Shown here piece by piece: positions 1 through 64,000 of a stretch of DNA of 64,000 bases. The position numbers and the translations under genes were made by a program. Every line of letters begins with the position of its first letter. The stretch's first letter is position 1. The stretch is from Epichloe hybrida (taxonomy: Eukaryota > Ascomycota > Sordariomycetes > Hypocreales > Clavicipitaceae): positions 372,001 through 436,000 of the forward strand of contig JAFEKR010000007.1 of the NCBI GenBank assembly GCA_019022495.1. The letters run 5' to 3'. Under the pieces are notes generated by a model. That model saw nothing but the letters and a program-made list of their open reading frames with translations, ran no database searches and was not told the DNA's origin.

Positions 1-1252
1 TTCCCCGGCCGCCGTCTGCTTCGGCAAGTGCGATTCGGTCCTTCCATGCTTGGGTGTTGGCAGGGCTGGACGAGGCGTTGAAGTCGCAGGCGATGAATCT
101 CTCGAGGCGGGTCGGGTGCTTGATGGCAAAGTTGAGCGTCGTGGCACCGCCCATGGAGACGCCCATCAGGGTGTGGAGTGTGGGGATGCGGAGAGCGTCC
201 AGGACGCGAGCCAAGTCATCGGTGACGGTGTCGAGGTTGGCGGCGACGGGTGGTTGGGGAACGGCATGGCGTCCGCGCGTGTCGTAGCGCAGGATGCGCA
301 GGTCCGGGCGACGCTCTTTGAGAATGGCGACGAGGGGGTCCCACATGTGTAGCGAGGTGAGGAGGGAGTTGGAGAGGGCCACTGTGGGAGCTCCCGGTGA
401 GCTGTTTCCCTCCAGACGGTACGGAATCGTGAGGGCGTCCCTGGTTGTGATGTAGGAGGAAATGACCGCGTCGGATCCAGGAATTGTGCTTGTTTTGCCA
501 TCGGCTGATGTGAATGCGGCAGAAGCCGGCAGCTCGGACAAGGACGAGAGATCTCGTGGGGCAGGACCGAAGACATGGAAAAGCGACCAGGTTTGCCGGC
601 TTTTGGAGGCGACGTATTTGTCGAACACGTCTGTACGCCAGGTCGTGTCCATGGAGGCCCTGTGTTCTGCACCACCTTGGCCGTTTTGCTTCTGGTAGTC
701 GTGCAGGCAAAAGTAGACGGCTTTTCCCGATCCTTCCCAAGTCCATGTCTTGAAAAGCCGCGATCTCAACCATCCCGGAACTTTAGCCAGCATCTCGGCG
801 TGCTCCTCTTCGAACCACTTGTGGTACTGGTCACCCGCGCCGTCTGCGTCGGTGACGGTGATTTCGACAGCGACGGTGATGAGGCCTTCAGCTTCCTCGT
901 CTGCCAGGTTCTCAATCGGCGTGAACAGCGGCGATTGCTTGGTGTAAAGTAGATGATAGAAGTAGCGCTTGACGTCTACCTGCGCAATGGTACTCGCCTC
1001 CCGGGGTGAGCGATTCGCGCGTAATGCCGTGTACGTTTCTGTTTCCAGGTGGCTCATGGCAGTGACATCGTAGACGGCCATGTAGGCGGGCTGGTCCCGG
1101 GCAGCGGCTTTGTAGCGGAAGCCGTTGGGGAATATTTGCGGAAGCCGGAGACGAGCAGGGCCATGTTCGTTGTTGTACCAGTCGTGGAAGGCCGCCGGGG
1201 GGAGGCCCGGTTTGGGGTCCATGGTGACGAGGAGAATGCCCGGCGGCGACAT
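1..1252 (-). CDS. EthD-like double domain fused to alpha/beta hydrolase (partial, C-terminus off window)
   Basis: One uninterrupted frame runs from an ATG at 1252 to the window edge (417 codons seen, no stop). Residues 3-100 and 105-220 look like two copies of a dimeric alpha+beta barrel (EthD-like): the first has W-Y-N-N-E-H at 25-30, the second W-F-E-E-E-H at 146-151. From about residue 265 an alpha/beta hydrolase fold starts, with the D-T-R-G-R-H turn at 324-329 and a nucleophile elbow G-V-S-M-G at 364-368 (Ser366). The acid and histidine of the triad would lie beyond the window. The hydrolase half resembles 3-oxoadipate enol-lactonase/PcaD-like enzymes, so a role in aromatic or small-lactone catabolism is a reasonable inference, but the substrate is unknown. 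The start is the first ATG of the frame and is followed at once by the barrel domain. Confidence 0.8.
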   Translation of the reverse strand, partial: MSPPGILLVTMDPKPGLPPAAFHDWYNNEHGPARLRLPQIFPNGFRYKAAARDQPAYMAVYDVTAMSHLETETYTALRANRSPREASTIAQVDVKRYFYHLLYTKQSPLFTPIENLADEEAEGLITVAVEITVTDADGAGDQYHKWFEEEHAEMLAKVPGWLRSRLFKTWTWEGSGKAVYFCLHDYQKQNGQGGAEHRASMDTTWRTDVFDKYVASKSRQTWSLFHVFGPAPRDLSSLSELPASAAFTSADGKTSTIPGSDAVISSYITTRDALTIPYRLEGNSSPGAPTVALSNSLLTSLHMWDPLVAILKERRPDLRILRYDTRGRHAVPQPPVAANLDTVTDDLARVLDALRIPTLHTLMGVSMGGATTLNFAIKHPTRLERFIACDFNASSSPANTQAWKDRIALAEADGGRG

Positions 1253-1867
1253 TGTCAGTGAATATACTTGGAACAGGATGATGATAATAGTAGCTGTAGC
1301 TATTGCGTGGTGAAATGAGTGAGAGTCGACATCATGTGAATCCGTACCGGGTTCGCACCGGACTGTGGATCCAATGAACGGGGTAAAAGGCCTTGTTATT
1401 CGGGTCGGCAAGTCACGTCGGTTATCGATCGTGGATATTAGCTCATCACGATTGGTTGGCTACCGTCTGTTCAAGTGCGCCCGCGCGATTAAAAGGTTTT
1501 ATTACTGAAAGTTTCTCCAGCTAGGAAGCTTGTCACTTGCGTAAAAAAGGGCAAAGATACATGACGTGAGGTACATTGGGCGGACCTTGAAAGGCGGCTT
1601 CGTCCGCCCAAAGATCTGAAGTCGACAGCACATGACGACAGGCTTCGACAGCTTCATATGCATTGCCTTCGAATCGCATGTTAGCCTCGCTGTGGCTAGA
1701 GAAGAAGATCAAGGTGAGAATACAGTACTTTGCCGCTGCCATTTGCGCACACTGCGACATGAAGAGCAGTCGTAGTAGTTTCTTCTCGGAAGACGGGTTG
1801 GTTGGTTGGTTGGTTGTATTCATTACGCCGGCTAGAAACCCAAAGGGTTATGTGGCGCTACTAGAGA
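1253..1867. other. Upstream region of the EthD/hydrolase gene
   Basis: This is promoter-side sequence for the gene at 1-1252. It holds a 96-codon minus-strand ORF (1533-1823, ATG start) that I do not recognise and do not support as a gene. A short run of TTGG repeats lies at about 1797-1815. Nothing else is visible. Confidence 0.5.
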
Positions 1868-4800
1868 ATTTCTAGTGGAGTAGTAGCTACAAGACCTAGT
1901 ATCCCACTCTAGTCCTTATTCTTTCCTCCCCCTATAGTATATAGTAGATTGCGATGTTCTTTAGCCTCCCTCTATAAGGGGATTCTAGAGAGCTTTATTT
2001 TACTTGTGCTTATGCTCTTTTTAAGCTCCCTAGTGCTCTCTTATCCCCTATGCCCTCTGATTGCTCTCTGGAGTCCTTGTTATAGTATACCTATAGCCCG
2101 CTAGTTCTCTCTTTTCTTTTTGGCTTCTCTCTTGGTTTCTCTCTGTCCTAGCCTCTCTTTTAGTTTCTCTTATGGCTCCCTCCTTAGCTTAGTGCTGTAC
2201 ATGGCTTTTAGTTCTTTTTTCTATCTTATTTATATTCCTATAGGGGGTTTTTAAAAAGGGGATTATAGTAAAATTATTATAATAATAGGTTATGGTCCTG
2301 TTAATGATTTAGGATGTAGATAATGCTTTATGTCTTATGCCTAAGGGTTAGTAGTTAAATAACTTCTAACTAATATAGGCTAGCCTAGCTTTATGCTTAT
2401 TCTTAGTGCCTTATCCCTCTCCTTAGCTTCTTTAGCTTTTATCTTAAGGGCCTTTTACCTAGCCTACCGCCTTTTTAGTTATTTACTATTAGTAGTAGCA
2501 ATATTATCTTTATTTACCTAGCGGAATTATTTTAGGATGTTCGCTTAGAGAATTATTTAGGCTACGTTAACTACTATATCTAGGTCTCCTAGGAGCTCTT
2601 TTAGGCTTATTACCTTAGTTCTAATATTCTTCTATATAGCTTCCCTTTCTTCCTTAAGCCTAGGGCACTATAGTAGTATATAGTTAGGGGTTTGTTATTT
2701 ATTAAAGTTATATAGGTTATAGTTAAGTAATTTTACTATATCTTATTTATATAGAGTGGCGTTTAGTCTAATCTTACCTATTCTAATTTAGGTAATTATA
2801 GCATATATTACCTTATATAGTCTAATGTACTTATCTAGAGTCCTTAAGGTTATATCTAGCTAGATTCTTTTTAGGTATGCCTTACTCTTACTATTATTAG
2901 CTATCTATCTCTCCTACTAGGTCTTTATAGTCTTTTCCTTTATATATTAAATAATAGTTAATCTAATAGGGTAGAAGCCTTTAATCAGTAGTACTCTTCT
3001 AGGTATTAGGTCCCCCTAGATAAGGTTACTTAGTTTAGCTTTCTAACTTACTATACCCTTTACTAGGCTATTTATAGCTTTATTTCCTAGGATGCCTATA
3101 TATACTAGGATTTAGTATATATAGATAGGATTAATAATCTATCTTTACTTCTTATAGAAGTCCTATAGGAATTATTAGCTATATTTTAGTGCTAGGTTTA
3201 TAACTAAGAAAGTAGCTCCTTTATTATTAGTGTATATAAATACTAGTAGCTAATTATTCTTTAGTACTAGGTCTAGGGCTAGGCTTAAGGTATAGAGCTC
3301 TCTATTATATACTAAGAAGTTATAAAGGGAGCCTAGGTATGCTATTTTTATAGTACTAAGGTTGCTATAGTAAGCCACTAAGCTTACCTATCCTTCTATT
3401 TCTAATCTATCTATATATATATAGATTACTTCCTTATGGAGGGTCCTATTATATACCCTTACTACTTACTTCTTTTTAGTAGTAATATATATATTAGGGA
3501 AGTTATACTATAGGGGCATAATAAATAGTTTAAGGGGCTTAGTCTAGACCTTATTAGAACTAAGGTTACTAATAATCTAGTATTTAGCCTATGCTAGTAG
3601 GCTCTTTAGGGTGTGTGTAAAGCTATATAATACTATTAGGTCTCTTATTATTAGCTTAACTACTAGCTTAATAATTATTTAGATTATTTAGGATAGGATT
3701 ACTTTCTTTACTAGTAGTATATATAGTTTTACATTTAGGGCCTCTCTACTAGTTATTTTCTAATATCTAGTAATATAGGTTATAGCCTGTTTCTAGATTT
3801 ATTATAGTGCTATAACTACTAGGCTGTTTTTAAGGTGTAGCCTATACTATACTAAGTAAGTAGTAAGGAAAGTTAGGAGTACGATCGCTTTATATACTAG
3901 GTGAATATGTTTAGTACTAATACCCTAGTTTAAGTTTCCTAGGGACTTAAGTTAGTATAGCTTATAGAGTGCTATGCCTTTAGCTTATTAGATATAGGCT
4001 TTAAAGTTAAGCTTAGGGTCTAGGGTAATGCCTAGGATCTTGTACTTCTCTAATAGTTTAATTTCCTAGTCCCTATAGTAAATTAGGTCTATAGGGGGGG
4101 GCGCTTTTTTTCCTAGCTTTAGGAAGTAAATTAGTTAGAATTTTATAGGGTTAAAGACTACCCTATAAGTCTAGGCCTATTTATTATAGATTTCTAGGGC
4201 TTTAGTAAGTGCTTTATGTATTTCCTCCTTACTTTCTTTAACTAGGATATTAGTATTATTAATCTATACTACTACTAGTCTAACTTCTTTTAGTTATTCT
4301 ATAAGGGTTATATTAAAGAATAGGAAGATTAGGGGAGATATTAGTAAGCCTTATAGGATACTAATCTATATAGGTAAAAGGTGGCCTTTATAGTTAGGGA
4401 GTTTAAGGGTAGTTAATTTATTAGAGAGTAAGCTAGCTATAAATCTAAGGAGTTTGCCCCTTATTATTCTTATAGCTAAGTTATATAACACTTTATTATA
4501 GGATATATTATTAAAGGCTAAGCTAAGGTCTAGGGACACTATAGCAGCGTCCTTACCTTCTGCCTAGGCCTTGTAAATATATTAGATAATTATATATAGT
4601 GCGTTATTAATTAATACTCCCTTTTTTTTACTATAGTAGAATTTAGGGAGAAGGTTATGCTTATATATAATATACTAAAGCTAAGTAGTAATTACTACCT
4701 CTAGGATTTTGCCTAGGGAGTTAAGTAAGGTAATAGGCTAGTATAACTTAGGTAATTCTAGGTCTTTCTTCCTTATTTTCTTAAGGGCTACTATTATTAA

Positions 4801-6108
4801 GGCTTTAAAGTATTTTAGGTAGTAGCTTATATTAAGGTATGTGTTAAAGAGGGCTATGATTTTCTTAATCTAGTTTTTCCTAGGGTCTTTTAGGTTTATT
4901 TACCCTATAGCTTTCTTTAGCACTTTATTTAGGAGTTTATCTAGTCTAGGAGCTTTCTTAGTTACTAAGTAGTATATTACCTCCCTAACTTTCTTCTCTA
5001 TAATTAAGGGGAACTTAATAGGCTCTAGGTACTCCCTATGTATATCTAATATGTTTACCTCCTTTAGGGGAGGGAAGAAAGTAGCCCTTAGTATTTCTAT
5101 AATATTATAAGGGGTAATTACTTTAGTGTTATTTAGTTTTATAAGAGAATTAATCCTTACTAGGGCTAATCTCTCTTAGTGTTATTAGGTCTAGTTTATA
5201 AGCTACTATAGTTTTTCTTTACTTACTATAGCTTTTATTACCTACTCCCTATGTCTAGTTATCCTCTATTTCTTAAGCTCTTTTTTATATTCTTTTCTTT
5301 TCTCTATATAGAGTTTATTATTTTTCTAGGTGTTATTTCTAGACTTTTGCTAGTATAGAGATTAGCAGGCCTTACGGATTTCTATGAGCCTAGGGGTCTA
5401 GCCTAACTTACTATGCCCTAGCTTTAGTCTCTTAGTTTCTATAGATTTAGCTACTACTAACTAGAGCATCTTAATTACTATACTAGTATACCTATCTAGG
5501 TCTTCTAGTATGTTTAGGTTTATAGGTAGTAGTATCTTACTAAGGAGGTTATAGAGTATATCTAAGTCTATTATAGCTTACTTATATACTACCCTTTTCT
5601 CTGGTTTAGGGAGTGCTTATATTAGTATTATAATCTTAGATAGTACTAGGTAGTAGTCTAATAGGTTTTTAAGGCCCTAGATTACGCTATAGCTTATAGT
5701 GTAGGTGTTAGTGAAGATAAGATTAATTACTAAGTCCCTTTAAATAATATTAGATCTATAAATCCCTAGTCTAGTAATAGCGTCTTTTAGTGTTAGGTAT
5801 TTAAGTTCTAGGGCTTCTATAAGGGTAATAAGGGCTATTCCCCTTAGGTTTTACTTTGCTCCTATTTACTATTTAGGGGAGTGGGCGTTAAAGTCCCCTA
5901 TGAGAATTATTATGTCTCCCCTAAATCCGCAGATCTCGAAGTATCTATCTATAGCGGTTGTGTTATCGGCCCTGGCTGGTGACTGGTAGGCGTTGATGTA
6001 GAGGGTTCTTGTGGTTTGGTTCTTGAATTTGATTGCACAGACAAAGGCTGAGTTTTCCACTATTCTCCATGAGTCTCGGGGGATGTCTCGGAAGACGGGA
6101 GGCATGCG
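1868..6108 (-). mobile_element. RIP-degraded LINE (endonuclease-reverse transcriptase-RNase H), 5'-truncated
   Basis: About 4.2 kb of TA-rich DNA carries minus-strand remnants of a non-LTR retrotransposon in the expected order. The endonuclease tail includes I-G-D-F-N-A-H-S (about 5872-5905). RT remnants include S-P-L-I-F-L-F-F-N (about 4310-4340), S-L-D-L-x-x-A-F-N (about 4515-4545) and a mutated YVDD box reading stop-I-N-N-T-N-I-L-V (about 4245-4275). An RNase H remnant follows at about 3200-3430, with I-Y-I-D, E-L-Y-T-L and I-Y-T-N-N. A degenerate H-x-x-x-x-C tail lies near 2640-2690. Trp and Gln codons are widely converted to TAG/TAA and Asp to Asn, the changes expected from C-to-T RIP at CpA. 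By hand, 2281-2880 contains only 3 CA and 14 TG dinucleotides. Domain order resembles the Tad/I-type elements of fungi. Ends are approximate; no ORF1 or target-site duplication was seen. Confidence 0.85.
5869..6105 (-). pseudogene. LINE endonuclease fragment (least-mutated part of the element)
   Basis: A 78-codon open stretch has endonuclease/exonuclease/phosphatase-fold features: S-W-R-I-V-E-N, then T-L-Y-I-N-A-Y-Q-S-P, ending in I-L-I-G-D-F-N-A-H-S. The N-terminal part of the domain is missing; an in-frame stop sits just upstream of the ATG at 6105. Base composition changes abruptly at about 5935: the upstream part is ordinary, the downstream part is TA-rich. It is the 5' end of the surviving LINE copy rather than an independent gene. 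Confidence 0.75.
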
Positions 6109-7482
6109 AAGTCAGAAATGAAAGCAGCTGCGTGTCCGTGTCGTCTTCCGGTGGGACAATGACCAACGGCCAGTTATTACAGCTGTCAACAGCTGTCATA
6201 TATGTACAGCTGAAGTCTTGCGCCTGCCCCACTATCGACTGATTATTCAATGTCCACCCTGACACGATTTCTCATTCGCCCCTTTCAACTACCTACGTCT
6301 TTGGAAGAATCAACTGGCTAAAATTCGCAGCCATGTATGGGCGCCCCAGCCGGTTGTCAAATGTCGATGAATTCCCGCGGATGACTTCCGGCTCTTTATT
6401 CCGTGAATGAACCCAGTTCCGTTGATTCCGATCGAAACATGAAGTGTCGGGCCGTGAACCGGTAGCCAGGGGGGACCTTGCCAGTGCCTACCTGCAGAGT
6501 TCAACTGCCGGACCATTTACACAGTGCACACTCGTCAAGACCCATCTGGATGGAAATAATACGGCCTCGGAAGCGATCTCAGTGGCGCCCCCGTGTATGG
6601 GAAAGATGGAAGAATGCTGTACATACGGATCAAAGCGAGAAGCCAATGTCGAAGGCGAACTTTCGGCGGCAGCGGGATTGCCATGTGCGGACGCCGACTC
6701 CCAAAGCGGCCAAACACCATCTAGGGGCGAACACTATTTCATAATCAGCAATACGACACACGCTGCTTACACGGAGACACCCACGAGCCCGACTTGTCGC
6801 GCTGGAATGCAAGTACTACTGAGAAGAAGTATTTACAGAATTTTGGCCGACGTCGTGAGCTACACGGATGACTATCGCAGCGTGCAAAAGCTCGTCAGCG
6901 GTGGAACGCGGTCGGCGGCGCAGGTTGTTCGTCAATACGATGCTACAACCTGGCTCAATGCTCATCTGGCAGATTGTCTCTGCCAAATCGCTGGAATACG
7001 GGCTAATTGCATGAACGACTTGCTCTGGGACTACTCTGTATGTTGTCCAAGACAAACGATAATGGCAGGCAGATCTGTCCGGTCTGAACTCAATACACCG
7101 AATCACTCACAGTCGCATGACATGAGCAAAGTGATGCATAGTCTCGAGGGAGCATCGCATCGACCCCTTGTTCCAGCTGTTATTGACCGGTGTTGGGGGG
7201 CCATAGGATCCTACGACTAATAGCTTTCTTCCGGAGTTTCAGCTTATTATTATGTTGGCTGCGATATACGGACTACTGCGCGTAATAAATTACAGGCTGC
7301 TCCCGGTATCGGCGTCTCGGCATTCACAATGAGCGCGATTCTTTCAAAGGACTTGTAAAGTCCACTTAATACACGGCGGCGGAACTCGAAACACACACCT
7401 CGACCTGTTGCCATACTGTGGTTCTGGCTTGCCTTCCAATATAGCTGTCCCGTTCTTGCAGCCGCCTCATTTATTGGCCATC
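6109..7482. other. Intergenic region between the LINE and the MFS transporter
   Basis: This is about 1.4 kb of normal-composition DNA. The longest frame (6444-7220, plus) starts with GTG, has its first ATG only at 6597 and shows no recognisable domain, so I do not call it. The 3' part (about 7230-7482) is the likely promoter and leader of the transporter. Confidence 0.5.
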
Positions 7483-8838
7483 ATGGGTTTAGTTCAAGTC
7501 AGCAAGCCGGAGGCTTGGGAATCAGGGACCTCTTCGGCTCTTGTTGCCGATGCGCCCGTCGTTTCCGAGAAAATTCAATCTTCAAGCTCTGGTAGATTGT
7601 ATAGACCAGCGAGAACCGAACAAGATGCTGGACCGCCCCCGGATGGAGGCTTCAGAGCTTGGCTGCATGTTGCCTGCAGTTTCTTGCTCTTCTTCAACTC
7701 ATGGGGAATCTTGAGTACATTCGCCACGTTCCAAACCCACTACGAGTCGGGGGATTTCTTCACAGCATCCTCGTCCAATATTTCTTGGATCGGGTCCATT
7801 CAGTGCTTCATGGCCACGGTGACGGGCTTTTGGGCCGGACCACTGTACGACCTAGGCCATCTACGTCAGCTCCTGTCGCTGGGGAGCCTCTGCGTCATAT
7901 TGGGCCACGTAGCACTCAGCTATTGCGATACCTACGCCAAAGTCCTGCTCGCCGAGGGGTTCTGCATCGGCATCGGCTCCGGCTGTCTCTTCGTGTGCGC
8001 CGTTTCCGTTATCCCCGGCTACTTCTCGACAAAGATCGGCCTGGCTACAGGCATTACATCGGCAGGCTCGGCTTCGGGCGCAGTCATTTACTCCATGGTC
8101 GCGTCAAAGCTTCTGGATCGAATTGGCTTCGACTGGACGGTGCGAGTCATTGGGCTCATTGCACTCGTGACGCTGGCGCTGCCTGTCTTTGCCATGAAGA
8201 CGCGTGTTGCGTCCTCGGAACGGCAAACGTTTATCGATCGGTCTGCCTTTACCGATGTCCCATACATGATGTTCGTGTTGGGAACTTTCTTCGCCGCCTC
8301 GAGCTTGTCGGTGATGAATACCTACATTTCCTTCTTCACGGAGAGCAGCCGACTGGCATCACACGACATGTCTTTTTACATTGTGGCGATTCTGAACGCT
8401 GCCTCTTTACTCGGTCGCATTGTTCTGAATGTCGCCTCGGATCACCTGGGTCCGCTCAACATCCTTGTCCCATGCTCCTTCGTCACAGGAATCGTGTCTC
8501 TCTGCGTCATGGCAGTGCATTCTCTGGCGGGCGTGGTTGTTGTGACTATTTGGTTGGGTTTCTTCAGCGGTGTCTTCGTTGCCATGCCGCCTGTTGGTTT
8601 TGCGAGCTTGGCCCAGGACAAGGGAAACGTTGGAACTCGTATTGGTATGGGCTACAGCATGGCTGGACTGGGATATCTTGCCGGGGCGCCAGTGGCTGGT
8701 GCGATATTGCGCTCATCCTCAGCCTTGGACTGGCATCGCTTGTGGCTTTATTGCGGCCTGGGCTCGATTGCGGCCGGTGTCATATACTTTGCCGTGCGGG
8801 TTTCCAGGGTAGGATGCAACATTTGCATCAAGGGATGA
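7483..8838 (+). CDS. MFS transporter, monocarboxylate (MCT/SLC16-like) family
   Basis: This 451-residue protein shows no intron. After a polar N-terminal tail of about 50 residues comes the family signature P-P-D-G-G-F-R-A-W (52-60), which begins the first membrane helix in fungal MCH/MCT transporters. About twelve hydrophobic segments follow, ending with a helix around L-W-L-Y-C-G-L-G-S-I-A-A-G-V. The family carries out proton-linked or facilitated transport of monocarboxylates and related small acids across the plasma membrane; the actual substrate cannot be read from sequence. The frame is open upstream, but its extension begins with TTG, so the ATG at 7483 is the first real start. The purine-cytosine permease lies on the same strand 1.2 kb downstream; no shared regulation can be shown. 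Confidence 0.9.
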   Translation: MGLVQVSKPEAWESGTSSALVADAPVVSEKIQSSSSGRLYRPARTEQDAGPPPDGGFRAWLHVACSFLLFFNSWGILSTFATFQTHYESGDFFTASSSNISWIGSIQCFMATVTGFWAGPLYDLGHLRQLLSLGSLCVILGHVALSYCDTYAKVLLAEGFCIGIGSGCLFVCAVSVIPGYFSTKIGLATGITSAGSASGAVIYSMVASKLLDRIGFDWTVRVIGLIALVTLALPVFAMKTRVASSERQTFIDRSAFTDVPYMMFVLGTFFAASSLSVMNTYISFFTESSRLASHDMSFYIVAILNAASLLGRIVLNVASDHLGPLNILVPCSFVTGIVSLCVMAVHSLAGVVVVTIWLGFFSGVFVAMPPVGFASLAQDKGNVGTRIGMGYSMAGLGYLAGAPVAGAILRSSSALDWHRLWLYCGLGSIAAGVIYFAVRVSRVGCNICIKG

Positions 8839-10006
8839 GATGCTGCTGCCGGTTTGTCGTGAATCGCAGATATTTTGTGTTGTCAAGTCCCGGCCATGAC
8901 CTCCAAGTCGTCCTCGCAGAGATGACTCTCAGCAGGTCCACTGCTCTCACTGTCTCCGTCTCACATCTTCTCAAGTTATCCTCAAACCAGGAACGCACAG
9001 CTTTCATCTCGAAAGTCCACAAAGGTGGCAGGGTCGTGCTTCGTCCAGAAATCGACTAATCTAGAACACGTCTCAGTTGTTCCTTAGTTACTTCAGTCTG
9101 CGGCGGAATAGGAGGCTCAGGTGAAGATTAGAGGCATCGGCTGCCTCTCAGTCCTCACTTAGCATACAAGGGATATGTACGCATGAATTAGTGTCCAGTC
9201 GGCTGCGCCTCTCTTATCGTGCAACATGTGGTCCTGGGTGGAGGAGTGCACGTACGTGGCTTTGCGGAGCTACCTCGAATGTATTTCAACCACCATGATG
9301 TCTTTTTAATTAATGCCCCCTTTGGGATGCAAGCCGATGTGTTGCAGTTGCTAATCGTCTTGCAGGCTTGATATGGACTATTGAATCTGCAAATCAACTT
9401 GTCCTTGACGGGATCCTTCGAACGTGATAGAGTGGGAGCAAGTCGGCGGTTTCCGATCATGCCTCACGTCGGACTTCGCCCCCTTCCATGGTATCCCCAT
9501 CCATGGGTACCCCCATCATGGGTCGGGACCAGATCGAGCTATGTGGAGGGAGCAACGCAGATCCGGGGTACATGAGACATGAGCAACGGGGTGGAACGAT
9601 GGCATTTTGGGAAGTACATCAAGTACATGTCCACTACTGATGCAGTACAGCCATCTCCCCGGAGATTCCACGTGGCGCCTGCACTGCGGCCATGGAGAAC
9701 AGCACATGGTGTTGGTGGTCGATAAGTTGACACGTTACGCCGGACCCTTTGATGCGCGGGCTTATCTATCTTCAGCTGATTTGGCAGATTGTGTCCTTGA
9801 TAACCTTGATATCCTGATATCTTTGATAAGAAGTCCATGGAAGGCCGGAAGTGCCCGTGCGTTCTTCAGCTTGTTGGTCATCCGTCATGTCATCCCTTTG
9901 ACCCGGGCTTGCTTAATCGGGCTTGCTTCCTCGTTCTGCGTATAAAGCTGGCAAAGACGTGACATGATTGTCTGCCACGAATCTTCTTCAAAGCCAATCA
10001 TCCACC
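8839..10006. other. Intergenic region, MFS transporter to permease
   Basis: About 1.2 kb contains the 3' flank of the transporter and the promoter of the permease. Only short overlapping ORFs without recognisable content occur. A C-rich/ATGG-rich stretch around 9485-9530 is slightly repetitive. No RNA gene or mobile element is evident. Confidence 0.5.
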
Positions 10007-11849
10007 ATGGATGCAGTCAAGCACGACCATGCCGAGCGGCGTGGGAGTATCCGCGCAGAAGAAGCTCTCTGCTCCAAGGCTGTCTCAGACGGCGCACCAG
10101 AGTATCCTGCTTCAACCAACGCGTACGAAACGAACACATTGTGCGGAAAGTTGCAAGGGCTAGCAAGCAAATTGAAAGTCGAGAAGCGAGGCATCGAGCG
10201 AGTGCCAGAAGATGAAAGAAACGATCACTCTTACTGGAACATTGGCACAATGGTACTTGATCCTCCTCGCCTCTACTCCAATCTCCCCCCCCCCCAGTCA
10301 TTCGTTCAAGAACCAGTACCTGTTGTGCCTCGGCTTAGAGCCGTGTATAACATGCTGTTCAACATGAGTTCCCCTGTCAAAGGAAAAGAGGGAACTGAGC
10401 GAGAACTTGTTGTCTAATCTGGGGAACCCGGCCACAGTGGCTTGCAGCCAATTTAGTTGTCCCTTCCTTCACAATCGGAGTTTTGGGCCAGCCACTCTAC
10501 GATATTGGCTTCGTCGACGGAGCAATCGTCATTATATTCTTCAATCTATTGGGTTCTGCAACCGTGTGCTTCTTCTCCATGTTTGGACCCAAATTTGGCT
10601 TAAGACAGATGGTTTTGTCGAGGTTCTGGTTCGGTTGGTGGGGAGTGAAACTGAGTAGGCCCCCCCCCCCCCCCCACCCCCTTGAAGATCTTGACATGGA
10701 AACTCGTATCTAGCTCGCGCCTGGACTTGGTATCTGATATCCTCCGTCTATCCTCTAGTCGCCATCTTCAATCTCCTCGCCGGTATCGGTTGGTCGGCCG
10801 CGAATATCATTGTCGGTGCACAGCTTCTCCACGCGGTGGACCACAGTGTCCCCGGTTGGGCGGGCATTCTCATCATCGCGTCTTGCACCTTGATCATCGT
10901 CTTCTTCGGATACAAGCTGGTACACCTGTACGAGTACTGGAGCTGGATTCCCACATTCATCGTCTTCGTGATTGTTCTCGGCATATTCGCTCACTCGGGT
11001 CACTTCGTGAAGACTCGGACGGGATCGGGAAAGGCAGAGTTGGGCAAAGTGCTTTCTTACGGGTCTACGGTGTTTGGATTCGGCACAGGCTACACCAGTT
11101 TGGCAGCAGACTATACTGTTTATCAGCCCAGCAGTCGTCCCCGCCGCAGCGTATTCCTGGCCACCTGGCTGGGGATCTTTCCGGCTCTTCTATTCACCGA
11201 GCTTCTTGGTGCTGCCATCGCCACAGCCATGGCGATCAATGGCGGAGAAAACCCGTATCAGGAGGGCTGGAACGAAGCCGGCGTGGGCGGGCTGCTCGCG
11301 GCGGTCCTGTTCCCGTCTGCCGGTGCGTTTGGGAAATTCTGCCTCGTCATCCTCGCCCTGTCCATCGTTGCCAACAACTGCCCTAATATCTACTCCGTGT
11401 CATTGACGCTCATGGTCCTCGGTCGCTGGACTCGTCGTGTGCCGCGGTTCGTCTGGACGATTGTCGGCTCAGCGGCATACGTCGGCATCGCCATCCCAGG
11501 CTACGCCGGCTTCGAGGCCGTGCTTGAGAACTTCATGCACTTCATCGGATACTGGCTCGCCATCTACGAGGGTATAGCTCTGACAGATCACTTCGTCTTC
11601 AAGCGTGGCTTCTCCGGCTACAAGCCCGAGCACTGGGACGATGGAGACAAACTGCCGCCCAGCTATGCATCACTGACGTCGTGTCTGATGGGCATCGTGG
11701 GAATGGTCCTGGGCATGAAGCAGACGTGGTGGGCCGGGCCTGCTGCCAGAGGTGCAGGAGGCGATTTGGGCTTTGAGCTGGGCTTCGTCTTCGCGGCTGC
11801 TTCATACGCCGCACTGAGAACAATCGAGATGAGGATTTTCAAACGCTAG
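10007..11849 (+). CDS. Purine-cytosine permease (NCS1 family, Fcy2-like), three exons
   Basis: The exon model is 10007-10252, 10438-10654 and 10759-11849, giving 517 residues. Intron 1 (10253-10437, GTACTT...CACAG) splits the NCS1 stretch S-Y-W-N-I-G-T-M / W-L-S-A-N-L-V-V-P-S. Intron 2 (10655-10758, GTAGGC...TCTAG, phase 1) joins G-V-K-L to I-A-I-F-N-L-L-A-G-I-G-W. Both joins restore family-conserved sequence in frame. About twelve membrane segments are visible. NCS1 permeases of this subfamily import cytosine, adenine, guanine and hypoxanthine with protons at the plasma membrane. Each intron contains a poly-C run (about 10284-10295 and 10660-10674). The length matches Fcy2 relatives (about 510-530). 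The ATG at 10007 is in a good context and is followed by the usual acidic cytoplasmic tail. Confidence 0.88.
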
Positions 11850-12410
11850 CACGGGGGCACGGCGCGGGACAAAGGTTCCAGCAAGTACGTGCGTTTCGAG
11901 ATGGGAAGATTGTTACAGCTTCGAAGGGTCCGTCATGTCGGGGGTTCTAGCTAATCTTAGGTCTAGCCATGAATGGAACAGGTCTAGAATAAAGCCTTTT
12001 ATATTCTGATAAGCTAGACTCCATCGCTGACAAGGTCGGGTCTCAAGGAAGTCCTTACAAACAGCCACTCAACGAAATCTTCGTCCAATGACGCCCAGAG
12101 CTTGTCGGCCCGTTCGAAGGACCTAATGCCGTAGAGCAACTCCAATGCGCCCCATCGTCTTCACGCATGCAGATCTTGTCACCCCGAGTACTAGATCCTC
12201 ATGGCTGCCCGAATTTGTTGGCATTATAGGCGCAAGGCAAAATCTTATTAGTTCATCTTGTTTATGCCCTCGCTTTCATCATGATTCCCAGCGTGCCCTG
12301 CGTGAGATGTAGACTTTCATGGCCGCTTGGTTGGAACCCTGGACTTGCGCTTGGGAGGTGGTTGGTCCATGGAGAGCTCATCCACTGAAGTGTCTGACTC
12401 TCTAGTTCCT
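11850..12410. other. Convergent 3' intergenic region
   Basis: This is 560 bp between the 3' ends of the permease (+) and the DUF7924 gene (-). I see no gene, repeat or RNA in it, only a short AT-rich stretch near 11985-12020 that could serve transcript ends. Confidence 0.5.
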
Positions 12411-13842
12411 TCACCTGACACATCTCAAGAGCACAGATGACCCGAGAGAAGTAGCCTTTTGGTTCGCTTCCTTGTTAACCTTGTCTCTTAGAGCCTTTGC
12501 CCATGTAATTCCATTACGGTATGCGCTCGCGCCTTTGCAAAATTGTTCGCGGTTCCCTTTAACGCTCCAAGAATTCACAAGTGTCATGACAAAGGTGGGC
12601 CTACCTTTAGGGGTAGAGGGTGGAACAGCGTGGCAAGCATATGCGTTGAGTTGCCCGCTCAAATATGAGAAACCAAGGGTATGGGCTTTGCTGTCGTAGA
12701 TAGGCCGAGGAGAGCCATGTGAAAGAAGGCGGAGATAACCTCTCTCGCCTAAAGACATGACGTAGAGTAATTGTCGCTCTGCCACCGCTGCTGATCCATC
12801 TGGACCCTTGACCTCTAGAAAGAAGTTCGGAAGTATAGGAAGGTCTTCTTGTGTAAAAGGGCAAATACTGTGAGAAAGCCGGTTACGTATTGAGCGCTTT
12901 AGGCTCTCAGGCCGGCTACCAAAGCACCGATCTGGAACTCCAGCGACGAGCCAACCATTGGTTAAGTGATCTAGATTTGTGAAAGGTATCTCCCCGCAGA
13001 CACATCTAGGATCTTGAATTTTTCCTTCAATAATTGGTATAATGGCACTCATGACTTGTCTTTCTTTGGTAGCATGGGAGTTCTCTCGTTGAAAATGCCT
13101 AAAATCGGCATCAGAGACTTGCGCGGGTGAAAGTTCTTCGACTTGCTTCCCAAGCACGTGGTCTATCAAGGCTAAATTCTCAGCTTTTGGCGGCAATCGA
13201 CCATCCTCATATTCGTAGTCAGGAGGGAGGATTCCATGATCAATGAGGTGTTGGAGGAAAGATCGATCGTACGGGCCTGCGCTCTTCGTGCTTGTCGAAG
13301 TTGTTGTGCCGTGGCTTTTCGACGGTGAACGCGAGGTCTTCTTGAAAGAGCCTCTCTTTCGACGTCCGAGACTCGATTGGCTAGACTCCATTGCACTACT
13401 GTATGGGAGAGTTGGTGCTCTGTACTGCGACATGTTAGGATTGCAGCACAAGTAAGGAACCACATCTACGTACTCCTCTCAAGTCACTTAGATCAGGGGG
13501 CCCTTCGCATTCAACGTGTTGAGCTACGTCGCTCAGCTGCGAAGCTGAGTGCCGCGTACGGCCGAAATAAGGGAGATAAGGACGCAATGGCGGTGACTTG
13601 ACTGGCTCTGTGACGACTGCATTTATCTCGGGGATCTTCGCACTGAGGGCTCGTAGTGCGTTTTTTTCGAGATACTTGGTCGATAGGTTCTCGTAAAGCT
13701 CTGGAGGGGAGAAGGTCGGGTGCCTGATCTCTCGCCTCTTTGGACACGAATGTTCTAGCTCGCCCTCTTCGAGTTGTTTGAGTTGACGTTTGCGAGAGTT
13801 GGAGTAGATGGCCTGGCTTTTCGAACCAGAGCGCGCAACCAT
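12411..13842 (-). CDS. DUF7924-type fungal protein with PD-(D/E)XK-like motif
   Basis: Exons are 13842-13474 and 13424-12411, joined over a 49-nt intron (GTACGT...CTAAC...GCAG), giving 460 residues. The join reads D-L-R-G / Y-R-A-P, matching a conserved stretch of this fungal-only family as I recall it. Residues 1-60 are basic and disordered (nuclear-like); the conserved domain spans about 170-430. Within it, E256 (I-I-E-G), D288 (V-P-D) and E327-x-K329 (L-E-V-K) are spaced like a PD-(D/E)XK nuclease core; this is my inference, not an established function. The longer upstream frame starts with TTG, so the ATG at 13842 is chosen. The gene is divergent from HisRS 0.7 kb away. Biological role unknown. 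Confidence 0.8.
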
Positions 13843-14563
13843 TCTCGATGGTCTGCCATTTCCGACGAACAAGGCGTGTCCTAGTTTTATGTAATGTGGG
13901 AAAGGGAGAGCGATCGAGTTGACTTGTTTGACGCGAATGCCCAGTGCTGATTGATTGGCCAAATTTTGGCTGGACCTGACTTCACTGGCCCGGCACTCAA
14001 CAACCCACGCCCCACGCGCAAATTGTCATCCATTGGCGTGGCCCTGTTTAACGTTGTTTAACGCCAGCGCTTCATGACACGCTACTAAGATGCGTTATTA
14101 ATAGCAAGCACTCATGTTTCGCCATGGTTTAGTTAGTTTCGGCCAATCATTGTTAAGCGCCTCGTTCACCTGAAGCGCGGCACACAAGTGCTCAGGTTGT
14201 CACAATGTAACTTAAACACAAACCAATCAACTCTCAAGATGAAAAGCGTCTGGTAGCTACGCGGCTCGGAATGCGGGGGAACCAGCTTGCTATTCGAGCC
14301 TCGATTGGATCCCGGCGATGGAACCGGCCTGCATCTTCCGACATGACCATGAGGAAAAATGTGTTTTGATTTGTTGTTCTCCCTCCAATACCACGGAACG
14401 GATCATCTTGTCGCCGAGGCACTTGACATGAGTCACCGCGGGGTTCATCGTTGTGGGGAGGAGGGGTCGTGATAAACCGCCAAAACGCAACACTCAAGTG
14501 TCCGGGTTTTGCACCACATCCGTCAGCTCCGCGTTCAAGCTGCAGGAGGGCTAGGTCACAACA
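13843..14563. other. Divergent promoter region (DUF7924 gene / HisRS)
   Basis: About 720 bp separates two divergent start codons. A GCCAATCA motif (CCAAT-box-like) lies near 14140-14150. An in-frame stop at 14552-14554 precedes the HisRS ATG. No gene is supported; the minus ORFs at 14234-14497 have no recognisable content. Confidence 0.45.
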
Positions 14564-16013
14564 ATGTCTCGCTCAACCGTTCAGCTGAAGACGCCCAAAG
14601 GAACCCGCGATTGGGTTGGCGACGACTTGCTCCTTCGAGAAAAGATCTTGTTCGTTTTGTGACTGGCGTGTCCCGATGTTGAAATGTGACTGACTTGTGA
14701 ACAGCAATACAATCACCCACGTGTTCAAGCGCCACGGCGGGATCCCTCTTGACACCCCCGTCTTCGAAATAAAGGAGATTCTTTCTGAAAAATATGGCGA
14801 AGACTCTCGGTTGATGTACGACTTGGAGGATCAAGGTGGAGAGCTCTGCTCCTTACGCTTCGACTTGACAGTCCCATTCGCTCGCTGGCTGGCCATGAAT
14901 GGGCACGTCACTCATATAAAACGCTATCAAATCGCCAAGGTCTACCGACGAGATCAACCTGCAATCGCCCGCGGTCGGTTACGCGAGTTCCACCAGTGCG
15001 ACTTCGATATCGCTGGTGTTTATGATGCCATGGTTCCTGATGCCGAGATCCTCTGCGTCATTACTGAAGTTTTCGAGGCTCTGGGCCTTGGGATCACCAT
15101 CAAGATCAATCATCGACGCATTCTAGACGGGCTATTCGCCGTTGCGGGCGTTCCAGACGACAAGATCCGCTCTATCAGTTCTGCAGTAGACAAGCTTGAT
15201 AAGATTTCATGGGACGATGTCAAGAAGGAGATGTTGGAGAAGGGACTTTCGGATGAAGTTGCAGACCAGATCGGTGAATACGTGAGGCGCAGTGGGAACA
15301 TCAATGACATGCTGGAGATGCTCAAATCGAACGAAAAGCTTACCTCGAACAAAGATGTGAGTGCAGGAATTGAAGACATCAGTCTTCTTGCATCATATCT
15401 GAAGGCCTTCGGCATTGGTGACACTGTCTCTTTCGACTGTTCACTTGCTCGAGGGCTGGACTACTACTCTGGCTTGATATTCGAGGTCATCATGCAAGCA
15501 CCGAGCGGGCCTGGATCACAAAGCAAATCTCCCGCCAGTCAAGTGGGCAGCATCGCTGCCGGGGGACGATATGACAATCTTGTGGGAATGTACGGCAAGC
15601 GTCCTATACCTTGCGCGGGTATATCATTTGGTGTAGACCGCATCTACACTATTCTCAAGCCTTCATCAGAGAAGGATTCAAAAACGTCACCGGTATCACG
15701 CAACCTTGACGTGTATGTAATGGCAATCGGCGGCAAAGACTTCGATGGGCTGTTACTCGAGCGGATGGCTGTGACTCGTGAGCTTTGGAAGGCGGGAATT
15801 CGCGCTGAATACATGGCGAAAGCAAAGCCCAAATCACTACAACAGTTTAAAGCCGCCATCGGTGTGCCTCTGGCCATTATTCTTGGGCAGGAGGAGTTGG
15901 CAGCAGGTCAAGTTAGGCTGAAGGTCTTTCGATCCGATGCCGACGAAGAGAAAGACATGGGACAGCTCATCTCCAGAGAGAGTCTAGTTGAAGAAGTACA
16001 AAAGCTTCTATAG
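14564..16013 (+). CDS. HTS1: Histidyl-tRNA synthetase
   Basis: Exons 14564-14649 and 14705-16013 (intron 55 nt, branch CTGAC) give 464 residues of class II aminoacyl-tRNA synthetase that charges tRNA-His. Visible features are the N-terminal K-T-P-K-G-T-R-D (9-16), motif 1 around 40-52, motif 2 with K-V-Y-R-R-D-Q-P and [16 protein letters not shown] (107-133), the HisA-box A-R-G-L-D-Y-Y-S-G (277-285), motif 3 ([10 protein letters not shown], 333-342) and a C-terminal anticodon-binding domain. The splice restores R-E-K-I-F-N-T-I-T. An in-frame stop at 14552 fixes this ATG as the start unless an upstream exon exists. No WHEP domain or obvious mitochondrial presequence is encoded here. In fungi one gene often supplies both compartments through alternative starts, so an unseen upstream exon or alternative transcript is possible. 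Confidence 0.96.
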
Positions 16014-16231
16014 AGGTCCATTCGACCCAGCAATGAGGCACAAAGCATGGCTCCCTTCTACAGCGGAAAAGCAGTACACAATCCAGAGTTTGTTTGCCCC
16101 CTTTTTTCTGAAAAAAAAAAGAAAAAATAAAAAAAATACCCATTCCGTTGCTACAGAGCTCACCTGCTCGTTCTAGTTCCGTAGGATCCACCTACAGGTT
16201 CTACGAGGATATTCACGAAGTCCAGTGGACG

Positions 16232-17476
16232 TCAGCATTCTTTCCCCAGCAGCCGCAATAATCCAGGATCACTGTTAAAGCGTTGCAATGCAGCATTTTT
16301 CCACTCATCCCAGTCCATGCCTTCGTCCACACCAAGAGCTTCACGAAGTCCTCGGAAAAGGCCTAAGAAACCATCCCAGTCACAGAGGTCATACCCGCAA
16401 CAGAAAGCAAATCGATGCTGCAATCGACCATGTCGAACAAATTGCGCTAGGTCCTCGCGGCCTTTTTCCTCGAAAAGAAGCGCGAAAACGGCCTCGTCGT
16501 CGCCTAAGCAATTCTTGCCGTCATAGAAATCCGCGACTGGTAGGAGGCCAATCGGCGAGTTAAAGGCAAGTGCCGGTGGCGCCGTGTGAGCCCACTCCCA
16601 ATCAATGATTCCGGTCACGTCGAAATTCTCGTCAACCAAGATATGATCCCCCTTATCGTCTGCGTGCTTCAGAAAGAACTCGCCGTTGCTCTGCACCGTG
16701 GGCAACACAAGCGGGACCAGATCAAGAAGAAACCGATGGATCAAGTAGGCGTCCACTGCTCGTTGCGAGTAGAGCTCGTCCTGGAGAATCAATCTCAGGA
16801 TCATTTTGAGCGAAGAAACATGGTACTCTTCCAGGGAAGAGAATGGTCCGAGGGCGCGCATTTCGGACTGTACGTAATCGGTTAATGACTCTCGAGCAAA
16901 TGCGCCGACATGATATTCCCCAGGTTTATAGAGCGAGCCGAAGGAGTGCAAGGGGAACTTTTCGAGCTCGATGAATGCATTCGCGAGATGGTTCATGACC
17001 TTCTTCCTCTGTTCAGGGTTTGCAGTAGACCATCTCAAAGACTTTCCAGGTAGCTTGTCCATGAGTATATACCCAACTCCCACGGGATTGCCCGGCTGCT
17101 CGAGTGAAAATCCATGGACTTTTGGCGCAGGCACTTGCGTCTGCTCAAGAAACATGAGGGTTGCAACCTCACTCTGTAGGATGTAATCCCGCAATGTAGC
17201 CGGTGGCGACGTGGCGTTGAATCTGCGGATGCGCGCAATCCAAGTGATTCCATCTTCAAAAATGATGTCGACGTGATAGTTCATGCCTCCCATGACGGAA
17301 CTCGGCGTTGATCCGTCATGCTGGAGCGGGGGAATGTGGCATGGTACGCCTTGCCGCAGTTGACTGGCTCGGGATTCCAGAGCATGGGTATTGATTTTTT
17401 GGATCAGCTGCGAGACTTCATGCTTCTCGGCCTCTCGAGCTGCAGGATCGTAAGTGTCGGCATTCTGCCAGCACAT
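16232..17476 (-). CDS. Aminoglycoside-phosphotransferase/choline-kinase-fold protein
   Basis: A single exon encodes 414 residues belonging to the large fungal APH-like family. A nucleotide-binding N-lobe is seen around 60-145 (I-A-R-I-R-R, then E103 and the hinge I-L-M-D-K-L-P-G-K). The catalytic region reads L-K-H-A-D-D-K-G-D-H-I-L-V-D (269-282), followed by V-T-G-I-I-D-W-E-W-A with D292. Compared with the usual H-G-D-x-x-x-x-N loop, glycine is Ala272 and the Mg-binding Asn position is His278; as I recall, K-H-x-D-D-K-G-D-H occurs in many fungal members, so activity may persist. Fungi carry many paralogues with unknown substrates; it need not confer drug resistance. The gene is convergent with HisRS (3' ends 218 bp apart). 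Confidence 0.8.
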   Translation of the reverse strand: MCWQNADTYDPAAREAEKHEVSQLIQKINTHALESRASQLRQGVPCHIPPLQHDGSTPSSVMGGMNYHVDIIFEDGITWIARIRRFNATSPPATLRDYILQSEVATLMFLEQTQVPAPKVHGFSLEQPGNPVGVGYILMDKLPGKSLRWSTANPEQRKKVMNHLANAFIELEKFPLHSFGSLYKPGEYHVGAFARESLTDYVQSEMRALGPFSSLEEYHVSSLKMILRLILQDELYSQRAVDAYLIHRFLLDLVPLVLPTVQSNGEFFLKHADDKGDHILVDENFDVTGIIDWEWAHTAPPALAFNSPIGLLPVADFYDGKNCLGDDEAVFALLFEEKGREDLAQFVRHGRLQHRFAFCCGYDLCDWDGFLGLFRGLREALGVDEGMDWDEWKNAALQRFNSDPGLLRLLGKEC

Positions 17477-17808
17477 GAATTAGTGAACAGGCGCGCCGAG
17501 GGAATCAAGTTGACGAACTTCCCACCGGGGGCAGCTGTGGAACTTGGGTTGCAGATGGTTGGAACACAGGTGACGATTGCAGAGCAGACAGTCACCAAGG
17601 TTGCGAACAGCCGGTCTATAGCACCCTTGCGAGTCACATGTCCAGAATGGCATGTTCAGACGTGTTTGTAAGAAGGCGAGGCTGCGTCGATTTATCGCTG
17701 GTGCCGAAAGCGTTATCTGTGATGGCTGAGCTTCAAAGACGGGTCAGGCCGAAATGTTACTGGGCCAAGAAGGATTTTTTTTTATAATATTCTTACGAGC
17801 TGCGTGAC
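17477..17808. other. Upstream region of the APH-like gene
   Basis: A short region between the APH-like start codon and the TIR element. It contains a T-rich stretch at about 17775-17790. No gene is seen. Confidence 0.45.
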
Positions 17809-18222
17809 GGACCTCTAAACACGCATCTGTCAAAAATTGAACCCATCTGTCAAAAATTGAGCACGCATCTGCCGAGTCCTAATCGGGATAGAAAATCCAC
17901 CCACCTGTTTTTTAGTGTGTGTGGCTTATGTTAATTAATTTTCACAGCATTATCAACATAATAATTCCATTACTAGCTTATTACGCATTCTAAATAGTAT
18001 TAACTATAGCTTCTATAGTAGTATAGGGATAAACAGGAGTAATTATTATAAAATCATGTAGTTAAGAGACTTTAGGTTAGTTTGCCTATACTATAGCTAT
18101 AAAAATTAGTAAACGCAAGCTATACTAGAAACAGGTAGGTAATCCGTACATGATTGTCTATCCTAATTAGGACTAACGGCAGATGCGTGTTCAATCCTTG
18201 ACAGATGCGCGTTTAGAGGTCC
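17809..18222. mobile_element. Short TIR element (MITE-like) with AT-rich core
   Basis: Imperfect terminal inverted repeats of about 65-80 bp bound a 414-bp element. The left end (17809-17891) begins GGACCTCTAAACACGCATCT; the right end (18158-18222) read in reverse begins GGACCTCTAAACGCGCATCT. Both continue through ATCTGTCAA, ACGCATCTGCC and TCCTAAT..GGATAGA. The left repeat has an extra copy of CATCTGTCAAAAATTGA. The core (about 17920-18150) is TA-rich and has no ORF, consistent with a non-autonomous DNA transposon whose core suffered RIP. No clear target-site duplication is visible, so the superfamily is not assigned. Confidence 0.75.
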
Positions 18223-19164
18223 CCGATACGGTCATAAGCGCAGATCACTCGAGATCGGTGCTCTCATCCGCTGCCAGGCACCAAGAGCTACTTTGGTCGC
18301 AGCCTGCACCATCCCGTGCGCATTCAAGTATAAAACAAACAGGAGCTCGGAGCCCCCATGGAGTCCTTTGACTACCAAGGCACGCCAGATGACTGATTAG
18401 CCCGCCTCAGCCCACAGCGGTCCAACGTCGATAGAGCGCGGTTTGCAACGGACAATCATGGAGCCATCGGCCGGCCCATCGCTGCCCTGTTCGCAACTGG
18501 GAACTACCACGGAGGGGTTGGAGCATCAGACGCGTGTATGCATGCATGCTACAGCACCACTCGCGCTCCGTAGAGTATAAGTAGAGTACTACGACTATTC
18601 GCGGAAGAAATAGATGAACCCGGCCTTTTTGTCGCCCACTTTTTACTTTCTAGCTGCAGGGACTTTGAAATATAAAATGTTTCTCTGAACCTATACGCTT
18701 TCCGTGCTTGCACTTTACTTAACGAGTAGGATGTTATGAGCGTATGGTCCCGTTTCTCGACGATATATGGGCCGATGAAGGGTAAAGCTAGGCGGGGGGT
18801 AGGGAAAAGTTTGGAAAGGGGAGGGACGGAGCGGGATGAGCTTGGTCGGCGTGTCGATGTGCAGAGTTCTGCATCACAGACGCACGACGAACCATTTTCT
18901 ACTCGCCGGCAATTTTTCCATGGAAACTTGATAATTCCACCTCGGTTACCTTGTAAGCACTTTGTGAGCCCTGGTCTACAATTGCACCGTCTTTCCACGA
19001 GCATACAAGTGTCGCAACTAACCACATTGCACCAAACGCCATAACGTGCCACGAAATACTCTGACCCGCCTCAACGCCTTTGTCGTCCCAAAAGCTCCCA
19101 GATATCAAGGCCAAAAAAACTCCAAAGCCGCATCCGCCGACGAGGACAAACACCATGCATTCGT
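18223..19164. other. Intergenic region downstream of the Ima1-type gene
   Basis: About 940 bp. A minus-strand frame at 18899-19276 overlaps the end of the Ima1 gene in another frame and encodes two hydrophobic stretches, but it has no splice donor linking it to that gene. Other ORFs here look like noise. No RNA gene is seen. Confidence 0.4.
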
Positions 19165-21399
19165 TTACGCCGACTTGCTCAATGCCTGACGACCCATCAT
19201 GCTTGCTAGCACCACGGCGCCATGCCACCCGACCCGCTCGGATCGTCCGCCCCAGACTTCTGATCCCACCCAGCAAATTGCTGCTAGCTCTGCCACCCCG
19301 AGCGCAGACAGGACATACAACAAGAGAGGCACGGGGGCTGTGTCGCTCACCAGTCGGCCCGTATCACCCGTACCACGGACAGCCATGGCTCCTGCTGTGG
19401 TCAGAATGCCAAGCTGCATCTCCCAGCCATGGGGGATGGGAACGCATACGACGAGGAGCCACAGTGCCATGAGGGCGGTGAGGATAGCTTGTTCTGACCG
19501 AGTCGATTGAGTCCAAGGGGAAAGACCGTCGCCTCGTCCGACAGGGCCACCCTGGCGTTGAACTTGCTGCAGCCTTCGTCCCCCAGCGTTTGCCTCCTGC
19601 TCCTGCTCCTGCTCCTGCCCCAAACTGAAGCTTTGGCCAAGCAAGTCCGCCAAGGAGCTCGCGTCATTGTCTCGTTCTGCCGCAAAAAAGCTGGGCTGTT
19701 TGAATTCCACTCCACCACTGGCATCACCGCCGATGCTGGCGTGGGATGTGGATGGCTGATGTCCTCTTCTCGTGAACATGACCTTGCCAGTCTCTGGAGG
19801 CTCCTGCTTCGGCGCGGGTGACCATACTGGGTTCCTCAACCGCCGAGCAGGCTCTACTGGTGCCGCGGGAACTTTGTATCGGAATGGATTCATTGATTCA
19901 GATTGAGACGGGATCTGGTCGCCCAACTGGCCAAATCCATTTGGGGTGCGTGTGGGGTCATCATTGAGTGCCCGGTGTTGTGGTGTGATGGGCGACCAGT
20001 CCATCTCCTCGGCGTATTGGAGTTTTTGCTGTCGTTTGCTCGGTGTTTCCGCCAATGCCATGTTCTCCTTTCTGAGGGGACTGCTCCCTGGTCGCATGGC
20101 ATTGAATGGTGACTGCGGTGATGGCGTCATGGCTGGGACACCTGCTTTTCGTGGAGTTGCATTCGCCGAGTCCAGCGCATCGTTGAAAAGTTCGGAGAAT
20201 GTCTTGGAGTCTTCTTGTCTTCTCTGCCTGGACGACGCGGTGTTCTTAGCCACCAGCGGCTTGTCGTTGTAAGTTGCAAAAAGGGGAGTCGTATCAACAC
20301 GGATCGATCTTCCAGCTAGCGTGTAGATCTGTTGCCACGGTCAGAAACAAGTCGCCGTTCGTTAAGACGACCTAGACCTACCACAGTCATGACAGCAGCC
20401 ATGGCCACATGGGCGCCGAGCCTCGCAGTGCCCGGTTGAGCCGCTTGTCCGCTCACGTCTATGCCGCGAAAAATGAACCGAAAGAATACGGCAAGACCTT
20501 GGAAAGAATACCATTGCGTGAATCCCAGAAGATGTCTCGAAAACCCGCGGTTCACTTGAACGAAGTGCGGATTCCACCACGCCGCCATGACGCCCGTCCA
20601 TATGCTCCATTGCATCAGCGTATCCGCAGCGGGTAGGGGCTCAGTCGCCCGCTTCAGTGACGAGAGCACTTTTGCTGCCGTGCTTTGGTCGTCGGGATCA
20701 CACATTCCGTTGTCGCTCACCTGGAGGGCCTGTGTGATCATGACAAAATGCCACATGATTTGCAATGCAAACCCAGCGCGCCACAACGCCTTCCCAAACA
20801 TATCAATCCAATCTAGCTTGGTGCGCGACTTGGTTTTCCGGCCCCGAGTGAGCTTCATCATGCGTCGCAGATGGTCTGTCTTGGCTGTATATCCGGCCTG
20901 CCGTATTCTGGCTTCAACCTTCTCTGCGCAATCGCCGCATACTTGTGGATAACGCCTCTCCAAGTTGCGTCGGTATCGGTAGTAGTTGCGCTCGAGCTCG
21001 GGGTAGTCTGGGTCGGAGGGGTCATCCGGGAGGTACTGCGCCAGGGACTTGGTGAAGAGATGCTGGTTCTTGAGGCATGTCTGGCAGAAGATGTCATCTT
21101 GTTGTTGTGACACGGGACCCGATTGTGGAGCGGCATACTGGACGGTGGTCGCTTCTCTGTCTGTGGCAACGGGGGGGTCGGTGATTTCGCCATTCTGAAT
21201 CTGTCAGTTGAGGGCTGGTTGTATCGTGAGCATATTGAAGGCTCCATCGAGGCACGAGTTGGCAGCACACCTGATCCAAGTAATTGGTCGCGTCGCAATG
21301 CAAGCACAGAAAGTCGCGGATGGTGCCATCAAACTTCAGGCCCGACCTCTTGCCGCAGTAGAAGCAGGTCAGGTACTTGGAGCCTCTAAAGCGTGGCAT
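19165..21399 (-). CDS. ima1: Ima1-type integral inner nuclear membrane protein (NET5/Samp1 homologue)
   Basis: Exons 21399-21271, 21194-20382 and 20328-19165 give 701 residues. The N-terminal Ima1_N zinc-binding region shows C-F-Y-C (12-15), C-L-H-C (32-35), C-Q-T-C (80-83) and C-G-D-C (129-132). Intron 1 (76 nt) splits N-Y-L-D-Q / N-G-E-I-T-D-P-P, a hallmark of the family; intron 2 is 53 nt (GTAGGT...AACAG). A first group of membrane helices lies at about 165-310. A polar, Q/E-rich linker with E-Q-E-Q repeats follows, then a second hydrophobic group (about 560-690). Ima1 proteins sit in the inner nuclear envelope and link heterochromatin and microtubule-organising functions to the membrane. 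The stop at 19165 fits the last helix, but the extreme C-terminus is the least certain part. Confidence 0.82.
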
Positions 21400-22075
21400 C
21401 CTGCACGTCGTCGTGCCTCGAGGACGATGTTGTGATGAACACGGGCACTCGACAATGCACAATGCAGAGCGGAGACTGAATTTCCGGTCAAGGATGCAGC
21501 GCAAATGATTTACTACCAGACCTGTCGACGCGATCAAATCAAACTCCCAAGATTTCCAAGTTCCCGATTCTGCCCAAGGCGGTGGAGGTCTGGTTGCTAT
21601 ATACATATTCCGTGTATTGAATCCTTCGGACCTTCGGGTCTTGTTCGGTTCAATCGTGGCCAAAGGCCGGGACAGATATGGGTCCCTCAAACGGATGCAC
21701 GTAATTCGATTGGCTGCAGCCCCGCACCGTCGTAGTGCCCCTGCACTGCATCGCCACTGTTGCCCCGCCCCACCTTCCCGCTTTTCTCCCACTCTCTGAC
21801 CTACATGTAGCTACGTAAATACCTCTCCTTCATTACTTTTCTTAGCTCCTTAGTTATCATCAATATCAACACCTTCAACGTCGAATTCGACCCTCTTGCA
21901 CTATGCATCGTTCCTTGGTGTAACCAACACCGTGTTTTGTCCGTGTCTTACCAAGCTCTTTTAAATCGAATTCCTTGCGTTGCCGCGCAAAATGCACATC
22001 CAGGTGCCGGAATATTAACCGGCTCCCCTTTCGCCAGACGGCTCGTCAAAACGCCAGAGACAACCAAAGATCGCA
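21400..22075. other. Upstream region of the Ima1-type gene
   Basis: This contains the promoter of the minus-strand Ima1 gene. C/T-rich stretches near 21760-21960 may be the leader of the small plus-strand ORF that follows. No recognisable gene or RNA is present. Confidence 0.4.
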
Positions 22076-22312
22076 ATGCAATGGGCAATGCTCGCCAAAG
22101 GGAAAGAGCTTCATGAGAAGCTTCTTAGCGAAATACAAAAGAATGGCGACAAGTTCAAGGCATTACCTGATTATACAACCTTTTATTCGCTTCAATTCGA
22201 GATGGAGACAGAAATGCTAGCACTACGACCATGTGATTTGCTTGAGGTACTAATGATGGACCATTCTGAGAACGATTATGTCTTTATTGAGGTATTCAAT
22301 GTTAAAATATAG
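22076..22312 (+). CDS. Small hypothetical protein (78 aa)
   Basis: An ATG-started 78-codon ORF gives an acidic, helix-prone product (K-E-L-H-E-K-L-L-S-E-I-Q-K, then several Met/Leu-rich turns). Codon choice is plausible for coding DNA, but the family is not recognised and no partner exon was found. It stands alone between the Ima1 gene and a low-complexity region. It could be a remnant. Confidence 0.3.
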   Translation: MQWAMLAKGKELHEKLLSEIQKNGDKFKALPDYTTFYSLQFEMETEMLALRPCDLLEVLMMDHSENDYVFIEVFNVKI

Positions 22313-23257
22313 GACACACAGGATATTATCGAGCGAAGTTGCCCAAATCCTACCGGCATGAGAGAAGTGGACCCATCAAACGACGATTTTTTTGCTTTGT
22401 TAGGGACACAAACCTTGCCGAGACTGCTAGGCGTTTTCCGGTGTATTGGCCAGCTGTTACGATACAAAATGTATGATAAAATGGGGTGTCCGTATTTGTG
22501 ACCTTGAAGCTTGTTCCTAGGGATGACAGGGTTTATCTATTACTGCAGTCGCGATCATTAGTATGTTAATTGTTGCACTAGCCGGGTATTGCTAGTAATT
22601 TTTTTGTTCCTTGAAAATTAGATGCATTGGCCACAGCCAATGACCCCAATTTTTTTAAAAAATCAATAAATTAAATGAAGGACGAAGATGAACGGTTTGA
22701 TCAAATTGAATTGAAGGCCTTTAAATCAACGGATCAAAGATCGAGACGAAGGTTAACAAATGGATTAAATCAAAGGTCAAAGATGAAAGCAACTCGAAGG
22801 TTTGAAAATCCGACAATGGAAGCGGTGCGTAGGGGAGCTATCAGGCCTCGTCTAGTGGAAGGAGTTGGTTGGAAAGAGCTTCAGTGGGGTGTTAGTGCAG
22901 TGGGGTGTCGGTGGTGTCGGTGGTGTCGGTGGTGTCGGTGGTGTCGGTGGTGTTGGTGGTGTTGGCAAGACACGGACACAAAGTTCCGGTTGGTTGATCC
23001 GCAGCAGCACCCCCTTGCCCCCTTGCACACGCATTCCTTCTTGTCATCCCTGAATATCCTCCGAACCACCACCATGACGACCAAGGGCGGAGGGAATTCT
23101 AAATGTTGAATGAAAAGCAAATCCCACGGATTCCCTCTCCGCTCCGCCTCCCATCTCATGTGTCTGCCTACACTCTACTCCCGCTGCAAGACCACCGTCT
23201 TTTCCGGCCAATGTGAACTTCGAGCCAGATACACGACGCTCGCATCACGGCCATGAA
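22313..23257. other. Low-complexity intergenic region with minisatellite
   Basis: AT-rich DNA (22500-22800) is followed by a 9-bp minisatellite (separate entry) and the promoter/leader of the glycosyltransferase-like gene. A 144-codon ORF (22675-23109) reads through the minisatellite as repeated R-W-C triplets and is not credible as a protein. Confidence 0.45.
22904..22966 (+). repeat. 9-bp minisatellite (GGTGTCGGT)n
   Basis: Seven head-to-tail 9-bp units: five identical GGTGTCGGT, then GGTGTTGGT and GGTGTTGGC. The array is pure at the left and decays at the right, suggesting recent slippage expansion. Confidence 0.95.
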
Positions 23258-24445
23258 ATGAAGCTCCTCAAAGAAGCCGCCAGGAGCACACCGATCCACG
23301 GCGCTGCTCTTCTGCGCCGAGCGACTCGCATCACGCCCCTGCGAACCGTCCTCCTCTTCACGATTCTCCTAGCCTACGTTTTTCGGTTTTCCATCTTCGA
23401 ATACTGCGACTATGTGCGCCAGATACAGCCGTGGTCAGGGCAGCGCCAGCTCGAGCAGTCCTTCACGCCGACCAGCGCCGAATTAACCTGCTTGCATCGA
23501 GGCAGCAGCAACGCAGCCGCATCTACATCAACATCTACACCCTCCTCATCCTCCTCATCCTCCTCATCCTCGCAGGCCGATCCGATTCCCAACTTGATTC
23601 ATTTCATTTACATCTTCAAAGAGCCGCTTGCCCTACGCAAGGGCCTTCAGTTTGGTTTCCTCGAGTATCTAGCCATCCGCAGCGCCATCGTCAGCATCCA
23701 ACCCTCCTTCATCTTCTTGCACTACGCCTTTGTGCACAAAAACGGCGATGGATCGTCCAAGATGCACATGGACCCCATGTCGAATCCCTGGATCCGCAGA
23801 CTTCGCGATGACATCCTCCTCATAGAGCATCAGCTCGGCGATGTGAGGGGCAAGTCGACCTCTTATCTCGCAGACGTCATGAGTCTCCAGCTCCTGCGGG
23901 ACAATGGCGGCATCTTTCTTCATCTCAAGACGTTTTCTCTCAAGCCATTCACGACCATCATGGATCCCCCACGCTCACAGGATGTGGTTTTGGGCCACGA
24001 GGGCGGCAACCGATGGGGCTTGGGCAATGCGGCCATTGCCGCACGCAAGAACAGCACGCTGCTCCACCACTGGCTGTACGAATACGAGCACGGCAGTTCT
24101 CCAACCCAATGGAACTACGAGGGCGACTTGCTCCCCAAAAAGATGGCCGACGAGATGCCCGCGGAGGTGTGTGCATTGCCGCCAGATGCCTTCTTCTGGC
24201 CAACATGGACGTGGAACCATGTCGAGTGGATGCACGAGGAGCTGGATGGAGAGGGGGCGAAGCACTGGAAGGAGGAGATTGACAAGCACGGCGGCGCTCT
24301 CTTTGACGGGCAGCTTGCGTATCACGCTTGGGACCGCGGCAGCGCGGGCAGGCATCTGAGGGGGCTGACGCCAGATATGGTGAGGAGGAGGGACACGAGG
24401 TTCAATTTGCTGGTGAGGAGGTTTATGGAGGAAGATCTTGATTAG
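23258..24445 (+). CDS. GT32-like type II membrane glycosyltransferase homologue lacking DXD
   Basis: A 395-residue single-exon protein. A signal-anchor helix sits at about 27-47 (T-V-L-L-F-T-I-L-L-A-Y), then a Ser-rich stalk (residues 89-105) and a catalytic-like domain from about 108. The domain starts I-P-N-L-I-H-F-I-Y and includes Y-L-A-D-V-M-S-L-Q-L-L-R-D-N-G-G-I-F, so it resembles the glycosyltransferase sugar-binding (DXD) family of Golgi alpha-mannosyl/galactosyl transferases. Where active members have G-G-I-Y-L-D-x-D, this protein reads G-G-I-F-L-H-L-K (217-224), so both metal-coordinating aspartates are absent. The remainder is intact, so it may be a pseudoenzyme. The frame is open further upstream but begins with GTG at 23213; the ATG at 23258 is the first good start. 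Confidence 0.75.
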   Translation: MKLLKEAARSTPIHGAALLRRATRITPLRTVLLFTILLAYVFRFSIFEYCDYVRQIQPWSGQRQLEQSFTPTSAELTCLHRGSSNAAASTSTSTPSSSSSSSSSSQADPIPNLIHFIYIFKEPLALRKGLQFGFLEYLAIRSAIVSIQPSFIFLHYAFVHKNGDGSSKMHMDPMSNPWIRRLRDDILLIEHQLGDVRGKSTSYLADVMSLQLLRDNGGIFLHLKTFSLKPFTTIMDPPRSQDVVLGHEGGNRWGLGNAAIAARKNSTLLHHWLYEYEHGSSPTQWNYEGDLLPKKMADEMPAEVCALPPDAFFWPTWTWNHVEWMHEELDGEGAKHWKEEIDKHGGALFDGQLAYHAWDRGSAGRHLRGLTPDMVRRRDTRFNLLVRRFMEEDLD

Positions 24446-24774
24446 ACGGACTTATTCTGCCCGGCATTTGGCCGGCACGGTAACAATGGCTGGCCGATCG
24501 TTTCCTTTACACGTTTCGGTTTTAACTGGTCGAAGCTTATTAAACATTTCCGACGTCAACTGCTATTAATATTACGCGATGTGTGCTAGTCTGTCTGGTG
24601 GCAGTGTCTGGGGGTGACCATGTTAACATCGCACCCCCCCCCCCCGGCGGACCCGGCCAGACCCACCTCACCCGCCTCTTATGTACATGTACATAAGGTG
24701 TAGGGCACGAGTAACAATGGATTGGCAAGAATTATGTAATTAAGGGAAGGCACTGTCATCAACAAGCAACTACA
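24446..24774. other. Intergenic region before dsc3
   Basis: 329 bp with a poly-C run of about 14 near 24634-24647 and a palindromic TACATGTACAT near 24682-24692. This is probably the promoter of dsc3; nothing else is seen. Confidence 0.45.
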
Positions 24775-25659
24775 ATGTCACCATCCACCCATCCATCCCG
24801 CAAAGTCACGAACAATGCCATCATGACAACACCCACCGTGGCCACACCACCACTCCTCCTCACCATCCGCTTCTCAGCCTCCCTCCCAGACCTAGACCTC
24901 GACATCCCCCGGCCCCAATCCACAACCGTCCTCTCGCTCAAACACCTCCTCCGCACGCGTCTCTCCACCCGCAACCGCCTGCGCCTCATCTACCGGGGCC
25001 GCATCCTCCCCGACTCATCAGCCCTCGGCTCCGTGCTCAAACCGCCCCTCCAGCCGCCGCCGCCCTCCTCAGAGCCCGATGCCAAGGGCAAGGGCAAAGC
25101 CATCGACGGCCACGTCCCCGTCCGTATATACGTCAACTGCTCGATAGGCGATGAGCTGACGCCCGAGGAGCTGGCCGACGAGCAAGCATCTGCCTCCAGG
25201 CCGCCGGCCCGGGACGTCGCGCCCGCCGAATCCTCCAAGCCAGCCGCGAGCACCCGGCCCCGACCAACAGGCTTTGATCGCCTTCTCCAGGCCGGCTTCA
25301 CCTCGTCGGAGATATCCACCCTCCGAACGCAGTTCGCTTCCATCCAGAATGAACGGTTCGCGCCCGACTCGATGCTCTCGCCTGATTCGCTGAGACGCCT
25401 CGAAGATGCGTGGATCGACACCAACGCCGGGGAACTGCCGTCGGCGGCGAGTCCGCTGGAGGATGAGCTGAGTACCATGTCCACCGTGCTGGACGTGCTC
25501 ATCCGCGGCACCATGATTGGCTTCTTCTTCCCCCTCGGCAGCATCACCTGGTTGTTGAGGCAGGGTCTTTGGAGCGAGAAGTGGCAGATCTTCGTGGGCT
25601 CTGGCGTTGTTCTGAGCGTCACGGTCGGCATCGTCATGAGTATTTCAAGCGAGCGATGA
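24775..25659 (+). CDS. dsc3: DSC E3 ubiquitin ligase complex subunit 3
   Basis: A single-exon 294-residue protein. Residues about 25-125 form a ubiquitin-like domain (L-T-I-R-F-S-A-S-L-P, then L-R-L-I-Y-R-G-R-I-L-P-D). A Pro/Ser-rich linker precedes the second conserved block, with R-P-T-G-F-D-R-L-L-Q-A-G-F-T (162-175). Two C-terminal membrane helices follow, around G-T-M-I-G-F-F-F-P-L-G-S and F-V-G-S-G-V-V-L-S-V. This architecture is that of Dsc3, a Golgi/endosomal membrane subunit of the Dsc ligase that in fission yeast and Aspergillus is needed for proteolytic activation of the SREBP transcription factor and for quality control of membrane proteins. The gene is convergent with mtr4 downstream. 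Confidence 0.88.
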   Translation: MSPSTHPSRKVTNNAIMTTPTVATPPLLLTIRFSASLPDLDLDIPRPQSTTVLSLKHLLRTRLSTRNRLRLIYRGRILPDSSALGSVLKPPLQPPPPSSEPDAKGKGKAIDGHVPVRIYVNCSIGDELTPEELADEQASASRPPARDVAPAESSKPAASTRPRPTGFDRLLQAGFTSSEISTLRTQFASIQNERFAPDSMLSPDSLRRLEDAWIDTNAGELPSAASPLEDELSTMSTVLDVLIRGTMIGFFFPLGSITWLLRQGLWSEKWQIFVGSGVVLSVTVGIVMSISSER

Positions 25660-26028
25660 ATGGAATTGAATTGAGCAGGTACTCCTGACACGACGTCTCC
25701 CGTCTTCCTGCGCGGAGGCGCCATCTGTAGCCTTCAGGCCGTATTCATCCGCCAGAAAGTCCCCTACAGTCCAGTCCATACAATATGCATCGACGGCAGA
25801 TGACGACGGCAAATGTGACTTGTTATCAATTAGGGCACAGCGTTGTTGCATGAATGCCATTGCGCCTGATAAAGCGGGTGTCAGATATTTCCAGCCCGAC
25901 ATGTCCTCAATGATTCTCTACAAATGCCCAAAATGCGCTTTTAATACATGCCCCCCCCCCCCCCCTCTTCCACCTCCGGCAAACTCCAAACACCGACCCA
26001 CAGACAGACAAGTTCCTGCGCAATAATA
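25660..26028. other. Convergent 3' region dsc3/mtr4
   Basis: 369 bp between two stop codons. It includes a poly-C run (about 25951-25965) followed by a CT-rich tract. No gene is supported. Confidence 0.5.
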
Positions 26029-29000
26029 CTACAGGTACAAGCTCTGTGCAGCCACAATGTCTCTCCGGATCTTCTGCAAGCTCTCTTCAAACTTCTTGGT
26101 CAGGTCCTCGTTGCCCATGACCTTGGCGGCCTGGGCCATCTGGCGCAATAGCTCTTCGAGACGACGGAACAGGCGAATGAGAGAGCCTTCAAATGTATTT
26201 GTCATTTTGCTAGATCAAATTTGTTAGTTTACCCATACATTCCAAGGAAAACGTTGGGGGAAGGAAAGGTGTCTGTATCCTCAGACAACGTACCATATTT
26301 CGGAAAACGGCTTGCCCTGCGCCCACGCGTAGACCGTCTCCATCAGTTGCCACTTCAAGCTCGTGACATATTCGTCTTCGTTGACGTCCAATTTACACTC
26401 CTGGCTCACCTTGGCGACGATGCGAGCCTTGGCTTGAATTTCGCGGTACGGTCTCTGGAGATCCTCTTTGAGGGCCTGCGTCTCCACCTTTTCATCAAAG
26501 ATGAAGCAACTCAGCACGGCGGCACATGTCTCGGGTGTAAGTTCGTTGAAGAATCGATCGAGCAAGAGTTCGGATAGCAGGAGCTCGTGGCCCTCGGTGG
26601 AGGAGATCTCGCAGGCTACGCGGGCCTTGAGCTGGACGACTTCGGCTTCGTTGATGAAACCTAGTCGTCGAAGCACTCGTTTCCTCGATTTGAGTTCATC
26701 CATCTGCGCGATGCTGTGTGCCTTGGCAATTGCCTTCTTCTTCTCCTTGATCTTGTCTCCGAGCCGGACCTTCTCACTGTATTCGTCCCACAATGAGGGA
26801 AGCATGGGTGACATATGCAGAGGGTTTGCCAGTAGTCTCGACTCTAAAACTTCAATCTTGCGCAGCAGCTTCTTGAAAGAGTCATCCGTGATGCACATAT
26901 TCTCCAGCGGATCCAAGATGGGGATGCCGTCGGGGAACCGTCTCCTGACCTCGGCTAACGCCTTGCGCGCCTGGTCTCGGTCGCTCTGTGCGTTCAAACC
27001 CGCACTGGGCATGAAGATGCGAATCTGGCTGATGGCCTTCATGCAAGTGAGCAGACACGGCACGACAACGGTAACGCTGTCTCCGTCGCTGCCTGCAGGC
27101 TTTACACCAGGGGGCATATCTCCAGCAGGTGGGCCAGGAGTGAACGCCGGGCTTGACGCAGAGATTGTGAGCAGGACGTCGATGAAGTAAGATTCTTGTG
27201 GCTCATGCTCCGGCTCGCCGAGTCTAGGGGCACGACGAGATTGGTGATTGACAATCACACCCCATCCAAAATCCAGACCTCCTGCGGCATTGTCTTGGGC
27301 CTCCTTGGGGTTGTAAATCTGCACCAAGCGGCCCGGCTGCAAGAACTCGAGACAGTGGCTCGGGTGCTGAATGACGCAGCGCATGTCCTTGGTGTAGGTG
27401 TTGAGTTGTTGTCGAATCTGGTAGTAGTCCTTGATTGTCGCCTCGTCGGGAATTGAGAGGCCGTCTCGTTCCTGCTGCAAGGCCATGAGCTCCTTCTCGA
27501 GTGAAGGCACACTCGCAGCATTCTGGAACTGATGAAAACATCTTTCCAGCATGTACTCGGGGGAGATGGCCTCAATGCGCAGCAGGTTCAGAATCATGTT
27601 GTAGCCCAAGTAGAAGGCAGAGTTAAGTTTGTCTTGGTGGCCGGTCACAATTTCCTTGGCAGTATCCGGCTCCAGCTTATCGTCAATCATCATGATAACG
27701 ATACCTCGGGCATCGAGACCACGACGTCCTGCACGACCAGCCATCTGGATATACTCGGAAGACGTAAGAGGGCGACGCTTGACGCCATCCCACTTGGTCA
27801 CTTGCGTGAAGACGACAGTTTTGGCAGGCATATTAAGACCGATGGAGAAGGTTTCCGTCGCGAACAAGACCTTGATTAGGGACTCTTGGAACAAAATCTC
27901 AATGGTCTCCTTCAGAATCGGCAGCAAGCCGGAATGATGGACGCCGATTCCTTTGACCAGCAAGGGCAAAAGATTCTTAATCTGGGGTAGATCTCTGTCT
28001 TGTTCCGAGAGAGACTCAATGGCACTCTGGAACACTTTGGTAACCATGGCCTTTTCCGAGTCATCATTGAAAGAGAGTGCCTGAACACTGATCGCCATGT
28101 TCTCGCATTCTCGCTTGCTGAAGTTGAAGACGATGACAGGATTGAAATTCTTCCTGATGGTCATGCGAATAATTTTATGCATATCGGAACCACCTTCATC
28201 TGCGCCTCCCTTGTTTGTTTTCTTATTTTTTCCCTTGCCCTTGAGCTTGGCGGTTATGTCGTTAGACTCGGCACCCTTCTTTTCTTCAACCTCCTTCATG
28301 ACAATGTTGAAATTCTGTTCGTTGAAGTTACCCTTCTCATCCACCACAATGCGAGCACCACTTCCTCCCGATGGGAAGAAGTAGTTCTGCAGAGGAGTCG
28401 GTCGAAAATCGGTGTATACAACATGGCAAGCTTGGTGGTGGATCTTGGCGATCCATTCGGCAAACTGGAAGGCGTTGGGAATGGTGGCCGACAGAAAGAC
28501 GTATCGAACCTTGTCTGGAAGCATAATGATTGTTTCCTCCCAGACCACACCTCTTGTCTTGTCTCTCATGTAGTGGATTTCGTCGAATATGACCCAAGCC
28601 ACTTCTCGCATAATCTCAGAACCGCGGTACAACATGGATCGCAGAATTTCCGTCGTCATAACCAAGCAGCTCGCAGTAGGATTGATCGTGACATCACCAG
28701 TCATTAAGCCAACGTCGCCAAATATGGCCTCGAAGTCTCGATACTTCTGATTGCTAAGTGCCTTGATCGGACTCGTGTAAATGACCCTCTGGTTGCGTTT
28801 CAAGCACTGCGCAACTGCATACTCGGCCACGACCGTCTTGCCGGCAGACGTGTGCGCTGAAACCAGCACGCTCTCATCCCTTTCAATAGACGCCACCGAA
28901 AGACTCTGAAAGGGATCCAATTTGAAATCCCACGTCCTCGCAGGCTCTTCTGGTGATTTATGTTCAGACAAGGGGACGTATTCGTAGTCCAGATCCGGTG

Positions 29001-29403
29001 GCAACGCAACCTGATGCTGAATATTATGCGAGAGAACTAGTGAAGCATCTTGGGGCACCAGAGTAGCTGCTCCCGCAACTTCTCTCGACTGCGCGGTTTC
29101 GAACGTGTCCGTCATGACAGGACCAGCATCATCTTCCTTCTTCCTTCTCTTCTTATCTTGCTGACTGGGGGTATCGGATCCCTCATCCTCGGACTCTTCG
29201 GCCTTTGAAGTCTCCGTGACATTGTCCATATCCGCATCAGTCCCATCCTTTCTTGTTTCCGCGGGCGCTTTTCCGTTCATCGCTTCATCGGCCTTTCGCT
29301 TCTTGCTCTTGTCGCGGTTCCGACTATTTCGGTTTTCTCCCTCCGAATCGCTGGCACTTTGGGGCTCCGCCTTGCCCTCGAACACATCAAACATCTCATC
29401 CAT
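26029..29403 (-). CDS. mtr4: ATP-dependent RNA helicase Mtr4/Dob1 (exosome cofactor)
   Basis: Exons 29403-26294 and 26209-26029 give 1096 residues. The 84-nt intron (GTACGT...TCTAG) lies near the 3' end and restores F-S-E-I-C-K-M-T-N; the last exon encodes the conserved tail ending A-A-Q-S-L-Y-L. The N-terminus (1-110) is acidic/basic low complexity. Walker A is S-A-H-T-S-A-G-K-T (182-190), motif II D-E-I-H (274-277), S-A-T near 305, and motif VI Q-M-A-G-R-A-G-R-R-G near 560. Arch and helical-bundle (DSHCT) regions follow. Mtr4 is the Ski2-like 3'-5' helicase that feeds rRNA processing intermediates and TRAMP-tagged nuclear RNAs to the exosome. Length is close to yeast Mtr4 (1073). Confidence 0.97.
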
Positions 29404-30015
29404 GTTGGCGTTGATCGTGTTGTGGACCGTGGTTCAAAGGCAGTGCTGTACGTGGCTCTCGCCCAGAGCTACAACTGTACGTCGAGAGAAGACAACAATA
29501 GACGCGATATAAGGTGAATCGCAACGCTTCTGTATGGGAACCAAAGACGTCAATGTTCAAGCGCACACATCAATGCTGGGAAGTTGCAATGCGTTCGTGT
29601 GCACACTCTCCTGACCAAGCAAAGATTGTGCGCGGTGGGCAAATCGGCGATCCGTAAGGCAAAATCTTGGCTGGTCGGCCGGCAGAAAGAAAAATAAAGG
29701 GTCGAGAAATGCAGGCGGTGAGTTACCGCCACGGCACGTCCGGGTCTCCGTAGCAAGTTCTGTACCGAAGTGAACCCGCAAGGCAAAGCTCGGACCCCAG
29801 CAATTTTGTTGGTAAAAGCATCATCACGTGATCAGGAGAGCCTCGTGCATCTTGACCTCGAACCCAAACCCATCATCGTAACCTCGATGGTCCATCACGA
29901 CGCTGACAAGTGCTCAAAGATCCCCATTCGCGATAAAATCGTCCTCAAGGTTCGGCTCGCCCCCGAAACTCAATCCGCATCCCGCGCAAAGCTGATCGAC
30001 CCTCAATTGGTACAG
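29404..30015. other. Divergent promoter region mtr4/cox8
   Basis: 612 bp between divergent start codons. The cox8 frame is open upstream to 29770 but lacks coding character. It contains a TCACGTGA palindrome (separate entry). No further gene is seen. Confidence 0.5.
29824..29831. promoter_or_regulatory. TCACGTGA palindrome upstream of cox8
   Basis: A perfect 8-bp E-box/CDEI-type palindrome 185 bp upstream of the cox8 start. In fungi, bHLH factors such as Cbf1 bind TCACGTG; use here is inferred from sequence and position only. Confidence 0.35.
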
Positions 30016-30315
30016 ATGTTCTCCCGCGCCGCCGCCCGTACCACCTCCACGTTGGTTTCCCGCCGAGGCTTCCATGCCACCCGGGCTCGCATGTCGTCTC
30101 CTTACCACTACCCCGAGGGACCCTACACCAACATCCCTTTCAACCCTCGCAGCAAGTGGTTCGGTCCCGGCTACTGGGCTTTCATGGCCACCGGCTTCCT
30201 CGCCCCCTTCGGCATTGCTGGTGCGTCATGTCGTCGAACCGTGGAGAAGATTGTATTTGGGTGGAGCGCTAACGTGAGAAAAAAAACAGTTTACCAAACC
30301 TACAAGGTGCAGTAA
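30016..30315 (+). CDS. cox8: Cytochrome c oxidase subunit VIII/VIIc (Cox8, COX7C-like)
   Basis: Exons 30016-30220 and 30290-30315 give 76 residues. The N-terminal 25 residues are Arg/Ser/Ala-rich with R-R-G-F-H-A-T-R, a typical mitochondrial presequence. The mature part has N-I-P-F-N-P-R-S-K-W-F and one membrane helix (Y-W-A-F-M-A-T-G-F-L-A-P-F-G-I-A), matching fungal Cox8 and animal COX7C. The 69-nt intron (GTGCGT, branch GCTAAC) splits the final helix, and the last exon supplies only V-Y-Q-T-Y-K-V-Q. The subunit is a small nuclear-encoded component of complex IV in the inner mitochondrial membrane. Confidence 0.92.
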   Translation: MFSRAAARTTSTLVSRRGFHATRARMSSPYHYPEGPYTNIPFNPRSKWFGPGYWAFMATGFLAPFGIAGASCRRTVEKIVFGWSANVRKKTVYQTYKVQ

Positions 30316-30685
30316 GTTTGGGAACAGGAATCACGATTCTTTCTTTGGCTGCGGAGATATCAGAGAGGGTAATTGAGCAACCAACATGCAATCATGCTAT
30401 AGACGCCAGCTCAGTCGAAACCACTGTATACAAAATAAACTTTCATTTGTCAATATGCCTCAAGTCTGACGATTTGAGCCCACGGCGACCGTTGTGACAC
30501 GTCACTATGACTTCCGAGTTGCCCAACATGAGCTTGATTGTTTGTTCTTATTTTACACACGTTCCACTCCGTAGGGGTATTTACTCCGTGTCATCTGGTA
30601 TCTATATGTACAATGCGCTAGGCCCCCGGCTTGGTCAATGGCCCAACGAAGGCCAATATGTGCATCACCGCCCTCCTGAGACGCG
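30316..30685. other. Convergent 3' region cox8/PPR gene
   Basis: 370 bp between the cox8 stop and the end of the PPR gene. Only shadow ORFs occur. An AATAAA-like AAAATAAAC near 30431-30440 could serve cox8 3'-end formation. Confidence 0.45.
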
Positions 30686-32461
30686 TCATCTCGCCATTGA
30701 TAACTTCATGTCTTTATCCTGCAATATGTTTTCGAGTATGGCATGTATGAATTGCAAGCGTTCACCCTCGAGGTCCCACCGCTCAGACATGGCATCAAAG
30801 GTCTCCAAAACGGCGTCATTCGACGAACATTTCTTGACTGCTCGCAATGCCCAGACGACAAGCCACGATTCGATCTTGAAGGCATTGCCGTTGGTATCCT
30901 TGGCTTGGTACAGCGCAGTCAAGACACCGCTCAGTCGCTGCCCACTCCAGTCAGAGCCTGGGAAACCACCATGCTGGTGGAATCCTTTGAACAACGCAAG
31001 GAACACCGTAGGGTGTACAAAGACTTTGAGACGTTTCATCTCGTCCAGAAACTGGGCGACCTTGGCAAGATTGCCGACCTTGATGGCGTGATGCTGAATC
31101 AAGAGCTTGTATGTATGCAAGTCGGGAGCCAGCTGAATTCTTGTCTGCAGTGACTCTTTTAGCTCGGGGTGTTGCTTGCCAACTTTTGAAAACATGATCA
31201 ACACCCTCGTGACGACCTTGTTCATCCTGTAGTCTCTCTGGGGCATATCGGATGCCAATGCATGGGCATTCCTCATTTGCTGGTAGGTCTCCTCGGCGGC
31301 CTCCTCCTCCCCGCACCGCAAAAGTCCAGATATGACACAGTTCAAGACGACGGTGTCAATCATTTCTCCCGAATCGACCATTTCTCTGTAGGCAGCTCGG
31401 ATGCCGCCAGAGTCGAGGCGCAGACCGAAGTAATGAATCAAGCTCACGTGGTGGAACCGGTTGAATTCGATGCCCCGATTTTCCATCTCCTTGTAGATCA
31501 TGTCGGCGAGTGTAAAATTGCCAGACTTGGCCGCCGCGTCAAAGAGTATGTTGAAAGTGACGTCGTTTCCCAGAACGTGGGCTTCCTTCTCCATTTCCCT
31601 CCAAAGTCGCAGGGCAGACTCCATTTCTTGTGTAGTCGTCCGTGTGGCATATTTAGTCGCAAAGGCCAGCGCAAAGTTCCACTGTGTTCGGCGCAGTGTG
31701 AGTCCCGCGTTCTTCACATCCGCGACCAAGGCGAAATAGCGCAGCATAGATTCAACGTCTCGTTTCGGCGGCGTCCCCATTACTTTTAACAATCGGCTCC
31801 GCCACTGCCACGTGAAGTACAGCATGCGCGGTTCGGGGAGTTGGCAGTATAGTTTATAGATTGATTCGAGCGAAATCCGGTTCGGATGTCGTATTCGCTG
31901 CCCAATGGCAGAGCACAGCTTTGCTATTTGCTCTCGCAACTCTTCGCTGATCTTAAAGGTTTCTTCCCTCGTGGGGTATTCGACGTCATTCTTCTTGTCC
32001 GAGACTTGTACATTGGGCCCGTCTGGCTGAGCGTATCCCCTTCGGTAAGGATCTCGATGAAAGTCGAAGTGCTCTTGAACCGTTCCCTCTCCGCGCTGTC
32101 CAACAAGGGACATGAGCTGGTGCCTGTTCTGATCCCCCGAGAGCAGTCGCGAGTGCGGCAAACTCCCCGAGGAGGCCGAAGACGCCGCCTCGCTTGCGGT
32201 GCTGTAGCATTGACGTCTCGACCGTTGTTGCGCTGCCGGAGGTGGGCGAGGAATCTCCTTGGTCGGCATGAAGGTCGAAGATATCCACGTTGAGCTTCTC
32301 GGGCAAGAGCCGTGTCCGTTCACTCGTGGGCCAGGTCTAGATGCCTCTGTCGCGGCGGCTCTGCAGAAGCTTGTCCTGACTATATGGGCGGTTCTCAGAC
32401 TTGCTGCCGGGCGGTTGAGAACCGCACCACAGACGGAGCCATCCACTTTGGATATTTTCAT
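30686..32461 (-). CDS. Mitochondrial-type pentatricopeptide repeat (PPR) protein
   Basis: A single exon of 591 residues. The N-terminus is rich in Arg/Ser/Ala with few acids (about 1-45), consistent with mitochondrial import. Helical repeats are visible from about 260: V-T-F-N-I-L-F-D-A-A-A-K-S-G, then V-V-L-N-C-V-I-S-G-L-L-R-C-G and H-T-Y-K-L-L-I-Q-H-H, each about 35 residues in register with the PPR helix-turn-helix. Fungal PPR proteins bind mitochondrial mRNA or rRNA and act in maturation, stability or translation; the RNA target is unknown. It is divergent from the mitoribosomal protein gene mS23 only 466 bp away, so co-regulation with mitochondrial translation is plausible. Confidence 0.85.
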   Translation of the reverse strand: MKISKVDGSVCGAVLNRPAASLRTAHIVRTSFCRAAATEASRPGPRVNGHGSCPRSSTWISSTFMPTKEIPRPPPAAQQRSRRQCYSTASEAASSASSGSLPHSRLLSGDQNRHQLMSLVGQRGEGTVQEHFDFHRDPYRRGYAQPDGPNVQVSDKKNDVEYPTREETFKISEELREQIAKLCSAIGQRIRHPNRISLESIYKLYCQLPEPRMLYFTWQWRSRLLKVMGTPPKRDVESMLRYFALVADVKNAGLTLRRTQWNFALAFATKYATRTTTQEMESALRLWREMEKEAHVLGNDVTFNILFDAAAKSGNFTLADMIYKEMENRGIEFNRFHHVSLIHYFGLRLDSGGIRAAYREMVDSGEMIDTVVLNCVISGLLRCGEEEAAEETYQQMRNAHALASDMPQRDYRMNKVVTRVLIMFSKVGKQHPELKESLQTRIQLAPDLHTYKLLIQHHAIKVGNLAKVAQFLDEMKRLKVFVHPTVFLALFKGFHQHGGFPGSDWSGQRLSGVLTALYQAKDTNGNAFKIESWLVVWALRAVKKCSSNDAVLETFDAMSERWDLEGERLQFIHAILENILQDKDMKLSMAR

Positions 32462-32927
32462 GGGCTCTTCTCATGATGGCATGCTCCTCGCAAGCTACAG
32501 TCAAGAGCGGCGGATGAAGCAACTGGATGATGTTGACGTGACGGACGAATTAATGGTGGACTCTGAATTTTTGGCGTGGGCTAGCATGGCTAGCTCTAAT
32601 AAAAATATCTGGGCCGTCTTTTGCTCCATTGTCAGTGGTCACTGGTCACTGGTCACACGCCCAGCAGTGACCCCCCCCTGGGCCCTGGGCCTTGCCATCT
32701 ATGCCGGCCACACGATTCGCCGGCTCCCAAAATTTCCACCTCGAGCCTCGAACCTCGAACCTCCGGAGGCATGCGACAAGTCGTGAGTCGATGCAATCGT
32801 CAATCGACAATTCGACAATTCGAGACCACCTTATACATACGCCCGCACAGCAGCACCTACACTTGACCAGAAACTCCACAGCACACCGACCTCACCTCCC
32901 CTCCGCCACAGGACGGGACAATCCATC
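32462..32927. other. Divergent promoter region PPR/rsm25
   Basis: 466 bp between divergent start codons. Short direct repeats occur (GTCACTGGTCACTGGTCAC at about 32638-32655; CGAGCCTCGAACCTCGAACCT at about 32742-32762). No gene is seen. Confidence 0.45.
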
Positions 32928-33730
32928 ATGGGTGGCCGACAAATACGACCCGCCCGAGTCTTCCAAGCCGTCTCCCAGGAGCTCAACCACCAGATGCTCT
33001 CCGGCCACCCCGTCGCCCAACCGCCATGGTACCAGGTGATGAACTCCGTGCCCCCCGCCGAATCGCTCGTTCGCACAGTCACCCCGCGACACCGAAAGCC
33101 CAACCCGAAAGCCAAGAAGCCAAAGAAGCTCTACCGTCCCCAGAGCATCAGCTACCCCGAAGACGCTCTGCGAACAAGCTTCTACAAAGACCACCCATGG
33201 GAGCTGGCCCGGCCGCGCGTCATTCTCGAGCTGGACGGAAAGGATTATCAGCATTACGACTGGAGCAAGGGACTCCGACTGCCGGGTGTCCCCCTGACGG
33301 GTGAATGGTGAGTGGCCACGCCTGGATCAACGCATCCAGCCGCTGTTGACAAAGGTGTGGCTGGCAAACGGGAAACATGGCTGACTTTGTATTATGCAAC
33401 AGCGTTGTGCAGCGTCAGTTATACCTCATGCAGACCGAAAAGATGAGCAAACGCAAGGCGTACGACACGGCACGCCGAGAATTCTACAGACTGCGCCAGG
33501 AAGAAGAAATTGAAAAGAGGGTAGCTGTCGAGGAAGCAAAACACGTAGGGGCGTACTTCGGCAAGTCGCGCCTCGACGTGGGCATGCAACTTGAGGACCG
33601 GGAATTCGAAAACTGGAAGATTTGGGCCGGTAAGGAAACAGCGAATAGAGAGGCGAGGTCGAATTCGGAAATCGAGACGTTTGGTGCAGAGGAGGAGGAG
33701 GAGGAGACGCCATTTGCGGCAGTGGCATGA
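32928..33730 (+). CDS. rsm25: Mitochondrial small-subunit ribosomal protein Rsm25 (mS23)
   Basis: Exons 32928-33307 and 33403-33730 (95-nt intron, GTGAGT...CTGAC...AACAG) give 235 residues. The N-terminus G-G-R-Q-I-R-P-A-R-V-F is typical of mS23, followed by W-Y-Q-V-M-N-S-V-P-P, the basic R-H-R-K-P-N-P-K-A-K-K-P-K-K-L-Y block and S-I-S-Y-P-E-D. After the splice, V-V-Q-R-Q-L-Y-L-M and K-A-Y-D-T-A-R-R-E-F-Y-R-L-R-Q lead into a charged C-terminal helix ending in an E-rich tail. The protein is a structural component of the mitochondrial 37S subunit. Yeast Rsm25 is slightly longer (264). Confidence 0.92.
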
Positions 33731-33817
33731 AGCATATCTCAATGAAATCCCCAGCAAGATGGAGTGTATATACCATGTTACATTATGTGTGCTTGATCGT
33801 CTTAACATGATGTCGAC

Positions 33818-34757
33818 CTACTCCAACCGCCGCGCGTTAAACACCATCTCGCCTGCATTAACAAGCCCGTACTTGGCGGCTACTTCCTTATGCTGCACGT
33901 AAAAAGCGTCCGCTATACCAGTAAAGTATAATAATTTACCTGTTAAGCTAAGCGTTGTAATTCTTGCCCATGACTCAATGTACACGAACTTCATCTTGTT
34001 ATCCGGCACGATGCTAAACAGCTTTAGCACATGCACCGCTAAAGCAACGAAGAAGCCCGTAGCAGGGCCATTAGAAAATATCACCCCAGGGTATCTTAAA
34101 GATTTTCCAATCTCTGTCTCTGTTTCTGGTGGAAATAGCAGAACAGGGAAGATATCAAGGATACTCAAAAGGCCTGTCCAGGGAGTAGACCACAGGGGCT
34201 GGTGAACATGACGGGCGCGCGTGACTGTGCATTTATCGTATGTCCCAGGTGCTGATGCTGAGGACTCCTTTAGCTCATCTTCATAGTCTCTAAGATGGTT
34301 CTCTGACATTTTGTCTCCGCTGGAGATCAAGTAGCGACGATGCGTGTTACCAAAGTCTCGCGTGCCGTCGTCCATCATCATAAGCATCTCTTTGGTATGT
34401 CCGCCTGAGCCTAGTACGAAGAGGTAGTACTCTTTCGTGAGCTCAGAAGAGCTAGCATTCTTGAGAGTGGAATTGAGCGTCAGACTTGGCCAGGTTGTTG
34501 AGCGTCTACTCTGCGTTAACTGAATATGTCGCGCCTGTTTCCCAACGTGTTAGAACTAGACCCCTTTGGCATGCCTGGACATTAGACAATCCTACCGTAA
34601 CATAGATGCTAATGCTGATGAGGCCAGCAGTGATAGTAAGCATGACGCTGGTCCATGACTGGACAAAATGGGCAACCATGAGTATAAAGGCGCCGATGAA
34701 TGCTGCTACCACGAGTATGCTGGCCACTAGTGCACCAAAGGTGATTATTCTCGCCAT
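33818..34757 (-). CDS. alg14: UDP-GlcNAc transferase subunit Alg14
   Basis: Exons 34757-34596 and 34534-33818 (61-nt intron, GTAGGA...TCTAAC...AACAG) give 292 residues. N-terminal membrane segments are seen at about 4-30 and 38-54. The Alg14 domain begins with L-G-S-G-G-H-T (95-101), then R-R-Y-L-I-S-S-G-D, R-A-R-H-V-H-Q-P-L-W-S-T-P, N-G-P-A-T-G, and Y-I-E-S-W-A-R-I-T-T-L-S-L-T-G-K, ending Y-G-L-V-N-A-G-E-M-V-F-N-A-R-R. Alg14 anchors the catalytic subunit Alg13 to the ER and together they add the second GlcNAc to dolichol-linked oligosaccharide. Third codon positions are noticeably AT-rich (e.g. runs of TTA, ACA, AAA) compared with flanking housekeeping genes, though the frame is intact. Initiation at 34757 is the first ATG; an extra upstream exon cannot be excluded. 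Confidence 0.9.
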
Positions 34758-35272
34758 GGCTAGAGTGAGCGATATCAGCCAGGAGGTCTAATAACTATGA
34801 AAAACTTCCCAGCACGGGCATTTCGGTCAAGGGAACACGAAAACGAGTTTGTCGCTCTGAGGTGAACGGAGCCAGCTCTTTTGCAGGTTTGCGTAGCATT
34901 CGTTTCCGCTGTGATTCAAGATCAAGTCCAAGTCGATGGAACATGTTTGTGCAAGTTCTGGTAGGACAGATCTCCGAGGCGGGTCGCCTGCCGCTCCCGG
35001 ATAGGACCAAAACCAAAAGTGATTGGGTAATGATGAATGGTTTATTATGTACGGATTACTGTCTGCTGTGGCTAGGATCGCCCCACCCTTACTACCAGCC
35101 TGATTCACTCCCGATTACATAAGCCGTTTTAACACCCCACACACCGCGAGGAAAGTATCACAAATCACATTTCAAGTCAAGTCTTTATTTCTCACGTTGC
35201 TAGTCCATGACTTATCGTGTCGGCAACACCACGCTTTCAATGTTCGACTGCAAAGATGACCAGCAGCCAACT
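34758..35272. other. Intergenic region alg14 / Rho pseudogene
   Basis: About 500 bp holding the presumed alg14 promoter and 3' flank of the GTPase relic. No recognisable ORF is present. Confidence 0.4.
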
Positions 35273-36562
35273 TCACGTCAATCGTCGCCTCACAGCCCTC
35301 TCCATCACCTTTCCCACTTCGCTTCCAAGATTCCGCCTCACAGCCACCGCGCCCGCCTCCTCAAGTAAAGTCTTAACCCCATCCCCTTTTAGCGCTGAAC
35401 ACTCAGTGAATCGTTCGGCCCTGATCCGCCTCGCATGCCACTCGGCCTAGCAATCATCAGTAAAAGTGACCGCGGGCCATTCGGACAGAACTGACGAAAC
35501 CCAGAACTGACGAAACCCAGAACTGGAAACATACCTCCCTCGGATTAACGCAACAGCTCGGTACCCCCAGTGTTAATCCCGTCCCCATGGCTAATCTGTG
35601 GTCCTCAAAGGAGCACTCCATTCTTAAATCCTTTTTAAGCCCTAGTAGATAAATCAGTGGCTCTGAGTTAGCACAGAAATCTGTATCTACAGCATGCTGC
35701 CACTTTTGTTCCGCCGTTATTATCCAAGTTAGCAATCACAACTCGAAGCCTGTCACAGGACAGGAAATCACATACCCAGCTCAGGACCTTTAACAGACCC
35801 ATCTTGTCCTTGACATCAAAGCACAAGAATACCGCATCCCAGACCATATACGAGAGTCGAGAAACTATATTCAGATCTCCGGCGCCAGAGGTATCCTAGA
35901 GCTCAATCTGCGCGGGTAAGTGAGGTTTATCGAGCGTGTATGTTTCAAAGGGTGTTTTTGGAATAGCTGCTGTCTAAAGCGCATCTTGAATAAGCGCCTG
36001 ACGGGGAGTATTCGTGGAATCAGCTTACATCAGGGAAGTAGCCAAATGTAGCGCGGCTGATGGAGAAGGAATTTAAATCAGATCTTGTACACAGGACCGA
36101 AGGGACACCCGGAATCACTTACTATAATAATGCCGTCTGTCCTGAGGCTTTATCTCCCACGAACAAGAACTTGAGTTTCATAGGTTGCTGTATTAATAAT
36201 GGAGGTGTCGGACTCCTCTCCCTTTTCCGACTAAATATGTTCTTGAAGAGAGTTTGGCCGCTCCGTTTGTCTAATATAACCGGCGCAGAGGAAGACTGGC
36301 TTTTAAGATGACAAGCCGTCGGAGCAAAGAGCGAGCGCGTCTCTTGAGAATGAGCAGGTGGAGTAGCGAGACTAGCATTCCGTGATTTTCGAAACGAAGT
36401 AATTCTAGATCGGAGTAAAGCTAAGCGTGAAGACTTCTTTGGCGCAGCTTGGTGGTCGTCCTCTCGGAATGTCTGGACCTGAGTTAGATGCCACCTTTTG
36501 CGTGGGCTGACAAGAGGGTAATAATACAAGTCTGGTTGAGCAGCGTGCTTGAAACCCATCAT
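35273..36562 (-). pseudogene. Rho-family small GTPase pseudogene
   Basis: Exons can be traced by Rho landmarks. The P-loop is F-V-G-D-K-A-S-G-Q-T-A-L-L (about 36122-36160). A splice (GTAAGT...CATCAG) leads into R-A-T-F-G-Y-F-P-D, then (TTTAG acceptor) P-K-T-P-F-E-T-Y-T-L-D-K-P and the switch-II/G3 segment. The G4 region is L-L-G-L-K-K-D-L-R. A final spliced exon (35446-35273) has F-T-E-C-S-A-L-K-G-D-G-V (G5). The G3 motif W-D-T-S-G reads stop-D-T-S-G: TAG at 35896-35898 replaces the expected TGG. A second probable lesion is the missing AG acceptor before I-T-A-E-Q-K-W. A basic extension of about 120 residues precedes the P-loop. The TGG-to-TAG change lies in the CpA context expected of RIP. 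The protein it encoded cannot be full length. Confidence 0.75.
35487..35526. repeat. 16-bp tandem duplication in a pseudogene intron
   Basis: The unit CAGAACTGACGAAACC occurs twice in a row with a partial third copy. It lies inside the last intron of the Rho-type relic and probably arose by slippage. Confidence 0.7.
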
Positions 36563-36946
36563 TTTCAAAGGGGTCTTCTCTCTCGAGTTGGCTGGGGACG
36601 GAGTGACGCCATGACTCTATACGCGAATGGGTGATGGAAATAACCGAGGTGTTTCGCATGGTCGGGAGTAGATTTCCTGATATCCAGGTTCATAGAAGCA
36701 GATTAGATGAGGCGGAGGATATCTTCGGATGTTGGAAGCGCGCGTGGTGGACAAGCCGTCATATTGACACGCGACACGCCTCACCTTGACTTCACTTTTC
36801 GTCGAGCCCAGCCACGCTTCCACCCCGTGCAAAAAAACAAAGGCCAATGCTATAGCTCGCGACCTCGAGTCACTCATCACCACAAGCTTCCCTCAGACAT
36901 TACATAGCATGAGGAGTTCACGACACAGAAAAAAGCCAAGCCAAGA
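36563..36946. other. Intergenic region, Rho relic to FAD oxidoreductase
   Basis: 384 bp. Short ORFs only; none recognised. Confidence 0.4.
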
Positions 36947-38616
36947 CTAAGCCGCTTCCCTCGCCAAATGCTTCAAATCCGCCCTCTGCAATCTCCCACT
37001 ATCCAAGCGCAGCTCCCTCGGGAACCACTCGGCCAGCTCGCCGCCTGGTCTCCCAACAACCTCATCCAATTCCTCGTCCTCTCTCCCGGCAATCATGACG
37101 CCAACCGCAGTGCCACATAACCAAGCCCATACCATTCCCTCGCCAGAATACCCAGCGGCTACCCACTCCCCCGGCGCTGCCAAGTCACCGTCTCGATGTC
37201 CAATACCCGGATCCGAGTTCCCTCTCTGCCGTTCCTGGACTTCTCCCCACCAAGGGCATCAAATCGCCCGTGAAGCCCAGGATGCCCGTCCAAGCTTTCA
37301 ACATGCCCCCTCCCATGCCCCAGTTCGGTTCAAACACGGTCTGCATACACCCTCGTAAGTGCATCAGCGGAAGCGCGTCGACTCTGCCGTCATCCCAAAC
37401 GCCAAATTGGTCAAGGCCCTGGTCCTTGCTCCTGACGAGCCCCCCCCCCGATCATCAAGTCGCCTCTTCCATCCTGTCCCGGTCGCTGAGTGATGTACTC
37501 GAGCCCAGCAGACTCAGACATGACGGACCACGACCGGCCGCCGCCGTACCTGGGGAACTTGTCTCCCGGCTTCTGAGCAGACATGTGGGCCAGTGCCCCG
37601 GTCAAGCTGCGTTTGAAAGACGGCGGCAAGAGTTGCGTGGCAAAGCCGTTGGTGGCGTGGAGGACGTGTCTCGCCTGCACCGTCCCCCTGGCCGACCTGA
37701 CCTCAAAGGGGTGAGAGGGCGATGACGAAGGAGTCACGCTTTCGACAGCCGCATGGGTGGTGATGGACAGATTGGGAAACGACCTGATCAAGTCGTCCCA
37801 TACGCTCGTCACGAGACGATACGGCCACAGCGCACCGGCCTTGTAAGAGATGGCACCTTTGACATGGCCATTGACATCAAACTGGCAGAAACAAAAAAAA
37901 AAACCACGTCAGCAACTGAACTTGTTTCAAAAAAACACGGAAGAGCACGCAACAAAACATACCATCTTCCTCGCCTCAGCCCCCTCGCAAACCTTTGCCT
38001 CAAACTCACCACCCCCCATCACCCCCTTCAGCTCGTCCACCTCCCCAGCCGCCTTCCTGTACCGGCCCTCGTCGAGAAACAAGTCGACCGTCTCAACCTC
38101 CCTCACCTCGCCCAGCGGGAACTCATGACCCAGCTCCAGCAGCACCCCCAGATGCCTCATCTGGAACCTCACCACCTCCAGCGCCCTCTCGCTCCCCATC
38201 CTCCTCTTCAACATGCCATATACCTCATACGGCGCCGTCTTGATGTGGCCTCCGTTGCGGCCCGTCGCACCGCCGCACACCTGCCTTGCCTCGAGCACGA
38301 CGACCGTCGGCGCCGCCGCCGCGCCCAGGTGCGCCGTCATCTCGAGAATGGCCCTGGCCGAGGCAGCCGCCGTGATTCCGCTGCCGACAATGACCACGTC
38401 CGCCGCGCCAGGCACGTCGTCCTGCCTGTCGACGAGGTCCGGGAACGGGGCATCGTCGAGCCAGTACGAACTTGTCGGCTCGGCCACGGGGAGGCCTGGC
38501 GCCGAGGCGATCCGTTGCTCGAGCGCCTTGTACTTGGTGCTGAGGGACGACACGACTGCCGCGACATGGCGTGCGGCATTGAGCGTGTCGCGGATCGTGG
38601 ACACGACGCTTCCCAT
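36947..38616 (-). pseudogene. FAD-dependent oxidoreductase (DAO family) with two frameshifts
   Basis: Exon 1 (38616-37963) and exon 2 from 37881, with an 81-nt intron (GTATGT...GCCAG). The N-terminal part has the dinucleotide-binding V-V-I-V-G-S-G-I-T-A-A-A-S-A and G-G-A-T-G-R-N-G-G-H, typical of the fungal DAO-fold amine/amino-acid oxidase-like family. The frame continues through A-T-N-G-F-A-T-Q-L-L to L-M-I-G-G-G, where a run of ten C on the plus strand (37440-37449) shifts it. Family-like sequence resumes one base on (F-G-V-W-D-D, then W-T-G-I-L-G-F-T-G-D). A second shift near 37170-37240 is needed to reach the conserved tail V-A-A-G-Y-S-G-E-G-M-V-W-A-W-L. Either the gene is decaying or the assembly miscounts bases. 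If intact it would encode an oxidase of about 510 residues. Confidence 0.75.
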
Positions 38617-39542
38617 GATGGACTTTCCTCTTCAACTCTGTCTGTAATGACAATGATGCAATGACATGGTTATCCAGAGTTTCGCCCCTCCCCCACTGTA
38701 CATTGGAATCCATGTCCAACAACTCCACTGCAACCAACACGTGCTGCCCAGCATCCCACACCACACACACATATATATACATCTTTATTCATAATTATCT
38801 CTAGCACACTCTAAATTCTTTTTGTTTCCGTGCACCCCATGTTCCCATCAATTTTCCGTCCCATTTCCGTGCGTTCCCGAAAGCAGACTAGGATATTTAC
38901 AGAATGAACAAAACAAAACGCCAGAGACTTGTCCGGTAGTAACACTGTGGAGAAAATCGCACAAGCATGCCGCACACTGTGTCGTCAGTCTTGTACCTCG
39001 TGCCTCTCTTATTTGTACCACATGACAACCAGCAAGAGCTCCAACTCCCAACCAAGCCAAAAAAAATCACCCCAGGCATTTGAGTCGAACCTCTCATGAA
39101 CAACGCATCCAGGTGCCAAGACGTCTACAGATAGTCCAGCAAACGCGATGCAGGGTATGTGAAAAAAGATTCGTGAGGCAATTTTTGAGGGAAAAGAATA
39201 GAGTGAAAATAAAAGAAGAACAGGAAGATGAAAGACAAAAAAACAGTCAAGAAAAGGCTCAGCTATGGACAAGGGTAATAATCCACAGCTTGGTGGGGGA
39301 AAAAAGCCCGATGCATCCAATTCCAATGACACGACACATACTCCGTACACATCAATTCATCGTACAAAAGCATCGCTACTCAATGCCACGCCAGATGGCA
39401 AAGACGCAGCGTGCAGCTGATGCTCATGACTGGGGGGGTCAAGTTGGGTATCCTCCACCTTTCAAAACACACCGAAGAGGAAAAAGGGAAAAAGAGAGAA
39501 AAAGACAAAATCAAGGCAACACTCCATCACGGTTCGCGATGC
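38617..39542. other. Intergenic region, FAD oxidoreductase promoter and kcs1 3' flank
   Basis: About 930 bp. An AT-rich CACACACATATATATACAT stretch lies near 38763-38782. Purine-rich low-complexity runs at 39170-39250 and 39475-39515 make spurious ORFs. A GGTTCGACTC-like B-box (minus, about 39081-39090) lacks a foldable tRNA around it. Confidence 0.45.
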
Positions 39543-42500
39543 TCAGAGACTGACAAACCCGCTTTCCAGATCATCTTCAAAGTCAGGCTGCAAATCACCC
39601 ATGTGTCCAGACGTCCACTGGCGACTGGCGCGCGCGTCTCGAGGCCCGAGGTTCAGCTCTGACCTCACATCTTTCTGAATCTGCAAAAAGTATTCACGAA
39701 GACTTGTCAAGCCCTTCAAGAATCCAAGATCAGGTTCATCTGGATTATGTGGGGGACATGCCTTGTCGGAAATGTCATCCAGCGGAGTGAGACTATTTGC
39801 AAAGTCGGCCATTTTGAAGTCAATCTCGCGTGGGTTTTTTCGCCGCCGTCGTGTGGCCTCCTCAGTATCAGTCGCGGCATCGGTTGTCGAATCGTACATT
39901 GTCTCGTAGCCTGTCTTCTCCGTGTCATCACCATCGTAAAACATGAGGAGACTGGCGGCATAAAAGCGGTAGCCTCGAAGCTCGCGGATGATTTGCTCAA
40001 GTTGGGCAAGCTTCTTCAAGATGACTGGAATGTGCCGCAAGATGCTGTTCAGATCAACGCCGTTGTACAGAAACCTTTGGAGGGCTCTCTGGAACTCGAT
40101 TCCGGCCTTGACTTTGCGGCCGAAATACTTGTCCTGGAATTTATATGACTGCGTCTTCACGTTCCAAACCTGCAACCCGCAGATACGCACGCCCAGCTCT
40201 GCGGAAGTAGTGGTCCTGCACTTTTCCTTTTGCGATTTTTGCTTCTTGGGAGTGGCATCTACCCCGTACTGACGGGTTCCCATTTTCAGATCCATCATGC
40301 AGGGTCTTTTCATGCCCGCAGTCAGGTCTTCCATCAGCAGGAAATACTCTACGCGATCTCCTTGCGTTTTGGCCTCCTTCGGGTTGATCGGCCGAGGAAT
40401 CTTCCTAAACTCGGCTGTTGGGCCGGGCAAAGTCAATGGTGCCGCTGACGCGGCCGTAGACTGCGTCATGTCGGGTAGTCCCATAATTGCTTGATGTTGG
40501 TCAACAAGGACTTCTGCTTCCGTTCGCGCTTCCATGTGCTTGTTGGGCTGGATTGTCTCATTTTCTGGAGCGTAGGCCTTCGACATGGAATCATTTCCAT
40601 TCTTGTACTCTGCGTCGTCTGCTTCCTCAAAGTATTTGAGGTTTCCTCGAGATTCCTGCACATCTTCTGGCCGCCGTCGAAGCCCACCTGCCGAGTATCT
40701 GCGCCTCCTCCGGCCGGTGTTGAGGTTCGCCTTGAGAATCTCTGGCTCGGGGGCGCTTGTTCCTGTGATGTCCTTGACAGACGGCGATTCGTCAGGCTTG
40801 TTGTCAAAGCTTAGCACGGCATGGACGCCAATGTCACTCCGTGCATGGCCGTGCTCCTGGAGGCAAGGCGGCGGCGTCTCGGCTTGAACGGTGATTTCAG
40901 GCGTTCTGTCCTCTTGCTTGTCAGAGAGGGCAAGATTTGGATCCGAGTTTGTTGGCCGCAGGAGGCGTTGCAGAGTGGGTCGTGGCACAGCACGTTGATG
41001 CGGCCGCCGGTGCTTCTGGACCTCAACGGGCTCCTTCAAGAAGGCGTCATTGAAAACCTCGTTCCGAAGACGCTTATTGATTGTGGTGGCACCCCAACTA
41101 TTCGGCCTTTCGTCAAGATGTGGCCGCGTTGTTTGTGTCTTGGCCGTACTCTGGCACAACTTTGTGGCAGAGGTACTGCGGCGTCGGTAGAAATCGGGAG
41201 GGGGGGGTGTTGGCTGGAGAAGGTTTCGCGGAAGAATGTGCCTATTATCATCGAAGGTGACGGTTGGGATGCGCAATGCCGCATTCGCCAATGACTGACT
41301 GACGAGTCGGGTCGGGTTAGATTCCACCACTTCGCTCGCGGGAGTCTCTCTCGTCGTGCCATGTCCGACCCCATTGACCGCATGCTCCGGTTCGTCACCA
41401 TGTCCGAGTGCCCTTTTCCGGTCGGCTGCAGAAGATTCATCCCTCTTCATGGTGCTCTTGCGGCGCGGCTGTTTTTGGAACGTCACGTTGAGCACACCAA
41501 TGTACCTGTTTGGTGCAAGAGTCAGTATCCCGACATGGCGAAAAGGCCCCGCCTTTTGAGGCTGGCTTGATTGAGGATGAAAAGGCAGAAGTGACCTCAA
41601 AGAGCCAGTGGCCTACAGAGGACAACCAGTACGAACTTACCGAGGAAGAAACGGGAGGAGGTCGCGGTGATAGCGTTCAATCGTCTCGTAGAACTCGTTC
41701 TCCCTGTTATTGAGTTGTTTACAGACAGCCCTTCTTGAGAATCGCCACAGGGTAGTGTGACCTCCCACTTGATGCTTGTAGGGGATCAGTTCAATAGCCT
41801 CCAGCGGTTGGCGAGAGTGATGCTGGTGATGGTGCACATGATCTTCATGAAGTGTTGCAATAGTGCTTGGCTGCTGGCCTCGTGAGTGTTTGCTCACTTC
41901 AGGCTCGTCAGCTACGACAGAAACATTGTCAGGAGCGTCTTGCAGATTGACTGGGTTGGACGAAGCAACAATTTCACGGGACTGAGGGTGAGATTGGTCA
42001 AGCGGTGGGAGAAAATCAACATCCTCGTCATGGATTTCAGTCCCGGGTTCAGATTCGGGCTCGGGCTCATCGGCCTTCACAAGCCATGGATGAGAACTAC
42101 TATGTGAAAGTGATCTTGTTTGCTGGGCCTGGGATGGGCCGGCCGGGTCAATGGATGGGGTTCGGGCATCTGGCATCTCCTTGTGAGGTAGAAACACGGC
42201 AGAAGAAATTTTCTCCTCGCCTGATTCCTCGGCGTCTTCGGCATCACCATCGACATGCGTGGCCGCGGCAGCATTTGCACCGTCTTGAAACACATTGCCG
42301 ACATCGTCGCGGTCATCATCGTTGACGCCATGGGTGCTGGCGACTTGGCCGCTAGTAACGTCACCAGTCAACTGGTCTCCGATGTGACCATCAGCAGACT
42401 CCGATTGCCCCTCCACACGGTCGGCTTCCGATGCTGGAATCGGCCCCACCTCTGCAGGTGGCGGTATCGGCTCAGCGAAGACCGCCTGACTGTCTGGTCC

Positions 42501-43877
42501 TAGTTTCGTGCGGAGTGCCACATGCGTTGTGTCACCATCATTTGCCGCATCAGTAGCGCTCATGTTGAAGTAGTCATTCGTAGGCGAAGTTGGGTCTCCA
42601 TCGCGCGCTCCTTGAAGCGCGACCCGGTGGCTGTCGGACGGCGGGATTTGGGCAGCAGCGACGGATGCGTCGCGTATGCTGCATTCTTCAGACGTCGGGG
42701 ACAATGTGTCGCGAGGCGTTGTTTTGGTATCCCTGCGTCGAGGCTTTTCTTCTGGCGGAAGGCCCTCTTTGAAAAATCGGAGACTATAGCTTGCCTTGCG
42801 ACTTCTTGCATTGGGCTCGACACCAGCCATGGCCTCGGCAACGGACTTCTCCACTAAACCGTCCTCGCCCTCGACATGGCCTGAGCCGATGGACCAGATT
42901 TTCCCTGTCTTTTCAGGGCTCAATGCCATCATCTGCGCCAGGCAGGGGCGTTGTGGCAGCGAGGATGCAGTTTCCTGCAGTGTGTCGCTGCCGGGGGGGT
43001 TGCTCTTCATGAAAGATGCCGATTGACTAGGGATGTGCGGAGGGCTTGTCAAAAGGGCGGATTCTTCTGGGCTCGCGGAGAGTGACAGAGGTCTTGACTT
43101 GAAGAAGTCTGTAGTCGAGCGGTCGAGTCCGAGAGACGTAGAGGCCCGGCCTCGGGCTCTATCGAGAAAATTGCGGTGCTCCACGAGCATTTCTCTGGCT
43201 TGCGCCAGATTGGATGGATTGCAGTGGCGTTGAACGGCGACGGGCTCTCGGTTCTGGAGTGCAGCAGATCCTATCGGCATCATAGCCGGTGCTGCCATGG
43301 CAGGTGTAGTCTGGGCCGGATCGAGATCTAAGGAGGCTTGGTGTGTTCCATTCTTCTTCACATGCGTCGGCCGGCTTGCGGTGAAGGAAGACGAATTCAA
43401 CGATTCCCGTTCTGAATCCAAATAACGGAGGTGCCCGTTTGAAAGAGTCTTGGGCGGCCTGGTATTGGTATTGCTGCTCCCGTTACTGCTGTACACGTCG
43501 TGGTGTGCAGGGTTGCAATTGACGTGGTTCTGGTTGTGACTGGTGTTGTGTTTCTGGGTCTGAATGCCACGGGCAGACGCCAGAGCTTTTGACAGGAGAG
43601 ACGGGCCAGGTTGCCTATGATTGCTCTGGTTGGGGCCGTGGGATCTTATACCATCTTTTGCAATATCTTGATCCAAATCCCCGGGGTGGGCAGGCGATGT
43701 CAAGGGGGCAGGTCGATCCAGGACGGGGCGTGCGTTGAGGCTGGCATTTTGACCAGACACCTCTGCGGCCAAGGGAGCTGCCCCCAGATCTGGAACAGCA
43801 GCAACGGACAAGGCAGCGTCTTGACTTAGCAGTGCAGGGGGTGCGGCATTTTCGAACTGGGAACTCGGACTGGACAT
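39543..43877 (-). CDS. kcs1: Inositol hexakisphosphate kinase Kcs1
   Basis: Exons 43877-41641 and 41505-39543 (135-nt intron, GTAAGT...AACAG, phase 2) give 1399 residues. The long N-terminal half is disordered and Ser/Pro/Glu-rich. The kinase starts around 725 (P-Y-K-H-Q-V-G-G-H, then F-Y-E-T-I-E-R-Y-H-R-D-L-L-P-F-L-P-R at the splice). After a second disordered insert come the IPK signature P-C-M-M-D-L-K-M-G (1147-1155), S-L-L-M-F-Y-D-G (1264-1271) and the metal-binding D-F segment K-M-A-D-F-A-N-S (1310-1317). Kcs1 phosphorylates InsP6 to InsP7, controlling phosphate homeostasis, vacuole and stress signalling. The frame is open to an ATG at 44075, but residues between 44075 and 43877 read like 5' leader, so the M-S-S-P-S-S start is preferred. 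Confidence 0.9.
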
Positions 43878-45443
43878 GAGGAAAACATTGGGTGCGGCAG
43901 GGCAGCAGCGTGGGAGAATCGATTCGCGGTAGATGCAGGATTCAGAGACGAGGGTGTGGTGGTGTGGTGTTGATGAGGGGACGAGGGTGGGAGGAAGAAA
44001 AATGAGAGAGGAAAGAGCGTCTTGTTTGCCAAGTTGATGAGTTGACTTTGAAAGTTGGCACTGGCACCCGTCCATTTAGTGGGCGTCACTGGGGCGTCAC
44101 TGGGGCGTCACTGGAGCCGGCTGCACTGCAGTGGATGCATCACTGAGGCGGGGGGCGGGAAGGGGGTCTGGGAAACAAAACAAAAAAACACAAACATCAA
44201 AGCTACTCAGACATGCGTCACTCTTGTGCCAAGACGTCAATCAACCAGTGCCATCCAGTGGTCAACAAGTCACGACTCACAAACATGCGCACCATGGCCG
44301 GGCCGCATCCAGAAACGAGTACGTACCCCAACTGTCATTACCGGGAGGTTGAGCATCAGATAACAGATGACTGGACTCCGGGTACACATTGGATCGTTCG
44401 CAGCAGTACAGGTGCCACGAGGGGGGGCGCGAAATGTGGAAAACAATTCGGCCAAGAAAACGCTGTATTACATGTGTATTCGCTACGGAATAATAATAAA
44501 ATATCAACGCTGGCACGGCCACAAGGTCAACCCGTGGGGTTTGAGCAGTCGTTTGCGATGAATGGGTCGGCATAATGAAAATGAATAATAGAACAATGGG
44601 GCACATGCACATGATTTGGTTCTTTTTCCAATATTGGGCAGGAAAGGTGAAGGCACTGCGCCCGTGATAGCTAACAACACCGGTATGCATTTCCTTGGCC
44701 TTGTGTTGCAGCTTGCATCTGCGCCACCGTTCGCTGCTGGGGCGTGGATGGATCAAAGAGTTCCGTCCCAACGACTGAAATGACCCCAACTTGCAATGCC
44801 TCCTCATCAGCCCCCCTTCCTCTGCATCTCTGCATTCTACCCGTCTCTCGGTGTCGGGCAAATGCTCTGCATCACCACTCTTCTTCGGGCCTCCACGTGG
44901 ACTCCCGGGCACTTGAATGAGACACACCTTAATTACGTGAACCAATGGTGGCGTCGAGCTTCCTCACCGGCCACGGCTGTCAGCGCTTTCCCGAGCTCTC
45001 GCCAGTTTCGCTTGCATGGTCGGTCGCGCCATATGTTGACGTAGTTGGGCCGCCACCTTCTGGTGTTTCCCTAGTTCCAACAACTCAACTCGTCGTGTTT
45101 ACGTAACCTGGCAAACGATGGCAAATGTCTCACCCATTGCTGGGCGCGGTAGGAGTTCTTCACAAGACTTGCTGAGGCGAGGCCTCAATGGCGAGGATAC
45201 AACGTGGCGTGTTATCGTGTTGACTAGATTGGAACCGCAACTCGGTCGGAACTCGATAAGCTATGCGCGACGACCAGATGGCACTACCATGGGTCGCGTG
45301 TCGGTGAGATATTGAACCGATCGTCCTTTTCGTCCGAGCCGACTTATCAGGATAGCCTGATAGCACCAGCTCCGGCCATCGGCGGCTCCAACTCTCTCCT
45401 ATGAACTGCACATGTATACACATGTACGGATCCGTAGCATGTA
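43878..45443. other. Upstream region of kcs1
   Basis: About 1.57 kb of promoter/intergenic DNA up to the first MITE. Three near-identical copies of GGCGTCACTGG lie at about 44089-44118. The minus ORF 44277-44945 has no recognisable content. No RNA gene is seen. Confidence 0.45.
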
Positions 45444-45692
45444 TAGTCTAACCCATGAATGATTTTACACTCGCTACAAGCCCCACGCGGGGCAGTCACT
45501 ATCAGCTGTGAGTGGCTAGCATGAGTGGAGCTGTTAGGGATATTACAGGGGTAAAAGGGTACTTAGTAGTACTAGTGAAAGACATATAATCTTAATATAA
45601 TCTTAAGTATCTTTTACCTCGCCTAGTAACTTTTCATTGGCTTGTTACCCCTGGTCATGTACCTCGTGTAAAATCATTCAGGGGTTAGACTG
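45444..45692. mobile_element. MITE copy 1 (TA-target, pogo/Fot-like termini)
   Basis: A 249-bp element with terminal inverted repeats of about 27 bp. The right end read inward is CAGTCTAACCCCTGAATGAT...; the left end is TAGTCTAACCCATGAATGAT... (two mismatches). It is flanked by TA on both sides (45442-45443 and 45693-45694). No coding capacity. TA duplication and a CAGT-type end resemble Tc1/mariner (Fot/pogo) derivatives. It shares termini and internal stretches with the copy at 46899-47181. Confidence 0.8.
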
Positions 45693-45694
45693 TA

Positions 45695-46361
45695 GCTATC
45701 CATGTCTTGCAGGCAGCGATGGGCTGGCTCCGAGGTTGACCCGTTGTCGACGCTGCATCTGCATCTGCATCCCCCCCTGATCGTTTCAGGGTTTCAGGTT
45801 CCGTTGTTGCCGACTGCCAACAAAGCCGCCCAGGACAGGACAGCGCTTATATTACATAATCGCACTTGACTTCCTCGGCGTTTGGCAATCTGATCGTCGC
45901 TCCATGGTCTCATCGGTGAGAGCGGAGGTTCCGGCTTACACCGTCTCAATCTCTGAAACACGAGACACAGCGGGAATCATGTCGCTCCCATGTTTTGTGG
46001 GATGAAGCACGCACGCGTATCCATTTGGATGTCCGGAGACCTCGGCGATTCACTGGACCTACTCTTTCGTCAGCCCCCTAAATTTAACAGAGTAGCCAGG
46101 CTCAGCAGAGGTTGTAAAGTTGCCTCTTGCTGAGTATTTGACCAAGACGTCTCCTGAGCGCTCCAGCCCCCGAGAAATTTACAAATACGTCCAAATTCCC
46201 CGATATTCTCCTCCTTGTGAGCATCGAAATTCACGATTATTACATTCTTCTGAAATCCTCTACATCCAACGACAAGTGTTTATCGCAAACCCGACATAAC
46301 GTCTTATCTTCGAGTGGGTATCGATGATCATCGCTAGCCAAAACCGCTTTAGCTAACACGG
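45695..46361. other. Region between MITE 1 and the small CXXC gene
   Basis: About 670 bp with no ORF of note. A GCATCTGCATCTGCATC triplet repeat lies near 45753-45769. It probably holds the promoter of the small gene downstream. Confidence 0.4.
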
Positions 46362-46589
46362 ATGAAACTTACAGGCATCATGTGTCAGAAGCTCATTGAG
46401 ACAATCGAGCATCTATGCAGACATAGAGTTGATTCTCCCGGGAGGATTAGGGAGCTTGATGGCTGCAACAATTGCGGCATCGTCCAGAAAACAGAGCACC
46501 TCGGCAAGACAACCAAAAGGGATCCTTGCCCCAACTGTATCGCCAATGGTACTTATGTGAAGAGTAATGGGGCTTGGAAGAAGGCCTAA
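46362..46589 (+). CDS. Small CXXC-type (zinc-ribbon-like) hypothetical protein
   Basis: A 75-residue ORF with an ATG start. Two CXXC pairs (C35-N-N-C38 and C56-P-N-C59) separated by 17 residues could bind one zinc ion, as in small zinc-ribbon proteins. The N-terminal I-M-C-Q-K-L-I-E-T resembles the opening of small cysteine-containing proteins common in Hypocreales (from memory, unverified). An alternative start is Met7. It lies between two MITE copies. Function unknown. Confidence 0.5.
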   Translation: MKLTGIMCQKLIETIEHLCRHRVDSPGRIRELDGCNNCGIVQKTEHLGKTTKRDPCPNCIANGTYVKSNGAWKKA

Positions 46590-46896
46590 TGGGTTTCTGG
46601 AATTTGCAATTTTGATAGGAAATAGTCTCACAACTTCGTGAATATTATCTATATTCCCTTGCGCTTGATATCGAATTATCTTCTAGTGAAATTTGGATCA
46701 TTGTGAATTGAGCTTGGAATGCAACAGTTTTTCTTTATCCCTATCTAGAATCAATCTCCGGTGATGGGAGGAAGTTTCCTAGTAAACTTAGTCACTTGTA
46801 CGCAGGTAATTTGTTGGAAGAAGCTAGGGAGGGTATGGATCCACATTGGTTTGTTTAGTTTGCATGTTTTCTTGGTCACAATTAGTCCACTGATAA
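46590..46896. other. Region between the CXXC gene and MITE 2
   Basis: 307 bp of AT-rich DNA, the probable 3' flank of the small gene. Nothing else is seen. Confidence 0.4.
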
Positions 46897-46898
46897 TA

Positions 46899-47181
46899 CA
46901 ATACACCCCCTGAATTATTTTACAAATCTACATGCCCCAGTTATTCGTCCCTCGCTAACAGCTGTGATCAGCTGTACGTGCAATTTAACCCCTGTATTGT
47001 CTTAGAGGTTACAAGGGAAAAACGCAAGGTATTGAACGCCACTCAAAGATACATTATTTCTTATATAAATTATAGAGAAACTAAGGTATCTATCATCCTA
47101 GCCTCTGTCGCCTGTCTGACATCTTATTGGCTCAATCACTCCTGTCATGTAGATTTGTAAAATAATTCAGGGGTTGTATTG
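46899..47181. mobile_element. MITE copy 2 (same family as 45444-45692)
   Basis: A 283-bp element with terminal inverted repeats of about 37 bp. The left end begins CAATACACCCCCTGAATTAT; the right end read inward begins CAATACAACCCCTGAATTAT. Both continue TTTACAAATCTACATG. TA flanks both ends (46897-46898 and 47182-47183). Relative to copy 1 the termini align as CA-x-T-C/A-x-A-ACCCCTGAAT-x-ATTTTACA. Internally, TATTGGCT...CTGTCATGTA corresponds to CATTGGCT...CTGGTCATGTA in copy 1. A 60-codon ORF inside is not a gene. Confidence 0.85.
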
Positions 47182-47430
47182 TATGCCAGGAGATAGGGAT
47201 AGAAATAGCAGAGTAGTTTAATACGTCTGATTGGCCCGTACTTCTTGTTTCCGACATAGTAATTTGCTAGCCTGAAACGCAAGGCATAAAAAGGCAATGG
47301 CCAACTAACTAGTCAATCGAACCAATCATAATGGATTATGTCACTGTACTTCCTTCTTCAAATACGGATAGGCTGCTCCTATCCTTTCTCCTCAATTTAC
47401 CGCTTCTCCATCTCATGTCAACCTTCAACC

Positions 47431-48670
47431 ATGGATATTCAACGTCAGTTTCCTGGTGTCCACTGGATCTGGGGCGGAGGCATTTCTTTTGTTTACGAGG
47501 TCCACCCTCGCATCGTGGTCAAAGTCCCCAAGTCTGGGGAATTCGAGAGGAAACAATTCCAAAAAGAGCTCGAGATTTATCAAGTATTCTCGCAAAATCC
47601 GCCTTGTCCCTCTATTGTGCAGTGTTTTCTCTTTTCCAGCAGTGGCATCTTCCTTGAGTACATGAGAGGTACGAAAATCCTATTGGCAGTTAAGAGGTTG
47701 TCTACTAATTTACTACCTAGACAAGTCGCTTTCTTCTAGGATGCAGAAAAATCATACTCGGGACCAGCAAACTATGGTGGTTACTACAGTAGAAAAGTTA
47801 GAACCTCTATCCCTACGGAAAGAATGGATGAATGATCTCGCTCAAGCCGTCGCTTTCTTAGAATCCTTAAAACTCGCTCATGGTGATTTACGACCCGAAA
47901 ATGTTCTACTTGATCGCAACCGACTAAAGTTATCCGATTTTGATTGTACGGCGAAAATTGGCACAAATTACGAAGCTTGCATGGCTCCATATGGCCGAAT
48001 ACTTAATAATAATGAGTCAGACCGAGGGGAATGTGGAACTTTTGGCTTTCTTGGCCCTCGAACAGAGCAATTTGCCCTTGGTTCCTTATACTATTTAATA
48101 AACTACGGCTTTGAGGTTTATGGAGATCGCTGTCTTGCCGAGGATCCTTACGATCATGGTCCTAAGGTCGTGGACCTCCTACAGAATATGGAGTTTCCGA
48201 AATTAGATGGCAATCCCCTTCTTGATGATATTATCGACAAATGTTGGCATAACAAATATGTCACGGTCTCAGAATTAGCCGCGCAAACGAAAACGCTTTT
48301 GCACGAAAGCACCGATGCGATGGAAAATAACGAAAAAGGAAAGAAGGAAAGTAGCGAAGTGGCCACCCTCGTCAAAACTCCCTTCAACGAACGATGGCGT
48401 ATGGTCATGGGTCGCATAATCAATGGGATATGCTATGGCCTTGGAGTGTGGTGGAGGTTGTTATTACAGAGTGTCCACGGCGAAGCAAAAATCGCCGGGC
48501 GAGCCAGTGGCGACAGTCGTGATGTGGATCAAAATTGCATGGACAAGGAATTTTTGTCGAAAAAGGAATTTTGTCAGGACCTGGAGAAACGTGGTCTTCT
48601 TCACGCGCTTTCTTTAGGCGAGCCTGAGCAAATTGGATTCTCTTTTGATTGGTATAGGCACAGTCTTTAA
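47431..48670 (+). CDS. Protein kinase-like protein with DFD in place of DFG
   Basis: Exons 47431-47668 and 47721-48670 (52-nt intron, GTACGA...CTAG) give 395 residues. Kinase landmarks are a short glycine loop G-G-G-I-S-F (15-20), the lysine V-V-K-V-P-K (K31), an alpha-C Glu (about E46) and the catalytic loop H-G-D-L-R-P-E-N-V-L-L-D (133-144). The metal-binding motif reads S-D-F-D (151-154) instead of DFG, followed by G-T-F-G-F-L-G-P and E-Q-F-A-L-G-S. The C-lobe is short, with a tail of about 150 residues. This layout fits a fungal family of kinase-like proteins with unknown substrates. It lies 250 bp from MITE copy 2. Catalysis is possible but not assured. Confidence 0.75.
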
Positions 48671-49289
48671 GGTTGAACTATCATACAAACTTCATAGAAA
48701 CCTTTGCGAGTAACGATAGTAAGGCTATACATGATAGAGTACTCTTGCTCTTCTGCTAATGCGTGACTTGGACTGCGTTGAAGCAAATATTATATATATT
48801 AGTAATCAGCCTTTCCCTCCCGAACACATTGACTATCCGTGCTTCTATCTTTCGATATCAAAGGGTTAGAACAAAATGGTGGTACACGCACGGTACAGAG
48901 AGAAAATGGGTGGCTCTCAACGAGCCTCGGTGCCGCTGGATCAATGGGGTCAAAAGAGATAATTCACCCGAACCTCCCCAGTGATGTCACGTAGTGTTTG
49001 GTGTAAACCTACTAGATATCCATTGGTATTTCGTGATTTCCCAAGAATTAAGCAATGATCCTTTCACGAGCTATGCAGCAGTGTTTCTGAGTCACGCTGA
49101 AATTCTTCGTTTGGAGTCAGAACAGACTAGCTTTCTCTTATTGTCCTATCTTTCTATCGGTTGCTACGATTGCTTGAGAATTTTACTCTATTTGGAGAAC
49201 GAACGGGAGACATCGTTCATCTATTGGTATTTGTTTTTGAGGATAGTGAGTACATGGAGCCATTGAGTTATGCTAGGAGAGTATATGGG
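48671..49289. other. Intergenic region, convergent 3' ends
   Basis: About 620 bp between the kinase-like (+) and SANT-like (-) genes. A 90-codon plus ORF (48994-49266) is hydrophobic but unsupported. Confidence 0.4.
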
Positions 49290-49841
49290 CTAAGAACTGG
49301 CCTTGTGGCGTAATTTGGTTGAATAGTGGACTTGAAGGGATGACATATTTTGGCCTGGAAAGTAAGTCATAATCTCAGACCATGACATTGCCTCTTTTTC
49401 CTTCAGCCGCACTAGCAGCGCATTCTCGTCCAACGTGTACGGTCTTAGTTTCCCTGAATTTACCGCCGTGTGGGGTCGAGATAGCATCGGGCTAGGGTCA
49501 GGTACGAAAGTAAAGAAATATGCCGGTTTCAAACCAGCGTTAGTATCAACCGTGAGGATAGCACTCCCACGTACACCCTGGATAGCACTAGAGCAATGAG
49601 ATGGAACGGGAATGGAAGAGTCCGAAGGGTCGGAAATTAGCCTAATTGAAGGTCTCCGTTTCTTCCTCTTTCGACACGGCTGTTCTGGGTCATAGAAGCT
49701 GGTGTTCCCATCTTGGTGGTTGCCAATTCCTCGACCTGAGCGGAGTCGCTTCTTGCATAATGTACTGCAGCAGCGGCCCTTGTGCTTGTCCTGGTGGCTC
49801 CTGCCTTGCAGAACGGTGATGGTGAGGGTACAACTATGCAT
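49290..49841 (-). CDS. SANT/Myb-like DNA-binding-domain protein
   Basis: A 183-residue ORF. The C-terminal 50 residues (R-P-Y-T-L-D-E-N-A-L-L-V-R-L-K-E, then M-S-W-S-E-I, F-P-G and S-L-Q-V-H-Y-S-T-K-L-R) match the SANT/Myb-like domain common in small fungal nuclear proteins. It is preceded by a basic C-R-K-R-K-K-R-R cluster that could be a nuclear localisation signal. No other domain is seen. The ATG at 49841 is the first in frame, but the poorly structured first 50 residues could be replaced by an upstream exon. Target genes unknown. Confidence 0.6.
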   Translation of the reverse strand: MHSCTLTITVLQGRSHQDKHKGRCCSTLCKKRLRSGRGIGNHQDGNTSFYDPEQPCRKRKKRRPSIRLISDPSDSSIPVPSHCSSAIQGVRGSAILTVDTNAGLKPAYFFTFVPDPSPMLSRPHTAVNSGKLRPYTLDENALLVRLKEKEAMSWSEIMTYFPGQNMSSLQVHYSTKLRHKASS

Positions 49842-50247
49842 GTACAGCTATCGACGGGTAGCGCACTGGGATATCGGAACTCTCGGTTCTTGTGGTTATC
49901 CAGACTTTCGCCCCCCCACTGTATATAGATCTTACCGAGTACATGTACTGTAACTTGTATGATAATCGGGGTTGACACACACCGAGAAGTGCCCTTCTTC
50001 TACCCCTCTATCCCTTTCAGCCTAAATCCCCATCCCCAAGCAAGCGAACTTCGGACCGTCATCTTCGTCTGTATAAATAAACTCTGGCCAGCCCGGTTCT
50101 GTCAAATCCAGGGCCGTCACTGCTCGCTCATTCACGGCATTCCAGATAAGTTGATAGAAGCCATCACAAGCAAGGGCGAGATTGCAAAAATTCACCATCG
50201 CGCCCAGCCTTTCGCCAGACGCAAAGGGCTCCCTTTCCCCGCCAAAA
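49842..50247. other. Divergent promoter region, SANT-like gene / SDR
   Basis: 406 bp between divergent starts. TATAAATAAA at about 50070-50079 could act as a core element for the SDR. No other feature. Confidence 0.45.
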
Positions 50248-51132
50248 ATGGCATCCTCATCGTATGACGCAGCATCGCTGTTTGGAGTCAAAGATTTGGT
50301 CGCCGTCATTACCGGGGGCGGCTCCGGTCTGGGTGCCATCACTGCGCATGCCCTGGCCGTCAACGGAGCCAAAGCAGTATACATCCTTGGGCGACGGAAA
50401 GAGGCTCTCATCTCAACGCGAGAGAAGTCGACAAGACCGCACGTGGTGCACCCGGTTGTCTGCGACGTCACTTCCAAAGAAGGCTTGACCGCTGCTGTCG
50501 ATCGCATCCGCTCGGAAATTGGTTACATCGACATTCTCTTTGCCAACAGTGGCATCAACATAGCCGGCACTGGATCAATTGACCCCAACGATGATGTCAA
50601 GACGATTCAGGACAGAATGTGGGAGCCAACGATGGAGGATTTCACGAGCAACCTGCACGTGAACGTGACCGGCGCGTACTACACGGCTGTAGCTTTTCTC
50701 GATCTGCTGGATCAAGGCAACAAGCGAGCCGTGGTGCCTGAGAAATCCCAGATCGTGCTCACGTCCTCGGGGGCCAGTTTTTCTCGCATGCCATATTCAG
50801 GGTTTGCCTACAGTGCTAGCAAAGCGGCCGTCACCCACATGACGAAGCAGCTCTCTACCACCCTGGCACCTCACAAGATACGAGTCAATGCCATTGCTCC
50901 GGGATTCTTCGCGAGTGAAATGACCCAGGACCAGCCGTTCATGAAGACAGCCGGGGACCCGCGGGAGGAGGGCGCGTTGGACTCCAAGATGGTACCACTG
51001 AGGAGGATTGGTACCGAGGAGGACTACGCTGGTGTTATTCTATTCCTTGCCAGCAAGGCAGGGGCATACATGGACGGCACCATTGTTCTCGTTGACGGGG
51101 GACGTATCGCACAGATCCCTAATAGCTATTAA
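50248..51132 (+). CDS. Short-chain dehydrogenase/reductase
   Basis: A single exon, 294 residues, classical SDR length. The cofactor loop is T-G-G-G-S-G-L-G (22-29). N-S-G (100-102) stands in place of the common N-A-G/N-N-A. The structural Asn is in H-V-N-V-T-G, the catalytic Ser in L-T-S-S-G (171-175), and Y-S-A-S-K (188-192) is present. The C-terminal V-N-A-I-A-P-G-F-F and V-D-G-G are typical. It uses NAD(P)(H) to oxidise or reduce an alcohol/carbonyl; the substrate cannot be read. L-G-R-R after strand 2 (47-50) suggests NADP preference. The frame extends upstream to a TTG codon only, so the ATG at 50248 is used. No pathway partner is adjacent. Confidence 0.93.
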   Translation: MASSSYDAASLFGVKDLVAVITGGGSGLGAITAHALAVNGAKAVYILGRRKEALISTREKSTRPHVVHPVVCDVTSKEGLTAAVDRIRSEIGYIDILFANSGINIAGTGSIDPNDDVKTIQDRMWEPTMEDFTSNLHVNVTGAYYTAVAFLDLLDQGNKRAVVPEKSQIVLTSSGASFSRMPYSGFAYSASKAAVTHMTKQLSTTLAPHKIRVNAIAPGFFASEMTQDQPFMKTAGDPREEGALDSKMVPLRRIGTEEDYAGVILFLASKAGAYMDGTIVLVDGGRIAQIPNSY

Positions 51133-52077
51133 CATATGTACGAATTGAAGATTCATCGTTTCTCGCTACGACGGCAGGGGGGTGATTCACTTACCTTGAC
51201 CTCATCAAATTAACCCTGCAGGTAAAATGTCTTTTCTAGCAATATGTACAGTCCCCCCCGGTTGATGGCAGCAGCAAACACATGGGATGAAACCAAACTC
51301 AAACGATGCCCACGTTGCGGGAACGCCCAACATGATTGGACACTGACCACGCAGAAAATATTTTCTTTTGTTTCCGGCCAGTCGCAGCGTCAGCCTTTTG
51401 ACGGTCAATTCGACGTACACGGGAACCATGAAAGCCAGGAGTTTGCTGCACGAGGATGCGGACCTGCAAACCGCGTACCACTTCGTGACTTCGATGATGT
51501 TTGGTGAGAAATTATGTCGGTCCGGCCGCAGGGGGAGGCTGCATGTGGTGTCACGCTGGGGGTCCGCGGCTTTCTGGGAGGCCGAGATGCAATCATGCAA
51601 CAAGGGATCTGTGCAACAGTACGGACGTAATGAGCATTGAAATGAGTAGGCCATATCCCCTGTGCCCCCAACAAACCGGTTCTGAGTAGATGAAACAGGC
51701 AGTCATGATGGTGCTTGAAAAGGCAACGAGCACAACTCGTCTTCCCGATTCGGGTACAGGGTAGCTGATTTGCAACTAACTTGAGAGATCCCGGCACTAC
51801 GCGCATGTTAGCGAAACACATCATGTGTCCATTCTACGAAATACGTATAGAGACTTTTCCTGCTTACAGCAAGCCACGCCCTTCTACTCTTGAAGCATAG
51901 CCTCCCGAATCATGAACATATCAATGCTCAGCTGTGTAAGTAACAACCCCTACCTAGTTACAAATACGCATCTAACGACGCCCGAAGTTGCTTAGCTGTC
52001 GATTACAAGTGAATGCTAATCCCACAACGACGCCAAATATGTATGCGCCTCTCACTCCCGCAATTCTCATCGCCAGT
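51133..52077. other. Convergent intergenic region
   Basis: About 945 bp between the SDR (+) and the disordered-protein gene (-). Overlapping ORFs on both strands (51205-51824) are mutually exclusive and unrecognised. No repeat or RNA is seen. Confidence 0.45.
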
Positions 52078-54573
52078 TTATACGCCTGCTGTCGGAGCCC
52101 CGCTCCCGGTTTTCCGCGCTTGCTCCAGCTCCGTATCAATGTTCCAAGGATCCCAGAAATCTCCCATTTCACGAACCATGTCTTCGATCATATCCATAGG
52201 CTCTTCAGAGCCCCGGTCGCAGATCGGGCCATCTATCCATTCATCCCCGCCGCTAGATCTTGGTTGTGGTGCGTCAGTCGTGTCGTCATCGTAAATTGCT
52301 GAGTCTGCTGCTGACAAACTTTCAGCTGTGGCAGTTGGCCTAAGAATAGGTGATTTTTGTGGTGAACCAGTGGGAACATGTCTCGTTTTCCCGTTGCCTG
52401 CACGATTTGCGATAGCTTCAAAATGTTTCAAAAATTTGTCATCACAACTTATTGGAAGGTCACTCATTGGTGTCTCTGGAGGCGGAGAGCTTTGTCGCTT
52501 GGATGGATTGATGGTAGACGCCGCCACTCTAACATGATATTGGCCGCTAGAACCATCGAGTTCAGTAAGTGGTGCCGCCCAAGAAACTCGGAGGTTCGGG
52601 CGGCGTTGGCTCCATCGGCCTTTCAAAACTGACGGAAATGAGCCTTGGCCACCTGGGGCCGCGGCTCTACAGGCTGAAGGCCGCGAGGAACTTTTCTGTG
52701 GTTGGTCTGGTGAAGGCGACATGAAGAATGCGAAAGGCTTGGAGCAAAACCGAGGTTCCGGCGTCCTTGGCCGATGTTGCGTTTCCCTTGGTTTGGTGGA
52801 GCCGTCACGTTCTGTATTTCCATCGCCCGAGCTGTGAGGATGATCGATTTCGGAACCCAGATCTGTTTGCGGTGCCCTCGGACTTTGATGCGATGGGGTG
52901 ACGAGGGATGTAGAATCGCAATCCTGTACATGGCGATTCGAAGCAACTTTGACATGGCCCTCCATCGGTTTGAACGGGCTCTGACTATCACTTATACTAG
53001 CAGAGCCTTCAACCTCCGTTTGTCTTGAAGAGCAGTCGCTGTTGCTAGCTTCATAACTGTCACGGCTTGCTGAGTCTAGACTCGGATTTTTTTCAGTCGA
53101 GGGCTTATTGACTTTTTCAAGCTTGCTAGCCGTGGCTGACTCGACCCCAAAGGTGCCTTGGTTCGAATCCTGCACGTGAAAGGTACATCCAAGGGCCGAT
53201 GGCGGGCACACTGAAGTAAAATGCGACGGTCCTTTCCACGAGCTGGATGGCACAAATCGATTCCAAATGTTCCTGAAGCTGAATTCGGCTGCCTCCTTTC
53301 GGGCAGAAGCTGGTGGCGAAGTTACCGACAGGGACATTGTGTGATTTTCTGGTGCTGATTCTGCATCCCGATCTGGGTTGGCGACAGGAATGGCAGAAGC
53401 TTTTGGCAATTCATCGGGGAAATCTTGTTGCGCCGGTTCCTGCACGGCGAGTTCGTCTCCGTCCGTCCGAGCCGGGACATCTCCAAGAGCATCCGCTACT
53501 GGTATCACGGGGGTCCTTGAGTCTCTGTCTGTCTTTTCTTTAGACATGACGCAGACGTCATCTTTCACACATTCATTTCGGCGGACATCCAGTTCATCTG
53601 AGAGTTGAAATTTTCTCCCCACGTGACGTAAATGAGATGGCGTTAATTGAGCTGCCGCTGATTGGGGCACTCCGTTTGAATGATGTTTGGCATCTATGGA
53701 AGACGGCAATCGGGGTGCATTGTGCAAAGAGACAGGAGACGAGAGAGTAGCAGCAGCACCTTCGCTAGGGCTAAGCTCGTCATCAGACTCTGCTATTATC
53801 TTGATCTTAGAGCTTCTTATATAACTTCTCGGGAATTGTTGTTTCGAAGGTGAGCCAAGTGATCTAGCGTCGTCGAAGCTGAACGACGGCATGTCCGTCA
53901 TGAGTTCATCGAGATCGTTTTCCTGAGATGTCTGATTTCCTCGATTTTGCTGTACATCGGACCTGCGTCTCTTGACCGACACCTTCTTTAGCCACTCAGA
54001 CCCGCTGGCTCGTCGCTTCTTTACAGGGGGGGACAAATCACAGTTGTGCCCTCTCCAGAAGCTATCGTGATTATTGGATGACTGATCGGCCTTTTGCTGC
54101 CACCTCCTCACTGTTTGAAACTTTTCTGTCCCCAGAAACGGATGCTGTTGAGTGTACGGAGCCTGCTTAAGACTCTCTGGACTTGGAAGATGACACTCGT
54201 TGGCAGGGGGAGAAAAGAACGTTTCCTGGCTGCGTCGAATCGTGGTAGAGCTTTGGCTTCGTCGGGCAGCGCGTTTTTGGAGTCGGGATGTTTCTATGTT
54301 TTGCCTCATGATAGCCTTGTTGCGTTTGGACATCCATGGATTGACCCATCCCAAGGAACGATCGAATGGTCCCTCTAAAGAGGCCGACATAATTGATGGA
54401 ACATGACCATTGAGAAACCGTTGCCCGGCTTCTTCGTATCGAAGCGGTCTATCAGCTGCATCATCGTAGCCTTCGTCTTCCGAGCCTTCGTAGAATACAC
54501 CGTGTCCATCGCAACACGATTCAGAGTAAATGGTATCATTACCGCTCCATTTTCCATGGGTCTTTCCGGACAT
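52078..54573 (-). CDS. Large disordered protein, conserved-hypothetical type
   Basis: A single exon of 831 residues. Most of the protein is Ser/Pro/Asp-rich and predicted disordered. A basic cluster P-P-V-K-K-R-R-A-S and K-V-S-V-K-R-R-R-S (about 190-215) suggests nuclear location. More structured-looking patches are F-S-F-R-N-I-W-N-R-F-V-P-S-S-S-W (about 440), L-R-V-S-W-A-A-P-L-T (about 675) and an acidic amphipathic C-terminus, D-M-I-E-D-M-V-R-E-M-G-D-F-W-D-P-W. I do not recognise a family with confidence. The GTG-started extension upstream is discarded in favour of the ATG at 54573. It shares a divergent promoter with the truncated Cdc11-like gene. Confidence 0.7.
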   Translation of the reverse strand: MSGKTHGKWSGNDTIYSESCCDGHGVFYEGSEDEGYDDAADRPLRYEEAGQRFLNGHVPSIMSASLEGPFDRSLGWVNPWMSKRNKAIMRQNIETSRLQKRAARRSQSSTTIRRSQETFFSPPANECHLPSPESLKQAPYTQQHPFLGTEKFQTVRRWQQKADQSSNNHDSFWRGHNCDLSPPVKKRRASGSEWLKKVSVKRRRSDVQQNRGNQTSQENDLDELMTDMPSFSFDDARSLGSPSKQQFPRSYIRSSKIKIIAESDDELSPSEGAAATLSSPVSLHNAPRLPSSIDAKHHSNGVPQSAAAQLTPSHLRHVGRKFQLSDELDVRRNECVKDDVCVMSKEKTDRDSRTPVIPVADALGDVPARTDGDELAVQEPAQQDFPDELPKASAIPVANPDRDAESAPENHTMSLSVTSPPASARKEAAEFSFRNIWNRFVPSSSWKGPSHFTSVCPPSALGCTFHVQDSNQGTFGVESATASKLEKVNKPSTEKNPSLDSASRDSYEASNSDCSSRQTEVEGSASISDSQSPFKPMEGHVKVASNRHVQDCDSTSLVTPSHQSPRAPQTDLGSEIDHPHSSGDGNTERDGSTKPRETQHRPRTPEPRFCSKPFAFFMSPSPDQPQKSSSRPSACRAAAPGGQGSFPSVLKGRWSQRRPNLRVSWAAPLTELDGSSGQYHVRVAASTINPSKRQSSPPPETPMSDLPISCDDKFLKHFEAIANRAGNGKTRHVPTGSPQKSPILRPTATAESLSAADSAIYDDDTTDAPQPRSSGGDEWIDGPICDRGSEEPMDMIEDMVREMGDFWDPWNIDTELEQARKTGSGAPTAGV

Positions 54574-55365
54574 TGCATTCCCTACTGCCACGCGGTGAAC
54601 CGAAGAGACGGAACTTCAGTCAACACATTAGCAAGGTAATATGGGGGAATGCGTTGATATCGAATCTCCAGTTGTATGAAATGTCAGTTGAGATCATTCG
54701 GCTTGCTGGGTTTTCGACAAGGTCTTTTGCCAAAATTTGATCAGGCTCAAATTGACACGAAACGCGTCTCGCCAAGGCACGTGATGTCACGTAAATTGGG
54801 TAATTCGTACGAGGCATAATTTCCATGCAACAGCATCTTCACAGCCTACGACGTAACCAAAGAAGTTAAAAATGTGGAATGCTACCTATTTTTAAAAGTA
54901 GAAAATTTATAAGGTTTTTTTCAACATCGCCCGAATCGAGATACTGCGTTTCTCTCTGAATTTGAGGTTCAGTCACGACTCATCACGTGACTGGGTTTTC
55001 CAGTAGCTCGTTGGCTAGGCGACAACCTTTCGCCAATCATGCGAACTAGTGTGTTTACCTGATGTCCTGCCATCACACACGCGCCATGCACACGGCGATA
55101 CAATTTTATTTTTGAGACTGAAATATTCCTAAACTATCCTCGCATATCTGAGAGCTCAACACCGGTTCATAAGTCTCCTTAATCACCAGTTCCCCTTTCA
55201 AATAAGCCTGCTCTCCTCTGGAACAGCGCATCATAAAACAACAACCCGTCTACGGCGTCCATACAACCCCGCCACGACCAACGATTGCCAAACGCGCCCG
55301 AATTGATGGCGTCTTAACACAGTTTATCCTACTCGTCATTCGATCTGAGCCTCACGAGTGCGGTC
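54574..55365. other. Divergent promoter region with two CACGTG sites
   Basis: About 790 bp. CACGTGA occurs at 54778-54784 and the full TCACGTGA palindrome at 54983-54990. AT-rich segments lie at 54865-54925 and around 55105. No gene is seen. Confidence 0.45.
54983..54990. promoter_or_regulatory. TCACGTGA palindrome in a divergent promoter
   Basis: A perfect E-box-type palindrome, accompanied by a second CACGTGA 200 bp away. Candidate bHLH/Cbf1-type site; inferred from motif only. Confidence 0.3.
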
Positions 55366-58300
55366 ATGGCACCTGCTTGGCTCGATTCCCTCTCCGAGGA
55401 CTGGGTGTCGCAACCTGGATCTGATGCTTCTGACGGGCAGCTACCTCCACTTCCTCCAGATGAAGTAGAAACTCCACAAATACGACAATTTCCCAGCCGT
55501 ATTCCGCGGAAATCGGGGTGTCAATCGTCGGCTCCTCCGACGAGTAGCAACGGCCCCATCGTTTTGAGTGAGCGAAGCGCCAATGACATCAATATTTCAA
55601 TGCGAAGACTACCTTCGAAGCTGTCGCAAGAGGTCAAACCCGATACGTCGCGCTCTGTTTCGAACGGGACCAATGGCTCAGTTGTTCATAACAGCCTGGT
55701 CAGTCAACAATCTCCCAGCAAAGATGGTCAGACACCGGAATGGAGGAAGCGACTGGTCCATGGCGATGTGCCATATGGCGAGCAGCGAGACCTGTTTTCT
55801 TCTGCCGCGGTTGGACTTCAAGACATGTTTAGGCCTCCCCCAGAGGGCGAGGAAGATTTACGAATTGATGGTGGAATACCGCATCACACTGACATGACCC
55901 TACCATCGAGTCCTCCGACCTATCCGTTTCCAATCACTGAAGACGACTTGGAAGAATATGAGGGGCTTGATGAGGGGGAGGAATACCCTATCGATGTTAC
56001 TCCTAGTCCCAGCCCTAGACGCTTGCAAAGGGAGATGAAATACAAGTTGAACGAAAGCTCACCGATTCCCGATGGTCGCAACACCAACTTGCCCGCAGGC
56101 GACCACAGCCCGGTCCACCAGCATCAGGACGAGATTTATCCAGACGAAAGCAGCTTGACGGCGCCACCTGGGAATGAAGGCAAGCCGAGGAAAATCAGCG
56201 GCCAGAGTGATACGCGTAATGAAGACTTTAGCCCCATCATGATTGGGAAGCACAGCGGCGAAAATGGCAACGTTGATTTTGCGCCGATTGAAGTGCCAGT
56301 AGATCAGCTTTGGCAAAAACTCGAGCGCCTGCGTATCAATCAGATGCTTCTCGACTCGCAGGCAGATCTGCAGACGGGCTTCGATACCAGCCCCAGCAAA
56401 CCTTCTGGTGATGCCGAAACGACCGAAGACTACATTCATCACGGAGGTTTCATTAATGTTCGTCGGGGTGGGAGGTCAGGCGATGGCTCGTTCTACAACA
56501 GGGGCCTCAGCTCAGAAATGGGTGTTGATACATCAGAAATGCTTCCGGAAGAGTCACTACAAGCCAGCACACCAAAAGAATTCCCTTCCGTAAGAACGCT
56601 TGGTCCCAATCCAGATCCCACCTTTCAGGTTCTACGAAGTCCTTCTTTGCCTCGGGCACCATTTCCTAGTCCTGAAAAGAAACAGGCCGCGTCTAGGAAT
56701 GACCAGCCGTCGGCAACCAGCCCCTTGAAACTTTTCGGCCCTTATGATACATTCACCAATCAGACCTTGCTGAGGAGAATCAGCCAATTCGAGGAGGTGT
56801 CCGCAAGCCCATCAGAGCGGTCAAGAATATCAAATGATGCTGACCAAACCGAATCTGGCACCAACGCCGCAGGTGCATCCATCTCTGGATCGAGAAATCT
56901 GAGCAAATTTGGAGAGAATGATTTGGACGGCTTCGAATTTAGCGGCAACGTATCCGGCAAAATTTATGAGGATTCTGACGCAGTCGGCAAAGAGAACATT
57001 GCGCCCAAAGAAGTTTCGCCGCCATTATATCCATTGCGAGGATTCGGAGGTCGAGGGGATTCGCCAGAAGGTTACTCAGGTTTAGTCATCGAGCGCAAGC
57101 ACAGCAAAGATGAGACTCCATCCAGAAAAAATGAGGAAGGTTTAATTGAAAGTTTAATTCTACCTAATGATGCACCGAACAACTCAGAAACGCCGAGAAG
57201 GGATCCCGGCTCCGAGGGTAAGCGACTAAGAACATCCCCCTCCAAAGACCCGACGCCGAAAAGACGAAGGACTCTGCACCATTCAGACATCGCCTTTGGC
57301 TGCGAGAAAAAGATGCAAGGAGTTGATGCTGCCCATTTGCAGATGCAATCGCTCTTATCGGGCAAGAAACGCAAGGACGCGTTGTCCGGCAGCTTCGAAA
57401 CAGCTAATTCTGAAGTTCTCGCCAAGAGGTCCATCCTGAAACCGCAAAGTCCAGGTTCCAGCCGAAGTCCATCCTCGTCGTACAATCAACTCAAAAAGTC
57501 TCCTCTTCGAGCACTGCAAAAGGGCGATGATGTCGCCTTTCGTGATGCAGCGACTGAAACGGATCGTAAGCCATCCATCCGTACACAGGACTTTGTTGAC
57601 CAAGCCGCACAAATCATGGCAATGATACGAAACCAAGTCAAACCTGGCTTGGCGAGCTTGGAGGAGTCCGAGGAGGAAATCGAAGGAGGCGAAAGACTTG
57701 CCTCGGATGCTGATTCTTACCAAGATTCCACCAATGAACCCTTTTCCCGGCCTCCGAGTCGGGAAGGCAATCCAACGCCGTGGGTCCAACAGCATCAGGA
57801 TGACCCGGAACTAATAAGTCGATTGAAGAAATACCAAGAATTAAGCGACATGGGCGATGTCATTACCTCCTCAGTACGATCTATCAACCTGACCAAGGAT
57901 TCCGCCTCGGCAGAAAAAAAAATGGAGCGACAGATGGAGCGAAGGAATCAAGAGCGGCCTGACGATCTTCCAATCCCCATCTTGGGCGACGTCATCAGCG
58001 ATTTGCCCAACGTGCGAATCACTAGTAGTCGATCTGATATAGAGCAGCCATGTCTCGACCGAGATTATCCGTCAAACTCATCGAACCGCTCCACCAGCCA
58101 GACCTATCCATCTGCTTCGTCTAGGGGGTCAGAGTCCAGGCGTACGATCATGCCTGAGAGCATCTCCCATCTTATTCCGGACAGGGTGGGGAGCATGTGC
58201 CTTGATAAGGATAACAATGTCTGGATTAAACGCAAGGAGTCCAAAGAGCTGCTCGTGCACAATGTTCTCCCGTCCGAGGACAGCGAGGATGACCCTTTTG

Positions 58301-58455
58301 CTAGCATCCCAGATCTCTCGGTCGATATGACAAAGGAGATGCAAAATCTCAGGCTTGCCACGGCCGCACAAAATGCCGAAAAAGACGGCGACTCCCAGCG
58401 ATGCGGAACGCTCGCTTGGCCATCAGTTCGAATAAGCGCTCCGAATACGATATGA
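55366..58455 (+). CDS. N-terminal half of a septation-network scaffold (Cdc11/Nud1/SnaD-like), truncated
   Basis: An open frame of 1029 codons from the ATG at 55366. The opening A-W-L-D-S-L-S-E-D-W-V-S-Q-P and the block T-P-E-W-R-K-R-L-V-H-G-D-V-P-Y-G, then D-L-F-S, together with G-P-Y-D-T-F-T-N-Q-T-L-L-R-R-I-S-Q-F and G-S-M-C-L-D-K-D-N-N-V-W-I-K, fit the disordered N-terminal half of the Cdc11/Nud1/SnaD family as I remember it; this is recognition from memory, not a search. These proteins scaffold the septation initiation/mitotic exit network at the spindle pole body and end in leucine-rich repeats. Here no LRR follows: after M-T-K-E-M-Q-N-L the frame runs about 20 more residues and then reads out-of-frame Dicer DNA (last about 25 codons) before stopping. 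Confidence 0.65.
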   Translation: MAPAWLDSLSEDWVSQPGSDASDGQLPPLPPDEVETPQIRQFPSRIPRKSGCQSSAPPTSSNGPIVLSERSANDINISMRRLPSKLSQEVKPDTSRSVSNGTNGSVVHNSLVSQQSPSKDGQTPEWRKRLVHGDVPYGEQRDLFSSAAVGLQDMFRPPPEGEEDLRIDGGIPHHTDMTLPSSPPTYPFPITEDDLEEYEGLDEGEEYPIDVTPSPSPRRLQREMKYKLNESSPIPDGRNTNLPAGDHSPVHQHQDEIYPDESSLTAPPGNEGKPRKISGQSDTRNEDFSPIMIGKHSGENGNVDFAPIEVPVDQLWQKLERLRINQMLLDSQADLQTGFDTSPSKPSGDAETTEDYIHHGGFINVRRGGRSGDGSFYNRGLSSEMGVDTSEMLPEESLQASTPKEFPSVRTLGPNPDPTFQVLRSPSLPRAPFPSPEKKQAASRNDQPSATSPLKLFGPYDTFTNQTLLRRISQFEEVSASPSERSRISNDADQTESGTNAAGASISGSRNLSKFGENDLDGFEFSGNVSGKIYEDSDAVGKENIAPKEVSPPLYPLRGFGGRGDSPEGYSGLVIERKHSKDETPSRKNEEGLIESLILPNDAPNNSETPRRDPGSEGKRLRTSPSKDPTPKRRRTLHHSDIAFGCEKKMQGVDAAHLQMQSLLSGKKRKDALSGSFETANSEVLAKRSILKPQSPGSSRSPSSSYNQLKKSPLRALQKGDDVAFRDAATETDRKPSIRTQDFVDQAAQIMAMIRNQVKPGLASLEESEEEIEGGERLASDADSYQDSTNEPFSRPPSREGNPTPWVQQHQDDPELISRLKKYQELSDMGDVITSSVRSINLTKDSASAEKKMERQMERRNQERPDDLPIPILGDVISDLPNVRITSSRSDIEQPCLDRDYPSNSSNRSTSQTYPSASSRGSESRRTIMPESISHLIPDRVGSMCLDKDNNVWIKRKESKELLVHNVLPSEDSEDDPFASIPDLSVDMTKEMQNLRLATAAQNAEKDGDSQRCGTLAWPSVRISAPNTI

Positions 58456-60825
58456 GGATCAAATCTGATAGATGGTCGCACACTGGACTCCCGACGGATC
58501 TGTTCGCTACCATTGTAAGGATAGATGGCTCCATCCTTGCAGGAAAACACGGTCGGCACATTTGTCTGCTGACTCGCTTTATACTTCCCCAACTGGCACC
58601 CATTGACCTCTACGTGGACCACACCCGAAAGACGAATGCCGTGCTAGTTGCGTGCAGCACACCTATGAAAGTAAGCGAAAATGAATTGGAACTTTTGTCA
58701 AAGTTCACCAAGACCATATTCAGAGATGTTTTCAGCAAAGAATATGACTGCATGGCGCACGCGCTTCCTTACTTTATAGCTCCTTGCGCGTCGGATTCAG
58801 ACTCGACAACGGTTGAAGTTGACACCCGGGCCGTCATTGACTGGCCACTCCTTGCCATTGCGAGCGCGGCAGAAGTCGATGCTACCTTGACTGCTAGCCG
58901 CGCCGAGGATTCCCAGAACAAATTCGTGATTGACCCCTGGGATGGATCTCGCAAGTTTGTGACACGAACCGTGGCCAAGACCCTTGGCCCATTCGACCCT
59001 GTGCCCGCCGGTGTCCCGGTTCCAAAGAGCCGCGGCTACCTCCGGGTGGAACAGAACATCGCCGAATACAGTAACAGCTTGAGTCTTCCAGCAAGACTTC
59101 GAAGGAAATGGAACCCGGAGCAGCCTGTGTTTCATGCCGACTTATTACCAATTCGGCGAAACTTTCTTTGCCCGCCACGCGACGAGAAAGAAAAGTGTAG
59201 AGAATGTTTCATCATTCTCGAGCCTTTGGTTGTTTCTCAAGTAAGCCTGGATTTTTTCCATCATGACTCCGAGACATCAAGACGCTAACGACACAAAGCT
59301 ACCCGGAGACGTTGTCATGACAGCACTTGCCCTCCCTGTTATCATGTATCGGATCGACTCTGTATTAATCTCAGTTGATGCCTGCCGACTTCTTGACCTC
59401 GACATTGACGCGAGGCTTGCGCTGGAAGCATTTACAAAGGACAGCTCCAATACCGAGGAGCATGGTCAACAGCAAGTAGACTTTCAGCCAGGCATGGGAA
59501 ACAATTACGAGCGGCTGGAGTTTCTTGGCGACGCATTTCTCAAAATGGCAACCACAATCTCTCTATTCACACGAATACCAAAGACTACTGAGTTTGAGTA
59601 CCATGTTGAGCGTATGTTGCTCATATGTAACAAAAATCTATTTAATCACGCCGTGGATCGTAAGCTCCAAGGATACATTCGATCGAAAGCCTTCGATCGA
59701 CGAACTTGGTACCCCGACATGAAGCTGAAGAAAGGCAAGGCTCCCAAAACCAAGGTCGTCCACAGTCTTGCCGACAAGTCCATTGCCGATGTGTGCGAGG
59801 CTGTCATTGGCGCTGCTTACATGTCTGAACCAGAGGGCACAATGGACCTTGCCGTCAAGGCTGTGACTAAGATGGTCAGGAGCAAGAACCACGCAATGAC
59901 AAGATTCGATGACTATTACAAAGAATACCATGTCCCCGAGTGGCAGAGTGCTGCGGCATCGGCCACAGAAAGGTTCGCCGCCGAAAAGGTTCACAAGCGC
60001 ATCGGCTACAGGTTCAACCACCCAAAGCTCCTGCGGAGTGCTTTCAAGCACCCATCGTACCCATACGAAGCTGATATTCCTCACTATCAACGGTTGGAGT
60101 TCCTCGGCGATGCGTTGCTTGATCTCGCAGCTGTGGACTATCTGTACAGGAAGTTCCCGACGGCTGACCCTCAGTGGCTGACGGAGCACAAAATGGCCAT
60201 GATATCAAACCACTTCTTTGCTTGTCTCTGCGTAGAGCTCGGCTTGCACAGACATCTACTGACGACTGGGTCCTCCATGATTGGCAAGAATGCCCATTTC
60301 GCGGAACAACTAGAGCAAGCCAAGGCGGAATCATCGCGGGCGAGGAGTGATGGTCAGCCAAGCCTGGACTTTTGGGTGAGTCTCGTGCAGCCCCCAAAAG
60401 CTCTTTCGGATGTCTTGGAGGCCGTCGTTGGCGCAATGTTTGTGGACGCCAAGTACAATTACCGGGTCGTCCACGACTTCTTCACCAGGTTCATAAGTCC
60501 CTACTTTGCAGACATGGCACTATACGACACATATGCCGCGGGACATCCAGTGACGGTCCTGACCAAGCTCATGCAGGACGTCTTCGGCTGCCGCTCCTGG
60601 AGGCTTTGCGTGTCCACTGTTCCCCGTGGCTCCGAAGAAGGAGCCTCTGCGCTGACAGAGGAGAATGTCGTGTGTGCGATGATGGTGCACGGGAAGGTAG
60701 TGGGCAGCCAGATCCGGACGAACGGACGAGATGCCAAGGTAGATGTGGCGACGAAAGTGGTGCGACAGGTGCGGCACATGTCCAAGGAGACATTCCGGGC
60801 AGCAATGGGATGTGAGTGCGCATAA
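58401..60825 (+). CDS. dcl1: C-terminal half of Dicer (Dcl1-like): PAZ-region, RNase IIIa, RNase IIIb, dsRBD; 5' end missing
   Basis: Exons 58401-59240 and 59299-60825 (58-nt intron, GTAAGC...GCTAAC...AAAG) encode 788 residues starting M-R-N-A-R-L-A-I-S-S-N-K; Dicer-like sequence begins about four codons earlier (L-P-A). The platform/PAZ-like region includes F-V-I-D-P-W-D-G-S-R-K-F. RNase IIIa has E-R-L-E-F-L-G-D-A-F-L-K and D-V-C-E-A-V-I-G-A-A-Y. RNase IIIb has Q-R-L-E-F-L-G-D-A-L-L-D and D-V-L-E-A-V-V-G-A-M-F. The C-terminal dsRBD ends M-G-C-E-C. All acidic catalytic positions are present and the frame is clean. Helicase and DUF283 parts, normally about 700-800 residues upstream, are absent: the DNA there belongs to the Cdc11-like gene in another frame. 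Full Dicer makes small RNAs for silencing. Confidence 0.88.
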
Positions 60826-61516
60826 GTAAAGGGGAACTCGTCGAGACGCAGAAGATTCCGGGGCTGCTGGATATATCCAGCACACCTACATTACTCTGTT
60901 AGACATCAATAAGAGGCCCAGGCTCGTATGTACTGCAGTAGGAACCAGTGAAGTGACGCGACGTCAGCACCAAATCGCATCAGCAAGTCGGTGCCGCCGC
61001 GATGCAACATGCAAGTTCATGCATGGCCGCGCCAACGTGAAAGGACAGCCAGGAACACCATACCATCCCTCGCCTCGCCAATGCCACGAGTCATAACCAA
61101 TGCGCAGCCTTCTTGGCTAACTTCCCACGAAGCCACATCCTCTCCAACATGCATGTCAGACTGCGCAGCATGGCCACGACCCTGGACGCGCCGCATCGCA
61201 TCCCGCAAATCATCCAAGTCATCATATCGTATCCCCAGCCAGCCAGCCCATCGCCCTCTCAGCAACGCAGCCCCCCCCCCAAATCGGAGGCGTGCGTGCT
61301 CCCGGTTTCCCAAACAAGGCATTAAACGTACTATAGCTAACCATTATAAAGACAGCCCGACGGGGCCAAAAGGGGGGTTTCAACCGTGACTGACGCCCCC
61401 GTTTCTCTAGACCTGCGTTGGACGACGGCCGCGGAAACATGCGTGGTTGGGGGGCTCGAAGGGACGCGTAGATGCTGCTCGAGGTGGTGTTGCGGCGGTA
61501 CTTTTGTGCAAGTCGT

Positions 61517-61625
61517 TTAGGTGTAGGTGTAGGTGTAGGTGTAAGTTATAAGTACAACTTAAGTGTAAGTGTAGGTGTAAGTTATAGAAACAACTAAGTA
61601 CAAGTAAAGTGCAAGTACAAGTATA
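61517..61625. repeat. Degenerate GTGTAG/GTAAGT simple-repeat tract
   Basis: Begins with four GTGTAG-like hexamers, then imperfect AAGTATAAGTGTAAGTGTAG-type and CAAGTACAAGTA units over about 110 bp. It is interstitial and not a standard TTAGGG telomeric array. Confidence 0.75.
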
Positions 61626-61761
61626 AGCATAGTTTCTGGAACCCCCATCAAGGTCCTCGTTCACGCACACGACAAAAATACGGAAGTGTCATTCTAGATT
61701 CATCACCTATGGATTCGTTCGCGGACAGACTACCTGTCCATCACCCCTCCCCTTTCCGGGC

Positions 61762-61786
61762 AAAAAAAAAAAAAAAAAAAAAAAAA
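61762..61786 (+). repeat. Poly-A run (25 bp)
   Basis: Twenty-five consecutive A residues. No retroposed gene or LINE tail is recognised next to it. Confidence 0.9.
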
Positions 61787-62051
61787 CTCTATCCCGTGAC
61801 GGGCTTCATTCATGTTCTCCCGGGACCGCCTTTCCTGGCAAATGGAATGCCGGGGCGTGACATGCCGACCCGACGATTGGCATGCGGAACATGTGCCTTT
61901 TGGACTTGACCAAAAGTGGTGACGGGGCCGCGTTGACGATTCCGACGTTGTGGTAGTGGCGCAGAAGAAGAGAAGAATCTGCCATGGGCGCGCGGCCGCA
62001 TATCTTTCCTTTCCCCAATGAGACATTCATTCTGAGGCGCAAATTCGCAAA

Positions 62052-63101
62052 TCACAAGATTGGCAGCGAAATCTTATTGTCCCAGTCCACATTCTTCTCG
62101 TAGCACTCGACTCGCTCGCGACAAGTGCCGAAGATGCGGTCCCAAAGTCGCGTCTGCTTGCCGTAGTTGGCGCTGCTCTTCCAGCCCTTTCTGTGGTGCA
62201 AGTCGTGATCCTCAATGATGAGCTCGGCCTTGAAGAAGCGCAGGATAAAGTTGAAGGGGTTGGGTGGCGTGGCGACAATGCGGAGACCGCTGTGGCCGGC
62301 AAGTTCAGCAAAGACGACGTACTGGTGGCAAACCCACCATTCGTAGAAGCCCATAGGTAAGCCCATGAATTTCATGGTGAAGTAGGTGATGACGGGGATG
62401 CCAGCGATGTCGAAGAGTTCCTGCTCGAAATCGGCGTACAGTGTTAACAAGGGGTTAGGGTGCTTGGTCAGATGATGAGTGCGGTGGAACTTCCACAGGC
62501 CGTCGACGTCATGCATCAGCCTATGGTACCAGTAGAACCAGAAGTCAAGAATAATTCCGTACAGGCCGATTTCGAGGAATAGCCAGTAGAAGTTCATGGT
62601 GGAGGGCGTCTGGGAAACGCTGTATGATAGAAAAATGGTGAAGATTGGTCGGAATGTTGACGTCGCGATAAGGGATTTCAGAACCTTGAAGACACTGGTA
62701 TCGGGAACACCGTCGCGCTCGTGGACGTCGCCGTCGAGGAAGCCCGTCTTGTGGCCGAGTTCTCGCAGAATATTCAGCTCTCGGATGGCCTTGATCTTGA
62801 ACGCAGCGCTATAGAGGAGAACAGCTTGCCAGGCCGTCAGATTGTGGCCCGTGTACACGACGTACAGGTGGTGCAGAGCGATGGGAATGAAGGCGTGGGC
62901 GAGAATGAAGCGATGCTGGTAGAAGTCGTTCAAGAACGGAACGGCATCGGACTTTTGATGTACGGGCACATCTCTGTTCAGATCGCTCGGGTGGATGGAG
63001 AAGATTTCGTAGAACCAGTGGAAGACACCCCACTCGGAGCGGTCCTTCTGACGCCACGTCGACTTGATCGAGTCCTTGGGCTTCGGCTGGGTTGAACTCA
63101 T
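62052..63101 (-). CDS. Fatty acid hydroxylase/sterol desaturase superfamily protein
   Basis: A single exon of 349 residues. The di-iron histidine clusters are H-R-L-M-H (193-197), H-R-T-H-H (206-210), A-G-H-S-G (His270) and H-D-L-H-H (299-303), the superfamily pattern. Several membrane helices are present (about 65-105, 150-190, 235-265). Members are ER-embedded oxygenases acting on sterols, sphingoid bases or alkyl lipids. It is not closely like ERG25 or ERG3 by eye, so the substrate is unassigned. The protein lacks an N-terminal cytochrome b5 domain. The ATG at 63101 is the first in frame. Confidence 0.88.
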   Translation of the reverse strand: MSSTQPKPKDSIKSTWRQKDRSEWGVFHWFYEIFSIHPSDLNRDVPVHQKSDAVPFLNDFYQHRFILAHAFIPIALHHLYVVYTGHNLTAWQAVLLYSAAFKIKAIRELNILRELGHKTGFLDGDVHERDGVPDTSVFKVLKSLIATSTFRPIFTIFLSYSVSQTPSTMNFYWLFLEIGLYGIILDFWFYWYHRLMHDVDGLWKFHRTHHLTKHPNPLLTLYADFEQELFDIAGIPVITYFTMKFMGLPMGFYEWWVCHQYVVFAELAGHSGLRIVATPPNPFNFILRFFKAELIIEDHDLHHRKGWKSSANYGKQTRLWDRIFGTCRERVECYEKNVDWDNKISLPIL

Positions 63102-64000
63102 GGTGGGAGAGTTGGCGCTTGCGTTTCAGAAGATGAGAATGATGTATTCCAGGTTGTGGGTGGAAACAGGTAAGCAGCAACCGAAGCGCTTGTACAGGCG
63201 GCTGGAAGGTTGAAATAAATATAAAAGGTTTGGTTTACATTCAGGAGTGTGGCGAAGTAGGGATGGCATCATCGCCTCCCATCTATTTGTACATGAAGCC
63301 GATGGGCAACAATGAGATCATCACATGCCTCGCCCCCCGACTTGCCGCCGGCATGTGAAACACCCTGCATACATATGGCGTGGCGCATGACGACGTGGGT
63401 TGCGCGTTTCTAATTTTGCCCGTGTTGGCGAATATGAGAAAAGTCTCCGTATGTGCATGTGCTCCAGGTTGCCATGAATGGCCAGGAGCGTGGCCAGAAG
63501 CGTGGCCAGAAGCGTGGCCAGCCCGAGAATTCTGGGGGAGGGAGGCCCGGAGGTGGACGGCCGGTCACGATGCTGGCGTGCCAGTTGGACTCGCCACTTT
63601 TGCCCGATTGGGAAGTGGGAAGTGGGAAGTGGGATCAGGACGGAGAAACGGGTGATCCATTCGAGGCCGAGCCTTTTTGGTGGCAAAGACGGGTTGGTGC
63701 ATTTGCGTGGACCCGCCGGCCCCGTCGTGTTGTTTGCATGTGGTGTTGTTTGGTGTTGTGTTTGATGTGTGTTGATGTATGTTGATTGTGTCGATTGTGT
63801 CGATTGTGACGATGAGCAATGAATGACCCCTGTTCTGGGGGTTGCATCATGGATGTCTTTGAGTGCGGCGACTTCGAGGGACACGCGTCGACGAACCTGA
63901 TTGACTCGTCAGCTCATGGTCAACGGTGAGAGATGCGTGTCCAAACCTCGGCGCTGGTCCATCAGAATCAGAAGACAAATCTGCATCCAGCCAGCCTCCA
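63102..64000. other. Upstream region of the hydroxylase gene with tandem repeats
   Basis: About 900 bp of likely promoter sequence to the window edge. It holds several short tandem arrays: AGCGTGGCCAGA (about 63487-63521), GGGAAGT (about 63608-63632) and TTGTGTCGA (about 63785-63808). The ORFs reading through them are mutually overlapping and not credible. Confidence 0.5.
63487..63521 (+). repeat. 12-bp tandem repeat (AGCGTGGCCAGA)3
   Basis: Three near-perfect copies of a 12-bp unit in the region upstream of the hydroxylase gene. Confidence 0.85.

Follow-up and report, generated by a model that had tools for sequence, protein, structure and literature searches.

The window analysed here, a stretch of 64,000 nucleotides (C124:372001-436000; the assembly has 156 contigs and 79,862,988 bases), contains a point at which half of a gene for the Cdc11/Nud1 scaffold of the septation initiation network is directly followed by half of a gene for Dicer-like protein 1 (DCL1). 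The reciprocal junction occurs on other contigs. Both joints, an uncut copy of each gene and the out-of-frame state of both fusions can be read directly from the assembly. We consider it very probable, from sequence comparison, that these are the products of a balanced reciprocal translocation in a fungus carrying two sets of genes, which would very probably be the allodiploid Epichloë hybrida Lp1. The original prediction had left a choice between a translocation, an inversion or a deletion cutting two genes, or a mis-join; the reciprocal joint speaks for the first and makes the last very unlikely. The label "B" is used for the cut copy of cdc11 and of DCL1 and asserts no common parental species.

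The joint in the window (joint 1) is at 58390-58394, where five bases (GACTC) are common to both parent loci (C69:2655061-2655065 and, reversed, C116:83517-83513). The 50 bases to its left are 92% identical to C69 and 32% identical to C116; the 50 bases to its right are 98% identical to C116 and 22% identical to C69. When the window is compared to C116 by BLASTN, the match begins at 58390, and there is nothing to the left of that. A search with window positions 54700-58500 against the whole genome gave three places: the region itself, C69 (92%, ending at query base 3695) and C116 (96%, beginning at query base 3691). The switch is abrupt, and its position is not the predicted one (about 58375). 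The predicted reading frames were both verified: the Cdc11/Nud1-like ORF is open from 55366 to 58455 (1029 codons plus the stop), and the Dicer sequence LPAMRNARLA begins at 58392 in a different frame. Alignments match the left side to P0001, a full-length relative of cdc11/nud1, and the right side to DCL1 from E. bromicola (P0121).

The region left of the joint (55366-58389, forward strand) codes for residues 1-1008 of about 1794 of the B copy of cdc11/nud1. C124:427245-430394 is 95.2% identical to C69:2651940-2655065. The ORF continues through DCL1 sequence as an out-of-frame tail (58395-58455, forward strand), as seen from the ORF and a residue comparison. No Pfam family was assigned to the 55366 ORF at E <= 0.001, and the C-terminal LRR domain of Cdc11/Nud1 was not found in it. 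Its relatives carry the same name and have the LRRs in the C-terminal half, whereas the protein encoded here is severed before them; the best LRR stretches of P0001 are residues 1343-1498, which agrees with a scaffold piece devoid of its LRR half. LRRs are present in the half of cdc11 on C72 (see below) and in a whole second cdc11 on C69 (1786 codons). Because this whole copy exists, harm to septation through a compromised scaffold is unsupported. Cell division is presumably covered by the intact C69 gene.

The region right of the joint is the 3' part of DCL1, encoded on the forward strand. Its first exon piece (58392-59240) has 283 codons, begins at about residue 730 of 1520 and was identified by protein match. 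An intron (59241-59298, GT...AG) is likely from the sequence and from protein matches on both sides. The last exon (59299-60825; domain search and protein match) contains two RNase III domains (59509-59826 and 60088-60450) and a dsRNA-binding domain (about 60523-60762). For the piece at 58392-59240, no Pfam family was found at E <= 0.001, only a Dicer_platform match below the cutoff. The full DCL1 set comprises DEAD/helicase C, Dicer_dimer, two RNase III domains and the dsRNA-binding domain. The window has only the two RNase III domains and the dsRNA-binding domain; the rest is on C72. As predicted, the Dicer piece is devoid of helicase and Dicer_dimer/DUF283, for which the best stretches of P0121 are residues 96-265, 444-563 and 642-728. 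It is best regarded as a family fragment rather than a working member. Many relatives are named DCL1, and the gene described here differs from them in being split, with the helicase/DUF283 half and the RNase III/dsRNA-binding half on two contigs. Two stops in TBLASTN results for DCL1 on C124 were considered as defects of the 3' part and rejected: they are not to the right of the joint, and the frame from 58392 is open up to the intron.

It has practically no probability that the 55366 ORF is a complete protein which normally neighbours a short Dicer, so that there was no break. The ORF is indeed long and ends in a stop codon. However, the listed relatives of the C69 cdc11 copy (best 120 of 800) have 1668-1950 residues, even though lengths from 0.55 of the query were allowed. 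The listed DCL1 relatives (best 120 of 983) have 1394-2020 residues, in a search that could not return proteins under about 836 residues. In addition, the homeologs are located on different contigs, and the 30-kb stretches that were compared do not match each other at the DNA level. With full-length relatives and with homeologs on separate contigs, this reading was rejected in favour of two broken genes.

If two genes had been cut, a reciprocal product and intact copies of each gene might be found elsewhere in the genome, as the original prediction had pointed out, and both are present. In a genome search, second copies of the DCL1 5' half from C116 were found on C72 and C109, starting at C116:83515. 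On both contigs, this half (helicase/DUF283) is joined to the 3' LRR half of cdc11, which is collinear with C69 from 2655067. Uncut cdc11 is on C69 and uncut DCL1 is on C116, the latter frame-shifted as assembled. Joint 2 is at C72:939338-939340, with 2-3 bases in common. Both joints use the same bases (2655065 and 2655067 on C69; 83517 and 83515 on C116), and by our count the products have a net loss of ~6 bp relative to the inputs. Both fusions are out of frame, with 19 alien residues behind the cdc11 part and 21 behind the Dicer part, followed by stops.

The flanks agree with an exchange between two chromosomes. The left side can be assigned to its original chromosome by an 845-residue ORF left of cdc11 (52078-54615, reverse strand), which is collinear with C69:2648806-2651340, and the right side by a fatty acid hydroxylase gene right of DCL1 (62052-63125, reverse strand), which is collinear with C116:78491-79555. 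On C124, the sequence left of the joint tracks C69 over 6.4 kb, with another C69 match 37 kb out (C124:391025-393588 equals C69:2548277-2550836), and the sequence right of the joint tracks C116 over 10 kb. On C72, the left side tracks C69 over 15 kb, and the right side tracks C116 via the DCL1 5' half and past a 7.8-kb block to a kinase gene 21 kb on (C116:97738, C72:960689 and C109:210670).

Fusion of two half genes by an assembly mis-join or a chimeric long read has to be weighed, as Lp1 is a combined Nanopore/Illumina/454 MaSuRCA assembly according to the available part of PMC7922272, an intact B-type cdc11 does exist (P0001, see below), and there is a haplotype switch or a converted tract at the end of C72. 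There, C72:1019514-1024513 is 100% identical to C116:133722-138721, C109:147031-151881 is 93% and 87% identical, and at least 862 adjoining bases are identical in all three contigs. The assembly thus contains at least one haplotype (phase) switch or one tract of gene conversion. A chimeric read or a false overlap, however, would not also produce the exact reciprocal joint on another contig, and a mis-join is rejected because this joint exists. Moreover, only 5 bp are in common at the joint, compared to the at least 862 identical bases (C72, C116 and C109) that precede the switch at the end of C72, and an uncut B copy of cdc11 or DCL1 was not found in the assembly. We consider a mis-join very unlikely. 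C72 and C109 probably overlap and may have reads in common, and joint 2 is therefore not proven twice independently. C109 lacks several stretches of C72 (the longest of about 306 bp), but otherwise the pieces are 99.9-100% identical; for this reason, a segmental duplication as the cause of the presence of joint 2 on both was set aside in favour of probable overlap of the contigs. Such flaws of the assembly (the end of C72 and the gaps of C109) would not yield matching reciprocal joints.

The genome appears to carry two gene sets, because domains are mostly paired. RNase III domains were found by a genome domain search in paired homeologous loci (C124/C116, C135/C73 and C107/C91), while the 6 matches to Argonaute domains and the 145 matches to kinase domains (for which 119 of 504 candidates were scored) are largely paired with similar scores. 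For the genes compared, the second copy is ~94-97% identical. For the cdc11 halves, dS between copies is 0.097 and 0.105; the DCL1 3' exons give 0.129 and 0.150, and the DCL1 5' exons give 0.180, 0.112 and 0.104 (the DCL1 exon limits being taken from protein matches). Across all seven pieces measured, dS is thus 0.10-0.18, with a dN/dS of 0.11-0.41, which suggests a single divergence of homeologs and purifying selection in the past. Epichloë hybrida Lp1 is described, in the available part of PMC3945203, as a diploid, asexual hybrid that has a single nucleus per cell and has lost few genes. The present genome resembles this allodiploid asexual Epichloë, in which both parental copies are mostly kept and few homeologs are lost. 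As a difference, clustered deletions are reported in that part of the publication; translocations are not mentioned anywhere in its text.

The uncut arrangement exists in the copies on C69 and C116 and in P0001, and the listed relatives are full length. P0001, from a public sample (source "lgn"), is an intact B-type cdc11, which differs in 3 of 1009 residues from the half in the window and in 3 of 784 from the half on C72 (in total 6 of 1793 compared residues), compared to about 6% from the C69 copy. Because the intact P0001 nearly matches both halves, the uncut state of cdc11 is apparently the ancestral one, and the cut seems to be a recent, derived change. P0001 would count against a translocation if its sample were the same strain. 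It is unlikely, though less so than a mis-join, that a real translocation predates the hybrid and was inherited from the haploid parent of the B set. The event is not directly dated relative to hybridisation, Epichloë genomes are strongly rearranged between species (available part of PMC9318876), and, compared to C116 and to DCL1 of E. bromicola, the DCL1 5' half on C72 already has an in-frame deletion of 27 codons (at C72:940432-940433, between the helicase domains). However, neither cdc11 nor DCL1 would be whole in a haploid that carried this break. The near identity of P0001 to the cdc11 halves also argues against an origin before hybridisation, as does the finding that no stop or frameshift was gained in either cdc11 half or in the DCL1 3' half. 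An origin after hybridisation is argued because the second gene set would have buffered the event.

We propose that the B copies of cdc11 and DCL1 each suffered one double-strand break, after codons ~1008 and ~730, respectively; in DCL1, this is just past the DUF283/Dicer_dimer domain. The ends would then have been rejoined crosswise by end joining, with a microhomology of 5 bp at joint 1 and of 2-3 bp at joint 2, and ~6 bp would have been lost on balance. The predicted products are two truncated proteins, a Cdc11 without LRRs and a Dicer helicase-DUF283 part without RNase III. The 3' halves of cdc11 and DCL1 would be separated from their own promoters, both B genes would be null, and the cell would rely on the C69 copy of cdc11. 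The chance of at least five shared bases at a random joint is 0.0046, and that of at least two is 0.16. The shared bases could stem from microhomology-mediated end joining and are also compatible with classical NHEJ.

No repeat was seen at joint 1, as originally stated for repeats and transposons: self-BLAST of the surrounding 11 kb gave only one 41-bp repeat pair, ~3 kb off. Nor was an AT-rich block seen at this joint, the GC content being 0.52 within 500 bases. A transposon or repeat at the joint was therefore rejected; the AT-rich block on C72 is 2.6 kb from joint 2. This is the 7.8-kb block mentioned above (C72:941962-949724, 30% GC); it has no counterpart on C116 and is separated by ~390 bp from the DCL1 5' half, upstream of which it lies. 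AT-rich blocks (24-39% GC in windows of 500-1000 bases) are present in the window, on C72 and on C69 (C69:2615-2625 kb is AT-rich), and such blocks have been described for Epichloë genomes in the available part of PMC9318876. Further left in the window, 21930-24590 (C124:393930-396590) is in forward and 24752-29478 (C124:396752-401478) in reversed orientation relative to C69, with collinearity again from 51978, 6.4 kb left of the joint. Judged by this comparison, the change in order and orientation at 21930-52000 is a second rearrangement; this difference between C124 and C69 is a point against the proposed translocation. Positions 22560-22675 contain a dispersed element of ~105 bp with mostly 85-91% identical copies on many contigs (40 of 751 candidates scored), possibly a miniature transposon.

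The state of the uncut DCL1 homeolog determines if any whole DCL1 is left. At C116:84420-85460, in the helicase part, this copy differs from C72 by three frame-shifting changes in length (4, 1 and 1 bases), in a stretch over which the frame of E. bromicola DCL1 is uninterrupted. Among the matches listed, E. bromicola DCL1 is the closest named one, with 95% identity to the uncut copy when the latter is read with X at the breaks. Two of the three differences are in two-base runs and could be sequencing errors, while the 4-base difference is harder to explain in this way. In five C69-linked coding alignments (14.4 kb), all eight length differences are multiples of three. Three of the five C116-linked alignments (8.4 kb, partly non-coding) hold differences which are not (the DCL1 5' part with 4, 1 and 1; the other two with 13, 1, 1 and 2 and with 1, respectively). 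The three differences in C116 DCL1 might thus be assembly errors, and because other C116-linked alignments also hold such differences, this copy is probably, but not certainly, broken. Should all three be genuine, the genome would be without a whole DCL1. A helicase-less Dicer had originally been predicted. The window piece does lack the helicase, but it is out of frame behind cdc11, and with the uncut C116 copy frame-shifted as assembled, the harm may exceed what had been proposed.

A second Dicer gene, presumably DCL2, has a frame on C135 that is open for 1279 residues, while its partner (C73:619644-622970) has a premature stop. Among the listed DCL1 relatives, one is named as Sms-3 Dicer. 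The main role of Sms-3 Dicer/DCL1 is in meiotic silencing, and an asexual lineage could dispense with DCL1. We tentatively suggest, as a possibility that we do not quite favour, that the hybrid has lost all DCL1, one homeolog through severing by a translocation that took place in the hybrid nucleus, the other through the frame shifts in the helicase part. RNA silencing might then be eroding to a single Dicer gene, with one copy of that gene also carrying a premature stop, as meiotic silencing is no longer needed.

This kind of event is already known, and the present case is a new instance; a description of this joint was not found in the literature searched. As in other balanced reciprocal translocations with gene breakage by MMEJ or NHEJ, both joints are at the same nucleotides with a few bp of microhomology, ~6 bp are lost and the flanks match the uncut copies. 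There is no difference in mechanism, but both breaks are in coding exons and in GC-rich DNA. In contrast, most rearrangements lie in AT-rich repeats according to the available part of an Epichloë survey (PMC9318876).

The case provides, at base resolution, the joints of a balanced translocation that arose naturally, and apparently recently, in a very probably clonal allodiploid fungus. It indicates that chromosome breaks in Epichloë need not sit in AT-rich repeats and that breaks through genes may persist when a second gene set is present. Should the C116 copy be dead as well, a studied grass endophyte would be a natural DCL1-null, and the need for DCL1 in asexual fungi would be directly testable.
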